This document shows positions 1-64,000 of a DNA stretch of 64,000 nt, piece after piece. Location: positions 30,025 through 94,024 of the forward strand of contig JAKMDI010000016.1 in the NCBI GenBank assembly GCA_022428005.1, in the 5' to 3' direction. Numbering within the stretch: position 1 is the stretch's first letter; every line of letters starts with the position of its first letter. Below the pieces are notes generated by a model. That model ran no database searches. It was not told where the DNA came from and saw only the letters and a program-made list of their open reading frames with translations. Made by a program: the position numbers and the translations under genes. The DNA comes from Flavobacteriaceae bacterium (GTDB lineage Bacteria; Bacteroidota; Bacteroidia; Flavobacteriales; Flavobacteriaceae).

Positions 1-1416
1 GTTCGATCAGCTTCAATACTGTTAGACAGATTAGATTTTTCAACACAATATTTCTGGAGGGTAAAACCCATCAATACCTGTGCAGATGGACAGTTCTCCA
101 GTACTGCAAGTTTCCGCACATATACGGTCAATTGTATGACCTATGCAGTATCAGATCTTCCCATCACTATTGCAGAAGCTATAGGCTGGACGGTCAGAAC
201 CACCACTGTAGATTTGGATGTATTTGATCAGGCAGTGATCCAAGACTTGAATGTAAATATTACACTTGAGCATGATAATGTAGAGGATATTTCAATCTTC
301 TTAGAGGCACCAGATCAAACCCTGATCAGGTTGACAGAGTATTTAGGGGCAGATCAAGCGGATTATCGACAAACAGTTTTTGATCAAGAAGCAGCTACTT
401 CTATCGTAAATGCCTTACCCCCATTCACTGGGTCATTTCGGCCCTTAGGAGATCTCTCAGTGTTAAATGGAAAAAGTTTAAAGGGAACTTGGACCTTAAA
501 AGTAAAAGATCGAAGGGACAATTTTCTTAGAGGTGTACTGCAAAAGTTTTCAATTGAGGTTTGTTATAGGGGAAGTGTTATATTGGATTCTGATGATGAC
601 GGTATTCCCGATGTTTTAGACAATTGCCCTTCGATCTCAAATGCCGATCAATCCGATAGTGATGGGGATGGCTTGGGAGATGTTTGTGATCTTGATTCTT
701 TAAATAATTTTAGTTTGAACAAAACCGATCCCTCTTGTATCGGTAAAAGTAACGGTGCTGTATCAATTTCAGCAATTGCACACTATGATTATGCAGTTAA
801 TATAAGCGGTCCAAACGGATATCTCCGGGAAGCTATTTTCTCACACGAAAATAACTTGACGATTTCTAATCTTTCCAAAGGGGAATATACCGTGTGTATC
901 ACAGCTCCTGACAATCCATCATTTGAAAGGTGCTATTCCACCGAATTGTCCGATCCCGATCCCCTTCGTGTAGTAACCCAATTAAGTGCTTCCAATAAAG
1001 TTACTGTAGAATTATCTGGGGGTGAAAACTATCAGCTTAAAGTGAACGGCGAAACCTACTTGACCCAGTCGGCTAAGTACACGTTTTCTCTTAGGGAAGG
1101 GTTGAATACTCTTGAGGTAACAACCGATTTGGCTTGTCAAGGGAAGTTGGTGAAACAAATTTACCGCGCTGAGCATTCCAAGATATTCCCCAATCCGGCA
1201 TCGGAGGAGGTCAGTGTCGTGGTGGGAGGAAATTCAACTGTTGCGCGCATATCTTTATTTAACCTTCAGGGAGAGCTACTTGACGAAAACGAAATCATGA
1301 TTAATCCCATTAGCAGAATAAGTAAAATTGACATATCCTCTTATCCCCCCGGCATTTATCTGGTTAGGGTGATTTCTGAGGATAGCATTGAAAATTTTAA
1401 ATTATTGAAACGTTGA
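1..1416 (+). CDS. Secreted P-domain / thrombospondin-3 / T9SS-sorted protein, 5' end missing
   Basis: The frame is open from base 1, so the ATG at 136 in the ORF track is internal and the gene begins outside the window. In order I see the end of a fibronectin-III-like domain (YFWRVKPINTCADG), a proprotein-convertase P-domain (about residues 50-185 of the visible part), a calcium-binding thrombospondin type 3 segment (DSDDDGIPDVLDNCP, DSDGDGLGDVCD), a beta-rich linker and a C-terminal type A T9SS sorting domain (IFPNPASEEV ... GIYLVRV). In flavobacteria this architecture usually ends a reprolysin-like metallopeptidase, but the catalytic part is not visible, so protease activity is inference. 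It should be secreted by the type IX system and anchored to or released from the outer membrane. The stop overlaps the TTG start of the next gene. Confidence 0.85.
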   Translation, partial: VRSASILLDRLDFSTQYFWRVKPINTCADGQFSSTASFRTYTVNCMTYAVSDLPITIAEAIGWTVRTTTVDLDVFDQAVIQDLNVNITLEHDNVEDISIFLEAPDQTLIRLTEYLGADQADYRQTVFDQEAATSIVNALPPFTGSFRPLGDLSVLNGKSLKGTWTLKVKDRRDNFLRGVLQKFSIEVCYRGSVILDSDDDGIPDVLDNCPSISNADQSDSDGDGLGDVCDLDSLNNFSLNKTDPSCIGKSNGAVSISAIAHYDYAVNISGPNGYLREAIFSHENNLTISNLSKGEYTVCITAPDNPSFERCYSTELSDPDPLRVVTQLSASNKVTVELSGGENYQLKVNGETYLTQSAKYTFSLREGLNTLEVTTDLACQGKLVKQIYRAEHSKIFPNPASEEVSVVVGGNSTVARISLFNLQGELLDENEIMINPISRISKIDISSYPPGIYLVRVISEDSIENFKLLKR

Positions 1417-2090
1417 CAAAAAGATACATTTTATTGATTTTGTTACTATTGGGTGCTTGTAAAAAAGAAGTAATCCCCGACCCTGATCCTGTCTTGCTGT
1501 TGAGTCCTACCAATAATGATACTTGCAATACAGCCATTGTACTGGACAACCAGCAGAGTCAAGTGAACTTTAGATGGCAAGAAGCCCTCAACACCACAGA
1601 GTATGAATTGGTTGTGCGAGATCTGATGACCAATGTGGATCTGAAAAAACAAACCATGCGTTTGTTTTCAAGTGCTGTATTGGAAAGGGGAAAACAATAT
1701 TCTTGGTGGGTAATTTCTAAATCTGATCAAACAGAAAATGTATCTAAAAGTAATGTGTGGACCTTTTACCTTGAGGGAATACAAACGAGCAGTCATTTTC
1801 CTTTTCCGGCCCGTTTTATTTCTCCCGAGAACAACACCCAAGTGGGTTTAAACAATGGGAGGATCACTTTGAGATGGGAGGGCATTGATATTGATAATGA
1901 TATTGAAAGCTATGCTGTTTTCTTAGGCACCGATTCAGATAGTTTAGAGCTGATGGCTGAAAATCTCTCCAGTGGAAGCTTTCAAGTAAGTTTGAATGGA
2001 GGGGAAACGTATTACTGGAGGGTGATTACCAAAGATGGGGAGGGAAATACCTCTGAGTCCCCTATAGGTCAATTTAGGACTACCCCATAG
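1413..2090 (+). CDS. Fibronectin-III-like lipoprotein coupled to the T9SS protein
   Basis: This 225-residue protein starts with a lipoprotein signal (MTKRYILLILLLLGAC, lipobox LGAC), so it should be exported and lipidated at Cys16. The remainder resembles two fibronectin-III-like modules, each with a WxVxSKS or YYWRVITKDGEG strand typical of FN3 repeats next to T9SS metalloproteases. The start is TTG and shares TTGA with the stop of the upstream gene, which indicates translational coupling and probably a joint function, perhaps as a surface partner. No ATG lies near the signal peptide. The 3' end overlaps pth on the other strand by 11 bases. No catalytic motif is visible; the specific role is unknown. 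Confidence 0.7.
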   Translation: MTKRYILLILLLLGACKKEVIPDPDPVLLLSPTNNDTCNTAIVLDNQQSQVNFRWQEALNTTEYELVVRDLMTNVDLKKQTMRLFSSAVLERGKQYSWWVISKSDQTENVSKSNVWTFYLEGIQTSSHFPFPARFISPENNTQVGLNNGRITLRWEGIDIDNDIESYAVFLGTDSDSLELMAENLSSGSFQVSLNGGETYYWRVITKDGEGNTSESPIGQFRTTP

Positions 2091-2700
2091 GAGGTATGCC
2101 ATTGAATTTGTTCATTGTATTCTCCAATCCCATTTTGACAAATGAAAGGACAATCTCCTGACATTTTGGAAGATTTTTGTCGACCAAGTTTTGTTCTTCC
2201 TCAGAGAATTTTCCCAAAACAAAATCCACCTGATTGAAGGTTTGTTTGTCATTTTGAATTCCAAAACGAAGTCGAGAATATTGGGGCGTATTGAGTTGAG
2301 CTTCAATATCCTTTAGACCATTGTGCCCTCCATCACTTCCCTTTCCTTTTAGTCTGAGCGCCGCAAGGGGTAGGTGAAGGTCATCGGTAATGACAAGAAT
2401 ATTTTGAAGTGCAATATTTTCTTTTAAAGCCCAATACCTCAATGCTTTACCACTGCGGTTCATAAACGTAGAGGGTTTGAGTAGTATTATTTTTTTTCCA
2501 CTGTAGTTAAAGTTTCCTTTTGCGCCCAACTTGTGTGTGGTCATTTCTACTTCAAATGCTGCAGCGATATGATTGATGACTTCAAATCCAATATTATGAC
2601 GGGTATTGGTATATTCGTCACCTATATTTCCCAACCCTACGATAAGAAATTTAGTCATGTCCAGGGGTTTTGTTTTCCCAAAAAGCCAATCAAAAAACAC
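2080..2700 (-). CDS. pth: Peptidyl-tRNA hydrolase
   Basis: Pth cleaves peptidyl-tRNA released from stalled ribosomes, recycling tRNA in the cytoplasm. The family signature is clear: FLIVGLGNIGDEYTNTRHNIGF near the start contains the conserved Asn and catalytic His region, followed by LLKPSTFMNRSG and the DDLHLPLAALRLKGKGSDGGHNGLKDI block. The listed start is GTG and gives a short N-terminal extension (MFFDWLFGKTKP); an internal ATG at residue 15 (base 2658) gives the classical start MTKFLIVGLGNIG and is a real alternative. The gene follows rplY on the same strand, but a terminator hairpin lies between them. Its 3' end overlaps the convergent lipoprotein gene. Confidence 0.95.
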   Translation of the reverse strand: MFFDWLFGKTKPLDMTKFLIVGLGNIGDEYTNTRHNIGFEVINHIAAAFEVEMTTHKLGAKGNFNYSGKKIILLKPSTFMNRSGKALRYWALKENIALQNILVITDDLHLPLAALRLKGKGSDGGHNGLKDIEAQLNTPQYSRLRFGIQNDKQTFNQVDFVLGKFSEEEQNLVDKNLPKCQEIVLSFVKMGLENTMNKFNGIPPMG

Positions 2701-2711
2701 TTTGTAAAAAT

Positions 2712-2742
2712 AAAAAAAGCATCCAAGATAGCGGATGCTTTT
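2712..2742 (-). terminator. Intrinsic terminator after rplY
   Basis: On the minus strand AAAAGCATCC, an 8-base loop and GGATGCTTTT form a perfect 10-bp stem followed by a run of T. It lies 22 bases beyond the rplY stop and 12 bases before the pth start, so pth is either read through or transcribed separately. A weaker T run on the plus side is irrelevant because no plus-strand gene ends here. Confidence 0.8.
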
Positions 2743-2763
2743 ATATGTTTTTCAAAAAAAGGA

Positions 2764-3405
2764 TTACCCTTCAGAGGAGGCATTCTCTGCACCTGCAGCT
2801 TCTCCTTCTTCAGTACTTTCTTCTCCTTCTTCAACGTCGTCTTCAATTACCATAGAAGCACGTGAAGTTCTTACTTTACAAACCACTGTGTTGTCGGGGT
2901 GAAGAATTGTAAAAGCATCAGCCTCCAAATCGATAACTGAGATTTTTCCCCCGAGTCTGAGTTCAGAAATATCAACTGTGATAAAGTCTGGGAGGTTATT
3001 GGGTAAAGCTTTTACTTTAAGTTTTCTTTTGCTGACCACCAATGTACCACCTTCAAGCATAACGCCAGGGGCGGAGCCTTCGATAGTAACTGGTATGTCC
3101 ATGCTTACCTCTTTGTCGTCGAACAATTGGTAAAAATCAACATGAAGAATTTTGTCACTTACAGGATGAAACTGAATGTCCTGAAGAATGGCATTGACCT
3201 TTTGATCTCCTTCCATGTCCAGCACAACGGTATGTGCGCTTGGGGTGTAAACTAATTTGCTGAAATCAAGCTCATTTGCGGAAAAATGAAGGGGATTTTC
3301 TCCTCCATACAACACGCAGGGAACTTTATCAGCATTACGTAGGGCCTTGGTCGCAACCTTTCCCACGCTTTCTCTTTTGGATCCTTTAATAGTAATAGAT
3401 TTCAT
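2764..3405 (-). CDS. rplY: 50S ribosomal protein L25, long CTC form
   Basis: L25 binds 5S rRNA in the large ribosomal subunit. At 213 residues this is the long CTC-type form: an N-terminal L25 domain (about 1-95, [20 protein letters not shown] and [11 protein letters not shown]) plus a C-terminal TL5-like beta domain (about 100-185, including [17 protein letters not shown]). The last 30 residues are a Glu/Ala/Gly-rich acidic tail, common in Bacteroidetes. The gene starts 10 bases after the prs stop, so prs and rplY form an operon, and a strong terminator follows. Confidence 0.95.
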
Positions 3406-3415
3406 CTAACAGTTT

Positions 3416-4348
3416 TTACATTATAAATTTTGAACTTATCGACTGATTGTAATGAACGTTTTTCATAACCTCAGCGAATAATGGGGCGCAAGATAACACT
3501 TTTACTTTAGGGTGACTAACTTTTGGGGGAATAGAATCGGTCACGATTAGCTCCTCCAGTTTTGAGTTTTCAATTTTATCATAAGCATTACCTGAGAGCA
3601 GTGCGTGGGTACAGATCGCCCTGACAGATAGCGCACCGCGTTCTTTCATCAGATCTGCTGCTTTTGTGAGTGTACCAGCTGTGTCCACCATATCGTCGAC
3701 CAATATTACATTTTTCCCTTCGACATTTCCAATAAGCTCCATATGGGATATGATGTTGGCTTTTTCTCTTTGCTTGTAGCAAATGACAACATCGCTACTG
3801 AGAAACTTTGAGTAAGCATAGGCACGTTTAGATCCTCCCATATCTGGTGAGGCAATGGTGAGGTTGGACAATTTGAGCGCATTGATGTAGGGAAGAAAAA
3901 TAGTGGAAGCAAACAAATGATCAACGGGTTTTTCAAAAAACCCTTGGATTTGATCTGCGTGGAGGTCCATGGTAATGATCCTTGTCGCTCCTGCCGACTC
4001 CAATAGTTTGGCGATTAATTTCGCTCCAATAGGGACTCGTGGTTTGTCTTTTCTGTCTTGTCTGGCCCACCCAAAATAAGGCATTACGGCCGTTATATGC
4101 CTGGCCGACGCACGTTTTGCCGCATCTAACATTAACAACATTTCCATAAGATTCTCTGAGGAAGGATGGGTAGAACCAATAATAAAGATTCGGGCGCCAC
4201 GAACAGATTCTTCGAATGAGGGTTGAAATTCACCATCACTATAGCGGGAGAAGTTAATTTTTCCAACTTCGATTCCAAAATGATCTGCGATGGCCGTTCC
4301 AAGGAGTTCACTTTGCGTACAAGCAAAAATTTTAGCGGGAGTTTCCAT
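3416..4348 (-). CDS. prs: Ribose-phosphate pyrophosphokinase
   Basis: Prs makes PRPP from ribose-5-phosphate and ATP, feeding nucleotide, histidine and NAD synthesis. The 310-residue length is typical. Visible signatures include FSDGE (here RYSDGEFQPSFEESVRG), the flexible-loop segment YFGWARQDRKDKPRVPIGAKL, the metal-binding motif ITMDLHADQIQGFF, and the PRPP-loop ILVDDMVDTAGTL. It is the first gene of a prs-rplY unit, transcribed divergently from tRNA-Leu(CAA). A weak -7-like TATATTTA lies just upstream of its ATG. Confidence 0.97.
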   Translation of the reverse strand: METPAKIFACTQSELLGTAIADHFGIEVGKINFSRYSDGEFQPSFEESVRGARIFIIGSTHPSSENLMEMLLMLDAAKRASARHITAVMPYFGWARQDRKDKPRVPIGAKLIAKLLESAGATRIITMDLHADQIQGFFEKPVDHLFASTIFLPYINALKLSNLTIASPDMGGSKRAYAYSKFLSSDVVICYKQREKANIISHMELIGNVEGKNVILVDDMVDTAGTLTKAADLMKERGALSVRAICTHALLSGNAYDKIENSKLEELIVTDSIPPKVSHPKVKVLSCAPLFAEVMKNVHYNQSISSKFIM

Positions 4349-4432
4349 GTTGTAAATATATCTGTAAATTTAAAAATAAATTCTGCTTAAGCTTTATTGA
4401 TTTTTTTTAAATCAGTAGCTTAAATATTTTAC

Positions 4433-4440
4433 TATTTTTG
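4433..4440 (+). promoter_or_regulatory. -7 box (TAnnTTTG) for tRNA-Leu(CAA)
   Basis: TATTTTTG exactly matches the Bacteroidetes -7 consensus and lies 17 bases before the tRNA. The flanking ATTTTACTATTTTTG string is repeated in front of the tRNA-Gly at 30456. I see no convincing -33 element at the expected distance. Confidence 0.65.
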
Positions 4441-4457
4441 TGCCCTACAAAACAATT

Positions 4458-4539
4458 GCCTCGGTGGCGGAACTGGTAGACGCGCTGGATTCAAAATCCA
4501 GTTCTTTCGGGAGTGTGGGTTCGATTCCCACCCGAGGTA
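4458..4539 (+). tRNA. tRNA-Leu(CAA)
   Basis: The sequence folds as a class II tRNA with acceptor GCCTCGG/CCGAGGT, D-arm GCGGAACTGGTAGACGC, anticodon stem CTGGA/TCCAG with loop TTCAAAA (anticodon CAA), a short variable arm and T-arm GTGGGTTCGATTCCCAC. The first acceptor pair is G-U, as in the other leucine tRNA of this window. CCA is not encoded. Confidence 0.95.
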
Positions 4540-4552
4540 CATAAACTTCCTT

Positions 4553-4579
4553 ACAACCCCCTGTTTTACAGGGGGTTGT
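4553..4579 (+). terminator. Hairpin after tRNA-Leu(CAA)
   Basis: ACAACCCCCTGT and ACAGGGGGTTGT form a perfect 12-bp inverted repeat with a 3-base loop, 14 bases after the tRNA. The following T content (TAATTT) is modest, so it may act as a terminator or as a processing-protecting hairpin. Confidence 0.6.
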
Positions 4580-4882
4580 TAATTTATGATGATTAGAAAA
4601 CCTCCTGATTCATTTCACTATTTTGAGAATTTCTGTTTATCACCCTTGATTTATGTGTCAAAATAAATACACTTTTGAAGAGTTTATTCAACAGCAATTG
4701 ATGGACCTGCCTGCTGACATGCAGGCGCGCTGACTGTCAAAATAAATGGCGGTCCAAAAAGTTATAACAGAGCCCAGATAACAATGAGAAACATACAGAG
4801 AAAAACCAACCCCTCACGAGAATTTACAGTGTAAAAATATCTAATCTAAAAAGAGGGACCTGTGCTTTGTCGTTCAACTGCT

Positions 4883-5036
4883 TTAGTTCAATATTTCGCT
4901 TTGGAATGAATAGGCTCCGTTATCAGAGTTGATTTTAAACCAGTTATCTTTTATAAATTGGAGATTAGTATTGGAAGGACCGTTGATTGGAGGTGCATTC
5001 AGCGAGGCCTTTAGTAAAGAGAATGAGGAAAAAAAT
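4883..5036 (-). pseudogene. Possible C-terminal remnant of an unrecognised protein
   Basis: Read on the minus strand, about 50 codons end in TAA and translate to a protein-like string (LNAPPINGPSNTNLQF, DNWFKINSDNGAYSF) with balanced composition, unlike the random translations around it. The frame has no start codon and is closed upstream by TAA. Upstream minus-strand DNA continues to look coding in shifting frames. I do not recognise the family; treating it as the decayed tail of a gene is inference from composition only. Confidence 0.35.
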
Positions 5037-5229
5037 TAGATAACCTTCTAAGCTTGCTTGATTTCGCCCTCTTGTAGTGCTTTTTATCTGTGAACAGAAA
5101 TGCCCAATGATGATGGTTTGCAGGTTTTTCTGTCCCTTTCTGAAGTTGTAACTCTAGTAATCTTATTGGCTTTTGTCCTGTGATAAGCCTGCTGCCATTT
5201 CATCTGTATGTTTTTTTTTATTAAAAATG

Positions 5230-5237
5230 TATATTTG
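5230..5237 (+). promoter_or_regulatory. -7 box just before the GMC subunit 3 gene
   Basis: TATATTTG matches the TAnnTTTG consensus and ends 4 bases before the ATG at 5242. With the usual spacing, transcription would start at or next to the A of the ATG, implying a leaderless or nearly leaderless mRNA. Confidence 0.55.
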
Positions 5238-5241
5238 ATAT

Positions 5242-5736
5242 ATGAGAAGAAGAAAAGTACTTCAGTCCATTGCCATGGGTATTGGCGGCGTTGCGACGCT
5301 GAGCCACTGTAACACCTTTATCGCCTCAGTGCCCCAATTACAGGAAAAGGACGAACAATTCATCGGGCTTATTTCAGAGAGTATTTTACCCTCCAAAAGC
5401 ACTTCTTTTACGACACCAGAGCCCCGATTGGAGTTTTTGGTAAACCAACTTGAAGGCGGACTAACATCCGCCCAATTCGATGAATATAAATTGGGTTTAG
5501 AAGAATTTAAGAAATCTATTGACGACTCCTACGCCCCAGCATTTGACAGTTTGAGCACCAACCAACAATACGAAATGTTGACCAAGGCATTGGCCTCCGA
5601 GGGATCGTTGGGATTTTTTATGCAAAAAACCAAACAGTGGTCCTTGCGTCATTTTATCACTTCTGAAAACTACATGACCAACTATCTGGGCTATGAATTC
5701 ATGCCCAATCGCTATTTGGGATGTGTTCCAGTCTAA
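5242..5736 (+). CDS. Gluconate 2-dehydrogenase subunit 3 family protein (Tat-exported)
   Basis: This 164-residue protein has a twin-arginine type leader (MRRRKVLQSIAMGIGGVATL) followed by the small-subunit pattern seen with membrane GMC dehydrogenases: an N-terminal LQEKDEQFIGLISESILP segment and a helical C-terminal half ending in NYLGYEFMPNRYLG. In characterised gluconate or sorbitol dehydrogenases subunit 3 escorts the flavin subunit through the Tat pathway. The flavoprotein gene follows 7 bases downstream, fitting that role. A promoter box sits immediately before the start. The sugar or alcohol substrate cannot be read from the sequence. Confidence 0.85.
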   Translation: MRRRKVLQSIAMGIGGVATLSHCNTFIASVPQLQEKDEQFIGLISESILPSKSTSFTTPEPRLEFLVNQLEGGLTSAQFDEYKLGLEEFKKSIDDSYAPAFDSLSTNQQYEMLTKALASEGSLGFFMQKTKQWSLRHFITSENYMTNYLGYEFMPNRYLGCVPV

Positions 5737-5743
5737 AATATAA

Positions 5744-7441
5744 ATGATGAGTAAAGCGAATCATTACGATACCATTGTAATCGGCGCAGGCATGACGGGA
5801 GGATGGGCTGCAAAAGAATTTTGTGAACAAGGACTCAAAACGTTACTGATAGACCGCGGTCGGAATGTGGAACATCCAAAAGATTACCCTACCACCAATA
5901 TGCTGCCTTGGGAATTTAAGCACCGTGGGGATATTCCTGCCGATATTAGAGCACAAAATCCCATCGCTTCCAGCTGTTATGCTTTCCGAGAAGACGCCAT
6001 GCATTTTTTTGTTAAAGATGGTGAGCATCCCTATGTGCAAACCAAGCCTTTTCAGTGGATCCGTGGTTATCAGGTGGGGGGTAAATCCATCATGTGGGCG
6101 CGCCAAGTACAGCGCTGGAGTGATCATGATTTTGAAGGCCCTGCCAGAGACGGATTTGCTGTGGATTGGCCCATCAGATACCGACACTTGGATCCCTGGT
6201 ATACCTATGTAGAGCGGTTTGTGGGTGTGAGTGGTAACAAAGACGGTTTAGACGTCCTCCCCGACGGAGATTTTCTCAAACCCTTTGGGACTAATTGTGT
6301 GGAGGATTATTTCAGCAATCAGATGAAAAAACACTACAAGGATAGACACGTCATCTATGGCAGGTGTGCTCATCTTACGGAGAGCAAGCCCATTTATGTA
6401 GCTCAGGGTAGGGGCCTGTGCGCCAGTAGAAAAGTATGCCAAAGGGGCTGCCCTTTTGGAGGGTATTTCAACGCAAATGCCACCTTGATCCCATGGGCGA
6501 TGAAGACGGGAAATCTTTCCTTAAAGACCGATGCCGTAGTCCATTCGATCATCTATGATAAAGACCTGAAAAAAGCCATTGGAGTTCGGGTGATTGATGC
6601 CCACAACAAAACGGTCACAGAATATTTCGCAAAAGTTGTTTTTCTCAATGCCTCCACCCTAAATACCAATTTGATACTGTTAAACTCTATTTCAGAACGT
6701 TTCCCCAACGGTTTGGGAAATGACAGCGGCCTGTTGGGTAAATACATTGCCTTCCACAATTATCGGGGTGTGATTTCTGCTACTTACGAAGGGCATAAAG
6801 ACCAAAAGGTGGAGGGTCGCAAACCCACTTCGGCTTACCTTCCGCGCTTCAGGAATGTTTACCGCCAAGAAACAGACTTTCTCAGGGGCTATGCCGCTGG
6901 TTTTGGTGCCAGTAAGCCCGTTCACTATGAAACCTCTGGTATGGGAGACCAATTGCACCACAACCTTATGAATGCCAAGACATCTGACGTTTGGAAAGTG
7001 GGTTCTCACATGATGGGAGAAACCATACCCAAGGAGAGTAATCAAGTGTCTTTAGACAATAAATTAGAAGATGAATGGGGGATTCCACAATTAAAAATAG
7101 ATGTGGATTATGACGACAACGATGAGAAAATGTTACAAGATTTCTTTGATGAATTTTCAGAGATGTATTCCAAAGCAGGCTTTACAAATATAAAAACAAG
7201 AGACAACGGTCGTAAGCCGGGTAATGATATTCATGAAATGGGCGGTGTTAGGATGGGTCACGACCCCAAAACCTCTCTACTCAACCAATGGAATCAAATG
7301 CATCATTGCGATAATGTTTACGTGACCGATGGTGCTTGTATGACTTCAACGGCAACACAAAACCCATCCCTTACGTTTATGGCATTGACAGCAAGAGCTG
7401 CAAACCATGCCATAGATCAACTAAAAAAGGGAAATATTTAG
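5744..7441 (+). CDS. GMC family FAD-dependent oxidoreductase
   Basis: The 565-residue protein is the catalytic flavin subunit of a GMC-type sugar or alcohol dehydrogenase. It opens with the FAD dinucleotide-binding motif (TIVIGAGMTGGWAAKEFCEQG), has the GMC region GGKSIMWARQVQRWS, and ends with HEMGGVRMGHDP and TDGACMTSTATQNPSLTFMALTARAA, where the active-site His/Asn pair is expected. Cysteines near residues 225-240 (LCASRKVCQRGCPFG) are typical of the membrane-linked subgroup. It has no leader of its own; co-export with the Tat-bearing subunit 3 is likely. Electrons may go to a cytochrome c encoded elsewhere. The stop shares TTAG with the FGE gene on the other strand. Two adjacent ATGs leave a one-codon start ambiguity. 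Confidence 0.9.
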   Translation: MMSKANHYDTIVIGAGMTGGWAAKEFCEQGLKTLLIDRGRNVEHPKDYPTTNMLPWEFKHRGDIPADIRAQNPIASSCYAFREDAMHFFVKDGEHPYVQTKPFQWIRGYQVGGKSIMWARQVQRWSDHDFEGPARDGFAVDWPIRYRHLDPWYTYVERFVGVSGNKDGLDVLPDGDFLKPFGTNCVEDYFSNQMKKHYKDRHVIYGRCAHLTESKPIYVAQGRGLCASRKVCQRGCPFGGYFNANATLIPWAMKTGNLSLKTDAVVHSIIYDKDLKKAIGVRVIDAHNKTVTEYFAKVVFLNASTLNTNLILLNSISERFPNGLGNDSGLLGKYIAFHNYRGVISATYEGHKDQKVEGRKPTSAYLPRFRNVYRQETDFLRGYAAGFGASKPVHYETSGMGDQLHHNLMNAKTSDVWKVGSHMMGETIPKESNQVSLDNKLEDEWGIPQLKIDVDYDDNDEKMLQDFFDEFSEMYSKAGFTNIKTRDNGRKPGNDIHEMGGVRMGHDPKTSLLNQWNQMHHCDNVYVTDGACMTSTATQNPSLTFMALTARAANHAIDQLKKGNI

Positions 7442-8478
7442 AGGTCTTTTACACATCTAAAACCCGTGTGTTGGGATCCAGTGTCTGGCGATGATTTCAT
7501 TTTAGAAGCCACCCTATAGCCTGAACAGTAGGTATCATTACATAGAAATGAGCCCCCCCGAATGATCCGCTGAGCGATGTAGGGATTGTAGGGGTCAAAA
7601 CTTTCCGAAGGACCTGCTGGGTTGTTCGTTGTTTTTCCTTTTAATGTCTTGTAATAGTCATAGTGGTACCAATCGGAACACCATTCCCAAACGTTTCCGG
7701 CCATGTCGTATAAACCATAGCCATTGGCTTCAAATGATTTTACAGGTGCGGAATAAAAGAATAAGTCTTTGTTTAAGTTGTCGTAGGGAAAAGTGCCCTC
7801 CCAACTGTTTGCTTTAACTGCACCCACCTCAATATCTTCGTCTCCCCAGGGGTATATTTTATCCCTAAGCCCACCTCGAGCAGCCCACTCCCACTCCGCT
7901 TCTGTAGGCAGTCTCTTACCCGCCCATTGTGCGTATGCATTGGCATCATCCCAAGAAACATGAACGACAGGGTGGTCTTCTTTTCCATCGATAGAGCTTC
8001 CTTTTCCTCTGGGTTGGCGCCAATTGGCTTTGGGTTTCCACTCCCACCAAGCAGCAAAATTATTCAAGTCCACAGGACCATTGGTGGGTTTAAAAATCAG
8101 TGAAGAAGCTTGCAGAAGAGAGTCGTGGGGTTTGGGTGTTCCCGGTGGCAGTTGTTCTTTCATTTCCTCCCAGTCAATGGGTTTTTCGGCAGTAGTAATA
8201 TATCCCGTTGCGGCCACAAAATCGGCAAACTGTGCATTGGTTACCTCCGTTTGATCAATCCAAAAACCATTTACTTTAACGCTATGGACTGGGCCCTCAT
8301 CGGGCCGGGCTTGTGGGCCATCACTCCCCATCATAAAGGTCCCTGAAGGGATCATAACCATCCCATTCGGAGGGGTTTTGGTTTCGATTTCTGCTTTACT
8401 TTTTTTTGTTTGAGAATCACAACCTATGAGTAGGCCCATAAGGAAGATTGTAAAAATATAATTGGATTTTAAACTCAT
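7438..8478 (-). CDS. Formylglycine-generating enzyme, lipoprotein form
   Basis: FGE oxidises the cysteine of the sulfatase motif C-x-P-S-R to formylglycine. The domain spans nearly the whole protein: MVMIPSGTFMMGSDG, VNGFWIDQTEVTNAQFADFV, VVHVSWDDANAYAQWAGKRLPTE, MAGNVWEWCSDWY and IIRGGSFLCNDTYCSGYR. The last segment keeps the C-x4-C cysteine pair (about residues 313 and 318) that matches the copper-binding catalytic pair of true FGEs, which separates it from many FGE-fold proteins. I start at the ATG at 8478 (MSLKSNYIFTIFLMGLLIGC) rather than the longer track start, because that gives a clean lipoprotein signal with lipobox LIGC. It is therefore predicted to act outside the cytoplasm. Three sulfatases lie 25-34 kb downstream. 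Confidence 0.85.
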   Translation of the reverse strand: MSLKSNYIFTIFLMGLLIGCDSQTKKSKAEIETKTPPNGMVMIPSGTFMMGSDGPQARPDEGPVHSVKVNGFWIDQTEVTNAQFADFVAATGYITTAEKPIDWEEMKEQLPPGTPKPHDSLLQASSLIFKPTNGPVDLNNFAAWWEWKPKANWRQPRGKGSSIDGKEDHPVVHVSWDDANAYAQWAGKRLPTEAEWEWAARGGLRDKIYPWGDEDIEVGAVKANSWEGTFPYDNLNKDLFFYSAPVKSFEANGYGLYDMAGNVWEWCSDWYHYDYYKTLKGKTTNNPAGPSESFDPYNPYIAQRIIRGGSFLCNDTYCSGYRVASKMKSSPDTGSQHTGFRCVKDL

Positions 8479-8523
8479 TTTTCTATCGTGAACCACAAAG
8501 ATGCTAATTTAAAGATTAACCGC

Positions 8524-8531
8524 TATATTTG
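8524..8531 (+). promoter_or_regulatory. -7 box upstream of the His-rich cluster
   Basis: TATATTTG matches TAnnTTTG and lies 24 bases before the ATG of the first gene of the putative metal-uptake cluster. No recognisable Zur or Fur operator is seen around it. Confidence 0.5.
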
Positions 8532-8555
8532 AATATAATTTTAATTAAGAAATAG

Positions 8556-8873
8556 ATGCCCATTAAGGTTTCAAAGTTTTTATTGTCGTCTTTATTGACA
8601 TGGATTTTGATGCTTCCCTATTGGGGCTCTTTTTCTCATATATTTGAAGGTCACGATCACAAAACCTGTGATATTTCAGAGACCCACTTTCATGAAATAG
8701 ATCTGGATTGTGATATATTAGATTATCATTTTTCTCCCCGAACAAACTTCTCACAAGACTTTGGTAGTGTTGTAGTTCTTAAAATCTCAAAGAAGAAATC
8801 TACTTCCTATGACCTTGGATATTGTTTTTTAATTGATACCCTCAGCACACTTCGAGGACCCCCCACTTCCTGA
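8556..8873 (+). CDS. Small His/Cys-containing exported protein of metal clusters
   Basis: The 105-residue protein has an N-terminal membrane or signal segment (SKFLLSSLLTWILMLPYWGSF) followed by a His/Cys-rich stretch (HIFEGHDHKTCDISETHFHEIDLDCDI) and ends in LRGPPTS. Small proteins with this plan, an N-terminal hydrophobic segment, His/Cys pairs and a terminal LRxPP, commonly precede TonB receptors or efflux genes for metals in Bacteroidetes, but no function is established that I know of. It leads a same-strand group with a His/Glu-rich lipoprotein and a ZnuD-like receptor, so a metal-related periplasmic role is inferred. Confidence 0.6.
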   Translation: MPIKVSKFLLSSLLTWILMLPYWGSFSHIFEGHDHKTCDISETHFHEIDLDCDILDYHFSPRTNFSQDFGSVVVLKISKKKSTSYDLGYCFLIDTLSTLRGPPTS

Positions 8874-8933
8874 CTTATTTTTTTGCACCCCAATGGGGTA
8901 AAGTAAGTTTATATCAATTTTAAATTAAATACC

Positions 8934-9530
8934 ATGTTTAAGAAATATTTATTAAATGCTTTTGTCTTATTGTGTTCCTTTTTGTTACCAATCAGCTGCT
9001 CCAAAGACAACGATACACCTGAACACATTCATGAAGAAGAGTTAATTACGCGTGTCACCCTAAAGATTAAAAAACAAGGATCTGCCGATGCAGCAGTTAC
9101 CTATACTTGGAATGATGATCATGAAGAAGAGGGGCACAGTGAAGAAGAAGAAGGTCACGATGAAGATGGCGTCCATGTTGAGTTAGAGGCCAATTCAACC
9201 TATGAGGTGGAGGTTGGTTTTTTTAATGCGTCTGACCCTGCTGATATTGAAGACATAACAGAAGAGGTAAAGGCTGAGGCCGATGAGCATCAGGTCTTTC
9301 TCGAGTTAATTGAAATTCAAGGCCTATCCATTGTAGCGGCTGCGAACGATTCCACGGACAGCAATGGCAACCCTTTGTTTCTAAAATCTGTGTGGACGAC
9401 TACAGCAGTTTCTGCTGGTGAGGTTAGGGTATATTTAATTCATGAACCCACCGCCAAGTCAGGATCAACACGTAATGATTTTGGTGGAGAGATCGATGTA
9501 AAAGTCGATTTCCATGTGGATGTTGAATAA
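8934..9530 (+). CDS. His/Asp/Glu-rich lipoprotein, probably surface exposed
   Basis: A lipoprotein signal (LLPISC) is followed by SKDND, which resembles the flavobacterial lipoprotein export signal (Cys-Ser-Lys-Asp-Asp type) that sends lipoproteins to the cell surface. Two low-complexity acidic/His segments follow (HIHEEE near residue 30 and DDHEEEGHSEEEEGHDEDGVH near 65-85), suitable for binding divalent metal. The rest is a beta-type domain ending in IDVKVDFHVDVE. The receptor gene begins 8 bases after the stop, so they are one transcript. I infer a metal-capturing partner of the receptor; no named family is assigned. Confidence 0.6.
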   Translation: MFKKYLLNAFVLLCSFLLPISCSKDNDTPEHIHEEELITRVTLKIKKQGSADAAVTYTWNDDHEEEGHSEEEEGHDEDGVHVELEANSTYEVEVGFFNASDPADIEDITEEVKAEADEHQVFLELIEIQGLSIVAAANDSTDSNGNPLFLKSVWTTTAVSAGEVRVYLIHEPTAKSGSTRNDFGGEIDVKVDFHVDVE

Positions 9531-9538
9531 GTTAAAAG

Positions 9539-11962
9539 ATGCTTACATTTAGCATGAGACTGAATAGACTGGTGCTGACACTTATTTTTGTCAGCACCGG
9601 TTTTGCTTTTTCCCAAGAATGCAATATTAAATTGAGGGGTAAAATTATTGATTTGCACGAAGACAGCCCCCTCGATAATGCCTTTATCCAAATTTTAGAG
9701 ACCAACCAAACGGCAGTTTCGTCGGCAAAGGGCGATTTTGTTTTTGATAATTTATGTCCAGGAAAAATTATTGTAAAAATCTCTCATATCAGTTGTGAGG
9801 ACTTGATCAAAGAGATCGATTTGAAAAAATCTATGGACATAAAATTCTTCATGGAACATCATATAGCGTTTTTAGAGGAGGTAATCATAGAAGAAAGCCA
9901 AGTGAAGAAACTGTCTTCAACTGCTAAGACCTATTTGCTTTCTGAGCGACAGCGCGACCGTTCCAGCAGTCAGGGTCTGGGAGTGGCCTTGGAAAACATC
10001 AGTGGTGTCAACAATATTAAAACCGGTAACAATATTGTAAAGCCTGTTATCCATGGAATGTTTGGAAGTCGAATTGGTATTATTTACAACGGTATACCTT
10101 TGGAAAATCAACAATGGGGTCAAGATCACGCCCCGACTATAGATCACAATGCTTTTGAAAATATCCGATTGATTAAAGGTGCGGGTACCTTAAAATACTC
10201 AGGAGACTCCCCAGGTGGGGTAATCGTTTTAGAATCTAAATCGCTTCCTATTCGGGACACCCTTTATGGAAAAACAATTATAAATGGAATGACCAATGGC
10301 CGTGGAGTAAATTTAATTAGCTCTTGGGTTAGGTCTTTTCAGAGTGGTAAATATTTTAAGATTCAAGGAACTTTAAAGAAAAACGGGGATTATTCAAGCC
10401 CAGATTATATCTTGTTGAATACTGGAAACGAGGAAAAAAATATCACCTTTTCTTTGGGTCGAAACAAAATTCTAAGCCAGTGGAAAGTGGGTTTTAGTTT
10501 TTTTAGTAATGAAATTGGAATTCTTAGGAGTTCCCATATTGGGAATGTAGATGATTTGTTGAGGGCCATTGAATCCAAATCACCACTTATCATTAATCCA
10601 TTTACTTATGATGTGAATGCCCCCAAACAAAAAAATAAACACCACACTGCTTTTTTTCAATATTCAAAGAGATACGATTTTAACAGCAAATTAAATTTCC
10701 AATACAGTTGGCAAAGGAATAACCGTCAGGAGTTCGATATCAGGCGGGGTGATAATAAGAACAAAGCTTCGGTCGATTTGCTCTTAAACACCCATATATT
10801 CAACTCAAACTATGAGTGGGGCAGGGGGGTAATGCGCCATGACTCAGGGATTTTTATGCAGATACAAGATAATTTTTCCAATCCCGACACCCAAGTTAAA
10901 AGATTGATACCAGACTATTTCAAAACCAAATACGGAAGCTATTTTACTACCACCATCACCCCGTCCAATGCAATTAATTACGATTTTGGAATCCGATGGG
11001 AAAGTCACCACAACTCAATTCAAAAATATTATGACAACAGACGTTGGGAAGCGGATCAATACGAATCTCTTTACGGAAGCTATGTCATTAAAGAAGTGGC
11101 AGGACAAAAACTGGTAAAACGCAAGCTTGTTTTTAATAATATTTCTGTCAATGCGGGAATGAATTTCAACTTGGGCGATGCCAAAGTATTGGGGCTAAAT
11201 TTTTATTTAACCCAACGTGCTCCAGATATATCGGAGATGTTCAGCGATGGTTTGCACCATGCCCTTGCCACCATAGAATATGGTGATCCCTCATTGACTC
11301 AGGAGACTACAAAAAAAGTAGTATTCAATTTTGAAAAAAATAAAGGAGCTTTACAGTACAGTATTGGCCCCTATTTAAGCTGGGCTCAGAATTTTATCAT
11401 CATAGAACCCGAAGGGCTGTTGCAAACCACCAGAGGGGCATTTCCTTTTTGGGAATTCAAGGCTGTAGACGCCATGCTAAAAGGTATTGATTTTGACCTT
11501 TCTTTTCAGATCAGCGATTATATAAGTTTTGAACACAGCAGTTCCTGGATTGATGGAATTAACCGAAATACCAAAACACCACTTATCAATATGCCCCCCG
11601 TAAACATCAGAAATCATTTCCTGTTTTCATTGCCTCGATGGAAATCATTTTTGATGGCTTTGACCAGTAATAATTTTTTAAGACAGAACCAATTCCCCGA
11701 TAATAATTTTTACACTGATGTTGTGGAAAATGGAAAAATTGTGAATAAACTAGTGGACATAAGTACGCCGCCAGATGCTTATCACCATATTGGAATGGAG
11801 ATGCATTGGGGACCTTATTCACTGAAGCATAATAAAATTAGGTTTTCTCTTATCTTTGATAATATGTTGAATACTAACTACAGAACGTACCTCAATAGGT
11901 TGCGATTTTATGCCGATGAAATGGGAAGGAATGTGATGTTACAAATCAAGTTTAACCACTAA
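9539..11962 (+). CDS. TonB-dependent outer membrane receptor, ZnuD-like
   Basis: This 807-residue outer membrane receptor has a signal peptide (LVLTLIFVSTGFAFSQ), a carboxypeptidase-regulatory-like domain (about 30-105), a plug (about 140-235) and a 22-strand type barrel. The plug contains GMFGSRIGIIYNGIPLENQQWGQDHAP, resembling the zinc/haem receptor ZnuD and its relatives in which a DHA motif follows the NGI turn. Together with the preceding His-rich proteins this suggests uptake of zinc or another divalent metal, which is inference. The start could be the ATG at 9539 or at 9554; the latter gives a more canonical signal peptide. A 9-bp hairpin lies inside the signal-peptide codons. Confidence 0.8.
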   Translation: MLTFSMRLNRLVLTLIFVSTGFAFSQECNIKLRGKIIDLHEDSPLDNAFIQILETNQTAVSSAKGDFVFDNLCPGKIIVKISHISCEDLIKEIDLKKSMDIKFFMEHHIAFLEEVIIEESQVKKLSSTAKTYLLSERQRDRSSSQGLGVALENISGVNNIKTGNNIVKPVIHGMFGSRIGIIYNGIPLENQQWGQDHAPTIDHNAFENIRLIKGAGTLKYSGDSPGGVIVLESKSLPIRDTLYGKTIINGMTNGRGVNLISSWVRSFQSGKYFKIQGTLKKNGDYSSPDYILLNTGNEEKNITFSLGRNKILSQWKVGFSFFSNEIGILRSSHIGNVDDLLRAIESKSPLIINPFTYDVNAPKQKNKHHTAFFQYSKRYDFNSKLNFQYSWQRNNRQEFDIRRGDNKNKASVDLLLNTHIFNSNYEWGRGVMRHDSGIFMQIQDNFSNPDTQVKRLIPDYFKTKYGSYFTTTITPSNAINYDFGIRWESHHNSIQKYYDNRRWEADQYESLYGSYVIKEVAGQKLVKRKLVFNNISVNAGMNFNLGDAKVLGLNFYLTQRAPDISEMFSDGLHHALATIEYGDPSLTQETTKKVVFNFEKNKGALQYSIGPYLSWAQNFIIIEPEGLLQTTRGAFPFWEFKAVDAMLKGIDFDLSFQISDYISFEHSSSWIDGINRNTKTPLINMPPVNIRNHFLFSLPRWKSFLMALTSNNFLRQNQFPDNNFYTDVVENGKIVNKLVDISTPPDAYHHIGMEMHWGPYSLKHNKIRFSLIFDNMLNTNYRTYLNRLRFYADEMGRNVMLQIKFNH
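9571..9598 (+). other. Perfect hairpin inside the receptor signal-peptide codons
   Basis: GGTGCTGAC, a 10-base AT-rich loop ending in T5, and GTCAGCACC form a 9-bp perfect stem. It lies 40 bases after the lipoprotein stop and 17-32 bases inside the receptor frame, depending on the start used. It could partly terminate, stabilise an mRNA end or limit translation so the receptor is made at a different level from the lipoprotein. Confidence 0.45.
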
Positions 11963-11966
11963 TCAT

Positions 11967-12530
11967 ATGAGACTTCGACACTTTTTAATCTTGCTTTTTT
12001 TGGCGGGATATCCTACTTTATTTTTTGCACAAGAATACGATGATGTCTACATAGAGCCAATCAATGATCCATCCGCCGACGGACAACGTTTTTTTGTTGA
12101 GGATTTATTGGACTTGGCGGGTTATGTTCCCGAAAACATTCAGATCTATCAAACCCTTCCCAATAAAGCCAGGGTATTTAGAGTCAAATTGGACAGTGTC
12201 AATGGGGGATTTGTTTTTGTGCGATGGGACAAAACCAAAAAGGAAAACTATGTGGCCAATAAGATGATTGACCCGGGTGTCTATTACAACCTGAAAGCGG
12301 CCAAGGAAATCATGAGAAAGCAAACCAATAAAGCTAATTTCACGGTAGATGACGTGTCACTTCAAGCGCCCGATCAAGAACAAATAAACTCCTCAGACAT
12401 CACCGAGCTAAGGGAGGAATTTGAACTCAAAAATGAGGAAAAAAAACTTCACGAGGAACAAGCTTCTGAGAAAAGAAAAGCAAGAGATACGCGCAGAGAA
12501 GAAAGGAAGAAGAAAAAACTATTTGATTAG
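11967..12530 (+). CDS. Secreted protein with highly charged C-terminal tail, unrecognised
   Basis: I do not recognise this 187-residue protein. It has a signal peptide (HFLILLFLAGYPTLFFAQ), a conserved-looking globular part (FFVEDLLDLAGYVPENIQIYQTLP, GGFVFVRWDKTKKENYV) and a helical, strongly charged tail of about 45 residues (EELRE ... KRKARDTRREERKKKKLFD) that may be a coiled coil. It follows the receptor by 4 bases and is probably the last gene of the metal cluster transcript. Its stop shares TTAG with the Rieske gene on the opposite strand. Confidence 0.6.
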   Translation: MRLRHFLILLFLAGYPTLFFAQEYDDVYIEPINDPSADGQRFFVEDLLDLAGYVPENIQIYQTLPNKARVFRVKLDSVNGGFVFVRWDKTKKENYVANKMIDPGVYYNLKAAKEIMRKQTNKANFTVDDVSLQAPDQEQINSSDITELREEFELKNEEKKLHEEQASEKRKARDTRREERKKKKLFD

Positions 12531-12988
12531 CGGTTCACCGTCAATATAGTGCCCTCAATCATGGTATTGTAGCAAGTAAGTTTTAGCCCGGAACCGGAGC
12601 AGTCGTCGCTAAAAGACCTGTTGTGATTGGAACAAACAAAATTGGAGTTTTGATGGGACCACTGGTTGTTTGCCCCTGCATGAGGACATACATTACTGAA
12701 AGCCCGAATTTGGGTGTCGCTGATTCTCAGCAATAGCATATTTTCATCCATGTAATTCATCCAACCGCCCACTGAAGCCAGCTGAGAAAAATTAGAGTTA
12801 TTTAAATCGATGGTTACAGCCGCGTCTTGAGATGTGCCAGAATTCATGCCTCCACCATTGGAAACAGGTGCAGCTGAATATCCATCATCGTCACCTGAAC
12901 TGCAGGCTTCGAGCATTGAAATCCCAAACATTGAAAAAACCACTGGTGCGCAAGCCGTTTTTAAAAAATCTCTTCTTTTATTTTCCAT
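12527..12988 (-). CDS. Rieske [2Fe-2S] protein, Tat lipoprotein
   Basis: The 153-residue protein has a twin-arginine leader (MENKRRDFLKTACAPVVF) that ends in a lipobox (LEAC), followed by SSGDDDG, which could act as a surface-export signal. The C-terminal half carries both Rieske cluster motifs: CPHAG (C-x-H) and CSNHNRSF (C-x2-H). It is therefore an exported iron-sulfur electron carrier, not part of a bc1 complex by context. The natural partner is unknown; the Tat-exported GMC dehydrogenase 5 kb away is one candidate. It is transcribed towards the metal cluster and overlaps its last gene by four bases. Confidence 0.85.
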   Translation of the reverse strand: MENKRRDFLKTACAPVVFSMFGISMLEACSSGDDDGYSAAPVSNGGGMNSGTSQDAAVTIDLNNSNFSQLASVGGWMNYMDENMLLLRISDTQIRAFSNVCPHAGANNQWSHQNSNFVCSNHNRSFSDDCSGSGLKLTCYNTMIEGTILTVNR

Positions 12989-13085
12989 AGCATATTAAGA
13001 TTTAAACACATTCAAAGATATGAATATAGTTTAACAATTTTATAAAAATGTTAAACAAAATTAATATGCATTAGAAACTTTAATC

Positions 13086-13093
13086 TATTTTTG
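13086..13093 (+). promoter_or_regulatory. -7 box that decides the start of the next receptor gene
   Basis: TATTTTTG overlaps the TTG at 13091 used by the ORF track. Transcription from this box would begin around 13098, so translation must start at the ATG at 13109, about 10 bases into the message. Confidence 0.6.
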
Positions 13094-13108
13094 CCCAAAA
13101 ATACTTCT

Positions 13109-15472
13109 ATGCTCAAGCATCTGTACTTAATACTGATAGTATTAGATTTTCATCATTCAATTGCCCAAACCACGGGTCAATTTTCAGGAAGGGTACTCGA
13201 TCAGCAAACCCAGCTGCCGATTCCTGGGGTGACCGTTCTGTTAGAAGGAACGGTAATTGGGGTTGTTACAAACGATGAGGGGTACTTTTCTTTTGAAGAC
13301 ATTCCACCCAGAACTTACAACCTTGTGGTCCGCCATTTGGGTTATCAATCTCAAACGGTCTTTAATATAATTGTCAAAACATTCGGTACGCCCCCCTTGC
13401 AAATATTGATGGAGGAATCCTCGGATGCGTTGGATGAAATAGTTGTTTTTCAGAGCCCTTTCAGGACTTCAATAGAGACGCCATTGTCCACACAAACCTT
13501 TTCTGCCGTTGAAATTGAAACCTATCCAGGAGGCAACAACGATATTACCAAAGTCATTCAAAGTATGCCCGGAATATCACCTTCTATTGGTGGGTTTAGA
13601 AATGATATTATCATTAGGGGAGGTGCACCCAATGAATCTGTTTATTATCTCGATGGAATAGAAATTCCAAACATTAATCATTTTAGCACCCAAGGCAGTG
13701 CAGGAGGACCTGTGGGGATGTTAAACGTATCTTTTATTCGAGAGGTCACCCTTTCGAGTTCCGCTTTTGGAGCCGAATATGACAATCCACTGTCAGGGGT
13801 TTTGTCTTTTGAACAAAGATCAGGAAATCCCAACAGGTTTGGAGGGAATTTCAGATTGGGAGCAAGCGAAGCGGCTTTGACGCTCGAGGGACCCTTGTTT
13901 CGAAAAGACAAAGAAAAGCCAGCAAAAACCACCTTGCTTTTTTCTGTGAGGAGGAGCTATCTTCAATTTCTTTTTGAATTGATTGGTTTGCCCATAAGAC
14001 CAGATTATTGGGATTTCCAATGGAAAGTAAATCATGAAATTGATGCTTACAACACCCTTACCTTTCTCGGCTTGGGAACGGTTGATGACTTTTCGGTAAA
14101 AGCTCCTGATGATTTTGATGCAGAGCAGCAGGCGACCATTGAACAAGTACCCATTATTGAACAGAAAACCATTACGGTTGGAGTGTCGTGGAATAGGAAA
14201 TATAAAAATGGAAAGGGCGCCATGACCACTGCCATCAGTACCAACAGATTACAAAATATTTTTTCTCGATATCGGGACAACACTCAAAAAACGGGGATTA
14301 TTTTTAAAAATGATTCCTATGAGCAAGAGACCAAGCTTCGCTATCAGACCCTACACTATTTGAATGAGTGGAAATTGGCTGCTGGAACCAATATTCAGTA
14401 TGCTGACTATTTCAATGACACCCAAAGCATACTTTATAATATCAACTACAGCACGGGAATAGATTTTTTAAAATATGGGTTTTTTGCCAAGGGAGAACGA
14501 AAATTTTTTGATGACAATCTCGGTTTATCATTTGGTTTTAGATTCGATGCAGACACCTTTTCAGAGGGATCCAGCTTAATGGACAATTTCTCACCGCGTC
14601 TTTCCCTGACATACAACCTCACAGAGGACCAAACTTGGAAGATGAATGCCTCGGTGGGAAGATATTATAAAATACCCACCTACACTATGCTGGGGTATCA
14701 GGACAACCTGAGAACGTTCATAAATCAGAAGGCCAAATACACCCAAAGCGATCATTTCGTGATGGGAATAGAATACGCACCGGGCAATGCCTCAAGGGTA
14801 ACCCTTGAAGGATTTTATAAAAAATACAGCCAATACCCAATATCACTCATAGATGGGGTGTCAATAGCAAATAAAGGAGGCGATTTTGAGGTCTTGGGGA
14901 ACGAGGCCATAGCTACAGACGGACGAGGAAAAAGTTATGGAATAGAGGCATTGTACCAACAAAAACTCACTAAAAATTTCTATGGTGTTTTTGCCTACAC
15001 CTATTTCCACAGTCAATTTACCACAGCCAATGGGGACTATTTGCCCTCGGTTTGGGACAGTCGAAACTTGATCTCTTTTTCTGGTGGATATAAGTTAAAA
15101 AGAAACTGGGAGATTAGTGCGCGCTGGCGTTTTTCTGGAAAAACCCCCTATGTTCCAGTGGATCAAATTGCATCTTTGTCGGCCTATCCCGAGATTGTAT
15201 TGGACTACAATCAGTTGGGAAATGTTAAGTTGGACCCCTTTAATTTGGCAGATATCAGGTTTGATAAAAAGTGGAATTTTAAACGCTATGCATTTAATTT
15301 TTATTTTGAGATTCAAAATTTCTTAGCCCAGGCAGTACCCAGACCGGAGGAATATGGACTCAATAGATCTGAAACAGGAGCGCTGATATTGCCGAGATCC
15401 TTGGTAAAGGTAAACACGGACGAAAATAATAATATCCCCATTCCCACTTTTGGGTTTGTGGTGGATTTTTAG
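13109..15472 (+). CDS. TonB-dependent receptor
   Basis: At 787 residues from the chosen ATG this is an outer membrane TonB-dependent receptor. It has a signal peptide (MLKHLYLILIVLDFHHSIAQ), a carboxypeptidase-regulatory-like domain (GRVLDQQTQLPIPGVTVLLEG, about 25-105), a plug with NDITKVIQSMPGISPSIGGFRNDIIIRGG and VYYLDGIEIPN, and a long barrel ending in an aromatic residue (FGFVVDF). The track start at the upstream TTG lies within the -7 promoter box and is rejected. No SusD partner follows and the substrate is not evident. It stands alone and its stop is 2 bases from the convergent rimM stop. Confidence 0.85.
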   Translation: MLKHLYLILIVLDFHHSIAQTTGQFSGRVLDQQTQLPIPGVTVLLEGTVIGVVTNDEGYFSFEDIPPRTYNLVVRHLGYQSQTVFNIIVKTFGTPPLQILMEESSDALDEIVVFQSPFRTSIETPLSTQTFSAVEIETYPGGNNDITKVIQSMPGISPSIGGFRNDIIIRGGAPNESVYYLDGIEIPNINHFSTQGSAGGPVGMLNVSFIREVTLSSSAFGAEYDNPLSGVLSFEQRSGNPNRFGGNFRLGASEAALTLEGPLFRKDKEKPAKTTLLFSVRRSYLQFLFELIGLPIRPDYWDFQWKVNHEIDAYNTLTFLGLGTVDDFSVKAPDDFDAEQQATIEQVPIIEQKTITVGVSWNRKYKNGKGAMTTAISTNRLQNIFSRYRDNTQKTGIIFKNDSYEQETKLRYQTLHYLNEWKLAAGTNIQYADYFNDTQSILYNINYSTGIDFLKYGFFAKGERKFFDDNLGLSFGFRFDADTFSEGSSLMDNFSPRLSLTYNLTEDQTWKMNASVGRYYKIPTYTMLGYQDNLRTFINQKAKYTQSDHFVMGIEYAPGNASRVTLEGFYKKYSQYPISLIDGVSIANKGGDFEVLGNEAIATDGRGKSYGIEALYQQKLTKNFYGVFAYTYFHSQFTTANGDYLPSVWDSRNLISFSGGYKLKRNWEISARWRFSGKTPYVPVDQIASLSAYPEIVLDYNQLGNVKLDPFNLADIRFDKKWNFKRYAFNFYFEIQNFLAQAVPRPEEYGLNRSETGALILPRSLVKVNTDENNNIPIPTFGFVVDF

Positions 15473-15474
15473 AA

Positions 15475-15999
15475 TTATTTAAAAATATCCAATAGGCCTT
15501 CTGGAAGTTCGAAGTGTATCTTTTTATTTTTTTTGTCCAGTTTCTTGATAAAGTTATCGTGAACCGGGATCAATATTTCCGTACCCGCTGAGTCAATTAC
15601 AAAAAGCGCTTGAGGACCTGCATCATTAACCGCGGTGATCCTTCCAATGGATTTTCCGTCGTCAGCGATGGCATAGAAATCGATCACCTCGTGGTAGTAA
15701 AATTTATCGTCCTCTAGTGGTGCCAACATATTTAAAGGTAAATAGACTTCTTTTTTAATTAATTCGGATGCATCACTTTCTGAATCTACACCTTCAAATT
15801 TTACCCTTAAAAGCGCCGATTTGTGCAAGCGACACTGGTCAATAAAATAAGGTACCAAACCTTCGGAAGTGGTTACAAAAAGCGAGTTGAGGTCGGCATA
15901 ATCGCTGGGTGTGTCCGTATCTAATTTTAAAAGAATTTCACCTTTAAAGCTGTATTTTCCAACAATGGTTCCCAAGAAGAAACAGTCTTCTTTAAGCAT
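15475..15999 (-). CDS. rimM: Ribosome maturation factor RimM
   Basis: RimM assists assembly of the head of the 30S subunit and binds S19. The 174-residue protein shows the N-terminal RimM barrel (FFLGTIVGKYSFKGEILLKLDTDTP) and the PRC-like C-terminal domain (YYHEVIDFYAIADDGKSIGRITAV ... VIDSAGTEILIPVHDNFIKKLD). It is encoded 21 bases after rpsP on the same strand, the usual rpsP-rimM pairing. Confidence 0.95.
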   Translation of the reverse strand: MLKEDCFFLGTIVGKYSFKGEILLKLDTDTPSDYADLNSLFVTTSEGLVPYFIDQCRLHKSALLRVKFEGVDSESDASELIKKEVYLPLNMLAPLEDDKFYYHEVIDFYAIADDGKSIGRITAVNDAGPQALFVIDSAGTEILIPVHDNFIKKLDKKNKKIHFELPEGLLDIFK

Positions 16000-16020
16000 G
16001 ATGATTTAGAGGAGAAACGA

Positions 16021-16716
16021 TTATTCTTTTGATTCCGTCTCTTCGTTGGACGTTTCCTCCGTTTGAGGTGCTTCTTCAGCAGCAGAAGTTTCTTCAACAG
16101 CGGGTGCTTCTTCGGCAACAGGAGTTTCTTCAACAGCAGGTGCTTCTTCAGACTCAGGCGCTGCCTCAGCAGCAGGTGCTTCTTCCGTAGCGGGTGTTTC
16201 TTCGGATTCAGGCGCTGCCTCAGCAGCAGGTGCTTCTTCTGTAGCGGGTTCTTCTTCGGATTCAGGCGCTGCAGTTAGGTCTTCAATTCTTTTCTGATTG
16301 ACAGCTTTTTCAGCCTCTAATCGATCACTGAGATCTTTGGCTTTATCTTTGTCCAATCCGTCAATTTTTGCCTGAATTTTGGCTTGTTTCTCTTCCAACC
16401 AAGCAGCAAAACGCTTGTCGGCTTCTTCTTGTGAAAAAGCACCTTTCGAGACTCCCCCATTGAGGTGATGTTTCATCATCGCGCCTCGATAAGACAGAAG
16501 TGTTCTGGCAGTATCAGAGGGTTGTGCTCCGTTTTCAAGCCATTCCACAGCTTTGTCAACATTTAAGTTTACTGTCGCTGGATTGGTGTTGGGGTTGTAA
16601 GTTCCAATTTTTTCTAAATAACGACCATCGCGTTTGGCGCGGCTGTCCGCTGCTACTATCCAATAAAATGGGCTACCTTTTTTTCCGTGTCGTTGAAGTC
16701 TAATCCTTACGGGCAT
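16021..16716 (-). CDS. rpsP: 30S ribosomal protein S16 with long repetitive acidic tail
   Basis: Residues 1-80 are normal S16 (MPVRIRLQRHGKKGSPFYWIV, GRYLEKIGTYNP, DTARTLLSYRGAMMKHHLNGG). A basic helical extension follows (about 80-155, VSKGAFSQEEADKRFAAWLEEK), and the last 75 residues are Glu/Ala/Pro/Thr repeats (EEAPAAEAAPESEETPAT units). Total length is 231 against about 80-90 in E. coli. Flavobacterial S16 proteins often carry an extension, but the repeated tail looks unusually long. It should lie on the surface of the 30S subunit. It is first in an rpsP-rimM operon with a good promoter upstream. Confidence 0.92.
   Translation of the reverse strand: MPVRIRLQRHGKKGSPFYWIVAADSRAKRDGRYLEKIGTYNPNTNPATVNLNVDKAVEWLENGAQPSDTARTLLSYRGAMMKHHLNGGVSKGAFSQEEADKRFAAWLEEKQAKIQAKIDGLDKDKAKDLSDRLEAEKAVNQKRIEDLTAAPESEEEPATEEAPAAEAAPESEETPATEEAPAAEAAPESEEAPAVEETPVAEEAPAVEETSAAEEAPQTEETSNEETESKE
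16150..16272. repeat. 54-bp tandem repeat in the rpsP tail
   Basis: The string GGCGCTGCCTCAGCAGCAGG starts at 16157 and recurs exactly 54 bases on at 16211; its first bases recur again at 16265. Each unit encodes 18 residues, so copy-number change would keep the frame. About 2.3 copies are present, with more diverged Glu/Ala-rich units towards the stop. Confidence 0.8.
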
Positions 16717-16769
16717 ATCATATTAATTTATGGAGGTTCTCGACCGCCTGGTTATTAATTCTAAGGGTG

Positions 16770-16798
16770 CAAATTTAATATATTATTTTAAATAACAA
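16770..16798 (-). promoter_or_regulatory. rpsP-rimM promoter
   Basis: On the minus strand TTG, an 18-base spacer and TAAATTTG match the Bacteroidetes -33/-7 arrangement. The start would fall about 50 bases before the rpsP ATG, leaving a leader long enough for ribosomal-protein feedback, though I see no clear structure in it. Confidence 0.6.
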
Positions 16799-16870
16799 AC
16801 CTGAACCAAATAATATATGACCATTCGAAAAAAAATAGTGCTGTTCCAGATTGTATGAACGCACAACGGC

Positions 16871-16901
16871 TTGGCAAACCAGATTAAAAAATGTACTTTT
16901 G
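16871..16901 (+). promoter_or_regulatory. tig-clpP-clpX promoter
   Basis: TTG, a 20-base spacer and TACTTTTG fit the flavobacterial promoter pattern. The expected transcription start near 16906 is downstream of the TTG proposed in the ORF track, which supports the ATG at 16925 as the tig start. Confidence 0.65.
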
Positions 16902-16924
16902 CGCCCATATTTTTGCCATTTCAT

Positions 16925-18253
16925 ATGAACATTTCACGTAAAGACACTGACGCCCTAAACACTACCGTTACCATTGCTGTAGAACGCAACGATTTTCAAG
17001 AAAAAGTAAATAAAGTTCTTTCGGATTACCGTAAAAACGCCAATGTGCCTGGATTTAGAAAAGGTCATGTTCCGATGGGCATGATCAAGAAACAATACGA
17101 AACTGCGGTTACTGCAGACGAGGTTAATAAATTATTACAGGAAAAATTAGAGGCATACCTCAAAGAGGAAAACCTAAAAACTTTGGGAAATCCACTACCG
17201 GTGTTAAAGGACGATTTGGATTGGAAATCAGCCAAAATTGATTTTGATTTTGAATTGGGCTTGTCCCCCGAGTTTGAGGTGAACCTGACTGCCAAGAACA
17301 AAGTCACGCACTATCAAATCACGGCAAGTAATGATATGATTAATGACCAAATTATCTATTATCGCAAGCAATACGGCAAATTGGTGGCCCAGCCACATGC
17401 CAAAGATGATTTTGAAATAACTGCAGTTGTAAAAAATGAAGCTGCTGAAATCGATACGACCCCCACTTTCGAATTGAGTCAAATAAAAGGAAAAGCCAAT
17501 TTGACAGCACTCAAAAAAGCAAAAGTCGGAGACATCGTAAAATTAAAAGCCAAAAACTTATTTAAAGACGAGGCCACTGCTACCAGAGTTCTCACTATCT
17601 CGGCAGATAAGATCAATGAGATTGAGGGTGAGCTCGAATTTGACATCAAAGAAATTAACGAGCGTGTATTAGCGGAAATTAATCAAGAATTTTTTGATAA
17701 AATATATGGTCCTGAAGCGGTAAAGTCAGAGGACGAGATGAAAGCCAAAATTACAGAGGGGTTGGAAAAACAATTCGAGCAACAATCGGATCAGAAATTA
17801 CTCAACGATGTTACTGAATATTTAGTTTCCAAAACCAAATTTGATTTACCAGAGGTGTTTCTAAAAAAATGGATGCAAAATTCTGGAGAAAAGCCGATGA
17901 CTGTTGCGGAAGCTGCTGAAGAATACGATCGATCCGAAAAAGGAATCAGGTACCAGCTTATTGAGGGTAAAATCATTGATGAGCACGATCTTCAAATTAA
18001 ATTCGAAGAGCTTAAAGAATTCGCCAAGGAGATGATTTTAATGCAAATGGCACAATATGGTCAGGCGGGCTTACCCGACGAAGAGTTGGATGGAATTGTG
18101 GCCAGAGTAATGTCAAACCAAGACGAAACACGAAGGATTTCTGAACAATTGATGAGCAAAAAGCTCTTGGAATTCTACAAAACTAACCTCACCCTTAAAA
18201 AGAAAAAATTGCCCTTCGACGCATTTGTGAAAGAGGCATATGGACAAGGCTAA
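16925..18253 (+). CDS. tig: Trigger factor
   Basis: Trigger factor is the ribosome-bound chaperone and peptidyl-prolyl isomerase for nascent chains. The N-terminal ribosome-binding domain contains the tail-loop signature NVPGFRKGHVPMGMIKKQY (near residues 39-57). A divergent central domain (about 140-235) and a helical C-terminal domain follow. The 442-residue length from this ATG is normal. The extra 18 codons of the track ORF cover the promoter and are rejected. The central domain lacks an obvious FKBP signature, as in many Bacteroidetes. clpP follows 34 bases downstream, forming the classical tig-clpP-clpX group. Confidence 0.92.
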   Translation: MNISRKDTDALNTTVTIAVERNDFQEKVNKVLSDYRKNANVPGFRKGHVPMGMIKKQYETAVTADEVNKLLQEKLEAYLKEENLKTLGNPLPVLKDDLDWKSAKIDFDFELGLSPEFEVNLTAKNKVTHYQITASNDMINDQIIYYRKQYGKLVAQPHAKDDFEITAVVKNEAAEIDTTPTFELSQIKGKANLTALKKAKVGDIVKLKAKNLFKDEATATRVLTISADKINEIEGELEFDIKEINERVLAEINQEFFDKIYGPEAVKSEDEMKAKITEGLEKQFEQQSDQKLLNDVTEYLVSKTKFDLPEVFLKKWMQNSGEKPMTVAEAAEEYDRSEKGIRYQLIEGKIIDEHDLQIKFEELKEFAKEMILMQMAQYGQAGLPDEELDGIVARVMSNQDETRRISEQLMSKKLLEFYKTNLTLKKKKLPFDAFVKEAYGQG

Positions 18254-18287
18254 TTTTTTTGATTAATTTTATATAAAGAAAAATAAA

Positions 18288-18950
18288 ATGGACTACGGAA
18301 AAGAATTTAAGGAATTTGCTACCAAGCACCATGGCATCAACTCCATGTATTACGATAAAATTGTCAGCAGTATGACCCCATACATTATTGAGGAAAGACA
18401 GTTAAATGTCGCACAGATGGATGTGTTTTCTCGACTCATGATGGACAGAATTATGTTTTTGGGAACTGCCATTAACGACAGTGTGGCCAATGTGATCCAA
18501 GCACAATTACTTTTTTTGCAAAGCACAGATTCCAAACGCGATATCCAAATGTATATTAATTCCCCAGGGGGAAGTGTTTATGCAGGGTTGGGGATCTACG
18601 ACACCATGCAGTTCATCACACCCGATGTGGCGACCATTTGCACTGGTATGGCTGCTTCTATGGGAGCGGTATTGTTGTGTGCAGGTGAAAAAGGAAAACG
18701 CTCTGCGCTCACCCATTCAAGAGTAATGATCCACCAACCCCTTGGTGGGGCTCAGGGGCAGGCGTCTGATATAGAAATTACTGCCAGAGAAATACTCAAG
18801 TTAAAAGACGAACTGTATCAAATTATTGCAAACAAATCGGGGCAGAGTATCGAAAAAGTAAATCAAGACAGTGATCGTGATTATTGGATGAAAGCAGAGG
18901 AAGCCAAAAGCTACGGAATGGTAGATGAGGTTTTGGGTACTGAAAAATAA
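18288..18950 (+). CDS. clpP: ATP-dependent Clp protease proteolytic subunit
   Basis: ClpP forms the tetradecameric serine protease chamber used by ClpX. The 220-residue protein shows MYINSPGGSVYAGLGIYDTM, the nucleophile Ser in GMAASMGAVLL, the catalytic His in SRVMIHQPLGGAQGQA, and the Asp region DRDYWMKAEEAKSYGMVDEV. It lies 6 bases ahead of clpX in the tig operon. Confidence 0.97.
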   Translation: MDYGKEFKEFATKHHGINSMYYDKIVSSMTPYIIEERQLNVAQMDVFSRLMMDRIMFLGTAINDSVANVIQAQLLFLQSTDSKRDIQMYINSPGGSVYAGLGIYDTMQFITPDVATICTGMAASMGAVLLCAGEKGKRSALTHSRVMIHQPLGGAQGQASDIEITAREILKLKDELYQIIANKSGQSIEKVNQDSDRDYWMKAEEAKSYGMVDEVLGTEK

Positions 18951-18956
18951 TATCCT

Positions 18957-20183
18957 ATGAGTAAAGAAGAATTAAATTGTTCCTTTTGTGGCAGGGCCAA
19001 ACCCCAAACCCAATTGCTTATTGCTGGTTTGGACGCTCACATTTGTGACAAGTGTATTCTTCAAGCTCACGGAATAGTAAAAGAAGAAACTTCCGATGAG
19101 AAAGAGGAAAGTAGATTTGATGTTGAACTCCACCCGCCAAAGCAAATAAAGTCCTTTTTGGATGAGTACGTCATTGGTCAGGAGTCCGCCAAAAAAATCC
19201 TCTCGGTAGCCGTTTACAACCACTACAAACGCATTAATTACACCAAGACTAAAAGCGACATTGAAATACAAAAAAGCAATGTTATTTTGGTGGGGCAGAC
19301 CGGTACTGGAAAAACTTTATTGGCACAAACCATATCCAAACTACTCAGAGTCCCCTTGGCCATAGTAGATGCCACTGTCCTAACAGAGGCAGGCTACGTT
19401 GGGGAAGACGTAGAAAGTATTTTAACCCGTTTACTACAGGCGGCGGATTACGATGTAGAAAAGACCCAAAAGGGAATTGTTTTTATTGATGAAATCGATA
19501 AAATTGCTCGTAAAAGTGATAACCCTTCCATCACCAGAGATGTTTCTGGAGAAGGAGTTCAGCAAGCTTTACTCAAGCTGCTGGAAGGAACCACCGTCAA
19601 TGTTCCTCCAAAGGGAGGTAGAAAACACCCCGATCAAAAGTTTATTGAGGTGGATACTTCCGATATTTTATTTATCGCTGGTGGGGCTTTTGACGGAATA
19701 GAACGCACCATCAAAAATCGTATGAACCTCCAAGCCATTGGATACAACACCAAAGAGGAGCTTAAAAAAGTAGACACCGATAATATATTACAATACATTA
19801 CGCCACAAGACATCAAATCCTTTGGCTTGATTCCAGAGATCATCGGTCGGTTGCCCGTATTGTCCTATCTGAATCCTCTGGACAAAGAAACATTAAGCAC
19901 GATATTGACCACCCCCAAAAATGCATTGGTCAAACAATACATTCAGCTTTTTGAAATGGACGGAATCACATTGTCCTTTACCCAAGGAGCGTTAGATTTT
20001 ATTGTGGAAAAAGCCTTAGAATACAAACTTGGTGCTCGCGGTTTGCGTTCCCTTTGTGAGGCAGTGCTCAATGAGGCCATGTTCGATCTGCCCGAATCCG
20101 ATGTTAAGCTACTAAAGGTAACAAAAACCTATGCAGAGCAGAGACTCGCCAAAATAGAGATGCCTGCTTTAAAAGTCGTTTAA
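18957..20183 (+). CDS. clpX: ATP-dependent Clp protease ATP-binding subunit ClpX
   Basis: ClpX unfolds tagged substrates and feeds them to ClpP. The N-terminal zinc-binding domain has the C4 pattern (CSFCG ... CDKC, residues 8-35). Walker A is GQTGTGKT (near 119) and Walker B VFIDEIDK. The ClpP-docking loop region and sensor II ([11 protein letters not shown]) are also present. The 408-residue length is normal. It ends 8 bases from the convergent GH3 gene. Confidence 0.97.
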
Positions 20184-20190
20184 TAGACTC

Positions 20191-21708
20191 CTAGTGGTTC
20201 ATTATTAGTAATTCTTCTATAAAGTCTCTATTATTTGAAAGTCTGGGAACTTTGTGTTGCCCCCCCAACTTGTTTTTTTTGGCCATCCAATTGTAGAAAA
20301 GATTTTTTTTAGCGATTTCCAACTTTGGGAGTGAAAGGGTCATGTCTTTGTATCTTTTGGCTTCATAATCTGAATTTTCTGTTTTCAAATAGTGATCGAG
20401 AAGTTCAACAAACCTTCCTTTATCTTTTGGGGGGTGGGTGAATTCGATGAGCCATTGATGTCCCCCTTTTACATTTGTTTCCATAAAAATGGGACCAGCA
20501 GTATAATCTACAATATTCAAGTTCATTTCCCGCGCGGCCTTGCTCAAAGCCACCTCAGCATTTTCGATCATCAGTTCCTCTCCAAATACATTGATGTGGT
20601 TTTTGATGCGCCCTGTTATTTGAATCCGATAGGGACTCAGAGAAGTAAACTTTAAGGTATCACCAATTTTATAACGCCACAATCCTGCATTTGTGGTAAT
20701 CACCAAGGCATAATTTTTATTCAATTCCACTTCGCTTAATGGGATAATAACCGATTCATCCTCCCGATCAATTTGATCCATGGGGATGAACTCATAAAAA
20801 ATACCGTAATCCAGCATCAGTAATAGTTCATTGGATTCATTTTGGTCTTGCATACCAAAAAACCCCTCTGAAGCATTGTAGATTTCAAAAAAATTAAGAT
20901 CTGTTCCCTTAAACATCAGCTCAAACTGCTGGCGATAGGGATGGAAACTTACTCCGCCATGAAAGTAAACTTCTATCATGGGCCAGACCTCGGTGATGTT
21001 CGTTTTTTTTGTTTTTTGTAACACATTTTGGAGTAGAACCAACATCCAGGAGGGAACCCCCGCCAAGCTGGTCACTTTTTCGCCCAAGGTTTCGTCAATG
21101 ATGGCTTCCATTTTTGTTTCCCATTCCGACATCAGCGATACTTTCTGACTGGGCGTACTGCCCAACTCCGCCCAAAAGGGCAGATTGTCTATGATGATGG
21201 CAGAAAGGTCGCCAAAATACGAATCGGTATTCTGGTACAACTCGCTACTTCCTCCGAGACGCAGACACTTTCCCGCTAAAATCTGGGCGTTTTCATTGTT
21301 GTTGTAATAAATGGAAAGCATGTCTTTTCCTGCTTTGTAGTGGCAATCCTCTAGAGAATCAATGCTAATGGGAATGAATTTACTTTTCGCATTGGAAGTC
21401 CCACTGGATTTGGCAAACCACTTGATAGGGGTGTTCCAAAAAATATTTTGCTCTCCCTTTCTACAACGTTCAATTTGATCGACGATGTCCTCGTACTCAA
21501 CAACAGACAATCGATTTTTAAAGTCATTGTAATTCTTTATGGATTCAAAATCATGTTTTTTGCCCAGCTCTGTTTTGGCCGCACTGCTCAACAGGCCGTG
21601 CAGTAATTCCTGCTGCACCTCATTGGGGTACTTCATAAACAGCTCTATTTGGTGAATTCGTTTTTTAAGAAACCAGGAGGCCACAGAATTGAAAAGGGGA
21701 ATTGGCAT
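20191..21708 (-). CDS. GH3 family adenylate-forming enzyme
   Basis: The 505-residue protein belongs to the GH3 family, named after plant jasmonate/auxin-amino acid ligases, which adenylate a carboxylate and join it to an amine. The phosphate-binding motif FAKSSGTSNAKSKFIPIS (near 105-122) and the YNASEGFFGMQD acid motif (near 280) are both present, as is a C-terminal swivelling domain. Bacteroidetes carry such homologues widely, but their natural substrates are not established to my knowledge. It is monocistronic with its own -7 box and divergent from the DUF2797 gene. No signal peptide; cytoplasmic. Confidence 0.85.
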   Translation of the reverse strand: MPIPLFNSVASWFLKKRIHQIELFMKYPNEVQQELLHGLLSSAAKTELGKKHDFESIKNYNDFKNRLSVVEYEDIVDQIERCRKGEQNIFWNTPIKWFAKSSGTSNAKSKFIPISIDSLEDCHYKAGKDMLSIYYNNNENAQILAGKCLRLGGSSELYQNTDSYFGDLSAIIIDNLPFWAELGSTPSQKVSLMSEWETKMEAIIDETLGEKVTSLAGVPSWMLVLLQNVLQKTKKTNITEVWPMIEVYFHGGVSFHPYRQQFELMFKGTDLNFFEIYNASEGFFGMQDQNESNELLLMLDYGIFYEFIPMDQIDREDESVIIPLSEVELNKNYALVITTNAGLWRYKIGDTLKFTSLSPYRIQITGRIKNHINVFGEELMIENAEVALSKAAREMNLNIVDYTAGPIFMETNVKGGHQWLIEFTHPPKDKGRFVELLDHYLKTENSDYEAKRYKDMTLSLPKLEIAKKNLFYNWMAKKNKLGGQHKVPRLSNNRDFIEELLIMNH

Positions 21709-21727
21709 GAGAAAAATGTATCTTTAG

Positions 21728-21735
21728 CAAAAATA
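21728..21735 (-). promoter_or_regulatory. -7 box for the GH3 gene
   Basis: On the minus strand TATTTTTG lies 19 bases before the GH3 ATG, matching TAnnTTTG. No strong -33 element is seen; it sits in the 44-base gap shared with the divergent DUF2797 gene. Confidence 0.5.
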
Positions 21736-21752
21736 TAAACTTTCGATTAAAG

Positions 21753-22544
21753 ATGTTTAAGGGTGTCCTAAAGAAAATGATCACAGAGATGGGAACCCCC
21801 ATTCGCTATTTTCTCAACTTAGACAACGACTTTATTGAAATTAATCAATTTTTAGACCGAACCCTAAAGCTCGAATTTGCTGGCACGATGTGTTTGAACT
21901 GTAACGATTCAAAACCAATCTTTCGTCAGGGTTTTTGTAAAAGCTGTTTTTTTGAAAGCCCATCTGTCGGGGATTGGGTGATGCGCCCAGAATTGAGTAA
22001 AGCCCATTTGGGTGAAGAGGACCGTGATTTAGAGTATGAAAAAAGAGTGCAGTTGCAACCCCATTGGGTTTATCTTGCCCTGAGCAGTCACCTCAAGGTT
22101 GGTGTCACCCGACAGAGCCAGGTTCCTACCCGGTGGATTGATCAAGGAGCGCACGAGGCAGTTGGAATTTTAGAAGTCCCCAATCGCTATCTCGCCGGGA
22201 TAGCTGAAGTCAGCCTTAAAGCGCATTTTTCTGACAAGACCAATTGGCGTAAAATGTTACAAAACGACTATGAGGACGTGACTTGGGATCAGGCCATTGA
22301 TCAAGCTTATGCCTGTTTGCCAGAGGAGTTAAAACAATATCAGATAGGAGGGCAAAACTTAACCACCATTACTTTTCCTGTTTTACAATATCCCGAAAAG
22401 GTCAAAAGCTTAAACTTGGAAAAAGAAAACAGCTACACTGGTATCCTCAAAGGAATCAAAGGCCAGTATCTACTCTTTGAGGATCAAACTGTTTACAATA
22501 TCCGTTCCAATGAAGGAACAGTAGTGAACATCAATATAGACTAA
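21753..22544 (+). CDS. DUF2797 domain protein with zinc-ribbon-like cysteines
   Basis: This 263-residue cytoplasmic protein matches the pattern of DUF2797: a CxxC pair followed by a second CxxC (CLNCND ... GFCKSC, about residues 45-70), the conserved [30 protein letters not shown] block, which resembles a GIY-YIG-like core, and a C-terminal beta domain. The biochemical role is unknown; a nucleic-acid role is only suggested by the ribbon and GIY-YIG-like segment. The start could be Met1 or Met9. It overlaps rluF tail to tail through CTAA. Confidence 0.75.
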
Positions 22545-23272
22545 GACGATGTTTTTGAGGACTTGACCAGCATTTGGGTCAGCTTTTCCATTTCCTCGGG
22601 TTTTAGATAACGCCATTTTCCAACTTTTGTATCCAGCTTTACGTTCATGATTCGTACCCTTTTAAGATCAGTTACCCGATAGTCAAAATATTCACACATC
22701 CTACGGATTTGCCGATTCAAACCTTGGGTCAGAATGATCCTGAACTGGTTTTTATGGGTCTGTTTTACAAAGCATTTTTTGGTGACCGTGTCCAAGATGG
22801 GTACTCCATTGCTCATTTTGTGCAGGAATGCCTGGGTAATGGGTTTGTTCACCGTGACAATGTATTCTTTTTCGTGGTTGTTTTGGGCGCGTAGGATTTT
22901 GTTGACAATGTCCCCATCATTGGTGAGAAAGATGAGTCCTTCACTTGGCTTATCCAACCTGCCAATGGGGAAAATCCTCTTGGGGTAATTTATAAAATCG
23001 ATGATGTTGTCTTTTTCAACCTGGGTATCTGTGGTGCAAACAATGCCTTTTGGTTTGTTAAAAGCCAAATATACTTTTTTGTTTTTGGGCCTATTGAGCA
23101 TTTCTCCATTGACCGTCACCTTGTCTTGAGGACTGATTTTGACCCCCATTTCCGCTTTTTTACCGTTTACCAATACCCTTCCAGCCTCGATTAGCTTATC
23201 GGCTTCTCTACGAGAGCAATAGCCAATTTCGCTTAGGTATTTATTGATGCGCGTACCCGTTGGTTTTTCCAT
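22541..23272 (-). CDS. rluF: 23S rRNA pseudouridine synthase, RluF type
   Basis: The enzyme isomerises uridine in 23S rRNA (position 2604 in E. coli). It has an N-terminal S4 RNA-binding domain ([25 protein letters not shown]), the RsuA-family core with catalytic Asp in [19 protein letters not shown] (about residue 104), and [29 protein letters not shown], typical of RluF rather than RluB. The gene starts 1 base after the queuosine transporter stop in a tight sppA-transporter-rluF operon. Linking it with a queuosine transporter gives the operon an RNA-modification theme. Confidence 0.9.
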
Positions 23273-23273
23273 A

Positions 23274-23975
23274 TTACAATTTAATCTCTTCTCCTACGGC
23301 CAGTCCGAACTTTTTCCGAAACATCCAAACGAACAGGTAGAGCAATGGAGTATCTAAAGCTGCTACCAAGACCTTAAAAATAAACCCAGACAAGACCAAT
23401 CCGTAAAACAAGTCCCAAGGTAATATCCCAAAAATACTGAGCAATAGAATTACCGAAAAAGTATCTAAAAATTGGGAGGCAAAGGTGGAAAAGTTATTTC
23501 GCAACCACAGCATTTTACCCTTTGTCAATTTTTTCCAAAAATGGTAAATTCTTATGTCCACAAACTGCGCCAATAGATAGGCAATCATAGAAGCCAAAAC
23601 CGCCAAAGGGGAAAGTGAAAAAACCTTGGTAAAAGTGGCGTCATCTATAGGAGAACTTTCCATGGCCGGAACAATATCCGAGACCAGCAGGATGCCCATA
23701 GAAAAAAAGGAAGCGAAAATCCCAGCAGTCACCACACGGTTGGCAGCCCTTTTACCATATATTTCCGAGATCAAATCGGTGATTAAAAAAGTGATGGGAT
23801 AGGGCAAAATTCCCACAGAGAGTTCAAACAGTCGACTTCCAAAAACAGTTCCATCAAAGGGGTACCAATAAAAAAACTTTTGAAAAATAAGATTGGACAC
23901 AACCAATGAGGTAATAAAAAGTGCCGCGAGATACAAATAAATTTTTGCAGCCAGCTGCTGCTGTTTTGATTTCAT
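23274..23975 (-). CDS. Queuosine precursor transporter (YhhQ family)
   Basis: The 233-residue inner membrane protein has about six transmembrane helices and the VUT/YhhQ pattern: an N-terminal helix with [32 protein letters not shown] and [41 protein letters not shown]. Characterised members import the queuosine precursors preQ0/preQ1 or queuine. It abuts sppA with no spacer and precedes rluF by 1 base. The context supports salvage of a tRNA-modification precursor; substrate identity is inferred from the family. Confidence 0.88.
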
Positions 23976-25730
23976 TTATTCCATTTTTATCGAATATGGA
24001 ATTCTGGTTTGAATTCCTTCCAGTTGGCTAAATTCGATAAATTCTGAGGCGTATTTTTCTAAGGGATGTTCTGTAAATTCTGATTTTACTTGAGAGAAAG
24101 TATCAAATAACATACTTTCTAAATCGTCTTTGTATTTAGGATAGTCTACCAAATTAAAGGCGGATAAATCCGCCAATTCGGCTGCTGTGGCAATGGCCTC
24201 TGTGAGCCCACCCAATTCGTCCACCAAGCCCTTTTCCAAGGCATCTTTTCCAGACCATACCCTTCCTTGTGCTATTTCTTCCAATGCTTCCATGTCCATA
24301 GATCTTCCTTCTGAAACCCGAGACTTAAAAGTGTGATAAACTTTTTCAATCGCTTTTATGGTACTTTTTTTAAATCCGCTGTTCAGTGGCTCAAACACAC
24401 TATAACCCATGGCATTTTTATGGGTGGTTACTTGTTCTGCATTGATTCCGATTTTATTGGCCATTCCCCTGATATTTGGAAAAGCAGCCAACACCCCTAT
24501 GGAACCCGTGACGGTCATGGGGTCAGCAAAAATACGATCGGCCAAGCAGGCAATATAATACCCTCCGGAGGCAGCTACATTGCCCATAGAAACCACCAAG
24601 GGCTTTTTGCCTTTTAATTTTCTGGAGGCATTTAGAATGATCTCAGAGGTGAGCGCGTCACCCCCTGGCGAGTCTATTCTCAATACAACGGCTTTTATTT
24701 TTTCACTCTCAAGCACTTCTTCAAAAGCATCATTGATGGCTTCTTTGCCAATGACCTTTTCGCTGCCCTCACTATAAAATATGGGACCCTGTGCATAGAC
24801 CACGGCAATGCGATCATCGATTTCAACATTGTATTCTTTAATTCGGACATTCATTCTGGTAAAATCAACAGTTTTGTAGTCTTTGTCCAACTCCAGTCCC
24901 AATGCAGATTTAATTTTGTTATCGAAATCTTCCTCATAGATCATTCCATCAATAATTCCTTGTTCAAACGCGCCCTCAGCATCACCCACTATCAGATCCG
25001 CTACAATAGCGTCTATGGTCTCTGGCTCCAATCCTCTGCTCGCCGCTACTTCGTCTCTCAGGGTCTCCCAAACCGATTTGAGTATGCCTTGGATTTGTTG
25101 GCGATTTTCATCACTCATTTTACTTTGTAAGAAAGGTTCCACAGCACTTTTATATTTACCGTGGCGTATGACCTCCATCTTTACGCCGTATTGGTCTTGA
25201 AAGTCTTCATAATAGAGAACCTCCGAAGAAAGTCCCTTGAGTTCTACTACCCCCATAGGATTCAGGAAAAGACTGTCTGCTACCGAACTGAGGTACAAAC
25301 CTTTTTGTGACATATAGTCCGCATAAGCATAGATAAATTTCCCTGAAGACTTAAAGTCGTTCAAGGCTTTTCTGATCTCTCTCGTTTGGACCCATCCAGA
25401 ATTTATAAACCCAGATTTTAACCGAACCCCCTTTATTTTATCGTCTTTTTTAGCCTTGTTAATGCTCCCTAAAATTTCATCTAATCCAACCCTACCCTCA
25501 CTAAAATCTGAAAAGTTATCGAATGGATTGGCCTTAGGACTTCTGTCCACGACAACCGTGTTGAGATTTAAATCTAAAACACTGTTTTCACTGATCCAGG
25601 CTCCTTCTACTTTATCGAAATTGACCGAGGTGGCAATCGCGGCAATGGCCATAAAAAAAAAGACACTGATCAATCCTAACGCAACAAAAGTTCCCAGTAG
25701 GGAGGCTAAAAAACTTTTAAAGAAATTCAC
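23976..25730 (-). CDS. sppA: Signal peptide peptidase SppA, 67K type
   Basis: SppA degrades cleaved signal peptides in the inner membrane with a Ser-Lys dyad. The 584-residue long form has one N-terminal membrane anchor (LLGTFVALGLISVFFFMAIAAI), the general-base Lys in HGKYKSAVEPF in the first half, and the nucleophile Ser in GNVAASGGYYIACLADRIFADP in the second. The start codon is GTG, supported by the membrane anchor. It is first in the sppA-transporter-rluF operon and is divergent from folK. Confidence 0.93.
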   Translation of the reverse strand: MNFFKSFLASLLGTFVALGLISVFFFMAIAAIATSVNFDKVEGAWISENSVLDLNLNTVVVDRSPKANPFDNFSDFSEGRVGLDEILGSINKAKKDDKIKGVRLKSGFINSGWVQTREIRKALNDFKSSGKFIYAYADYMSQKGLYLSSVADSLFLNPMGVVELKGLSSEVLYYEDFQDQYGVKMEVIRHGKYKSAVEPFLQSKMSDENRQQIQGILKSVWETLRDEVAASRGLEPETIDAIVADLIVGDAEGAFEQGIIDGMIYEEDFDNKIKSALGLELDKDYKTVDFTRMNVRIKEYNVEIDDRIAVVYAQGPIFYSEGSEKVIGKEAINDAFEEVLESEKIKAVVLRIDSPGGDALTSEIILNASRKLKGKKPLVVSMGNVAASGGYYIACLADRIFADPMTVTGSIGVLAAFPNIRGMANKIGINAEQVTTHKNAMGYSVFEPLNSGFKKSTIKAIEKVYHTFKSRVSEGRSMDMEALEEIAQGRVWSGKDALEKGLVDELGGLTEAIATAAELADLSAFNLVDYPKYKDDLESMLFDTFSQVKSEFTEHPLEKYASEFIEFSQLEGIQTRIPYSIKME

Positions 25731-25798
25731 GACTGTTTATTTTATTTCAAAGATAGGGTTTGTGAAATTGTTTTACGAAATTTAGCTACGGTAATAAA

Positions 25799-26908
25799 AT
25801 GAACAACGCATACATTTCATTGGGATCCAATCAGGGACAACGTCTGAAAAACATTCAGGATGCTGTTGTTCAGATCCAAAAAAATATTGGCCCCTTGGTC
25901 GATCTGTCGTCTTGCTACAAAACTGCTGCTTGGGGTTTTGAAGGGCCCTATTTTATCAATGCGTGCATAGCGATTCAAACGGTTTTTTCTCCCCAAGAAG
26001 TATTGCAAAAACTACTTCAAATAGAAACCGGCTTAGGACGAAAGAGAGCAACGGGTTCGGGCTATATTTCCAGAAAAATAGATTTAGATTTACTGTTCTA
26101 TGAGGACTTTGTTATTTCAGATGATCATTTAACCCTTCCTCATCCGCGTTTGGAGGAACGGAATTTTGTGCTGCTCCCGCTGTGCGAGATGAATCCTAAC
26201 CTTATTCATCCCGTATTCAACAGCCCACTAAAAGACTTGTTGCATCTGTGTAAAGACCCAGATGTACCAGAAATAATGCCGATGAATGCGTGGACTCCTG
26301 ATTTATTCGATCAGGATCAATATATAATATTTGAGGGGAATATTGGTGTGGGAAAAACCTCACTTGCGCAAAAAATAGGTCAAGATTTTAAAGTTCCTGT
26401 TTTGTTGGAAAACTTCTCCAAAAACCCATATTTAGAAAAATTTTATGAGCAACCCGATCGTTATGCCTCCCCATTGGAGTTTTATTTTTTGAAGGATCGT
26501 TTTAAACAGTTCAATGATTTTTATACCAACCCCAATACGTCAAAAAAAGTGGTTTCCGATCATTCATTTTTTAAATCCTTGGTTTTTGCAAAAATCAATT
26601 TATCGGTAAAAGATTACGAGGGATTTAAGAAAAAATACGAACGCTTATCAGTGCAATTGGACCTGCCTCAAAAGGTGATTTTTCTCCAGCAATCATTGGA
26701 CCAATTAAAAGTCAACATACAAATTAGGGGAAGGGCATACGAACAAAACATGGACTTGGATTACTTAAAAAAAATTGATAATGGTTATAGGGATTTTCTT
26801 GAAAATGAAATGACCGTTCCCTACTGTAGCATTGATTTGACCGCTTTGGATTTTATAAAAAATGAAAAAGCCTATCAGTTAATACTTCAACGCATCAAAG
26901 CATTTTAA
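25799..26908 (+). CDS. folK: FolK-deoxynucleoside kinase fusion
   Basis: Residues 1-160 are 6-hydroxymethyl-7,8-dihydropterin pyrophosphokinase, a folate-pathway enzyme (ISLGSNQGQRLKNI, SRKIDLDLLFYED, LPHPRLEERNFVLLPL). Residues 172-369 are a deoxynucleoside kinase-like domain with P-loop FEGNIGVGKTSLA, a KDRFKQF motif and the LID-type segment IQIRGRAYEQNMDLDYLKKI. The two activities belong to different routes, folate synthesis and nucleoside salvage, but both feed DNA precursor supply. The fusion is known in flavobacteria. The frame is continuous with an 11-residue linker. It overlaps the methyltransferase gene by 14 bases. Confidence 0.92.
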   Translation: MNNAYISLGSNQGQRLKNIQDAVVQIQKNIGPLVDLSSCYKTAAWGFEGPYFINACIAIQTVFSPQEVLQKLLQIETGLGRKRATGSGYISRKIDLDLLFYEDFVISDDHLTLPHPRLEERNFVLLPLCEMNPNLIHPVFNSPLKDLLHLCKDPDVPEIMPMNAWTPDLFDQDQYIIFEGNIGVGKTSLAQKIGQDFKVPVLLENFSKNPYLEKFYEQPDRYASPLEFYFLKDRFKQFNDFYTNPNTSKKVVSDHSFFKSLVFAKINLSVKDYEGFKKKYERLSVQLDLPQKVIFLQQSLDQLKVNIQIRGRAYEQNMDLDYLKKIDNGYRDFLENEMTVPYCSIDLTALDFIKNEKAYQLILQRIKAF

Positions 26909-27428
26909 ATTTTTGATAAAAATCCCAGAGCACCACACCAGTGGCCACTGCAATATTTAGGGAGTGTTTGGTTCCCTCCTGAGGGATTTCAATAACGCCA
27001 TCACAATCGTCGACCAGTTCCTGAGGAACGCCCCTAACTTCGTTTCCCAAAATAAAACAGTACTTTTCATCTTTATCAACCCTGAAGTCGCTAAGAGGAA
27101 GGGAAGCCTCTGCCTGCTCGATGGCCAATACTCTTACCCCCTCCGATTGGAGTTTTTTTACGATTACTTCAGCGCGCTCCTCATATGCCCAGTCTACAGA
27201 ATCTGTAGCCCCCAGCGCTGTTTTATAGATGTCTTTGTGGGGTGGGGTTGCAGTTATTCCACAGAGGAAGATTTTTTCAATTAAAAAAGCATCTGCTGTT
27301 CTGAAAATAGACCCGATATTATTCAGGCTACGAACATCGGCTAAAATAAGGATTAGCGGTATTTTGGGCGCCATTTTAAAAGCCGCGACAGTTTTGCGTT
27401 TGAGTTCACTATTTTTAAGCTTGCGCAT
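26895..27428 (-). CDS. TrmH/SpoU family RNA 2'-O-methyltransferase
   Basis: The 177-residue SPOUT-fold enzyme uses SAM to methylate a ribose 2'-OH. The three family motifs are present: NNIGSIFRTADAFLIEKIFLCG, FILGNEVRGVPQEL and IEIPQEGTKHSLNIAVATGVVLWDF. It lacks the N-terminal substrate-binding extension of RlmB and is shorter than TrmH, so the exact target (tRNA or rRNA) is uncertain. It is a single gene, divergent from mutS and overlapping folK tail to tail. Confidence 0.88.
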   Translation of the reverse strand: MRKLKNSELKRKTVAAFKMAPKIPLILILADVRSLNNIGSIFRTADAFLIEKIFLCGITATPPHKDIYKTALGATDSVDWAYEERAEVIVKKLQSEGVRVLAIEQAEASLPLSDFRVDKDEKYCFILGNEVRGVPQELVDDCDGVIEIPQEGTKHSLNIAVATGVVLWDFYQKFKML

Positions 27429-27512
27429 GGGGTAAATTTAATAAATAATCGCTGGAGCCTGGGGTGTTAACAAATTTTTAAAACCCCTTTCCGAGAAGAA
27501 TTTATTAATAAT

Positions 27513-27520
27513 TACATTCG
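27513..27520 (+). promoter_or_regulatory. -7-like box for mutS
   Basis: TACATTCG differs from TAnnTTTG at one position and lies 17 bases before the GTG start of mutS. A similar TAAATTCG precedes etfB, so TTCG may be tolerated. Confidence 0.35.
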
Positions 27521-27537
27521 TAAAAACCCTTTCTAAA

Positions 27538-30135
27538 GTGGCCAAGTCGACAAAGCAAACTCCCTTAATGAAGCAATACAACCAAATCAAGGCAAAGTAC
27601 CCCGATGCTTTGTTGTTGTTTCGGGTGGGCGACTTTTATGAGACCTTTGGTGACGATGCTGTCCGGGCGGCAAAAATATTAGGCATCATTCAGACAAAAC
27701 GTGGTGCCGGAAGCACCAGCGAAACGGCATTGGCAGGTTTTCCCCACCACTCCTTAAACACCTATCTGCCCAAACTGGTTCGAGCAGGATGCAGGGTCGC
27801 CATTTGCGACCAGTTGGAGGACCCCAAAATGACAAAAAAAATTGTCAAACGTGGGGTGACGGAGTTGGTGACCCCAGGCGTGGCCTTGAACGATGAGGTT
27901 TTGGAGCATAAAAAGAACAACTTCTTGGCGGCCATTTATTTTGGCAAAAACAAAACTGGGATTTCTTTTCTCGATATTTCTACAGGCGATTTTTGGGTGT
28001 CCGAGGGGAGTGTTGTTCAAGTGGAGCAATTGTTACAAAACTTTGCCCCCGCTGAGGTGTTGGTCGCAAAACCGGCAAAGAAAGTTTTTGAAGCTGAAAT
28101 GGGGGGATCGTTCAATGTTTTTTTCCTTGAAGATTGGATTTTTGAAAGCCAATATGCCCAGGAGCAATTAACAGCCCATTTTAAAACTTCTGGACTAAAA
28201 GGGTTTGGAATAGAAAACATGGCTACTGGGATTATCGCGGCAGGCGCCATAATGCATTATCTCAAAGAAGCGCACCACAATCAAATACCGCATATCACTG
28301 CTATACGTCGGATTTTTGAGGAAGAATATGTGTGGATGGATCGGTTTACGATGCGGAATCTGGAATTGTTTCATTCCACCAACCCCAATGGTGTGGCGCT
28401 CATAGAGGTATTGGACCATACCCTCACGGCCATGGGAGGTAGAATGTTAAAGCACAGGCTGGCTTTTCCAGAGCAAAACCTCAAGGTGATCGAGCACCGT
28501 TTGGATATAGTGGCCGCATTTGTAAAACACCCCAAGGCTTTTGAAACCCTAGAAAACCACCTCCGCCAGATGGTAGATATAGAGCGGATGGTCGCAAAAA
28601 TTGCGACCCAAAAAATCAGCCCGCGGGCTTTGGTTCAAATGGGAAAATCGCTGGAGGAAATCGATCAGATGAAAGACTATCTGGCCAAACAGCCCGACAA
28701 AGTCTTAAAAGAAGAGGCAAAGGACATCAGGCACAACAAACAAATCAGTGGGTTGATCCAGTCCACACTCCAGCCCGAAGCACCAGTGCTGATCAGTAAA
28801 GGTGAAGTGATCGCTCAGGGGGTAGACAATGAGTTGGACGGACTGAGGGACCTCTTGCGATCGGGTAAAGATCACTTGGACAAAATGCTGGAGCGGGAAA
28901 GTGAACGTACCCAAATCCCCTCTTTGAAAATTGCATTTAACAATGTATTCGGATATTATATTGAGGTCAGGAATACCCATAAGGACAAAGTGCCAGAGGA
29001 TTGGATCCGAAAGCAAACATTGGTGAATGCAGAGCGCTATATCACTGAGGAATTAAAGGAATACGAAACCAAAATATTGGGGGCCGAGGAAAAAATAAAA
29101 TCCATTGAGAGCCATCTGTATGCAGCACTGCTCACCGAACTCCAGCAACACATAGACCTCCTAAAGCAAAACGCAGCGGCAGTGGCCCAATTGGATGTGT
29201 TGTGGAGTTTTGCAGACTTGGCCCTAAAAAACAATTACACCCGTCCAGAATTTTCTGGTGAAACCCTTTTGGAAGTTAAGGAAGGACGCCACCCCGTAAT
29301 AGAACATCAATTGCCCCCGGGTACTCCCTTTATTGCCAACGATCTATTGCTGGATTCCAATACCCAGCAAATCATCATGATTACTGGACCCAATATGTCT
29401 GGTAAGTCGGCAATTCTCAGGCAAACCGCACTTTTGGTACTGATGGCCCAAATGGGGAGTTTTGTTCCTGCTGCCAAACTAAAAACGGCTGTGGTGGACA
29501 AGATTTTCACCCGTGTAGGCGCCAGTGATAATATCTCTATGGGAGAATCCACTTTTATGGTAGAGATGAATGAAACCGCCTCTATACTCAACAACCTCAC
29601 AGAAAATAGCCTGGTGCTGCTGGACGAAATCGGGAGGGGGACCAGTACTTATGACGGTATTTCGATAGCCTGGGCCATTGCCGAGTACCTGCACGAACAC
29701 CCTGCAAAAGCTAAGGTACTTTTTGCCACACACTACCACGAGTTAAACGAGATGACCCACAATTTTCCAAGGATCAAAAATTTTAATGTCTCCGTGAAAG
29801 AATTGGAGGACAAGGTGCTGTTTTTACGAAAACTCGTGCCAGGGGGGAGCGCCCACAGCTTTGGGATTCATGTGGCCAAAATGGCGGGAATGCCTGATTT
29901 TGTGATTCGCAGGGCCGGCCAAAAATTAAAGGGCTTGGAAAAATCCAATCGCCAAGAAACCCGTGCCAAGGGCCTCAGTGACAACAAAGAGGAATTGCAG
30001 TTGAGCTTTTTTAATCTGGACGATCCGCTGCTTGAAAACCTCAGAGAGGAAATAAAAGATCTGGACATAGATACCTTAACGCCCATTGAGGCGCTGATGA
30101 AACTCAATGAAATCAAAAGGCAGTTAAAACAATAG
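27538..30135 (+). CDS. mutS: DNA mismatch repair protein MutS
   Basis: MutS recognises mismatches and starts repair with MutL. The 865-residue protein begins with the mismatch-binding domain containing LLLFRVGDFYETFGDDA (Phe-x-Glu motif), followed by the connector, lever and clamp domains, then the ABC-type ATPase with Walker A TGPNMSGKSAILRQ, LLDEIGRGTSTYDG and ATHYHELNEM. The start is GTG, supported by the family N-terminus TPLMKQYNQIKAKYPDA shortly after. The 3' end overlaps the 2TM gene on the minus strand by 23 bases, the largest overlap in the window. Confidence 0.97.
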   Translation: MAKSTKQTPLMKQYNQIKAKYPDALLLFRVGDFYETFGDDAVRAAKILGIIQTKRGAGSTSETALAGFPHHSLNTYLPKLVRAGCRVAICDQLEDPKMTKKIVKRGVTELVTPGVALNDEVLEHKKNNFLAAIYFGKNKTGISFLDISTGDFWVSEGSVVQVEQLLQNFAPAEVLVAKPAKKVFEAEMGGSFNVFFLEDWIFESQYAQEQLTAHFKTSGLKGFGIENMATGIIAAGAIMHYLKEAHHNQIPHITAIRRIFEEEYVWMDRFTMRNLELFHSTNPNGVALIEVLDHTLTAMGGRMLKHRLAFPEQNLKVIEHRLDIVAAFVKHPKAFETLENHLRQMVDIERMVAKIATQKISPRALVQMGKSLEEIDQMKDYLAKQPDKVLKEEAKDIRHNKQISGLIQSTLQPEAPVLISKGEVIAQGVDNELDGLRDLLRSGKDHLDKMLERESERTQIPSLKIAFNNVFGYYIEVRNTHKDKVPEDWIRKQTLVNAERYITEELKEYETKILGAEEKIKSIESHLYAALLTELQQHIDLLKQNAAAVAQLDVLWSFADLALKNNYTRPEFSGETLLEVKEGRHPVIEHQLPPGTPFIANDLLLDSNTQQIIMITGPNMSGKSAILRQTALLVLMAQMGSFVPAAKLKTAVVDKIFTRVGASDNISMGESTFMVEMNETASILNNLTENSLVLLDEIGRGTSTYDGISIAWAIAEYLHEHPAKAKVLFATHYHELNEMTHNFPRIKNFNVSVKELEDKVLFLRKLVPGGSAHSFGIHVAKMAGMPDFVIRRAGQKLKGLEKSNRQETRAKGLSDNKEELQLSFFNLDDPLLENLREEIKDLDIDTLTPIEALMKLNEIKRQLKQ

Positions 30136-30340
30136 GACTTTTATACTTGGGATTTTTTAAGTCGTTCCATTTCTTTTTCAAAGGAAAATATCCCCCCCGA
30201 TATAAGCTGATATAGTGAGAGATATTTCCCACACCCCAATCCAGCAATACAAAATAGGCCCAGCCGAGGTAGCCGTTGTCCAAATAGTCGATTGCGAAAA
30301 ATCCAGCATTAATCAATAAATAGGTATAGAAACGCTGCAT
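30113..30340 (-). CDS. Small 2TM domain protein
   Basis: The 75-residue protein has two predicted membrane helices with the 2TM family pattern: a short N-terminal helix (FYTYLLINAGFFAIDYL) and a second one with GWAYFVLLDWGVGNISHYISLY, followed by a basic tail. In Bacteroidetes 2TM proteins are small inner membrane proteins of unknown function, sometimes fused to LytTR regulators. Here it stands alone between mutS and tRNA-Gly. I am moderately sure of the family and have no basis for a function. Confidence 0.6.
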   Translation of the reverse strand: MQRFYTYLLINAGFFAIDYLDNGYLGWAYFVLLDWGVGNISHYISLYRGGYFPLKKKWNDLKNPKYKSPIVLTAF

Positions 30341-30431
30341 AAACTTTACTATACCTTTTGCTTTTAAGCGTAGTTTTTTTTCTGTTACGATAAAAGATTA
30401 AGGGTTTATCAAAAGAAAGTTTGGACAATTA

Positions 30432-30463
30432 TTGAAAAGAAGTATTGGATTTTACTATTTTTG
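30432..30463 (+). promoter_or_regulatory. Promoter of the tRNA-Gly/tRNA-Leu operon
   Basis: TTG at 30432, a 21-base spacer and TATTTTTG at 30456-30463 fit the -33/-7 pattern. The box and its flank ATTTTACTATTTTTG repeat the sequence before tRNA-Leu(CAA). Confidence 0.65.
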
Positions 30464-30473
30464 CATCCCATAT

Positions 30474-30545
30474 GCGAAAGTAGCTCAGGGGTAGAGCATC
30501 ACCTTGCCAAGGTGAGGGTCGCGGGTTCAAATCCCGTCTTTCGCT
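30474..30545 (+). tRNA. tRNA-Gly(GCC)
   Basis: Acceptor GCGAAAG/CTTTCGC, D-arm GCTCAGGGGTAGAGC, anticodon stem TCACC/GGTGA with loop TTGCCAA (anticodon GCC), and T-arm CGGGTTCAAATCCCG are all visible. It lies 14 bases upstream of tRNA-Leu(UAA) on one transcript. CCA is not encoded. Confidence 0.96.
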
Positions 30546-30559
30546 CTTTTTTAAGTCTG

Positions 30560-30644
30560 GCTCGAGTGGTGGAATTGGTAGACACGTTGGACTTAAAATC
30601 CAATGACCATTGCGGTCGTGCGGGTTCAAGTCCCGCCTCGAGTA
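30560..30644 (+). tRNA. tRNA-Leu(UAA)
   Basis: A class II tRNA with acceptor GCTCGAG/CTCGAGT (first pair G-U), D-arm GTGGAATTGGTAGACAC, anticodon stem TTGGA/TCCAA with loop CTTAAAA (anticodon TAA), variable arm TGACCATTGCGGTCG and T-arm GCGGGTTCAAGTCCCGC. It is the second gene of the tRNA pair. Confidence 0.96.
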
Positions 30645-30648
30645 CAAG

Positions 30649-30677
30649 AACCCTTCCTGTAGTGGAGGGTTTTTTTT
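30649..30677 (+). terminator. Intrinsic terminator of the tRNA operon
   Basis: AACCCTTC, a 7-base loop and GGAGGGTT form an 8-bp stem with one G-U pair, directly followed by a T run (TTTTTT), four bases after the tRNA end. Confidence 0.85.
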
Positions 30678-30703
30678 ATTAGTTTAATGATTTAAGATTC
30701 CTT

Positions 30704-32926
30704 TTAAAACCAGAAGGTAACCTTTAGGTTTAGGCTTCTTACCCGCGGAACCCAAGGAGACCCGTCCCTTACCAAGTAGTTGTTGTTGTAGACCAAAAAC
30801 AAGTTTGAAAGTCCGTTAAACCGCCATTGTAGCCTGGAGTTGATGCCGAAATTTTCGGACTGTGAGTTAAACTGAATCAGGGTTGCCCAATAGAGTGTTT
30901 TTGTAAAAGAAAAATCGAACTTTGGACCTACCAACCAAAGTTTCGCAGTTTTGTTGAGGTGATCCAGTTGGATGGCGTCGTAATTTATTTTGATGCTGGT
31001 CAACAATGTAGGTTGGAATCTTATAAAAAAGCTATTTTCAAAAGAATATTTTGTTCCGTTATAAAATCTCCCATAGTTCTGGGCCACCTCAAAATAAAAG
31101 TTTTTGGCAGGATTAGATGAATAGTTGATTTCAAAAATTCTGCTGTGGTAGGTTTGCCCCCCCAGCAAAGGGCTGTCTTTGTTTATCCCCGTTGGATCAA
31201 AATCATTGGGGAGGTATTCGTTGGCATTATAGAGTCGCACTCCCAGTGTACTTTGATTGGTGTAGACCGTTAACATTCGAATAAGAAAATTGTTTTCAAG
31301 AAAATCTTCCTCAGACGAATTTAACTTAAACCACAACCAGTGATTATAGGAAAATCTGTAATAATTTACCTTACCTTTTTTGGGGTAAATTTTATAAGCA
31401 TAGTAGGGAGCAAATTTAGAAACCCCAATCCTACGAAGAATTCCCAAGTCTGTTCTAAAGTCATCTCCCAAATAGGAATATTCAAAATTAACTTCACTTT
31501 GTCGTGTTTCTCGGGTCAACCGAACCCCACCGCTAAAACCGTTTTCGTTTTTTAAAGGGCTAAAGGAATTATAGGTAAAAAACCTACCGTTCCATTTGTT
31601 GTCCACAGAGTTGAGATCATATTCCAGTCCCACCATACGATTGTAGGTGTCATTGGCATCTACAAAATCATAATCTTTGGCGTTTTCCCGATTGATAAAC
31701 AAAAATTTTAGTGCAGACCGGTTAAATACTTTTTGATTTAGGGACAATACGGTGTTGAGGTTGGAGGGAATTTCATTGGCGATATCATCGTTGGTGAGCA
31801 TGCTCAGGAAGCCGAGTTTTAACCCATTGGAAACTTTGCCATTCAATCGCAATCCACCAATGATATCATTTTCGATCAAATTACCGTCTATGTCTCTTGC
31901 CAAACCGATCCGGCGTGTAAAAAAAGGGGTAATGGTTCGTATGGCCCCGAAATTGGAAAAAAGATCACTGTTTTGAAGGAAAAATTGTCTTTTTTCAGGG
32001 AGTTTAATTTCAAACCTCCTGAGATTGACAAACTCGTCATCCACCTCTACCTGAGAAAAATCGGGATTATAAGTCAAATCCAAATTAAGGCCATTTCCTA
32101 TGGGTATTTTCACGTCCCCCCCTACAGAGATATTTTCTGTTTTATTGTTTTCTTCAACGTTATTTTGGGTGATGGCGTTTAAGAACGGGATAAAAGAGAT
32201 GTTGGCATTGGACTTCCCCAGCGGCTTTTCAAAGTTAATCTTACCCATAAAAGCCAGATTGTAGTCCTTAAACTGCTGCGGGATTTTGGCCCAGCTGGTC
32301 CTTTGGTATTCCGAGGTGTCGAACCTGAAAAAATTAAACCGCCAAGAGTCCACTCCTTTGGGAAAATTTAGGGTGGCGAGTGGGATTTTCATCTCAATAA
32401 TATAATAACCAGGATAGGTTTGTCCTTCTACATCAAATTTGGCATCCCAGGTTCTATTGATGTCATTTTGGGGGGTACTCACACCTCCATTGGAAACCAG
32501 TATATCACTCTTAACCCCCCTCATGTTGGAGCCAAACATATAGGCGATGTTTCCATCGCTAAATGTATCAAATAAAAAATTTATTTTATCAGCTGCTACC
32601 CCACTAAAATCCCATTTTAGTGATGGAATGATGTAGTCGTCCGAAACCGAAAAAGCCTTACACAACAGATAGAGGTTTTTATCATCGAAGAGTAATTTTA
32701 GTTGGGTTGGGTTGTTAAAGTCTGCGGTTACATCTGGAAAGTGTCTCCACCCAGCGTAGGTGGAGTCTGCCATTTTCCATGCATCCTCCATATCGTTGCC
32801 ATCCACGGTAATTTCGGAAGTTGTGAATTTAACTTCCATTTCTGGGAAGGCATCTTGCGCCACGCTTGTAACTGCACAGAATAATAAAAGGAGTTGGGAC
32901 CCTAAAAAATAAAGATTGGTTTTCAA
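30704..32926 (-). CDS. CBM9-like / DUF5916 outer-membrane-type protein
   Basis: The 740-residue protein has a signal peptide (LFCAVTSVAQ), a CBM9-like sugar-binding type domain at about 30-215 (EITVDGNDMEDAWKMAD, LLFDDKNLYLLCKAFS, GYYIIEMKIPLATLNFP) and a DUF5916 barrel-like C-terminal part with alternating aromatic beta strands (FSQVEVDDEFVNLRRFEIKLPEKRQFFLQN is the hallmark) ending in KVTFWF, an outer-membrane-type terminus. The function of DUF5916 proteins is not known; localisation in the outer membrane is inferred. It flanks the sulfatase locus and may bind glycans, but could equally be unrelated. Confidence 0.82.
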   Translation of the reverse strand: MKTNLYFLGSQLLLLFCAVTSVAQDAFPEMEVKFTTSEITVDGNDMEDAWKMADSTYAGWRHFPDVTADFNNPTQLKLLFDDKNLYLLCKAFSVSDDYIIPSLKWDFSGVAADKINFLFDTFSDGNIAYMFGSNMRGVKSDILVSNGGVSTPQNDINRTWDAKFDVEGQTYPGYYIIEMKIPLATLNFPKGVDSWRFNFFRFDTSEYQRTSWAKIPQQFKDYNLAFMGKINFEKPLGKSNANISFIPFLNAITQNNVEENNKTENISVGGDVKIPIGNGLNLDLTYNPDFSQVEVDDEFVNLRRFEIKLPEKRQFFLQNSDLFSNFGAIRTITPFFTRRIGLARDIDGNLIENDIIGGLRLNGKVSNGLKLGFLSMLTNDDIANEIPSNLNTVLSLNQKVFNRSALKFLFINRENAKDYDFVDANDTYNRMVGLEYDLNSVDNKWNGRFFTYNSFSPLKNENGFSGGVRLTRETRQSEVNFEYSYLGDDFRTDLGILRRIGVSKFAPYYAYKIYPKKGKVNYYRFSYNHWLWFKLNSSEEDFLENNFLIRMLTVYTNQSTLGVRLYNANEYLPNDFDPTGINKDSPLLGGQTYHSRIFEINYSSNPAKNFYFEVAQNYGRFYNGTKYSFENSFFIRFQPTLLTSIKINYDAIQLDHLNKTAKLWLVGPKFDFSFTKTLYWATLIQFNSQSENFGINSRLQWRFNGLSNLFLVYNNNYLVRDGSPWVPRVRSLNLKVTFWF

Positions 32927-33056
32927 AGTTTCTTTTCTAACTTCCTGTTTTTGGGTTTCAGGAAAAATCTATTTCCGCAAAATTAAACAATCAAAATCGA
33001 AAAGCATTAAAAAGCATTTAATAGGTGAAAAAAAATGTATTTGGCGTTGTACTTTT

Positions 33057-34538
33057 CTAATCAATCCTCATATTTTTTAGGTGGTTCAAAAGGGCTGTTG
33101 ACATTTCTTTTTTGGTATTTTGGAAATCTTGATCATTGAAAAGGTCGGTCCATTCCTCAGGATCGTTTTTTAGATCATAGAGTTCACCGGTGAGGATGTC
33201 TTGGTCCGAATAATCGTTGGCATTTTTCTTTCTTTTAAATACTAAAATCAGTTTGTGGGAGGCATTACGCCACATGAACGCGGCTTCACCCGCTCTTTCG
33301 TGCAAAGCAGAGAATGAAGCGGCCCTTGATTCGGATCCCAGTAAATTTATTCCCGGTAATGAACGCTCAGGGGCAATATCGGCAGCGTGTAGTAGGGTAG
33401 GGAGCAGGTCTATATTTTCGGTGGGGCTCGAATCAATACTGTTTTTTTGAATGGATTTTGGTAATGCGCTACCTGCCAATATCATGGGGATCTTAACACT
33501 TCCATCATAAAGATTGTATTTATTAAATCGGTAAAAACGGTCTCCCAGCATTTCACCATGGTCGGAGGTATATACAATGATTGTGTTTTCGAGTAGGCCC
33601 TTTTTTTCAAGTTTTTTCAGCACCCTTCCCATCATATCGTCTATCCATGTGATGTTGGCATAGTAGCGCATGGTCATCAATTTCCATTCTGTTTCAGAAG
33701 CATTTTTCCAATAGTTTTCATAAAGGTCTCTTCTGTTGACACCCTCGGCATGTGGTGAGTAATCTTTGGTCCAGTTGGGTTGCTGGGCATAAGAAATTGA
33801 GTCTAGATCGTAGCGCTCCTCGAAGCCTTCAGGCACATTGTGTCCTGCGTGGGGTTTCATGTAGGACAGATAAAAAAACAGGGGTCTATTATCCTCTCTT
33901 TGGTCGATGTACTTTATGGCTTGCTGGGTGATCCATCCGTCCCTATGGTCTTCCTCTTTTAATTTGCTGGTAAACCCGAGATAGCCGATATTGTTTTCCT
34001 CTCCAGACCCCATTACCTTTATTTCGGCATCATAACGTTTTTTGGCTTCGGGGTTCATTTCCGCCATTGAAACAGCGCCTTTTTCTTTGATTTCTGAAAC
34101 ATATCGGGTTTCAAATCCTCTGGTATTGTAGCGCTGGCGACCTCCCCAGTGTGTTTTTCCAAAGCCTACTGTTTCATAACCTGCATCTTTAAAGTATTGG
34201 GCGATGGTTTTTCCTGGGAGCAAAGAATCGGGGATTCCTTTTCCATTGCTGTAAACACCAGTTTGGTTGGGATACAAACCAAACATCATTGAGTTTCGAC
34301 TGGGTGTGCACATGGGCGCCTGGCAAACCGCTTGATCAAAAAACACACCTTCTTCGGCCAATCCATCGAGGGTAGGGGTAATCACTGTCGGGTTGATTTT
34401 CCCTAAGGCGTTCCACCGGTGTTGATCATCCATAATAAAAATGATGTTGGGTTTTTGAGAATTCTTTTTTTCAGTGGAGTTTTGATTACAGCCCAGCACT
34501 ACAAATACCGTCAACAAAATAATAAGAATACGAAACAT
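33057..34538 (-). CDS. Type I sulfatase, lipoprotein (CTPSR)
   Basis: This sulfatase hydrolyses a sulfate ester, probably on a polysaccharide fragment. The lipoprotein signal ends in VLGC, placing it in the periplasm or on the surface. The formylglycine motif is MCTPSRNSMM (about residue 75), the metal-binding start is IIFIMDDQH, and the second metal site is in TSDHGEMLGD. The Met-Cys-Thr-Pro-Ser-Arg context and DDQ resemble choline-sulfatase-like and related S1 subfamilies, but the subfamily is not assigned. It starts 7 bases after the EEP gene and is the last gene of a four-gene minus-strand operon. Confidence 0.9.
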   Translation of the reverse strand: MFRILIILLTVFVVLGCNQNSTEKKNSQKPNIIFIMDDQHRWNALGKINPTVITPTLDGLAEEGVFFDQAVCQAPMCTPSRNSMMFGLYPNQTGVYSNGKGIPDSLLPGKTIAQYFKDAGYETVGFGKTHWGGRQRYNTRGFETRYVSEIKEKGAVSMAEMNPEAKKRYDAEIKVMGSGEENNIGYLGFTSKLKEEDHRDGWITQQAIKYIDQREDNRPLFFYLSYMKPHAGHNVPEGFEERYDLDSISYAQQPNWTKDYSPHAEGVNRRDLYENYWKNASETEWKLMTMRYYANITWIDDMMGRVLKKLEKKGLLENTIIVYTSDHGEMLGDRFYRFNKYNLYDGSVKIPMILAGSALPKSIQKNSIDSSPTENIDLLPTLLHAADIAPERSLPGINLLGSESRAASFSALHERAGEAAFMWRNASHKLILVFKRKKNANDYSDQDILTGELYDLKNDPEEWTDLFNDQDFQNTKKEMSTALLNHLKNMRID

Positions 34539-34545
34539 ATCGAAT

Positions 34546-35361
34546 CTATTTTAAACGCACTACTACGGGGTGATGATCAGAGGCCCATCCTCCCATGGGG
34601 GTTTTTTGGTAAAGGTGTTTCGCTTGAATGGGTTTGAGACCTTTTACAAAAACATAATCAATCCTTTTTACGCCCCTGCTTTGGGTATTAAAGCTATTGG
34701 CAGTGGGGAAATTTGCGTCTGTTGGGGTCAGGTTTTTTTGAACGTCGAGAAAATGAGACTGCATTTTTTGGATGGGAGAGGTGTCTGGGGTAAGATTAAA
34801 ATCTCCGGTAACAATGACGGGGTAATTTTCTTCATTTAATGATTCTACTTTTTCGATGATAAGGTCAACGGATTTTGCACGCGCTTTTACACCTCGGTGG
34901 TCGAAATGGGTATTAAAAACCCAAACTTTTTGTCGGTTTTTTTTGTTTTCAAACAATCCATAGGTGCAAATGCGTTCCAAAGAGGCATCCCAGCCCTTGG
35001 AAACCAGGTCGGGGGTCTCGGACAACCAAAATGTGTTGGATTGCAATACGCTATATTTGTCTTTTTTAAAAAAAATGGGACTGTATTCTCCTTTGGTTTT
35101 CCCATCCTTTCTCCCGATGCCCACATAGTTGTAGGTTGGCAATCCCTCTACCAAATCCAATAACTGCGCATGAACGACTTCTTGAAGTCCAACAAAATCA
35201 GCGCTTTGTTCGTTTAAGAGACCCATTACGGTTGCCTTGCGATTTTCCCAAATATTCATTCCGTCTTTGGGATTGTTATAACGGATGTTGTAGGATATGG
35301 CTTTTATGTCATCCGAGGATTGAACCAGGGTAAAAAAGAGAACGATGAGTATTCGAAACAT
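34546..35361 (-). CDS. Exported endonuclease/exonuclease/phosphatase family protein
   Basis: Starting at the ATG at 35361 (the track uses a TTG two codons earlier), the protein has 271 residues with a short signal peptide (MFRILIVLFFTLVQSS). The EEP fold motifs are in order: SYNIRY, VGLQEV, NTHFDHRG, VTGDFNLTPD and the terminal SDHHPV. Members of this exported group cleave phosphodiesters or phosphomonoesters; the substrate here is unknown. It lies between an oxidoreductase and a sulfatase in one operon, so an accessory role in glycan or phosphate release is plausible, which is inference. Confidence 0.85.
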   Translation of the reverse strand: MFRILIVLFFTLVQSSDDIKAISYNIRYNNPKDGMNIWENRKATVMGLLNEQSADFVGLQEVVHAQLLDLVEGLPTYNYVGIGRKDGKTKGEYSPIFFKKDKYSVLQSNTFWLSETPDLVSKGWDASLERICTYGLFENKKNRQKVWVFNTHFDHRGVKARAKSVDLIIEKVESLNEENYPVIVTGDFNLTPDTSPIQKMQSHFLDVQKNLTPTDANFPTANSFNTQSRGVKRIDYVFVKGLKPIQAKHLYQKTPMGGWASDHHPVVVRLK

Positions 35362-35431
35362 TATCAATGGTTTTAAATTGTTGGACTACGATTGAAGTTC
35401 TAAAAGCGCTTAAGAAACAATGAATATTAGA

Positions 35432-36706
35432 TCAAATACTGATTTTATAAGGTTTTCTGTATTGTTTTCCGCGTCTTAGATTGGCTTCAAAATCGTCTTT
35501 AAATTCTTCCTTAACAGGGTCCCAGTGCAGTGGCCTTCTAAACTCGTATGCCAAGTTGGCGATATGACAAATGGTGGCCGTTCGGTGCCCAATTTCTACG
35601 TCACATATAGGCTTTTGACCTGCTTTTGCTGCTGTGATCCAGTCCCTTTCGTGACTTTCAGAAACATAGAGCTTGGTGTCAGAAGATTTTAAATCGGCAG
35701 TGACCAACTCTTTTTGGGAAGGTTCAAAATATTTACGGCTGATGTCCATACTGCCCTCGGTACCAAAAAAACGTACTCCAAAGCCACGCCCAAAATTTCG
35801 ATGTTCTACTTCCACACCGTTTTCATAATGCATTTTTAGACCTCGAGAGGCGGTTGGTTCAATGGGAGCTTCGTATTTAATAGGTCCACTGTGGTCCATT
35901 CCCAGTGCCCACTGAACGATGTCAAACATATGGGCTCCCCAATCGGAGAGGATACCACCACCATATTCACGATACCACCTCCAGTTGGGGAATCGCGCAG
36001 ATTCTACTATTTCTTTGTGGTAGGACCTCAGCGGGGCAGGTCCTAGCCAACGCTCCCAATTCAAATAGTTCGGGGTGGCTTGGTAGGGCAAATTACAGGG
36101 GGCAGAGGGGTTGCCGACTTCCACCCATACTTTTTCTATTTTACCCAGATATCCATTGCGAACCAGTTCACATGCTTTTCTAAAAGAGTCTCTTGATCGT
36201 TGCATACTACCAGTTTGTAGGACACGATTGTATTTCCGCGCTGCTTGTTCCATCATCCTCCCCTCATTGATGGTATGGGACAAAGGCTTTTCACAATAAA
36301 CGTGCATACCCGCCTTCATGGCTTCAATGGCAGGAATGGCATGCCAGTGGTCGGGGGTACTGACCACGATACCATCGATGTCTTTGTGATCCAATAAATG
36401 CTGGTAATCTTCATGGACTTCAAAGCTGCCTTTGATCCCATACATTGTATGTTGCTCTGTGATGAGGTTGGAAAACCTTTCTAACCTTTGTTTATGGACA
36501 TCAGATGCGGCAATGACCCGTGCTGTGGTATTTTTAAAAATACGTTTTGTGAGTCCAGAACTTTGTGCGCCCGTTCCAATTACACCAACGTTAAAACGAT
36601 CACTCGGGGCAGTAAATCCTTTTCCCAGCACTTGGCGGGGAACTATAGTAATTCCAGCAATAGCAGCGCTGCTATGCTTTATAAATTGTCTTCTGTTGTT
36701 TTTCAT
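35432..36706 (-). CDS. Tat-exported Gfo/Idh/MocA family oxidoreductase
   Basis: The 424-residue protein has a twin-arginine leader (NNRRQFIKHSSAAIAGITIV) and a Rossmann NAD(P)-binding domain (FNVGVIGTGAQSSGL, about 38-165) with the family Lys in YCEKPLSHTI, then the substrate-binding alpha/beta domain (GGGILSDWGAHMFDIVQWALGMD). Exported members hold their cofactor tightly and act on sugars; some are NAD-dependent glycosidases (GH109-type), which I cannot exclude. It is the second gene of the operon led by the second sulfatase, so a sulfated-sugar pathway is inferred. Confidence 0.88.
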   Translation of the reverse strand: MKNNRRQFIKHSSAAIAGITIVPRQVLGKGFTAPSDRFNVGVIGTGAQSSGLTKRIFKNTTARVIAASDVHKQRLERFSNLITEQHTMYGIKGSFEVHEDYQHLLDHKDIDGIVVSTPDHWHAIPAIEAMKAGMHVYCEKPLSHTINEGRMMEQAARKYNRVLQTGSMQRSRDSFRKACELVRNGYLGKIEKVWVEVGNPSAPCNLPYQATPNYLNWERWLGPAPLRSYHKEIVESARFPNWRWYREYGGGILSDWGAHMFDIVQWALGMDHSGPIKYEAPIEPTASRGLKMHYENGVEVEHRNFGRGFGVRFFGTEGSMDISRKYFEPSQKELVTADLKSSDTKLYVSESHERDWITAAKAGQKPICDVEIGHRTATICHIANLAYEFRRPLHWDPVKEEFKDDFEANLRRGKQYRKPYKISI

Positions 36707-36846
36707 TTGGTTAATCTTGATTATTGTAGCTGGAAATAAAGCCCACTGAAAGTCTTGATTTAAATTATCAGTGTAAAAACTTATTTAGCTTTCAAATTAA
36801 TAAAAATATAAAATCAAAACACTGCCAAGCTTGCTTTTATTTTTGA

Positions 36847-38625
36847 CTAAGGGTTAAGTTCGTGCCTGTTTAGAGGATAATGGGTTTCCAATTTCTTACT
36901 GTTAACTACTTTGGTGATTCCATACTTAAAACCCAAACGATGGGTGATAATTTCTAAAGTATCGTCGGCTTTCTCCTCGATGGGTTCCGAGTAGATATTC
37001 CATCCTTTATGAGGGGCTTTTTCATTGGAATATTTATACCCTATCCTAACGCCTGGTTGGCTGGCGTTGACGGTAATTTTACCACCTTCGAATGTAAGCT
37101 TTGGTACTTCAGACCATTGGGGTTTTCCATTGGGATAAAATTTTTGTATCAGCTCAATTTCATTGATAAACCCCTTGTCATCAATGGCTTTCATCCAGCG
37201 TTCACATTCTGTCCTGAGGTCTGTCAGCACCTCGGCATAGGCGGGATCATCGGCCAAATTATTCAGCTCGTGGGGGTCGGTTTCTGTGTCAAAAAGTTCC
37301 TCTGCAGGCTTGGATGTTCTGAACCAAAGGGCCTGATTTTCGTCTAACTCCCCAGCGTCTCGCATGCGCAGTAGTTCCTGCATAACTTCCATATTTTCTC
37401 TGTAGGCAATGGGAAGGTAGTAGGGTTTTTCAGGATAAAAGTTTTTTAGATATTTAAAACGTTTATTCCGAACCGCACGGATCAGATCTACCCTTTCGTC
37501 AAAGCGATCAGCTTGACCATGGATATAACTCCTCGGTGTGCCTACCTTATATTTTCCCTCGAAAGCTTGCCCTTCCATATAGGAGGGCGGTTGAATGCTC
37601 ACCATAGACAATAGGGTGGGGGGATAATCAACAAAACTGATCAACCGATCGTCCCTTTCTCCTGCCCTCAGTTTGTTGGGATACCTGATGATCAGTGGAA
37701 CCCTCAGTCCCGAGTCATACAACAATCTTTTTTGTCTGGGTAGGGGCCCACCGTGATCGGAATACCATACAATGATGGTTTCTTCCAAAAGACCATCTTC
37801 TTCCAATTGTTGTAAAAGGATTCCCATAAACCGATCCATTCTGACGATGTTTGAATAAAGTTTTCTCATCGCATTTTCTCCAATTTCGTTTTGGGGAAGG
37901 TAGGGAGGAACCTCAACTGCTAAATCTTCGGGCACTTGCAGCGGAATTGTGTCATTTTTATACGCCTGATAGTTTTTATATCCCAATTTTTCCCACTGAG
38001 ACTCGGCAGTTCTTGGGGGCGGGAATACATCGTGATCTTCTCTCTTATACTGCGTACTCCACATATTTGATTCGTGGGTAACATTCGCGTTAAAGATGGA
38101 AAAAAAGGGCATTTCTTTGTTTGGTCGGTTCCTCCAATGGGCATAACCACTGGATTCATCCCAGGCGAGTTCTGACTTAAAAAACTGGTAATCCTCTTTA
38201 CTGTTGTTGGTGGTGTAGTAACCATTTTCACGCATGATTTCACTAACCATTTTTACCTCTGGTGGAGGAACCACTTGGTAGTCAACCAGCCCTGCTGCTT
38301 TGGCGATGGCTTGTTGTTTTAGGGTACGCATATTGTGCGCCCCGAAAGAGTTTGGATACAAGCCTGTTGTGAGCGTAGCTCTACTGGGGGAGCAAACTCC
38401 AGCTACAGAAAAGTTGTGGGTATAGACCACACCCTCCTTTGCCAAGCGGTCGAGATTGGGGGTCGGTGCACGAGGGTCACCATAGGCATTGAGGAAGAAA
38501 GGACTGAGGTCTTCGGTGACCAACCAAAGTACGTTGAGCGGCTTGTCTTCCTCCTTTATTTCACAAGCAGTAAAAGAAAGTAGCCCCAGTAATAGTATAA
38601 ATAAGTGTTTTTTGGAAAGGATCAT
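36847..38625 (-). CDS. Type I sulfatase with C-terminal beta domain, lipoprotein (CSPSR)
   Basis: The 592-residue sulfatase has a lipoprotein signal (LLSFTAC), the metal-binding start NVLWLVTEDLSPFF, the formylglycine motif VCSPSRATLTTG (about residue 79) and IVWYSDHGGPLPRQK. This layout, with ED instead of DD and a Gly-Gly-Pro-Leu-Pro-Arg turn, resembles N-sulfoglucosamine sulfohydrolase-like enzymes. The last 85 residues (VRIGYKYSNE, GWNIYSEPIEE) form a small beta domain like the C-terminal domain of chitobiases. It is first in a minus-strand operon with the oxidoreductase, EEP protein and first sulfatase. Substrate is not assigned. Confidence 0.9.
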   Translation of the reverse strand: MILSKKHLFILLLGLLSFTACEIKEEDKPLNVLWLVTEDLSPFFLNAYGDPRAPTPNLDRLAKEGVVYTHNFSVAGVCSPSRATLTTGLYPNSFGAHNMRTLKQQAIAKAAGLVDYQVVPPPEVKMVSEIMRENGYYTTNNSKEDYQFFKSELAWDESSGYAHWRNRPNKEMPFFSIFNANVTHESNMWSTQYKREDHDVFPPPRTAESQWEKLGYKNYQAYKNDTIPLQVPEDLAVEVPPYLPQNEIGENAMRKLYSNIVRMDRFMGILLQQLEEDGLLEETIIVWYSDHGGPLPRQKRLLYDSGLRVPLIIRYPNKLRAGERDDRLISFVDYPPTLLSMVSIQPPSYMEGQAFEGKYKVGTPRSYIHGQADRFDERVDLIRAVRNKRFKYLKNFYPEKPYYLPIAYRENMEVMQELLRMRDAGELDENQALWFRTSKPAEELFDTETDPHELNNLADDPAYAEVLTDLRTECERWMKAIDDKGFINEIELIQKFYPNGKPQWSEVPKLTFEGGKITVNASQPGVRIGYKYSNEKAPHKGWNIYSEPIEEKADDTLEIITHRLGFKYGITKVVNSKKLETHYPLNRHELNP

Positions 38626-38857
38626 AGCACCAAAAGTTATTTAATGTTTAGTTTTTATTTTTTTAAAGAAAAGGATTTATTCTAAGAAATAGCGCAAAAA
38701 CTCAGCTGAATCATTTTTTCCAAGAGGGTATGCTATATTTTTAAAATGTATTTTAATTATTGCTCCCTTTTCAATTATAAATTGTGTTAACAGCATCTAA
38801 TTATAAAAAAAATACCATTTTCATTTTTGTATATTTATTTTGAAAAATAGGAAAATC

Positions 38858-40126
38858 ATGAGAATAAAAAGTGCATTACTCATTACAGCTCTAATTGTAT
38901 CCCACTCCCTTCTTGGGCAAAAAACCACCCCAACGATCAAAGAGGAGTCTGAAGTACCTCAATACGTGTTGCCCCAGTTACTTAAAACCAAAAAAGGGAA
39001 AAGCGTAAAAACAGTCCGGGACTGGGAGCGGTCAAGGCGTCCAGAAATTCATGATTATTTCGCCCACCAAGTCTATGGTGTGGTTCCTGCAGAACTCAAC
39101 TATCACAAAGCAGAACTGATGGACTACGAGCCCGCAGCACTGGGCGGAACTGCTGTTCGAAAACAAGTAAATTTACATTTTAAAAAAGGAGAAAAATCCA
39201 TCGTCGTTCCCGTGCTTATGTATTTACCCAGTGGGTCAACGAATGCTCCCGTTTTTTTGGCGTATAATTTTAAGGGGAATCACTCTTTGAGTGCGGACAC
39301 GACTATTTTAGTCGATGGTAAAAAAGTAAACCAACTCACTGGTGAGGCTTCCAAAAATTTTAATCCCAGTTCAAGGGGGGAAAGAACTTCTAGATGGGCG
39401 ATCGATAAAATGATCGATGCTGGCTACGGATTGGTAACGGTCAATTACAACACTGTAGACCCAGATAAGAATGATTTTTCTGATGGTGTACATGCCTTAT
39501 TTTATGCACCTGGCCAGAATTCACCAAAAAAGAATGAATGGGGTTCATTATCGGCATGGGCCTGGGGCATGTCTCGGGTAATGGATTTCTTAGAAACAGA
39601 ACCTTTGGTAGATCAAGATAAGGTGGTATTGATGGGGCACTCTCGTTTGGGAAAAACTGCCCTTTGGGCAGGTGCCAACGACCCGCGATTCAGTATTGTT
39701 ATTTCCAATAACTCAGGCTGCGGGGGGGCAGCCCTTTCTCGGCGGAGGTTTGGTGAAAAGGTATCCGATATTAACACCAACTACCCACATTGGTTTGCCA
39801 AGAACTTTCACAATTTTAATGAAAATGAATCCGCATTGGAGGTCGATCAACATATGCTGATTGCACTGATGGCACCTAGGCCCGTCTATGTGGCAAGTGC
39901 AAGTAAAGATCCATGGGCGGATCCCAGAGGTGAATTTTTAGCTGCGCAAGCTGCTACCCCGGTATATGAACTCTACAAAAAGAAAGGCATAGAAACAAAA
40001 GAAATGCCCGCGGTCAACACCCCCATTCACGAGTCAGTAGGCTACCATTTGAGAGCGGGAAAACACGATGTAACAGATTACGATTGGGAACAATATATAC
40101 TGTTTGCTGACCAGCACTTTAAGTAA
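38858..40126 (+). CDS. CE15-like glucuronoyl esterase
   Basis: At 422 residues from the ATG at 38858 (the track TTG start precedes a better signal peptide, MRIKSALLITALIVSHSLLGQ), this is an exported alpha/beta hydrolase of the CE15 type. The nucleophile Ser lies in MGHSRLGKTALWAGA, followed by NNSGCGGAALSRR and the HWFAKNFH segment, and the catalytic His is expected in the KHDVTDYDW motif. CE15 enzymes cleave esters of glucuronic acid, known mostly for lignin-carbohydrate bonds. Here, beside sulfatases in a marine-type genome, a role on esterified uronic acids of algal glycans is inferred. Its stop is 1 base from the convergent sulfatase. Confidence 0.85.
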   Translation: MRIKSALLITALIVSHSLLGQKTTPTIKEESEVPQYVLPQLLKTKKGKSVKTVRDWERSRRPEIHDYFAHQVYGVVPAELNYHKAELMDYEPAALGGTAVRKQVNLHFKKGEKSIVVPVLMYLPSGSTNAPVFLAYNFKGNHSLSADTTILVDGKKVNQLTGEASKNFNPSSRGERTSRWAIDKMIDAGYGLVTVNYNTVDPDKNDFSDGVHALFYAPGQNSPKKNEWGSLSAWAWGMSRVMDFLETEPLVDQDKVVLMGHSRLGKTALWAGANDPRFSIVISNNSGCGGAALSRRRFGEKVSDINTNYPHWFAKNFHNFNENESALEVDQHMLIALMAPRPVYVASASKDPWADPRGEFLAAQAATPVYELYKKKGIETKEMPAVNTPIHESVGYHLRAGKHDVTDYDWEQYILFADQHFK

Positions 40127-40127
40127 T

Positions 40128-41693
40128 TTAATCAATGGTGCTGCCCCACCAGTCGGCATTGGGCAGGTAGTTAGGATCGAGTTGATTTGCCCTTCTGGTT
40201 TCGACCCTAAGCTTCATTTTCTGTTTGTGCTTTTGGAGCCAATCATTTTCTTCCGCTTCGTTGTGTAAAGGGTCTCTTTCGGGAATTTTTGCATTGGTTT
40301 CGCGGAGCCATTCTAACAATTCAATTTTTAAGGTTTCCCCTACTGCTGGATTTTCATCAAACAAATCGGTGGTTTCACCCATGTCTTTTCCCAAGTGATA
40401 CAATTCACTTTTGTTATTTTCAAAATAGTGAATGAGCTTCCAATCTCCTTTTCTTATGATGGCACTGGGATCTCCACCTTGATTTCCATAGTGGGGGTAA
40501 TGCCAAAAAAGTGACCGTTCTTCCAGGGATTGATTTTGTAGCAGTGGCACCAAACTTTTCCCATCTACTTGTGCAGGGTTTTCTATTCCTGCCAGCTCCA
40601 GCAGGGTAGGAAAAAGGTCAGCACCTGTAACGGGGGTTGCTACTTGTTTATTAGCATTTGCAATTTGAGGTGCTTTGATAAAAAAGGGAATTCTTGTTCC
40701 TGCTTCCCACTGGTATCCCTTTCCGCCCCGCAGAGGTAGGTTGCTGGTGGCATAGTCATCTCCAGCAGAAACACCACCATTATCAGAAACAAATACCACT
40801 ACTGTATTTTCTTCAAGCCCCAAATTCTCTAATGTGTTCAGTACATGACCTACTGCCTCATCGGTTTGTTCCAACAGGCCGGCATAAACAGGGTTGTCTT
40901 GTTTAATTCGAATGGGCAGTCTTTTTTCCATGGCAAAACCTTCCTCGAGAAGACCTTGGCTTACAGCTTTTTTTTGGTATTTAAGCCACCGCTCCTGGCT
41001 TGTTTGAATAGGGGCATGCACTGCGTAAAAACTCAAATAAGCAAAAAAGGGTTCGTTGGGATTTTGTTCGATGAAATTTACGGTTTCTCGTGCCAATTTC
41101 ATTGAGAGAGTCATACCTTTTTCCTCTTCGTAGTCCTCTAAAAACGGATTGTTGAAAGGGGAAAAATACCCACCAGAATAGGGACCACCTCGAAAGTATC
41201 CTCCCTTGTTTATGTCAAATCCATGATCGGTGGGGAGTGATTTTTCTTCTTTGGATCCCAGGTGCCATTTGCCCGCAAAAAATGTTTTGTAATCATGGGC
41301 CTTGAATACCTCGGGTAAGGTGATCATTTCGAAGGGTAAGTGTTTTACATAATCACTGGGCAACAATTGGGTTTTTCGTCCCACCTTCCTCCAATCTGTT
41401 CCATATTTTGCCCCTATCCAGTCTGTGATTCCATGTACAGTGGGGTATACCCCTGTCAAAAGGCTTGCCCGCGAAGGACTGCAGACCGAGGCATTGGCAT
41501 GCCCCTGGGTAAAAATGGTACCTCCTTCAGCAATGCTGTCAATATTGGGAGTTTCATAAAATGTACTGCCCGTGCTGCTTAAATCTTTATAGCCCAAATC
41601 ATCCACTACTATGAAAAGAAAATTGGGCTTCGGTTGGGGAGATTCACAACTAATTACCAACAAAGTGGTAAGTAAAAAAACTATTTTATTCAT
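40128..41693 (-). CDS. Type I sulfatase, lipoprotein (CSPSR), third copy
   Basis: The 521-residue enzyme carries a lipoprotein signal (LLVISC), metal ligands in FLFIVVDDLGYKDLSSTG, the formylglycine motif VCSPSRASLLTG (about residue 71), FAGKWHLGS, and VVFVSDNGGVSAGD. The arylsulfatase-A-like layout, with a Gly-Lys-Trp-His motif and Asp-Asn-Gly-Gly second metal site, differs from the other two, so the three enzymes probably attack different sulfate positions. It follows the EamA transporter by 4 bases in an operon with the second Gfo/Idh oxidoreductase. Confidence 0.92.
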   Translation of the reverse strand: MNKIVFLLTTLLVISCESPQPKPNFLFIVVDDLGYKDLSSTGSTFYETPNIDSIAEGGTIFTQGHANASVCSPSRASLLTGVYPTVHGITDWIGAKYGTDWRKVGRKTQLLPSDYVKHLPFEMITLPEVFKAHDYKTFFAGKWHLGSKEEKSLPTDHGFDINKGGYFRGGPYSGGYFSPFNNPFLEDYEEEKGMTLSMKLARETVNFIEQNPNEPFFAYLSFYAVHAPIQTSQERWLKYQKKAVSQGLLEEGFAMEKRLPIRIKQDNPVYAGLLEQTDEAVGHVLNTLENLGLEENTVVVFVSDNGGVSAGDDYATSNLPLRGGKGYQWEAGTRIPFFIKAPQIANANKQVATPVTGADLFPTLLELAGIENPAQVDGKSLVPLLQNQSLEERSLFWHYPHYGNQGGDPSAIIRKGDWKLIHYFENNKSELYHLGKDMGETTDLFDENPAVGETLKIELLEWLRETNAKIPERDPLHNEAEENDWLQKHKQKMKLRVETRRANQLDPNYLPNADWWGSTID

Positions 41694-41697
41694 GAGT

Positions 41698-42558
41698 TTA
41701 TTTTTTAAAATTTCGGATGCTTTCCACGATTACAGTTCCCAAGATAAGTGTTCCTCCAAAAATGGTGCTCAGCGTCGGGTATTCTCCCAACACGATCATT
41801 CCGATAATGATACCATAAATAGGTTGGACACTACTGATAATACTGGCGGTACTCACTGTGAAATTTCTAAAACTATAAATAAATAAAGAGTGACCTGTTG
41901 CTGTGGTGACAAAAGCCAATATGAGCAGGGCAGGGAGTGATGCTTGCAAGCCTGACATGTCGGACAAATAAAAGAATGGCGATAGTAAAACCGTAACGAT
42001 GATCAGTTGGTATACCATCAAGATAGATCCCTCATATTCCGCAGCTTTTGATTTCATATAGATATTTCTGATGGAATAACAGAAAGCAGAAAAAACTCCA
42101 AACCCGATGGCTTTAAATTGATCGTTTTCAATATTGAATTCAGGGGCTAAAAAATAGATCCCCACCAGCACAGTGAGCCCCAGGAGAATATTTGATTTAT
42201 TGAATTTTGTTTTTAACATCAACGGTTCAAGAAATGTTGTTATCACGGGGTAGGTAAATACCGAAAGCATTCCAATGGCAACACTTGAAAGCTTTAGAGA
42301 GATGAAATAAGTGATCCAGTGCATACCCATGAGCACTCCACTGAGCAAGACCACCACACGGTCTTTCTTTTGAATCTTAAAAGTTAATTTTTTCCATTTA
42401 CAAAAAAGGAAAAGAAAAATACCTCCAAAAAAAGATCTTAAAAGAATGATCAGGGGAACTGGAAGATCAATATAACGGCCTAAGGTTCCCGAGGTGCTGA
42501 TCAATAAAACAGCAAAATTGAGCTGAATTAGATTTTTAAAATACTGTTGCTTTTGCAT
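41698..42558 (-). CDS. EamA/DMT family inner membrane transporter
   Basis: The 286-residue protein has ten predicted transmembrane helices in two EamA repeats (first repeat starting LNFAVLLISTSGTLGRYIDLP, second at FGVFSAFCYSIRNIYMKS), ending ISSVQPIYGIIIGMIVLGEYPT, the DMT signature. Such exporters move metabolites or amino acids; the substrate is unknown. Its ATG overlaps the TAA of the oxidoreductase by one base and it precedes the third sulfatase, so it may carry a product or intermediate of that operon. Confidence 0.85.
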   Translation of the reverse strand: MQKQQYFKNLIQLNFAVLLISTSGTLGRYIDLPVPLIILLRSFFGGIFLFLFCKWKKLTFKIQKKDRVVVLLSGVLMGMHWITYFISLKLSSVAIGMLSVFTYPVITTFLEPLMLKTKFNKSNILLGLTVLVGIYFLAPEFNIENDQFKAIGFGVFSAFCYSIRNIYMKSKAAEYEGSILMVYQLIIVTVLLSPFFYLSDMSGLQASLPALLILAFVTTATGHSLFIYSFRNFTVSTASIISSVQPIYGIIIGMIVLGEYPTLSTIFGGTLILGTVIVESIRNFKK

Positions 42559-44027
42559 TAAGCCAATTTATAGAATTCCTCCCAGCCTTTTCTTGGAGGA
42601 TAACCTCTTAATAGCTCATTGGCAAACGCATTGTTGGTTATCGTTTTTGTTTTTCTATCGAATAAAATCGTTTGATTCATTTGTTGTGCAATGGTCCCCA
42701 AACAGAATACTTGACTCAGTGGTGCGGAGACTTCAAATGGAGAGAGCGTTTTTTCCAATCCCTTTGCAGCATTGATGAAATTCATAAAGTGATTGGTGTC
42801 ACTTTTGTGGTAGTCGGGCAGTTGTGATTGAACATCCTTTCCGTTTTCGGTAGGAATCACCGATAGGGTTCGGTGGTGAGACCCACCTTTAAAAACAAGA
42901 TCTTTACCATAAATGACCTTACCCGGTCTTAATTTTTTGGGCTGTACCATTCCCTTTTTGGTATTTGTTTGGGTATCGATCTCTATATCCCCATAATTTT
43001 CTGGCACCTGAGGCAGGTTGTCAACCCCGTCATGCCATGTTACCTTCACTTTTGGCATGGCCCCTCTTTTGGGAAAATGGAAAGCCAGTGTAGAGGACTG
43101 TGGGTAGAATAAGTCATTGTGACCCATTAAATTTTTAGGGGTTATTTTTTCTGGAAGCCCCAAGTTTAAAAACTGGTGAAACCCGTCCATAATATGGGCA
43201 CCCCAGTCTCCGAGCGCTCCATTCCCAAAAGCATACCAGCAACGCCATTGACCATCGATAAAGTCTTTGTGAAAATCGTGATTTGGATAACCCACATGCC
43301 AAGTGTCCCAATCCAAGGTCTTGGGGATTTCGCCTCCGGCGGGAAACTTTTTCATTTGGGTGTCCCAGCCATGCCAACGCCGTCTGCCATTCATGTGTGA
43401 GGTGATTTTTTCTACCCCGTTGATAAACCCTTTTTCAACCCATGTTTTAAACTGATAATAGTTGTCCTGACAGTGTCCCTGATTTCCCATTTGAGTAGCC
43501 ACATTGTACTTTTTGGCAGCACGGATTAATATTTCAGATTCCTGGAAAGTTCTGGTTAGGGGTTTCTCAACATACACGTGTTTTCCCAGTGACATGGCCA
43601 AAATGGTGATTGGGAAATGAGAAAAATCGGGAGTTGCGACGCTTACCGCATCAATTTTGTCTCCCATTTTGTCGAACATTACCCTAAAATCTCTAAAGCG
43701 TTTGGCTTCCTTGTGAATTCCCATGGTTTTAAGGGTTTTCTCGCCTCCCATATTCACATCACAGAGTGCCACCACATTGGCAGCTCCTGTGGCATAGAGA
43801 TCACGGACCACACTGGAGCCCCTGTTTCCAATCCCACAACATGCTAAATTGACTTTGTCATTGGGAGCTACTACTGCTTTTTTAATGACTTTCCCGGAAA
43901 CATCTCGAACTTCTTTTTTGGAAAAAAGCACATGACTGGGAATTACCATAATAGATCCGAGTGAAACCCCAGCCTTCTTAATAAATTGCCTTCTTTGGTC
44001 GTGACTTACTTTACTTTTTTTTGACAT
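42558..44027 (-). CDS. Tat-exported Gfo/Idh/MocA family oxidoreductase, second copy
   Basis: The 489-residue protein has a twin-arginine leader (DQRRQFIKKAGVSLGSIMVI), a Rossmann domain (KVNLACCGIGNRGSSVVRDL, about 58-185) with VYVEKPLTRTF, and a long C-terminal domain containing GNGALGDWGAHIMDGFHQFL. It is larger than the first copy and shares only the family frame, so the substrates probably differ. It leads a tight three-gene operon with an EamA transporter and sulfatase. As with the first copy, an NAD-dependent glycosidase activity is a possible alternative. Confidence 0.88.
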   Translation of the reverse strand: MSKKSKVSHDQRRQFIKKAGVSLGSIMVIPSHVLFSKKEVRDVSGKVIKKAVVAPNDKVNLACCGIGNRGSSVVRDLYATGAANVVALCDVNMGGEKTLKTMGIHKEAKRFRDFRVMFDKMGDKIDAVSVATPDFSHFPITILAMSLGKHVYVEKPLTRTFQESEILIRAAKKYNVATQMGNQGHCQDNYYQFKTWVEKGFINGVEKITSHMNGRRRWHGWDTQMKKFPAGGEIPKTLDWDTWHVGYPNHDFHKDFIDGQWRCWYAFGNGALGDWGAHIMDGFHQFLNLGLPEKITPKNLMGHNDLFYPQSSTLAFHFPKRGAMPKVKVTWHDGVDNLPQVPENYGDIEIDTQTNTKKGMVQPKKLRPGKVIYGKDLVFKGGSHHRTLSVIPTENGKDVQSQLPDYHKSDTNHFMNFINAAKGLEKTLSPFEVSAPLSQVFCLGTIAQQMNQTILFDRKTKTITNNAFANELLRGYPPRKGWEEFYKLA

Positions 44028-44167
44028 GATTTTTTTTTATTACCTCACAGAAGTGGGAGATGAGGGTGTTATATTTATCCTAAAATTAATTTTTTTAAAC
44101 TTCTAAAAAAAATTGAATTAAACCATAATCATAAATAACAGTCTATAAAATATCAATCTTTTAAGCT

Positions 44168-44995
44168 ATGAAAAATTACCTCTACTCTATTATGATGCTT
44201 TTGATTTCCATCAGTATAACGGCTCAGGATTTCCAGGGCAAAGCATTTTATACTTCTAAGACCACCATTGATCCCAATTTTGGAGAAAATCTACCGCCAG
44301 ATAGGAAAAAAAGGATCATGGAGCGTTTAAAAGCGAATATGGAGAAAAATTACGAGTTGGTTTTTGACAATGCTACTTCTCTATTTTACGAACAAAAACA
44401 GTTAGATGTATCCGGGGGAAATGGCCGTTTTAATTTTATGTCTTTTATGTCCCCGATACAGGGAACTCTTCACAAACAATTTGCTTCCAATACATTTACT
44501 AACAGGGTAGAGCTTTTCGGGAAATTCTTCCTCATAAAAGATACATTACTTGACCGGAAATGGGTCTTGACGGGAGAATCAAAGACCATTGGAAAATACA
44601 CAGCCTATAAAGCCACCATAACCAGAGAAGTACCCCAAGAGGTTTTTCAATTTGGGAGGCAAAGTAATCGTGAAGCAAATGATCCGCCAAAAATGAGAAC
44701 TGTCAATATTACCGCTTGGTTTACCCCACAAATCCCAGTTTCAACAGGTCCAGAAAAACACGGAGGACTACCCGGGTTAATCCTTGAAGTGAGCAGCGAC
44801 AGAACCACGATGCTTTGTACCAAGGTGGTGATAAATCCAAAAGAGAAGATCAAAATTAAAGAGCCCAAAAAGGGAACCGTCGTAGGTCTGGCGGAATACG
44901 AAAAAATCCGAACAGAGAAGATTACTGAAATGCGTGAAATGTATGGAAGAAACAGAGGTCAAGGTGGTGGTCGAGGAGGTTTTAGATCCCGTTAA
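44168..44995 (+). CDS. GLPGLI family secreted protein
   Basis: The 275-residue protein has a signal peptide (LISISITAQ) and the family motif GGLPGLILEV near residue 200, preceded by AWFTPQIPVSTGPEKH. The function of GLPGLI proteins is unknown; they nearly always accompany an outer membrane receptor-like protein, as here, where the barrel gene begins 21 bases after the stop. The C-terminus is unusual: a Gly/Arg-rich tail (GRNRGQGGGRGGFRSR), which could bind polyanions such as sulfated glycan, although that is inference. Confidence 0.88.
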   Translation: MKNYLYSIMMLLISISITAQDFQGKAFYTSKTTIDPNFGENLPPDRKKRIMERLKANMEKNYELVFDNATSLFYEQKQLDVSGGNGRFNFMSFMSPIQGTLHKQFASNTFTNRVELFGKFFLIKDTLLDRKWVLTGESKTIGKYTAYKATITREVPQEVFQFGRQSNREANDPPKMRTVNITAWFTPQIPVSTGPEKHGGLPGLILEVSSDRTTMLCTKVVINPKEKIKIKEPKKGTVVGLAEYEKIRTEKITEMREMYGRNRGQGGGRGGFRSR

Positions 44996-45016
44996 TCAAA
45001 TACATATTCATAAAAA

Positions 45017-47737
45017 ATGAAACAAGTCTATACCCTACTGTTTTTATTGTCTTTTAGTGCTTTCTGCTTGGGCCAGAACATTGATTTGGAAGGAACCATA
45101 ACAGACGCTGGCGGAGTTCCCATCATGGGTGCAAATATAGTTGCGGTAGAAAAGGAAACAAAAATCTTAGATGGCTTTGGGATTTCCAATGAGGTAGGTT
45201 ATTACAGGCTTACGTTAAAAAAGCAAACCGATTATGAAGTAAAAATTTCATTTATTGGATTAAAAGAGGTCTCTTTTGTATTTAATGAATCCGATAATGT
45301 TAAGAAAAACTTTGTTTTGGAGGAACAAGCGGAGTCATTGGATGAAGTTGAATTGGTATATGAGATGCCCGTTACCATAAAAGGCGATACCATTATTTAC
45401 AATGCAGACTCTTTTAATACGGGTACCGAACGAAAGTTGGAGGACGTACTTAAAAATATGCCCGGAATTGAGGTTAATGATGAGGGTATAATTGAAGTAG
45501 AGGGCAAAGAGGTCACGAAAATAACCGTAGAAGGAAAAGATTTTTTTGATGGTGACTCCAAGCTGGCGACACAGAACCTACCCGCCAATGCCGTTGGAAA
45601 AGTAGAAGTACTCAGAAACTTCTCCGAAGTCAATCAATTGAGGAGTGTCACCAACAATGAGGACAATGTTGCGATCAATATTAGTCTTAAAAGTGGTAAG
45701 GATAAATTTTGGTTTGGAGAACTGGGCGGTGGTTTAGGAAAAGACGATAGATTTATTGCAGCCCCTAAGATTTTTTACTATTCCAAAGACATGAGTATGA
45801 ACTGGTTGTACAACAGTAATAATATTGGTGACCCTCCGCTTTCAAGGAGGGACTTTTATCGGTTTGGTGGGGGGTTTAATAATTTAAATGCCCGAACAGG
45901 AACCTCAATAAACATCAGTTCGGACGATGCTGGAATCACCAATTTACAGAACAACAGAGCAAAATCTATCGACGCTCGATTTGGAGCCTATAATTTTAGC
46001 TATGCTCCATCCACCGCATTAGAATTTAGTGGTTTTGCTATTTTTTCCAAAGTAGATAACCAATTAGAAGAAAACAATACCAGGCGTTATACCGTTTCTA
46101 ATGCCTTGGAGGAAACTTCGGAAAACACTTTTCAAGAAAACGAACAACAGCTGTATAAATTCACTACCGAATTTAATCCTAACGAAAATTTACAATCGGA
46201 ATACAATGTACTGTTGAAAACGTCCAATCAAAATGAACGCTCTGACCTGACAACCATTTCGGGGAGACAAGGACAGCGCGTCCCAGAGGAAATCAGACAA
46301 TTAAGAGACCAAACTCCTTTTTCTGTCAATCAAGAATTAAGGATGTATTACACCCATAATGTGGACCATATTTTTTCTTTAGAGTTACAACATTTGTATC
46401 AAAAAGAAGACCCGTTTTACAGGGCCATCAAACAGTTTCAACCTTTTGGAGGTTTGCTGAGTCTCAATACGGATCAAGAAAATTTCAACATCAACCAAGA
46501 CCGACAAGCAAAAACGGGTAAAATTGAGGGTAAATTAGATTACTATTACCTACTTTCTCCCAAAGCCAACCTGAATTTCACTTTTGGAGTTACCGATGTG
46601 AGTCAGGATTTTAATTCATCAATTTTTCAGATTATGGACAGTGGCAACCGAGAGGTATTTTCAGAAAACTTTTTGAACAATGATGTTTCCTTCCGTTTCT
46701 TGGATGCCTATGCAGCATTCCACTACCGATTTGTTTCCGGGATTTTTACTCTCGACCCCGGTTTTACCCTGCACAGCTACAAAACAGTGACACGACAATT
46801 GGGGAGCGAGGAAGACAATTCTTTTTCATTCTTTCGACCTGATTTTAGGATTTTATTAAAATTCAAAGATTCGGAAACTTTAAGGCTCGTCTATCGATCG
46901 ACTAGAGAATTTACAGATATAAATAACCTGGCAGAAGGATATATATTCAGGAATTACAATTCTTTTTTTCAGGGGAATCCCAATTTGGAAGCAGCCTTTT
47001 TTAACAGAATCAACCTCAACTATCAAAGCATCAATATTTTTAATTTCACCAATATATTTGCTAACCTAAGCTATTCTGTAAGAGACAACGCGATCCAGAA
47101 TACCACACAGGTTGAAGGAATCAATAGTATTAGAACGGCGACAAATTCCAATTTTCCACGCGAAACATACACAGCATCTGGACGAATTGATAAACGCTCA
47201 AAAAATTTAAAAGGCGGATTGAGTATCAATTATAACTTCAGTGATTTTAATAATGTGATAAATGATAATCCTACTGCATCAAGTAATTTTACACAACGCT
47301 ACAGTGCCAATATTGCCACCAATTTCAGGACAAAACCCAATATAGAAATTGGTTATACCTACAGTATTAGAGATTACAAAACAGGAGGTGTTGAGAGTAA
47401 ATTTTTCACAGATGCTCCTTATGTAAGATTGGATGCTTATTTTCTCAATGGTTTTGTGTTCAATGCCAAATACACCTATAACTTCTATCGAAATCAAGAG
47501 CAAACATTAAATGAATATCGTTTTTTAGAAGCAGATTTGTCCTACAAACCCAGTGGTTCCAAATGGGAATTTGGCCTGCGTGCCACCAATATACTTAACG
47601 ATACGGAGATCAATAGAGACAGTTTTAACCAGTTTTCTTTCACCACCAACTCCTATGTGATTCAGCCGAGGTACTTGCTTTTTGAGGTGACCTATGACCT
47701 AACCGCTATTGGCGGGAAGGATAAAGAAAAAAAATAA
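45017..47737 (+). CDS. TonB-dependent-receptor-like outer membrane protein (GLPGLI partner)
   Basis: The 906-residue protein has a signal peptide (LFLLSFSAFCLGQ), a carboxypeptidase-regulatory-like domain (GTITDAGGVPIMGANIVAVE, about 25-100), a plug-like segment typical of this subgroup (IKGDTIIYNADSFNTGTERKLEDVLKNMPG ... KITVEGKDFFDGD, about 115-230), and a long barrel. The subgroup lacks a classical TonB box and pairs with GLPGLI proteins. It may export or assemble rather than import; that is open. Its location beside sulfatases hints at a glycan-related role. Confidence 0.85.
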   Translation: MKQVYTLLFLLSFSAFCLGQNIDLEGTITDAGGVPIMGANIVAVEKETKILDGFGISNEVGYYRLTLKKQTDYEVKISFIGLKEVSFVFNESDNVKKNFVLEEQAESLDEVELVYEMPVTIKGDTIIYNADSFNTGTERKLEDVLKNMPGIEVNDEGIIEVEGKEVTKITVEGKDFFDGDSKLATQNLPANAVGKVEVLRNFSEVNQLRSVTNNEDNVAINISLKSGKDKFWFGELGGGLGKDDRFIAAPKIFYYSKDMSMNWLYNSNNIGDPPLSRRDFYRFGGGFNNLNARTGTSINISSDDAGITNLQNNRAKSIDARFGAYNFSYAPSTALEFSGFAIFSKVDNQLEENNTRRYTVSNALEETSENTFQENEQQLYKFTTEFNPNENLQSEYNVLLKTSNQNERSDLTTISGRQGQRVPEEIRQLRDQTPFSVNQELRMYYTHNVDHIFSLELQHLYQKEDPFYRAIKQFQPFGGLLSLNTDQENFNINQDRQAKTGKIEGKLDYYYLLSPKANLNFTFGVTDVSQDFNSSIFQIMDSGNREVFSENFLNNDVSFRFLDAYAAFHYRFVSGIFTLDPGFTLHSYKTVTRQLGSEEDNSFSFFRPDFRILLKFKDSETLRLVYRSTREFTDINNLAEGYIFRNYNSFFQGNPNLEAAFFNRINLNYQSINIFNFTNIFANLSYSVRDNAIQNTTQVEGINSIRTATNSNFPRETYTASGRIDKRSKNLKGGLSINYNFSDFNNVINDNPTASSNFTQRYSANIATNFRTKPNIEIGYTYSIRDYKTGGVESKFFTDAPYVRLDAYFLNGFVFNAKYTYNFYRNQEQTLNEYRFLEADLSYKPSGSKWEFGLRATNILNDTEINRDSFNQFSFTTNSYVIQPRYLLFEVTYDLTAIGGKDKEKK

Positions 47738-47743
47738 ATGAAA

Positions 47744-48589
47744 TCAATTGAGCATATCAATAGCTGAGATCCAGTTGATCATGTTGTCAAACCATTGATC
47801 CACAGGGTAGCCTTTTTTTCTCATCCCAAATCCATGATCGCCATGGTGGTAATTATGAAGTTCACTGATAAAACCTCGCTCAGCCCAATCGATATATAGT
47901 TCAGCGCTGGGAATGGCAAGCGCTAACTTATCTGCCGTGGTGCAAACTACAAACAAAGGAGGTCCGTAGGCGGGAGGCTCTTGACCTTCAACAATCACCA
48001 TCCAGGGGTAAATAGGAGCTACAAAATTTGGTCGGTTCTTTGGGTTGGATTTATAAGTTGCCTCAATTGAAACTGCTCCTCCTGCTGAAAATCCCATAAT
48101 ACCGATTTTCTGTGGGTCAATATTGTATTTTACAGCGTTGTTTCTTAGGTGTTGGATGGCATTCAGGGCATCTAAATGGCCATACGAAAGTTGTTTCTTT
48201 TCTTTGGTGTAAGGTTCATTGAGTCCTTCTTTTTTACCGATGAGATGGGAGGGAACCAACCTGTATTTTAAAATAAAAGCAGCAATTCCTTTACTGTTTA
48301 GTGCTTTTGCAACATGAGTGCCTTCATGAAAAAAAGCATTGGAACGCATGCCGCCCCCTGGGCAGACGATCATGGCAGTAGTCGCTTTGGCCTTACCCCT
48401 GGGTAAATATATTTCTATCGTAGGAATCGATATGTTATTAAATTTGTACTCACCTGGAGCTGAGCCTTGAGTTTTAAACTCTGTACCTTTGTAATTCAGT
48501 CCGGTATTATCATATTCAAGAGTAACAATTTCCTGGCTTTGTAAATGGAAAGTGGAAATTAAAACGAGAAGTTTCATGTGTTTTTTCAT
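47744..48589 (-). CDS. Exported alpha/beta hydrolase (BD-FAE/xylanase-esterase-like)
   Basis: From the ATG at 48589 the protein has 281 residues with a short signal peptide (MKLLVLISTFHLQSQ); the track start is a TTG six codons earlier and another ATG lies at 48577. It has the oxyanion segment VCPGGGMRSNAF, the nucleophile elbow IGIMGFSAGGAVS and catalytic His in HHGDHGFGMRKKG. The pattern is that of carbohydrate esterases in polysaccharide loci (acetyl- or feruloyl-type). It would remove ester groups in the periplasm, complementing sulfatases and the CE15 enzyme. It ends 6 bases from the convergent barrel gene. Confidence 0.82.
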   Translation of the reverse strand: MKKHMKLLVLISTFHLQSQEIVTLEYDNTGLNYKGTEFKTQGSAPGEYKFNNISIPTIEIYLPRGKAKATTAMIVCPGGGMRSNAFFHEGTHVAKALNSKGIAAFILKYRLVPSHLIGKKEGLNEPYTKEKKQLSYGHLDALNAIQHLRNNAVKYNIDPQKIGIMGFSAGGAVSIEATYKSNPKNRPNFVAPIYPWMVIVEGQEPPAYGPPLFVVCTTADKLALAIPSAELYIDWAERGFISELHNYHHGDHGFGMRKKGYPVDQWFDNMINWISAIDMLN

Positions 48590-48737
48590 TTTGAAGGTTT
48601 TTTCCAATAAAAAATTAATTAGAAGTGACTACCGAAGATAATTAAAAGTTGTTATGAGTAGAAAAATTTTCTTTGGAGCATCTTCCATTAGAATACAATA
48701 TAATTTTTTAATTTAAGAGTTCTAAATAACCTTTGGT

Positions 48738-50171
48738 TTGAAATCAATTAAAATCATAAAAAAAATATTATTGATTTTTGCTTTGGTCTTTATTGACCAA
48801 GTTTTTGGGCAAGAAATACCGCCCATAAAGCATCATAAACCAGCTATTTCTTTTGCTGGAAATCAAAATTGGATGATCACTCAGGATCAAAATGGGATAA
48901 TTTTCACTGCCAATAACAAAGGTTTGTTACAATTCGGAGGAGAAGAGTGGGAATTAAATGCAAGTCCAAATCAATCAATCATCCGTTCTGTCAAGGTAAT
49001 TGACAATAGAATATGCGTTGGCAGCTATATGGATTTTGGATATTGGGAACGATTATCAAATGGAGAATTAAACTACACCTCCCTTGCTGAGAAGTTAAAT
49101 ATAGATATTATTGATGATGAGCAATTCTGGAATATCATTGAGTATGGCGAGAGAATCATTTTTCAGTCTCTAAACCGCCTTATTATTACAGATATTGCCA
49201 ATAAAGAGCTACAATTTATCAATGCAGAAAACACCCTTCTAAAGTCTTTTAAAGTGGATAACAAAATCTACTATTAGGAGTCAGGCAAGGGTTTGTATGA
49301 GGTTAGAGGAGGTCGGGCTTTTCTGGTCAACCAAGGTCAAATCATCAAAGACAATGTGATTGTTGGGCTTTATAAAAAAGACGGTAAGTTGTTAATAGTA
49401 ACAGATAAATCCGGCTTTTACTTCTTGGAAGATGACCAATTAACAAAATGGGCAATAAATGCTGAAAAAAATATTGATGGTTTTAGACTTTATTCTTCAA
49501 GTGAATTATCTGATGGAAGTTATGCTTTGGGAACTATTTCCAATGGTTTATTTATAATCGATTCGGATGGAAATAATAAAATAACGCTTAATAAAGGTAA
49601 TGGGATCTCCAACAATACCGTTTTGTCCATGTTCGAGGATCAAAACAAAAACCTATGGTTAGGACTTGATAACGGGGTCGATTGCATCAATGTAAACTCC
49701 CCTTTCCGAGAATATAACGATAATGATGGAAAAATTGGTGCGGTTTACGCTTCTGCTGAAAAAGGAAATTACTTTTATTTGGGCACCAACCATGGACTTT
49801 TTTACAGAATCGTTGGGCAAGATGGGGGTTTCAAATTAATTCCAGGCACAGAGGGGCAAGTATGGAGCTTGAATAAGTTTGACGATGCCCTTTTTTGTGG
49901 GCACGACATAGGAACGTTTTATGTTGACAGAGATAAAGCATTTAGGATTGGTGATACTCAAGGGACCTGGACCTTTAAAAGGCATCCAAAAGACAACAAC
50001 AAACTACTACAGGGAAATTATAATGGTATCCATGTACTTGAAAAACAAGGAAATAAATGGAAGTATAAAAATAAATTGACTGGTTTTGACATTTCTTCAA
50101 GGTTTTTTGAGGTCGTTAACGATTCTATACTTTTAGTGGGGCATGAATATAAAGGCGCAGAAAATCGGTAA
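48738..50171 (+). pseudogene. Two-component-type ligand-binding sensor, broken by a nonsense codon and a 3' deletion
   Basis: Signal peptide (LLIFALVFIDQVFGQ) and then propeller repeats of the type found in flavobacterial sensors with a triple-tyrosine domain and C-terminal HTH or kinase (NWMITQDQNGIIFTANNKGLLQF, NNTVLSMFEDQNKNLWLGLDNG, GFDISSRFFEVV). The frame is continuous from 48738 to about 50157 except for TAG at 49275-49277; IYY-stop-ESGKGLYEV looks like a single CAG to TAG change. After the conserved-looking GHEYKG the sensor ends abruptly and transporter sequence begins in another frame. The triple-tyrosine, membrane and HTH parts are missing. The start is TTG. It probably regulated the neighbouring polysaccharide genes before loss. 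Confidence 0.85.
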
Positions 50172-50652
50172 GAAGAAATCATTTATTATCACACAGGGAA
50201 TATCCATAATTGGATACATCCTTTTTTGGTTTTTATTTGTTCCTGGGAAACCTTATTATTTTATATATGCTTTACCGTTTTTCTCGTTTGGAATTGGAGG
50301 CTTGTTCACCTTGATGATGAGCATGACTGCCGATGTATGTGACTTGGATGAACTTCAAAACGGACTACCTAGAAAAGAGGCTACTTTTGGTGCTATATAT
50401 TGGCTCATGGTAAAATTTGGATATGCCATTGCCGGTCTTTTAAGTGGATTGATTATGACATTGGTGGGATTTGACCCCAACATACCTGAGCAACCTGAGG
50501 GTGCTGTTTTTTGGTTAAGAGTGGTGTACTCTGTTTTTCCGATATTAGGGACCCTATTGGCCATCTATGTGATGCGAAACTATGAGATTTCTGAGGAAAG
50601 AGCGATGGAAATTAAAACCCAACTAAGAGACAAGAAACTGAAAAAAGAATAA
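50143..50652 (+). pseudogene. 3' remnant of a GPH-family sugar/cation symporter (MFS)
   Basis: The remnant codes for the last 160 or so residues of a glycoside-pentoside-hexuronide type symporter: KIGKKKSFIITQGISIIGYILFWF, GIGGLFTLMMSMTADVCDLDE, GLPRKEATFGAIYWLMVKFG, and the final helices with VYSVFPILGTLLAIYVMRNYEISEE. A full transporter has about 450-500 residues, so the N-terminal two thirds are missing. The ATG in the track is supplied by the sensor remnant upstream; the true junction is at about 50150-50162. No function is expected unless the piece is expressed as a fusion, which the frame change argues against. Confidence 0.88.
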
Positions 50653-50694
50653 ATTACAAAAGCAAAATTCTCTATTGATTTTTACAAGGCTGAA

Positions 50695-51651
50695 TTAAGA
50701 ATTTTGGAATTTTTTTAGTTTTTCTATTAAAGCGGGGACCACTTCAAAAGCATCGCCTACAACACCATAATCAGCAGCTTTAAAAAAGGGAGCTTCTGGA
50801 TCGTTGTTGATCACTACCTTTACTTTTGAGGCATTGATTCCTGCCAAGTGTTGGATGGCTCCAGACACACCCACGGCAATATACAGATTGGTAGCAACAG
50901 GCTTCCCCGTTTGGCCGACATGCTCGCTGTGTGGCCGCCAACCCATGTCAGAAACAGGTTTGGAGCAGGCAGTAGCCGCTCCCAAAACGTCTGCCAAATC
51001 TTCGATGAGATGCCAGTTTTCAGGACCTTTGAGCCCGCGACCCCCAGAAATCACAATGTCAGCGTCTGCAATGGTAACTTTTCCAGTTACTTTTTCCACT
51101 TTTTCAATTTGAAGGGATCCAGAGGAAGGACTGATTTCTCCTGATTTAACACTAAGAGGAGTAGATTTTTTATGGGCGCCAAATGCATTATTTGACAAAC
51201 CAATGATATTGATTTCATTTTTCAGAATCGTGGTATTAAATGCTTTGTTGGAATAACAAGTTCGCTTTACTGTCAAGGGAGCATAACTTTCCGGAAGGGC
51301 AACAACGTTGGAGGCGTATCCAGCCATTAGCGCCACAGACAATATAGGTGCCAAATATTTTGCATCTGCACTGGAACTCAATACCACCAGATCAACATTA
51401 ATTTCTTTAGCAGTAGAAACCAGGTGAACGCCATATTCATGGGCTTTAAAAGCAGATAACGTCGGATCCTCATAGCTGATGACCTTGTTTACACCGTATT
51501 CAGACAAAGAGCTTGGATCGCTTAAATTAAAAACGACTGCAATCAGATCGCATTCTTTTTTATCTGCAACGGCCCTGCCGTAAGAGGCCAACTCAAACGC
51601 AGATTTTTTTAAAAGGTTATTTTCAGACTCAGCGTAAATTAGTACCGCCAT
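50695..51651 (-). CDS. etfA: Electron transfer flavoprotein alpha subunit
   Basis: EtfA with EtfB passes electrons from acyl-CoA dehydrogenases to the respiratory chain. The 318-residue protein has the N-terminal ETF fold (MAVLIYAESENNLLKKSAFELA) and the C-terminal FAD-binding domain (SGGRGLKGPENWHL, GQTGKPVATNLYIAVGVSGAIQHLAG). It starts 10 bases after etfB, forming the etfBA operon. It lies in a fatty-acid-oxidation neighbourhood. Confidence 0.95.
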   Translation of the reverse strand: MAVLIYAESENNLLKKSAFELASYGRAVADKKECDLIAVVFNLSDPSSLSEYGVNKVISYEDPTLSAFKAHEYGVHLVSTAKEINVDLVVLSSSADAKYLAPILSVALMAGYASNVVALPESYAPLTVKRTCYSNKAFNTTILKNEINIIGLSNNAFGAHKKSTPLSVKSGEISPSSGSLQIEKVEKVTGKVTIADADIVISGGRGLKGPENWHLIEDLADVLGAATACSKPVSDMGWRPHSEHVGQTGKPVATNLYIAVGVSGAIQHLAGINASKVKVVINNDPEAPFFKAADYGVVGDAFEVVPALIEKLKKFQNS

Positions 51652-51661
51652 ATTTTTTGGT

Positions 51662-52408
51662 TTAGATTACTTTGGCTTCGTTTTGCAACAAATCAATTAA
51701 TTGGTCAAGATTGTTAGCGTCTACCAGCTTTACCTCTCCCCTCGGGGCAGGTTTTTCATAATGGATTACCTCGCTTCTTGTTTCTGTGGTTGTTGGGGGG
51801 ATAACTTCAAGTGGTTTTTGACGGGCTTGCATAATACCTCTCATATTGGGAATGATTAAATCTTTCTCTTCTACCAATCCCTTTTGCGCCCCAATCACCA
51901 ATGGCAAATCGCAGGAGACCGTTTCGATTCCACCGTCTATTTCTCGGGAGGCTTGCGCTTTATTTTCAGTGATTTCTAATGCCACACAATTGGTGACAAA
52001 ACTGGATCCCAGCAGCGCTGAAAGCATTCCTGGAACCATAGATCCGTTGTAATCAATAGATTCTCTTCCTGCAATGATCAAATCATAATTCTCGTTTTGG
52101 CAATGTGCTTGCAACTGTTGCGCTACTTGAAAACCGTCTGTAGGCTCAAGATCGACTCTAAAAGCCCGATCAGCTCCAATCGCCAAACACTTTCTGAGAG
52201 TGGGTTCACAACTCGCATTACCCACACTGACAACGCTTACTTCGGCTCCTTGTTTTTGTTGAAACCAAATGGCCCTTGTAAGGCCAAATTCGTCATTGGG
52301 ATTTATGATGAACTGAATCCCATTCCTGTCAAATTGTGTGTCCCCCTCAATAAAATTGATTTTTGAGGTAGTGTCGGGTACGTTACTAATGCAAACCAAA
52401 ATTTTCAT
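51662..52408 (-). CDS. etfB: Electron transfer flavoprotein beta subunit
   Basis: The 248-residue EtfB binds AMP and forms the heterodimer with EtfA. It shows MKILVCISNVPDTTSKINF, FIINPNDEFGLTRAI and the AGRESIDYNGSMVPGMLSALLG signature, plus LPLVIGAQKGLVEEKDLIIPNMRGIMQARQKPLEV. It is the first gene of the etfBA pair; a -7-like TAAATTCG sits just before its ATG. Confidence 0.95.
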   Translation of the reverse strand: MKILVCISNVPDTTSKINFIEGDTQFDRNGIQFIINPNDEFGLTRAIWFQQKQGAEVSVVSVGNASCEPTLRKCLAIGADRAFRVDLEPTDGFQVAQQLQAHCQNENYDLIIAGRESIDYNGSMVPGMLSALLGSSFVTNCVALEITENKAQASREIDGGIETVSCDLPLVIGAQKGLVEEKDLIIPNMRGIMQARQKPLEVIPPTTTETRSEVIHYEKPAPRGEVKLVDANNLDQLIDLLQNEAKVI

Positions 52409-52587
52409 TGTGCGAATTTATAGCTGTGGTTTATTTACATGTTATTTTTAAAAGTAAATAAAAATAAATATCGATTAAAAATTTCAAAATATTTTCGCTT
52501 ATACTCTTATAAAAGAAGTTTATATCTCCTTATAAAAATAGGCAGAGGTAAATACCAATGTATTGAGAAATTAGAGTAACGAAAAAT

Positions 52588-52815
52588 CTATTTCGAGATT
52601 TGATCAAAAAAATCTATTACAGAAACGCCGTTTATTTCCTTAAATTTTTTTTGAAAAATGTATTTAGATCGAAAACCACTGAGTTCCCAAAGATTGTCTA
52701 AGGTGGTTTGCTGATTTCCTGATTGTTTGTGATGCCTGATGCTTTTCATCAAAGTCATAGCATAATTTACTTTTGATTTGGTGACCTGATCAACTACTCT
52801 TTTTTGATGCTCCAT
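52588..52815 (-). CDS. Mini AraC-type helix-turn-helix protein
   Basis: The 75-residue protein contains a segment that looks like the second helix-turn-helix of AraC regulators (LWELSGFRSKYIFQKKFKEINGVSVIDFF, matching the pattern GF.s...F.r.FK...G.tp..y). The first HTH and ligand domain are absent; the N-terminal half is short, basic and helical. It may be a free-standing DNA-binding micro-protein or a truncated regulator. It sits between etfB and the SCP2 gene on the same strand, so regulation of fatty-acid oxidation is a guess. No upstream coding remnant of a larger AraC protein is evident. Confidence 0.45.
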   Translation of the reverse strand: MEHQKRVVDQVTKSKVNYAMTLMKSIRHHKQSGNQQTTLDNLWELSGFRSKYIFQKKFKEINGVSVIDFFDQISK

Positions 52816-52860
52816 TTATGGTGATTTAATTAAGCAGTAATGGCTTACTTACAGTTTGTT

Positions 52861-53157
52861 TTATCCCATTAGCGATTGTACCTTCATGGCCAATCCCATA
52901 TCGCCCGTAATTTTAATTTGACCTCCCATAACGGCCATCATAGGGTTTAATGTACCATCTCTAAGCTGTTCTAAAACAGCTGTCGAAACAATAATGGTAC
53001 AGTCGGCTTCAGCATCTTCCATTGAAACTGTATTTTCTTCACCATTACCATCAATAAAGATGGCATTATCATCTACCATAAATTTTAAAGTTCCTCCGAG
53101 AGGTCCTGCGTTACCCGCCCTTTCAGCAAATTGCTCATATACTTTTTGATGACTCAT
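52861..53157 (-). CDS. SCP2 sterol-binding domain protein
   Basis: The 98-residue protein is a stand-alone SCP2 lipid-binding domain (GGTLKFMVDDNAIFIDG, ADCTIIVSTAVLEQLRDGTLNPMMAVMGGQIKITGDMGLAMKVQSLM). SCP2 domains bind fatty acyl-CoA or other lipids in a hydrophobic tunnel. It is divergent from the FadN-type gene, so a carrier role for acyl-CoA in beta-oxidation is reasonable. It has a good -7 box. Confidence 0.85.
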   Translation of the reverse strand: MSHQKVYEQFAERAGNAGPLGGTLKFMVDDNAIFIDGNGEENTVSMEDAEADCTIIVSTAVLEQLRDGTLNPMMAVMGGQIKITGDMGLAMKVQSLMG

Positions 53158-53173
53158 TTTAAGATGCTTTTTT

Positions 53174-53181
53174 CAAATGTA
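53174..53181 (-). promoter_or_regulatory. -7 box for the SCP2 gene
   Basis: On the minus strand TACATTTG lies 16 bases before the ATG and matches TAnnTTTG. It sits 30 bases from a plus-strand box for the FadN-type gene, giving a compact divergent promoter pair. Confidence 0.55.
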
Positions 53182-53211
53182 TAAAAAAATATGAGCTTTC
53201 CAGTATTTTTA

Positions 53212-53219
53212 TAGCTTTG
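53212..53219 (+). promoter_or_regulatory. -7 box for the FadN-type gene
   Basis: TAGCTTTG matches TAnnTTTG and lies 14 bases before the ATG at 53234. It is the plus-strand partner of the divergent SCP2 promoter. Confidence 0.55.
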
Positions 53220-53233
53220 TTAAAAACAATATT

Positions 53234-55627
53234 ATGGGTTTCAGAATCAAAAATGTAGCAGTGCTCGGATCTGGTGTAATGGGATCGGGTATTGCATGCC
53301 AATTGGCAAATGTAGGTCTTGATGTTTTGATGTTGGACATGCCCCCAAAAACTACTGGAGATCAAGCGCCGACTGACAGAAACATAGTGGCGCAAACTGC
53401 CCTCAACAATGCCATTAAATCGAAGCCAGCCCCTTTGTACAAAAAAGAGTTTGCCAGCAGAATCGCCTTAGGAAATTTTGAAGACGATTTCCATAAGATT
53501 AATCAGGCAGATTGGATCATTGAGGTGGTCGTTGAACGTTTGGACATCAAAAAGCAAATTTTCGAAAAAGTTGAAAAATACAGAAAGTCAGACGGGATCG
53601 TAACTTCTAATACTTCCAGTATACCAATATCTCGATTGGCAGAAGGCAGATCCGAAGATTTTAAAAAACATTTTTGTGGTACACATTTTTTCAATCCCCC
53701 GCGCTATCTAAGATTGTTAGAAGTAATTCCTATTGCCGAAACCAAACAGGAAGTCATTGACTTTTTTATGCATTTTGGAGAAATCAACTTGGGCAAACAA
53801 ACCGTTTTATGCAAGGATACTCCGGCTTTTATTGCCAATAGAATTGGAGTAATGTCTGGGGTAAAAGTTTTTGATCTTACACAACAATACGATCTCACCA
53901 TCGAAATGGTAGATGCACTTACAGGATCACTCATTGGAAGACCCAACACGGGTACCTATAGACTTCAGGATTTGGTGGGCCTAGACACTGGAGAAAAAGT
54001 CACACAATTTGTCGTAGAAAACGTCACCAACGACTCCTTTTTTGAAAAATTGGGAAAATCACCGGAAACAAAATTCATGTCTTTTCTTCTTGAAAATAAT
54101 TTACTTGGTAATAAAACAGGAAAAGGATTTTACGAAAAAACCAATCAGAAAGACAGCAACGGTAAAACCATTATCAATGCCCTGGATTTAAAAACACTGG
54201 AGTACAAGCCCAGTAATCGCCCAAAAACCCCCTTCCTCAAATCGGCTAAAGCCATTGAAGACCTTAAGAAAAGAATGACATTTATAATCGACCACGAAGC
54301 GCCTGAGGGTAGTTTTTTAAAGGATTATTTCGCATCGATTTTTGCCTATGCAGCCCAAAGAGTACCCGAAATTTCAGATCAGTATTATCCAGTGGATGAT
54401 GCGATGAGAGCAGGATATGTTTGGGATTATGGACCATTCGAATATTGGGATTTGGTTGGCTTTGAAAAGGGAATCAGTATGATTGAGTTCGCTGGAGAGT
54501 CCGTCCCAGATTGGGTAACGGAGATGCAAAAATTAGGAGCATATCAATTTTATAAGTACGAAAAAGGTGTAAGGAAATTCTTTGATATCAACCGCAAACA
54601 ATATGTTACGGTCCCGGGTTCCGATGCCTTTATTATTTTAGAAAGCTTTAAAGAAAATAAACCGATCATACAAAACAGTGAATGTGCCGTCCACGATATC
54701 GGAGATGGCGTACTGTGTTTAGAGTTTCAAAGTAAGAGCAACGCCATAGGAGAAGGTATTGGGAAGGCACTTGCAGAAGCAGTTGATTTGGCCGAAAGTG
54801 AAAACTGGAAAGGTATTGTTGTCGGTAACAACGCCAAACAATTCAGTGTCGGCGCCAACTTGATGAGTATAGGGATGATGGCCATGCAAAATCAATACGA
54901 TCAATTGGATCAAATGGTGGCAGACTTCCAGTCTGTAAATATGAAAATCAGGACTTCAAAAATCCCTGTAGTTGTCGCTACTCAGGGTTATGTTTTTGGA
55001 GGTGGCTGTGAGATAACCATGCACTGTGACGCAGCCGTTTGTGCTGCCGAGTCCTATATCGGTCTCGTGGAGGTTGGCGTGGGTCTGATTCCTGGTGGCG
55101 GCGGTACCAAAGAGTTTGCACTCAGGGTCGCTGACGGGTTTTATGAAGGTGATGTAAAAATACCCATGTTAATAGATCACTTTAAATCCATCGCCACAGC
55201 AGCGGTTTCTACCTCTGCATCTGAGGCCTTCGATCTACACTATTTACATGAAAACAGAGATACCATTACCTACAATGTCCACAGAAATATAGGCTTGGCC
55301 AAACAAAAAGTAATTGAATTGGCCAAAGATTACATCCCTCCAACATTCAGATCGGATATCGAGGTGCTCGGAAGGTCAGGCATGGGAACACTGTATTCGG
55401 CCATCAATGAATACCGTTTGGGAGGCTATATGTCGGAACACGATGAGTTGATCTCGCGGAAGTTGGCTTATGTTATATGTGGTGGCGATTTAACCGGCTC
55501 TCAAAAAGTGGGGGAACAATACTTATTGGATATAGAAAGAGAGGCTTTTATGAGTTTGTTGGGAGAACCCAAAACCTTGGAGAGAATTCAATATCTACTC
55601 ATGAACAACAAACCTTTAAGAAATTAA
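53234..55627 (+). CDS. fadN: 3-hydroxyacyl-CoA dehydrogenase/enoyl-CoA hydratase, FadN type
   Basis: This 797-residue bifunctional enzyme carries two steps of fatty-acid beta-oxidation. The dehydrogenase comes first (NAD-binding VAVLGSGVMGSGIACQLANVG, SNTSSIPISRLAEG, GTHFFNPPRYLRLLEVIP), and the enoyl-CoA hydratase domain follows at about 480-720 (FSVGANLMSIGMM, VFGGGCEITMHCDAAVC, GVGLIPGGGGTKEFALR). This order is opposite to E. coli FadB and typical of FadN in Bacillus and Bacteroidetes. The thiolase gene follows 5 bases after its stop. Symbol is by architecture. Confidence 0.92.
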   Translation: MGFRIKNVAVLGSGVMGSGIACQLANVGLDVLMLDMPPKTTGDQAPTDRNIVAQTALNNAIKSKPAPLYKKEFASRIALGNFEDDFHKINQADWIIEVVVERLDIKKQIFEKVEKYRKSDGIVTSNTSSIPISRLAEGRSEDFKKHFCGTHFFNPPRYLRLLEVIPIAETKQEVIDFFMHFGEINLGKQTVLCKDTPAFIANRIGVMSGVKVFDLTQQYDLTIEMVDALTGSLIGRPNTGTYRLQDLVGLDTGEKVTQFVVENVTNDSFFEKLGKSPETKFMSFLLENNLLGNKTGKGFYEKTNQKDSNGKTIINALDLKTLEYKPSNRPKTPFLKSAKAIEDLKKRMTFIIDHEAPEGSFLKDYFASIFAYAAQRVPEISDQYYPVDDAMRAGYVWDYGPFEYWDLVGFEKGISMIEFAGESVPDWVTEMQKLGAYQFYKYEKGVRKFFDINRKQYVTVPGSDAFIILESFKENKPIIQNSECAVHDIGDGVLCLEFQSKSNAIGEGIGKALAEAVDLAESENWKGIVVGNNAKQFSVGANLMSIGMMAMQNQYDQLDQMVADFQSVNMKIRTSKIPVVVATQGYVFGGGCEITMHCDAAVCAAESYIGLVEVGVGLIPGGGGTKEFALRVADGFYEGDVKIPMLIDHFKSIATAAVSTSASEAFDLHYLHENRDTITYNVHRNIGLAKQKVIELAKDYIPPTFRSDIEVLGRSGMGTLYSAINEYRLGGYMSEHDELISRKLAYVICGGDLTGSQKVGEQYLLDIEREAFMSLLGEPKTLERIQYLLMNNKPLRN

Positions 55628-55632
55628 TAAAC

Positions 55633-56802
55633 ATGGAAGCATACATTGTAAAAGGATACAGAACCGCCGTGGGAAAAGCCAAAAAAGGAGGCTTTAAAAA
55701 TTATCGCTCAGACGACATGGCCGTCGATGTAATTAAACATTTAGTTGAACAAGTACCAGCGTTGGACCCTTCCACTGTAGACGATGTCATCGTGGGATGC
55801 GCCAACCCAGAGGGAGAGCAGGGTCTTCAAGTAGGCAGGCTCATTTCTGCTCGTGCACTGGGTATTAAAGTTCCAGGAATCACCATCAACCGATATTGTG
55901 CTTCAGGTTTGGAGGCCATTGCCATGGCAGTTGCCAAAATCAAAGCAGGAATGGGGCAGGTGTTTATTGCTGGTGGAACGGAAAGTATGAGTCTTATTCC
56001 CATGACAGGATATAAGCTTTCCCCCAGCTACAAGGCCAATATGGAAAATTTAAACTATCATGTCAGCATGGGAGCGACAGCCGAGGCAGTAGCTGCGAAA
56101 TACAATATTTCACGTGAGGCTGCCGATGCCTTTTCATTGGCTTCTCATCAAAAAGCCGCAAATGCTATTGACAAGGGTTATTTTGAAGATGAAATTATTC
56201 CCATTACTGTCGAAGATATTTATGTCAAGGACGGAAAAAAAGTAAACAGTACCCATACGGTTGCTGTGGACGAAGGGGTGCGTAGAGACACCACTCTCGA
56301 GGGCTTGGCAAAGTTGAGGGCGGTCTTTAAACAAGGCGGAATCATCACTGCAGGCAATGCCTCTCAAACTTCTGATGGCGCTGCATTTACTCTGGTGATG
56401 AGTGAAGATAAAATAAAAGAGCTTGGGCTATCCCCCGAGGCCAGAATGGTTTCTTGTGCAGTAGGAGGTGTTGATCCGCTATACATGGGTATTGGCCCCT
56501 GCGAAGCAATCCCTAAGGCATTGGGTGCTGCAGGGTTGAAGTTGTCCGATATCGAACAAACCGAGCTCAACGAGGCTTTTGCGGCGCAAGCCCTTGCAGT
56601 AATTCAGCAAAGTGGATTGGATCCCGATACGGTCAACGTCAATGGGGGTGCCATAGCTATGGGTCACCCACTGGGTTGTACAGGAGCCAAGCTTACCATT
56701 CAGTTGTTAAACGAAATGAAAAGACGCGATCAAAAATATGGGATGGTCACTGCCTGTGTGGGTGGAGGTCAAGGAATTGCGGGAATTTTTGAAAAACTTT
56801 AG
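55633..56802 (+). CDS. fadA: Acetyl-CoA C-acyltransferase (3-ketoacyl-CoA thiolase)
   Basis: The thiolase cleaves 3-ketoacyl-CoA, the last step of beta-oxidation. I start at the ATG at 55633 (MEAYIVKGYRTAVGKAKKGG), giving 389 residues; the track start lies inside the previous gene and is rejected. Catalytic residues are visible: nucleophile Cys in NRYCASGLEAIAMA, His in GGAIAMGHPLGCTGA and Cys in TACVGGGQGIAGIF. It forms an operon with the FadN-type gene. The stop lies in a hairpin shared with the convergent umuD. Confidence 0.95.
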   Translation: MEAYIVKGYRTAVGKAKKGGFKNYRSDDMAVDVIKHLVEQVPALDPSTVDDVIVGCANPEGEQGLQVGRLISARALGIKVPGITINRYCASGLEAIAMAVAKIKAGMGQVFIAGGTESMSLIPMTGYKLSPSYKANMENLNYHVSMGATAEAVAAKYNISREAADAFSLASHQKAANAIDKGYFEDEIIPITVEDIYVKDGKKVNSTHTVAVDEGVRRDTTLEGLAKLRAVFKQGGIITAGNASQTSDGAAFTLVMSEDKIKELGLSPEARMVSCAVGGVDPLYMGIGPCEAIPKALGAAGLKLSDIEQTELNEAFAAQALAVIQQSGLDPDTVNVNGGAIAMGHPLGCTGAKLTIQLLNEMKRRDQKYGMVTACVGGGQGIAGIFEKL

Positions 56803-56816
56803 CCTAAAGTTTTTTT
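56792..56816. terminator. Bidirectional hairpin across the fadA and umuD stop codons
   Basis: AAAAACTTTA, loop GCC and TAAAGTTTTT form a perfect 10-bp stem that contains both stop codons and has T runs on each strand's downstream side. It is AT-rich, so efficiency is uncertain, but its position suits shared termination of two convergent genes. Confidence 0.5.
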
Positions 56817-57241
56817 ACAACATAAGTGACCACTCCCCAAATGATGAGTTCGTTTTCTTGGGTTACCTTAATGGGCTGGTATTTTGAGTTTTCTGGCATA
56901 AGATAAACACAGTCTTCCGCAACTTTTAAGCGTTTTACCGTAAATTCTCCATCGATAAAACACACGGCTATTTTATTGTCTTGTGGCTCTATGCTCCTGT
57001 CGATGACCAACAAATCACCATCATCCAGTCCTGCACCCTGCATCGACTCTCCCGAGACCCGAGCATAAAAGGTAGCCTCTTCGTTTTTGACTACTTCACG
57101 GTCAATACTAATCCTGAGTTCCTTAAAGTCGTCTGCCGGTGAAGGAAAACCTGCCGAAATACCCTCTTGGGCCAAATAGGAGGGCTTTCCTAACTCCTGA
57201 TCGGGTTGAAAAAAAACAATCTTATCTCCAGTTCCACTCAT
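56804..57241 (-). CDS. umuD: UmuD-like S24 autoprotease
   Basis: The 145-residue protein is the regulatory subunit of polymerase V. It shows the self-cleavage site SAGFPSPADD (Ala30-Gly31), nucleophile Ser66 in VSGESMQGAGL and general-base Lys103 in GEFTVKRLK. RecA-stimulated self-cleavage would give the active form. The gene overlaps umuC by ATGA but lies downstream of it, reversing the usual D-C order. Confidence 0.93.
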   Translation of the reverse strand: MSGTGDKIVFFQPDQELGKPSYLAQEGISAGFPSPADDFKELRISIDREVVKNEEATFYARVSGESMQGAGLDDGDLLVIDRSIEPQDNKIAVCFIDGEFTVKRLKVAEDCVYLMPENSKYQPIKVTQENELIIWGVVTYVVKKL

Positions 57242-58497
57242 TTTACCCTGATGATTTCATTGATCTCTGTGGTGAATCGATTGGAAAGGTGTTCCCGTTT
57301 CATTTTCCACGTTTGTTTTAAATCTTGAGTGGCCAGTTTCATACGATGCGGACCATACCGCCGATGAATTTTATCCAGCGTTTGCATCAATACAGCGTGT
57401 TTTGCTGTATCCTGTTCAAACAAGGTGATTTGTCTGGAAGAAGAAGGCGTGATGCCCAGTAATATAACTCCTGCTTTTTTGTATTCGATTCCTGGTTTAA
57501 AAATACTCCTCAACCCCATAAGTGCATACCGATTCAAAACAAAATTCGAATCTGTTGCATGGGGTAGGGTCAAAGTACAGCCATTGCGATATTGAACCGC
57601 ATCAGGGTTAAAAGGATTACTCCTCACAAAAACATGAAGGGCTGTTGCACAACTCTTTTGCTTTCTTAACTTCTCGGCCCCTAGAAGGGTGAAGGTGGTA
57701 ATGCGTTCCTCAAGACTAGTAAATATATTGAGCACATTTTTGAAACTTCGGGTGGTAGCGATCGACTTTTTTGAGGGAGTAAACCCTTCTAATTGTATGG
57801 AGGGAATGCCTTCAAGATCTCTTTTTAAACGAAGTCCCAGTATGCTCATGTGTTTTTTTACCCATTCATCGGGTAAATTAACAAAGTCCAATGCGGTTTT
57901 TATCTGCATGGCTTTAAGTCGTTTCGCGTGTTGCCTGCCCACACCCCAAACATCCTCTATAGGCGTCCATTTTAGTGCTTTCAAACGTTTTTCTGCACTG
58001 TCTATCGCGTAAACGCCCCCGGTTTTCTGGTCAAATTTCTTGGCAATTTTATTGGCAATTTTAGCCAAAGCTTTTGATGGGGCCAGCCCTACGGATACTG
58101 GAATGCCCGTCCACTGGCGTACCTGCTTTCTCATTCTAAAGCCGCTTTCGATCAGATCGAAGTGGTCAAAGCCCTCAAACTTTAAAAAGGCCTCGTCTAT
58201 ACTGTAGATCTCTACATTGGGGGTGTAGGTTTCTAAGATTTTCATCACCCGATTGCTCATGTCTCCATAGAGGGGATAGTTGGAAGAAAAAACTTTGATG
58301 TTGTGCTTTTTAAATTCATTTCGAAACTTGAAAGCCGGTGCTCCCATTGGAATCCCCAGCGCTTTTGCTTCATTACTTCTGGCAATTACACACCCGTCGT
58401 TGTTAGAAAGAATAACCACTGCTTTGTGCTCGTATTGGGGTTGGAAAACCCGTTCACAAGAGGCGTAAAAATTATTACAATCAATTAAAGCAAACAT
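57238..58497 (-). CDS. umuC: UmuC-type Y-family DNA polymerase
   Basis: The 419-residue translesion polymerase shows the catalytic motifs FALIDCNNFYASCERVF (first metal Asp), VVILSNNDGCVIARSNEAK and EIYSIDEAFLKFEGF, then the helix-hairpin-helix WGVGRQHAKRLKAM and a little-finger domain (IATTRSFKNVLNIF). It is the first gene of a umuC-umuD operon. SOS control is expected, but no operator is recognised in the 187 bases upstream; TCAAATTTTGA near the start is a weak palindrome. Confidence 0.94.
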   Translation of the reverse strand: MFALIDCNNFYASCERVFQPQYEHKAVVILSNNDGCVIARSNEAKALGIPMGAPAFKFRNEFKKHNIKVFSSNYPLYGDMSNRVMKILETYTPNVEIYSIDEAFLKFEGFDHFDLIESGFRMRKQVRQWTGIPVSVGLAPSKALAKIANKIAKKFDQKTGGVYAIDSAEKRLKALKWTPIEDVWGVGRQHAKRLKAMQIKTALDFVNLPDEWVKKHMSILGLRLKRDLEGIPSIQLEGFTPSKKSIATTRSFKNVLNIFTSLEERITTFTLLGAEKLRKQKSCATALHVFVRSNPFNPDAVQYRNGCTLTLPHATDSNFVLNRYALMGLRSIFKPGIEYKKAGVILLGITPSSSRQITLFEQDTAKHAVLMQTLDKIHRRYGPHRMKLATQDLKQTWKMKREHLSNRFTTEINEIIRVK

Positions 58498-58684
58498 CTA
58501 TAAAATCAAATTTTGAAAGGCAGATGACTGTGAAAAAAACTTGATCTTAAGGCAAAAACAACTCCGTCAGCAGCATCAGTCTGTTACAAATTTAATAAGA
58601 TTTGTGTTGTTTTTACAGACAAAATCAAACCTCTTTGAACAAAAGTTGTAATTTAGCTTTAAGGATTAGTAGTAATATAATTTA

Positions 58685-61453
58685 ATGGACAAATTTTCAT
58701 TCTTAAATTCGGCACATACTGCCTACTTTGCCGAATTATACGAGCAATACCTACAAAATCCGGACACTGTTGAACCCAGTTGGAGAGCCTTTTTCCAGGG
58801 ATTTGATTTTGGAATCGAAAATGGGGAGTGGCCCGCGGAGGTTTCTGAGGTAGCTGTCCCAGAATCGGTAAAGAAGGAATTTCAGGTCGTAAAATTGATT
58901 GAGGGATACCGAACCCGAGGCCATTTGTTTACCAAGACCAATCCTGTCCGTAACAGAAGAACATACCGTCCCAATCTCGATGTTGAAAATTTTGGATTGT
59001 CACAAGACGATCTCTCCACGATTTTCAATGCAGGATCAATAGTAGGTATTGGTCCCAGCACACTATCTGCCATCATTCAGCATTTGCAAAACACCTATTG
59101 CGATTCTGTTGGGGTGGAATACATGTACATCAGAAACTCAGAAAAAAAAGAGTGGATCAAAAATCGGCTCCACCAAAATGAAAACCACACGAATTTTAGC
59201 CCCGATCAAAAAAAGAACATCCTCAATAAATTAAATCAAGCGGTGAGCTTTGAAACTTTTTTGCACACCAAGTATGTGGGGCAAAAAAGATTTTCCCTGG
59301 AAGGAGGAGAGTCACTGATCCCCGCATTGGACGCTTTGGTTGAAGCCGCAAGCGAAAAAGGAGTCAAGGAGTTTATTATGGGAATGGCTCACCGAGGCAG
59401 ACTCAATACCCTAACCAATATTTTTGGAAAATCACCCAAAGATATTTTCAGTGAGTTTGACGGAAAAGATTACGATGATGTCGTATTCGATGGCGATGTA
59501 AAATACCATATGGGTTGGACCGCAAAAATTGATCCCAAAAACAGCGGTAAATCGATCAACATAAATTTAGCGCCAAATCCTTCACACTTAGAAGCGGTAG
59601 GTGCCGTGGTGGAAGGGATTACCCGCGCAAAAATGGAAAATAAATTTGATGGAGACCCATCAAAGGTATTGCCCATAGTGGTCCACGGTGATGCGGCCAT
59701 TGCCGGACAAGGAATTGCCTATGAAATTGTCCAAATGGCACGACTAAAAGGTTATTCTACAGGAGGAACCATACATATAGTAGTTAACAATCAAATAGGG
59801 TTTACGACCAATTACCTCGATGCAAGGTCCAGCACCTATTGTACCGATGTTGGAAAAGTAACCCTGTCTCCAGTATTGCATGTCAATGCAGATGACGCAG
59901 AGGCAGTGGTTCACGCTGTTCTCTTTGCACTCGATTATAGAATGCAATTCAATGCAGATGTTTTTATTGACCTTTTGGGGTACAGAAAATATGGCCACAA
60001 CGAAGGAGATGAGCCAAGGTTTACGCAACCCAAGCTATATAAAGCAATAGCTGCTCATAAAAACCCCAGGGATATTTATGCCGATAAATTGTTGGCCCAA
60101 GGAATTATAAGCCAAGATTATCTCAAAAAGGAAGAGGAAGAATACAAATCTAATTTGGAACAAAACCTTCAAGTTTCCAGAAGAGAGCAGACCACCATTG
60201 TCACCCCATTTATGGAAGACGAATGGCAGGGCTATAAATTAGTTGATGAAAACAAAATGCACCCCAAGGTTAAAACAGCGGTGGCACCTGAGATCCTTTC
60301 GCAGGTAGCTAAATCTATAACAAACCTTCCTCCAGACAAGAAATTCCTGAGAAAAATTGAGCGCCTGATTGCAGATCGAAACAAAATGTTTTTTGAGTCG
60401 AACCAATTGGACTGGGCCATGGGAGAACTGTTGGCTTATGGAACACTATTAAAAGAAGGCTTTGACGTCAGGCTTTCAGGGCAAGACGTTGAAAGAGGTA
60501 CTTTTTCCCATAGACACGCTGTTCTGAAATCCGAGTCTTCAGAGGAAGAAGTGATATTGTTGAATCATATTCACTCTGAAGATCAAGGAAAATTCAGGGT
60601 CTACAATTCTTTTCTGTCCGAGTATGGTGTTTTAGGATTCGATTACGGCTATGCCATGGCAAGCCCCCAAACCTTAACCATTTGGGAGGCTCAGTTTGGG
60701 GATTTTTCCAACGGTGCTCAGATCATGATAGATCAATATATCTCGGCGGCAGAGGACAAGTGGAAAACCCAAAACGGTATAGTAATGTTATTGCCCCATG
60801 GTTATGAGGGCCAAGGTGCGGAGCACTCTTCGGCCAGAATGGAACGATACCTTCAATTGTGTGCTAAGGACAATATGTTTGTTGCCAATTGTACCACTCC
60901 TGCCAACTTCTTCCATCTTTTAAGAAGACAGATGAAAGGAAATTTCAGAAAACCTTTGATTGTATTTACACCCAAGAGTCTTTTGCGACTTCCAAAAGCT
61001 ACCTCTAAAATTGAAGACTTCACCACCGGAGCTTTTCAAAGGGTGATTCCAGATGAATTGGTGCTTCCTAAGAAAGCTAAAAAATTGGTATTTTGCTCTG
61101 GGAAATTTTACTATGACCTCTTGGAGGCACGCAAGGAGAAAGAGCAAATGGATGTTGCCATCGTTAGGGTAGAACAATTATTTCCCCTACCCGTCGAGGA
61201 AATACGTGATTTAATTAGCCGCTATGCCGATGTTGACGAAGTGGTTTGGGCCCAGGAGGAACCGAGAAATATGGGAGCCTGGGGCTACTTATTACTGCAG
61301 CTCCCCGAAGCCCAGAAAATGCGGCCCGCAACAAGAAGATATTATGGATCGCCTGCGGCGGGTAGTGCAGTGAGATTTAAGAAAAGACACCAGCAGGTAA
61401 TCGACTTTGTTTTTGACCCTAGTCTGGATAATTTAAATTTGAAAAAAAAGTAA
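58685..61453 (+). CDS. sucA: 2-oxoglutarate dehydrogenase E1 component
   Basis: SucA decarboxylates 2-oxoglutarate with thiamine diphosphate in the TCA cycle. The 922-residue length is normal. The N-terminal helical start is [21 protein letters not shown], the core has [20 protein letters not shown], the ThDP-binding part [19 protein letters not shown], and the transketolase-like half [23 protein letters not shown]. It is followed by sucB after 13 bases. Confidence 0.97.
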
Positions 61454-61466
61454 ATCGTTAGAAAAT

Positions 61467-62678
61467 ATGATTTTAGAGATGAAAGTCCCTTCACCTGGAG
61501 AGTCCATCACAGAGGTAGAAATCGCCCAGTGGCTGGTGGTGGACGGAGATTATGTCGAAAAGGATCAAGCCATTGCAGAAGTAGATTCTGACAAGGCCAC
61601 ACTGGAGTTACCAGCTGAGGTCAGTGGTACCGTTACCCTCAAAGCCGAGGAGGGAGATGCAGTGGAAGTAGGACAAGTCGTATGTTTGATTGATACCGAG
61701 GGAACTCCTGAAGCAGGCAGCAAACCCGCCGTAGCCGATACAAAAACAGCAGCTACCGCGACGGAGGTTACTCCAGTTGCAGCAGCCGATGATAACTATG
61801 CTGCAGGATCTGCCTCTCCAGCAGCAAAAAAAATCATAGCCGAAAAAGGATTGGACATCGAAACACTGATGGGAACAGGAAGAAACGGCAGAATCACCAA
61901 GGAGGATGCGGTCAATGCGGTTCCCTCGATGGGAACAGCCCCAGTGGGAAGTAAAAGAGGTGAGGAGCGAAAGAAACTCTCCATGTTGCGAAGAAAAGTC
62001 GCCGAAAGATTGGTCGCAGTAAAAAATGAAACGGCCATGCTTACCACTTTTAACGAAGCTGATATGGCGCCCATTTTTGCGTTGAGAAAAAAGTACAAAG
62101 AAAAATTCGCTGAAAAGCACGGCGTAAACCTCGGATTTATGAGTTTTTTCACCAAAGCTGTCGTCAGAGCCTTAAAGATGTACCCCGATGTCAATTCAAT
62201 GATTGATGGAGATTACAAAATCGCCTATGATTACTGCGATATAAGTGTTGCCGTGTCAGGTCCAAAAGGACTTATGGTTCCCGTTGTGAGAAGTGCAGAA
62301 CAAATGTCTTTTAAGGAGATAGAACAAGAAATAAAACGCTTGGCCATTCGGGCACGAGAGGGTCAAATTACAGTAGACGACATGACTGGAGGAACATTTA
62401 CCATTTCCAATGGAGGGGTTTTTGGATCCATGCTTTCAACACCCATCATCAATCCGCCACAGTCTGGTATTCTCGGAATGCACAATATCATTGAGCGCCC
62501 TGTTGCCATTGACGGAAAGGTGGAGATCCGTCCCATGATGTATTTGGCCTTGTCTTATGATCACCGCATTATCGATGGAAAAGAATCGGTAGGGTTTTTG
62601 GTTGCCATCAAGGAAGCCCTTGAAAGTCCTGAGGAATTTTTAATGGACAATGATCTTACAGCTGCCTTGGAACTATAA
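61467..62678 (+). CDS. sucB: Dihydrolipoyl succinyltransferase, 2-oxoglutarate dehydrogenase E2
   Basis: SucB moves the succinyl group to CoA in the same complex as SucA. The 403-residue protein has a lipoyl domain (lipoylated Lys in [14 protein letters not shown], about residue 43), an Ala/Thr-rich linker, a peripheral subunit-binding domain ([19 protein letters not shown] ... [11 protein letters not shown]) and the catalytic domain ending in [18 protein letters not shown]. It is the second gene of sucAB and overlaps the protease gene by 6 bases. Confidence 0.97.
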
Positions 62679-63077
62679 GGTTAGGGTTTTGTTTTTGTAA
62701 TCTATTAAGGCTCGGTTTTTTTTTAAAAAATCTGCACCCAAAATTCCGTTTATTGGGGCCGTATTTTCTCTTACCAAAGTGGCATTGATATGTTGCATAT
62801 CCAACAATACGAAAGAGTGTTTTTTTACCTTGTGGCGTCCCAAAATCAATTTGCATCGATGCCCCAACACTGCTTTCACCTTGTCTTTTCCTGCGCCAGC
62901 AGCTTCAAAAGGATCCCCTTTTTCTTTTATGTTATAGGTTTCTTTTTGATCAAGTGCAATACAACTATTGGAAGCCCCAGTATCAATCAGTAAAATGGCT
63001 TTGATGCCATTGATCCTTGCATGGCAGGTCAAATGACAGGTTTTGGTCAGCTTAAGTTTTATAATTTTTTTAAACAA
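62673..63077 (-). CDS. Retropepsin-like aspartic protease
   Basis: This small protein has the aspartic-protease motif [14 protein letters not shown] (Asp32 from the chosen start) and [19 protein letters not shown], matching the retroviral-like (clan AA) fold that works as a dimer. The track ORF of 179 residues runs into tatD; I choose a TTG at 63077 because a -7 box (TACATTTG on this strand) lies at 63092-63099 and there is no ATG in frame before the protease core. That gives 134 residues with no signal peptide. Bacterial members are poorly characterised. It is convergent with sucB and divergent from tatD. Confidence 0.72.
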
Positions 63078-63091
63078 TGTCTGGTTTTTTA

Positions 63092-63099
63092 CAAATGTA
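63092..63099 (-). promoter_or_regulatory. -7 box for the retropepsin-like gene
   Basis: TACATTTG on the minus strand matches TAnnTTTG and lies 14 bases before the TTG used as start. It supports a start inside, not upstream of, the tatD-overlapping region. Confidence 0.5.
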
Positions 63100-63127
63100 A
63101 AAAAACGAAATCTTAATTTTGTGATGC

Positions 63128-63895
63128 ATGAAATTGATTGATACCCATACCCATCTTTATTTAGAGGCTTTTGATGAAGATCGGGATGAAGTGATTCAAA
63201 AAGCGATAGCAAAGGGAGTGAATCGTTTTTATCTTCCCGCCATCGATAGCAGCTACAGCTCGAGAATGCATGCCTTAAAAAAAAAATACCCGGATCACAT
63301 TCAATTAATGATGGGGCTTCACCCCACCCATGTCAAAGAAAATTACCAGGAAGAGCTCCAGCATGTTTCAGAGCAACTCGCAGATCATGAGTTTGCCGCA
63401 GTGGGGGAGATCGGAATTGATTTATTTTGGGATAAAACATTTTTAGCCCAACAACAAGAAGCTTTTGATCTGCAAATTCAATGGGCCAAGAGAAATGACA
63501 TACCTATTATCATCCATTGCAGGGAGGCATTTGATGAAGTTTTTGAGGTGTTGGAGGGCCATCGTTCAGCATCTTTATCAGGTATTTTTCATTGTTTTTC
63601 TGGAACCAAAGAACAGGCCGAGCGTGCCATAGATCTCAACCTTAAGCTGGGAATCGGGGGGATTGTGACTTTTAAGAATGGAAAATTAGATCAATTTATA
63701 AACCAGATAAGCCTAAAAAATCTGGTGTTGGAGACAGATTCACCTTATTTGTCGCCAGTTCCATTTCGCGGAAAAAGAAATCAAAGTGATTATCTGATTT
63801 ACATTCTTCAAAAATTGGCCTCCTTGTATCAAATAAATGAGGCTGAGGTGGCTGAAATTACCACCAACAACGCCATTTCGGTGTTTAAACACTGA
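63128..63895 (+). CDS. tatD: TatD family metal-dependent DNase
   Basis: The 255-residue TIM-barrel hydrolase has the metal-binding start MKLIDTHTHLYLEAFDEDR, MGLHPTHVKEN, FAAVGEIGIDLFWDK, IIIHCREAFDEV, FHCFSG and VLETDSPYLSP, which are the TatD signatures. Family members are 3'-5' DNases linked to DNA repair and possibly D-aminoacyl-tRNA editing in relatives. Its start abuts the divergent protease promoter. Single gene. Confidence 0.93.
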   Translation: MKLIDTHTHLYLEAFDEDRDEVIQKAIAKGVNRFYLPAIDSSYSSRMHALKKKYPDHIQLMMGLHPTHVKENYQEELQHVSEQLADHEFAAVGEIGIDLFWDKTFLAQQQEAFDLQIQWAKRNDIPIIIHCREAFDEVFEVLEGHRSASLSGIFHCFSGTKEQAERAIDLNLKLGIGGIVTFKNGKLDQFINQISLKNLVLETDSPYLSPVPFRGKRNQSDYLIYILQKLASLYQINEAEVAEITTNNAISVFKH

Positions 63896-63978
63896 ATTCA
63901 ATTTTCTTTTTAGAATATTGAGTCAATAATTTTACAAAAAAGTTTTTTTTTGTTTCTTGGTACGACTTTAAATTTTTT

Positions 63979-64000
63979 AGAGAGGTGGCCGAGTGGTCGA
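63979..64000 (+). tRNA. tRNA-Ser, cut by the window end
   Basis: AGAGAGGTGGCCGAGTGGTCGA matches the acceptor stem and D-arm of a bacterial serine tRNA. The anticodon is beyond the window, so the isoacceptor is unknown. The first base would be A rather than the common G. Confidence 0.8.

What the first reader, a model, noticed from the sequence alone, without database searches (positions are those of the whole stretch)
48738..50652. Deletion scar: a broken sensor gene runs directly into the 3' end of a sugar symporter
Seen directly: propeller-repeat sensor sequence continues until HEYKG near 50155 and then, in another frame, becomes the last third of a GPH/MFS symporter. The sensor also holds an in-frame TAG at 49275. 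From family knowledge the missing parts are the triple-tyrosine, membrane and HTH (or kinase) part of the sensor and about two thirds of the transporter, plus anything between. The simplest reading is one deletion joining two genes of a sugar-utilisation locus, with a separate nonsense mutation. It would explain the absence of SusCD and glycoside hydrolases here: the core of the locus may have been removed.
Basis: partly seen in the sequence, partly recalled or inferred. Interest (0 to 1): 0.72.

Follow-up and report, generated by a model that had tools for sequence, protein, structure and literature searches.

The report
Scar of a deleted laminarin locus
In this uncultured marine Flavobacteriaceae genome a deletion of roughly 16 kb has removed a laminarin (algal storage sugar) utilisation gene cluster, leaving only the front of its first gene (the sensor) joined to the back of its last gene (a sugar transporter); it is a clear and well-supported case of an ordinary process, gene-cluster loss.

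Summary
The observation and its interpretation both hold. The sensor fragment (48738-50155, in-frame TAG at 49275) runs directly into the last third of a GPH symporter (from 50156-50159 to 50652). Five congeneric genomes carry the rest of the sensor gene, and their blastn matches all stop at exactly 50155; a sixth carries the symporter, and its match starts at 50159. In G017 the same two flanks enclose the whole cluster: triple-Y/HTH sensor, SusC, SusD, lipoprotein, GH16 laminarinase, GH149-like phosphorylase, GH17 laminarinase, GH158-like enzyme and GPH symporter, then ETF-alpha. The two breakpoints lie 16.2 kb apart there. The window's 82%-complete genome has no GH16, GH17 or GH3 match, but contig C12 starts with a GH158-like fragment plus an intact GPH paralogue, so total loss of beta-glucan use is not shown. 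The site varies across the genus: of 22 genomes, 9 carry a cluster or one of its ends, 9 are empty, 2 carry scars and 2 are unresolved. The second scar (G012) is independent: sensor start fused out of frame to a GH3 end, with 4-bp microhomology. The sensor remnant still shows low dN/dS, so the deletion is recent. PUL loss is known; the value is a clean, phylogenetically placed example.

The parts
48738..50155 (+). 5' half of a triple-Y/HTH PUL sensor gene (propeller part, about 470 of 931 codons), pseudogene
   Evidence: Homology to the 931-946 aa sensors of G017, G010, G014, G004, G009 (and to the frameshifted one of G018); ends at 50155 in all five congeners matched by blastn; Reg_prop hit
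49275..49277 (+). in-frame TAG in the sensor fragment
   Evidence: Relatives have a glutamine codon here; one search counts '1 TAG' inside the match
50154..50159 (.). deletion junction; 50156-50158 cannot be assigned to either side
   Evidence: Sensor blastn matches stop at 50155, symporter match starts at 50159
50156..50652 (+). 3' third of a GPH/MFS_2 sugar symporter gene, 5' two thirds missing; a fortuitous ATG at 50143 in sensor DNA opens a 169-codon frame
   Evidence: PF13347 profile positions 283-426; 83% DNA and 84% protein identity to G008; alignment
47744..48607 (-). alpha/beta hydrolase, intact left flank of the cluster site
   Evidence: BD-FAE/Abhydrolase_3 hits; conserved beside the PUL or the empty site in most congeners
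50695..51651 (-). ETF alpha subunit gene, intact right flank (convergent)
   Evidence: PF00766/PF01012; next to the end of the PUL in G017, G008, G018, G004, G014

Best explanation
A laminarin (beta-1,3-glucan) utilisation locus stood between the alpha/beta hydrolase and ETF-alpha genes. One deletion of about 15-16 kb, with one end inside the first gene (sensor, after about codon 470) and the other inside the last gene (GPH symporter, at about codon 316 of 479), removed SusC, SusD, the surface lipoprotein, the glycoside hydrolases and the phosphorylase. The joined remnants are in different frames and cannot make a working sensor or transporter. The deletion is recent relative to the split from the other species, and most likely arose by illegitimate or microhomology end-joining. 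Shown: the joint, the intact locus in relatives, the absence of the missing genes from this assembly, an independent scar at the same site. Inferred: the single step, the joining mechanism, the substrate.
For: Sensor homology of five congeners stops at the same base, 50155, and symporter homology begins at 50159. In G017 the ordered cluster sensor-SusC-SusD-lipoprotein-GH16-GH149-GH17-GH158-like-GPH lies between the same flanks, with 16.2 kb between the homologous breakpoints (22862 and 6622 of its contig). Substrate: the GH17 matches solved structure 6fcg at E 2e-155, the 1155-aa protein matches the beta-1,3-oligosaccharide phosphorylase 6hq6 at E 0, the GH16 matches laminarinases, and the 337-aa enzyme matches GH158 weakly. 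G000 has no GH16, no GH3, no GH17 homologue, and no copy of the sensor's C-terminal half. A second, different deletion joint of the same kind is present in G012. Recent: window-branch omega 0.05, omega = 1 for the whole branch rejected (2 dlnL = 36.9); a neutral phase of 0.15 substitutions per codon already costs 2.7 log units.
Against: No reads were available, so the joint rests on an assembled MAG contig. Synonymous sites are saturated, so dating is coarse. The symporter fragment is more similar to G008 (84% protein) than the flanks are (ETF-alpha 68%), while G017's symporter is only about 64% identical to G008's, so the cluster may have been exchanged between lineages and its exact content in this species is unknown. 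Several successive deletions would leave the same result.
Confidence: 0.92

Rival explanations
1. Assembly error: the contig joins two unrelated pieces at 50155 and the cluster is really intact in the organism.
For: The genome is an assembly of 23 contigs, 82% complete; no read data.
Against: Both sides of the joint continue into the neighbours that flank the intact cluster in relatives. No GH16, GH17, GH3 or sensor C-terminus is found on any other contig. The in-frame TAG independently marks the sensor gene as broken.
Confidence: 0.04
2. The sensor died first by the nonsense mutation (and perhaps start-codon loss); the cluster became useless and was deleted later, possibly in more than one step. 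This is a different order of events, compatible with the deletion itself.
For: TAG at 49275 and ATA in place of the relatives' ATG start are extra lesions beyond the deletion.
Against: Both could equally have accumulated after the deletion; the fragment has no frameshift in 1.4 kb.
Confidence: 0.4
3. The remnant is a functional novelty: a short propeller protein or a 169-aa transporter piece made from the joint and kept by selection.
For: Low omega in the sensor fragment and an open frame for the symporter piece with a fortuitous ATG.
Against: The low omega is that expected from the functional gene before the deletion on a long branch. The propeller frame holds a TAG and lacks its membrane and HTH parts. 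For the symporter piece omega = 1 on the window branch fits no worse than the background value.
Confidence: 0.03

Closest known systems
Laminarin PULs of marine Flavobacteriia (Formosa PULs, PMC6246565; variants A-C in PMC6794258)
   Same: The intact loci in congeners have SusC/SusD with GH16 plus GH17, GH149 or GH3; GH16+GH3 corresponds to variant A (G004, G018, G009), GH16+GH17 resembles variant B (G017)
   Different: In the window only the first and last gene remain, both truncated. The G017 locus ends in a separate GPH symporter, not in the MFS-GH17 fusion described for Formosa; a GH30 was not seen, though not searched for by profile
Gain and loss of PULs among related Bacteroidetes
   Same: Presence/absence at one chromosomal site between sister species; [quoted passage not shown]
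   Different: Here the loss is caught with its breakpoints, twice, by different deletions at the same site

Membership tests
Deletion remnant of a laminarin PUL | Intact PUL between the same flanking genes in relatives | tested here: met
   G017 complete; G018, G004, G014 with related clusters between the same flanks
Deletion remnant of a laminarin PUL | Homology of both remnants stops at the joint | tested here: met
   50155 in five genomes, 50159 in G008
Deletion remnant of a laminarin PUL | Beta-1,3-glucan enzymes in the intact locus | tested here: met
   GH16, GH17 (6fcg), GH149 type (6hq6), GH158-like; by sequence only, activity not tested
Deletion remnant of a laminarin PUL | Missing genes absent elsewhere in the genome | tested here: inconclusive
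   None found in the assembly, but it is 82% complete and C12 begins inside a GH158-like gene followed by an intact GPH
Deletion remnant of a laminarin PUL | Reads span the joint | not testable with these tools
   No reads available
Triple-Y PUL sensor (functional) | Propeller + Y_Y_Y + transmembrane + output domain in one open frame | tested here: not met
   The window copy has only the propeller, with a TAG; relatives have Reg_prop, Y_Y_Y and a C-terminal HTH. It is a pseudogene of that family

The most novel reading that the evidence does not exclude
The hydrolase/ETF-alpha interval is a hot spot in this small-genome marine genus, where whole laminarin clusters are repeatedly exchanged between lineages and repeatedly deleted, so that scars here record recent switches away from laminarin use.
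Probability: 0.35. Interest if true: 0.5.

Novelty: new member of a known kind. Interest (0 to 1): 0.3.

Why it matters
Laminarin is a major algal storage sugar in the sea, and which planktonic bacteria can eat it is set by gain and loss of such clusters. A mapped deletion with intact, empty and scarred sister genomes at one site lets the direction (loss, not failure to gain) and the mechanism be read directly, which presence/absence tables cannot do. It also warns against annotating the two remnants as a working sensor and transporter.

Tried and rejected
A shared direct repeat at the two ends was looked for by comparing the joint with G017, G010 and G008: none; the ancestral symporter bases just before the joint cannot be recovered. 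G021, which has 1.9 kb between the flanks, was suspected of being a third scar; it holds an unrelated open frame of about 600 codons. G009 has the cluster, but inverted between the same flanks, so it was not used to place breakpoints, only as a sensor outgroup. The symporter omega estimate for the window branch alone hit its upper bound and is uninformative. A paper search for PUL deletion and pseudogenes gave nothing relevant.

Full report
Setting. The window is bases 30025-94024 of contig C19 of a 1.72 Mb, 23-contig, 82% complete assembly.

Observation. The sensor frame starts at 48738 (TTG), meets TAG at 49275-49277, and is otherwise open to 50171. In the genus the sensor match ends at 50155 in each of G017, G010, G014, G018 and G004, at 65-72% DNA identity, and the symporter match starts at 50159 in G008 at 83% identity. 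Printed side by side, all five relatives continue past the shared bases into the rest of the sensor, whereas the window continues into the symporter. Matches from five genomes stopping at one base is not a chance effect.

The intact locus. G017 carries, in order between the same flanks: sensor (931 aa; Reg_prop, Y_Y_Y, C-terminal HTH), SusC (1068), SusD (521), lipoprotein (489), GH16 (336), a 1155-aa protein, GH17 (427), a 337-aa enzyme and the GPH symporter (479), which converges on ETF-alpha exactly as in the window. Against solved structures the 1155-aa protein is a beta-1,3-oligosaccharide phosphorylase (6hq6; the GH149 label is own knowledge, the family is named for laminarin PULs in PMC6246565), the GH17 matches 6fcg at E 2e-155, the GH16 matches laminarinases and the 337-aa enzyme matches GH158 weakly. 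This is the enzyme set reported for marine laminarin PULs (PMC6246565, PMC6794258). The distance between the two homologous breakpoints in G017 is 16.2 kb (positions 22862 and 6622 of its contig). In G008 the same end order is seen without the GH17 (GH16-GH149-GH158-like-GPH start on C19, GPH end next to ETF-alpha on C51; joining the two contigs is inferred), so the deleted stretch was probably 15-16 kb.

What is lost. The window's genome has no GH16, GH3 or GH17 match, and no other copy of the sensor's second half. It has six SusD-family genes elsewhere, so it keeps other PULs. Contig C12 starts inside a GH158-like gene followed by an intact GPH paralogue, the same last pair as in the G017 cluster. 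A second beta-glucan locus could therefore exist in the unassembled part, and I do not claim that the organism cannot use laminarin.

The site across the genus. Cluster or one of its ends present: G017, G018, G004, G014, G019, G010, G008, G001, and G009 (inverted between the same flanks). Empty: G016, G011, G013, G005, G006, G007 (hydrolase kept), G002, G015 (hydrolase also gone), and G021 (unrelated gene there). Scars: G000 and G012. Unresolved: G003 and G020. In a tree of the flanking genes (OMP, ETF-alpha, ETF-beta) cluster-bearing and cluster-lacking genomes are close relatives four times: G001/G002, G008/G013, G018/G012 and G019/(G006,G007), with support 95-100. Changes at this site are therefore repeated; the two scars prove loss in at least two cases, while in the others gain is not excluded. 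G012's scar joins sensor codons 1-75 out of frame to the last 97 codons of the GH3 gene. Its close relative G018 has both genes, nearly identical, and the joint lies in the 4-bp word AAAT common to both.

Age. A codon model on the sensor fragment gives omega 0.05 for the window branch against 0.06 elsewhere; omega = 1 on the whole branch is rejected (2 dlnL 36.9). Adding a neutral phase costs 1.3 log units at 0.10 and 2.7 at 0.15 substitutions per codon, so the gene was functional for most of the branch and died late. Synonymous saturation makes this an upper limit only. For the 163-codon symporter piece a short neutral phase fits slightly better, not significantly. A single nonsense codon and no frameshift in 1.4 kb agree with a young pseudogene. 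The relatives' ATG start reads ATA in the window, a possible further lesion.

A complication. The symporter piece is 84% identical in protein to G008's, while ETF-alpha beside it is only 68%, and the G008 and G017 symporters are about 64% identical although these two species fall in one group (support 85). The cluster, or its end, has probably moved between lineages in the genus. This does not affect the reading of the joint.

Verdict. The process, loss of a PUL by deletion, is known; the interest lies in the clean breakpoints, the independent second scar and the mosaic of full, empty and scarred sites.

Noticed in passing
L121 (G012:C5) 2063-2564: Independent deletion scar at the same site: sensor codons 1-75 joined out of frame to the last 97 codons of a GH3 gene, with AAAT microhomology.
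   Followed up: yes
L021 (G000:C12) 1-2125: Contig start cuts a GH158-like gene followed by an intact GPH symporter: a possible second beta-glucan locus in the window's genome.
   Followed up: partly
window 50159-50637 against L017 (G008) 9985-10462: Symporter remnant is far more similar to G008 (83% DNA) than the ETF genes beside it (69%), suggesting transfer of the cluster between lineages.
   Followed up: partly
L127 (G018:C24) 1-3117: Second copy of the left flank with a sensor stub at the contig end and a heavily broken outer-membrane protein gene, in a genome that also has the cluster on C4; could be a contaminant or another strain.
   Followed up: no
L020 (G009:C115) 1-13933 and L126 (G009:C147) 24-2143: The cluster appears inverted in place: the sensor start faces ETF-alpha's end and the GH3 end faces the alpha/beta hydrolase.
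   Followed up: partly
L018 (G018) 10956-17192: In G018 the sensor and SusC genes of the otherwise complete cluster are themselves split by frameshifts or stops, so this cluster may also be decaying, or the assembly has errors.
   Followed up: no
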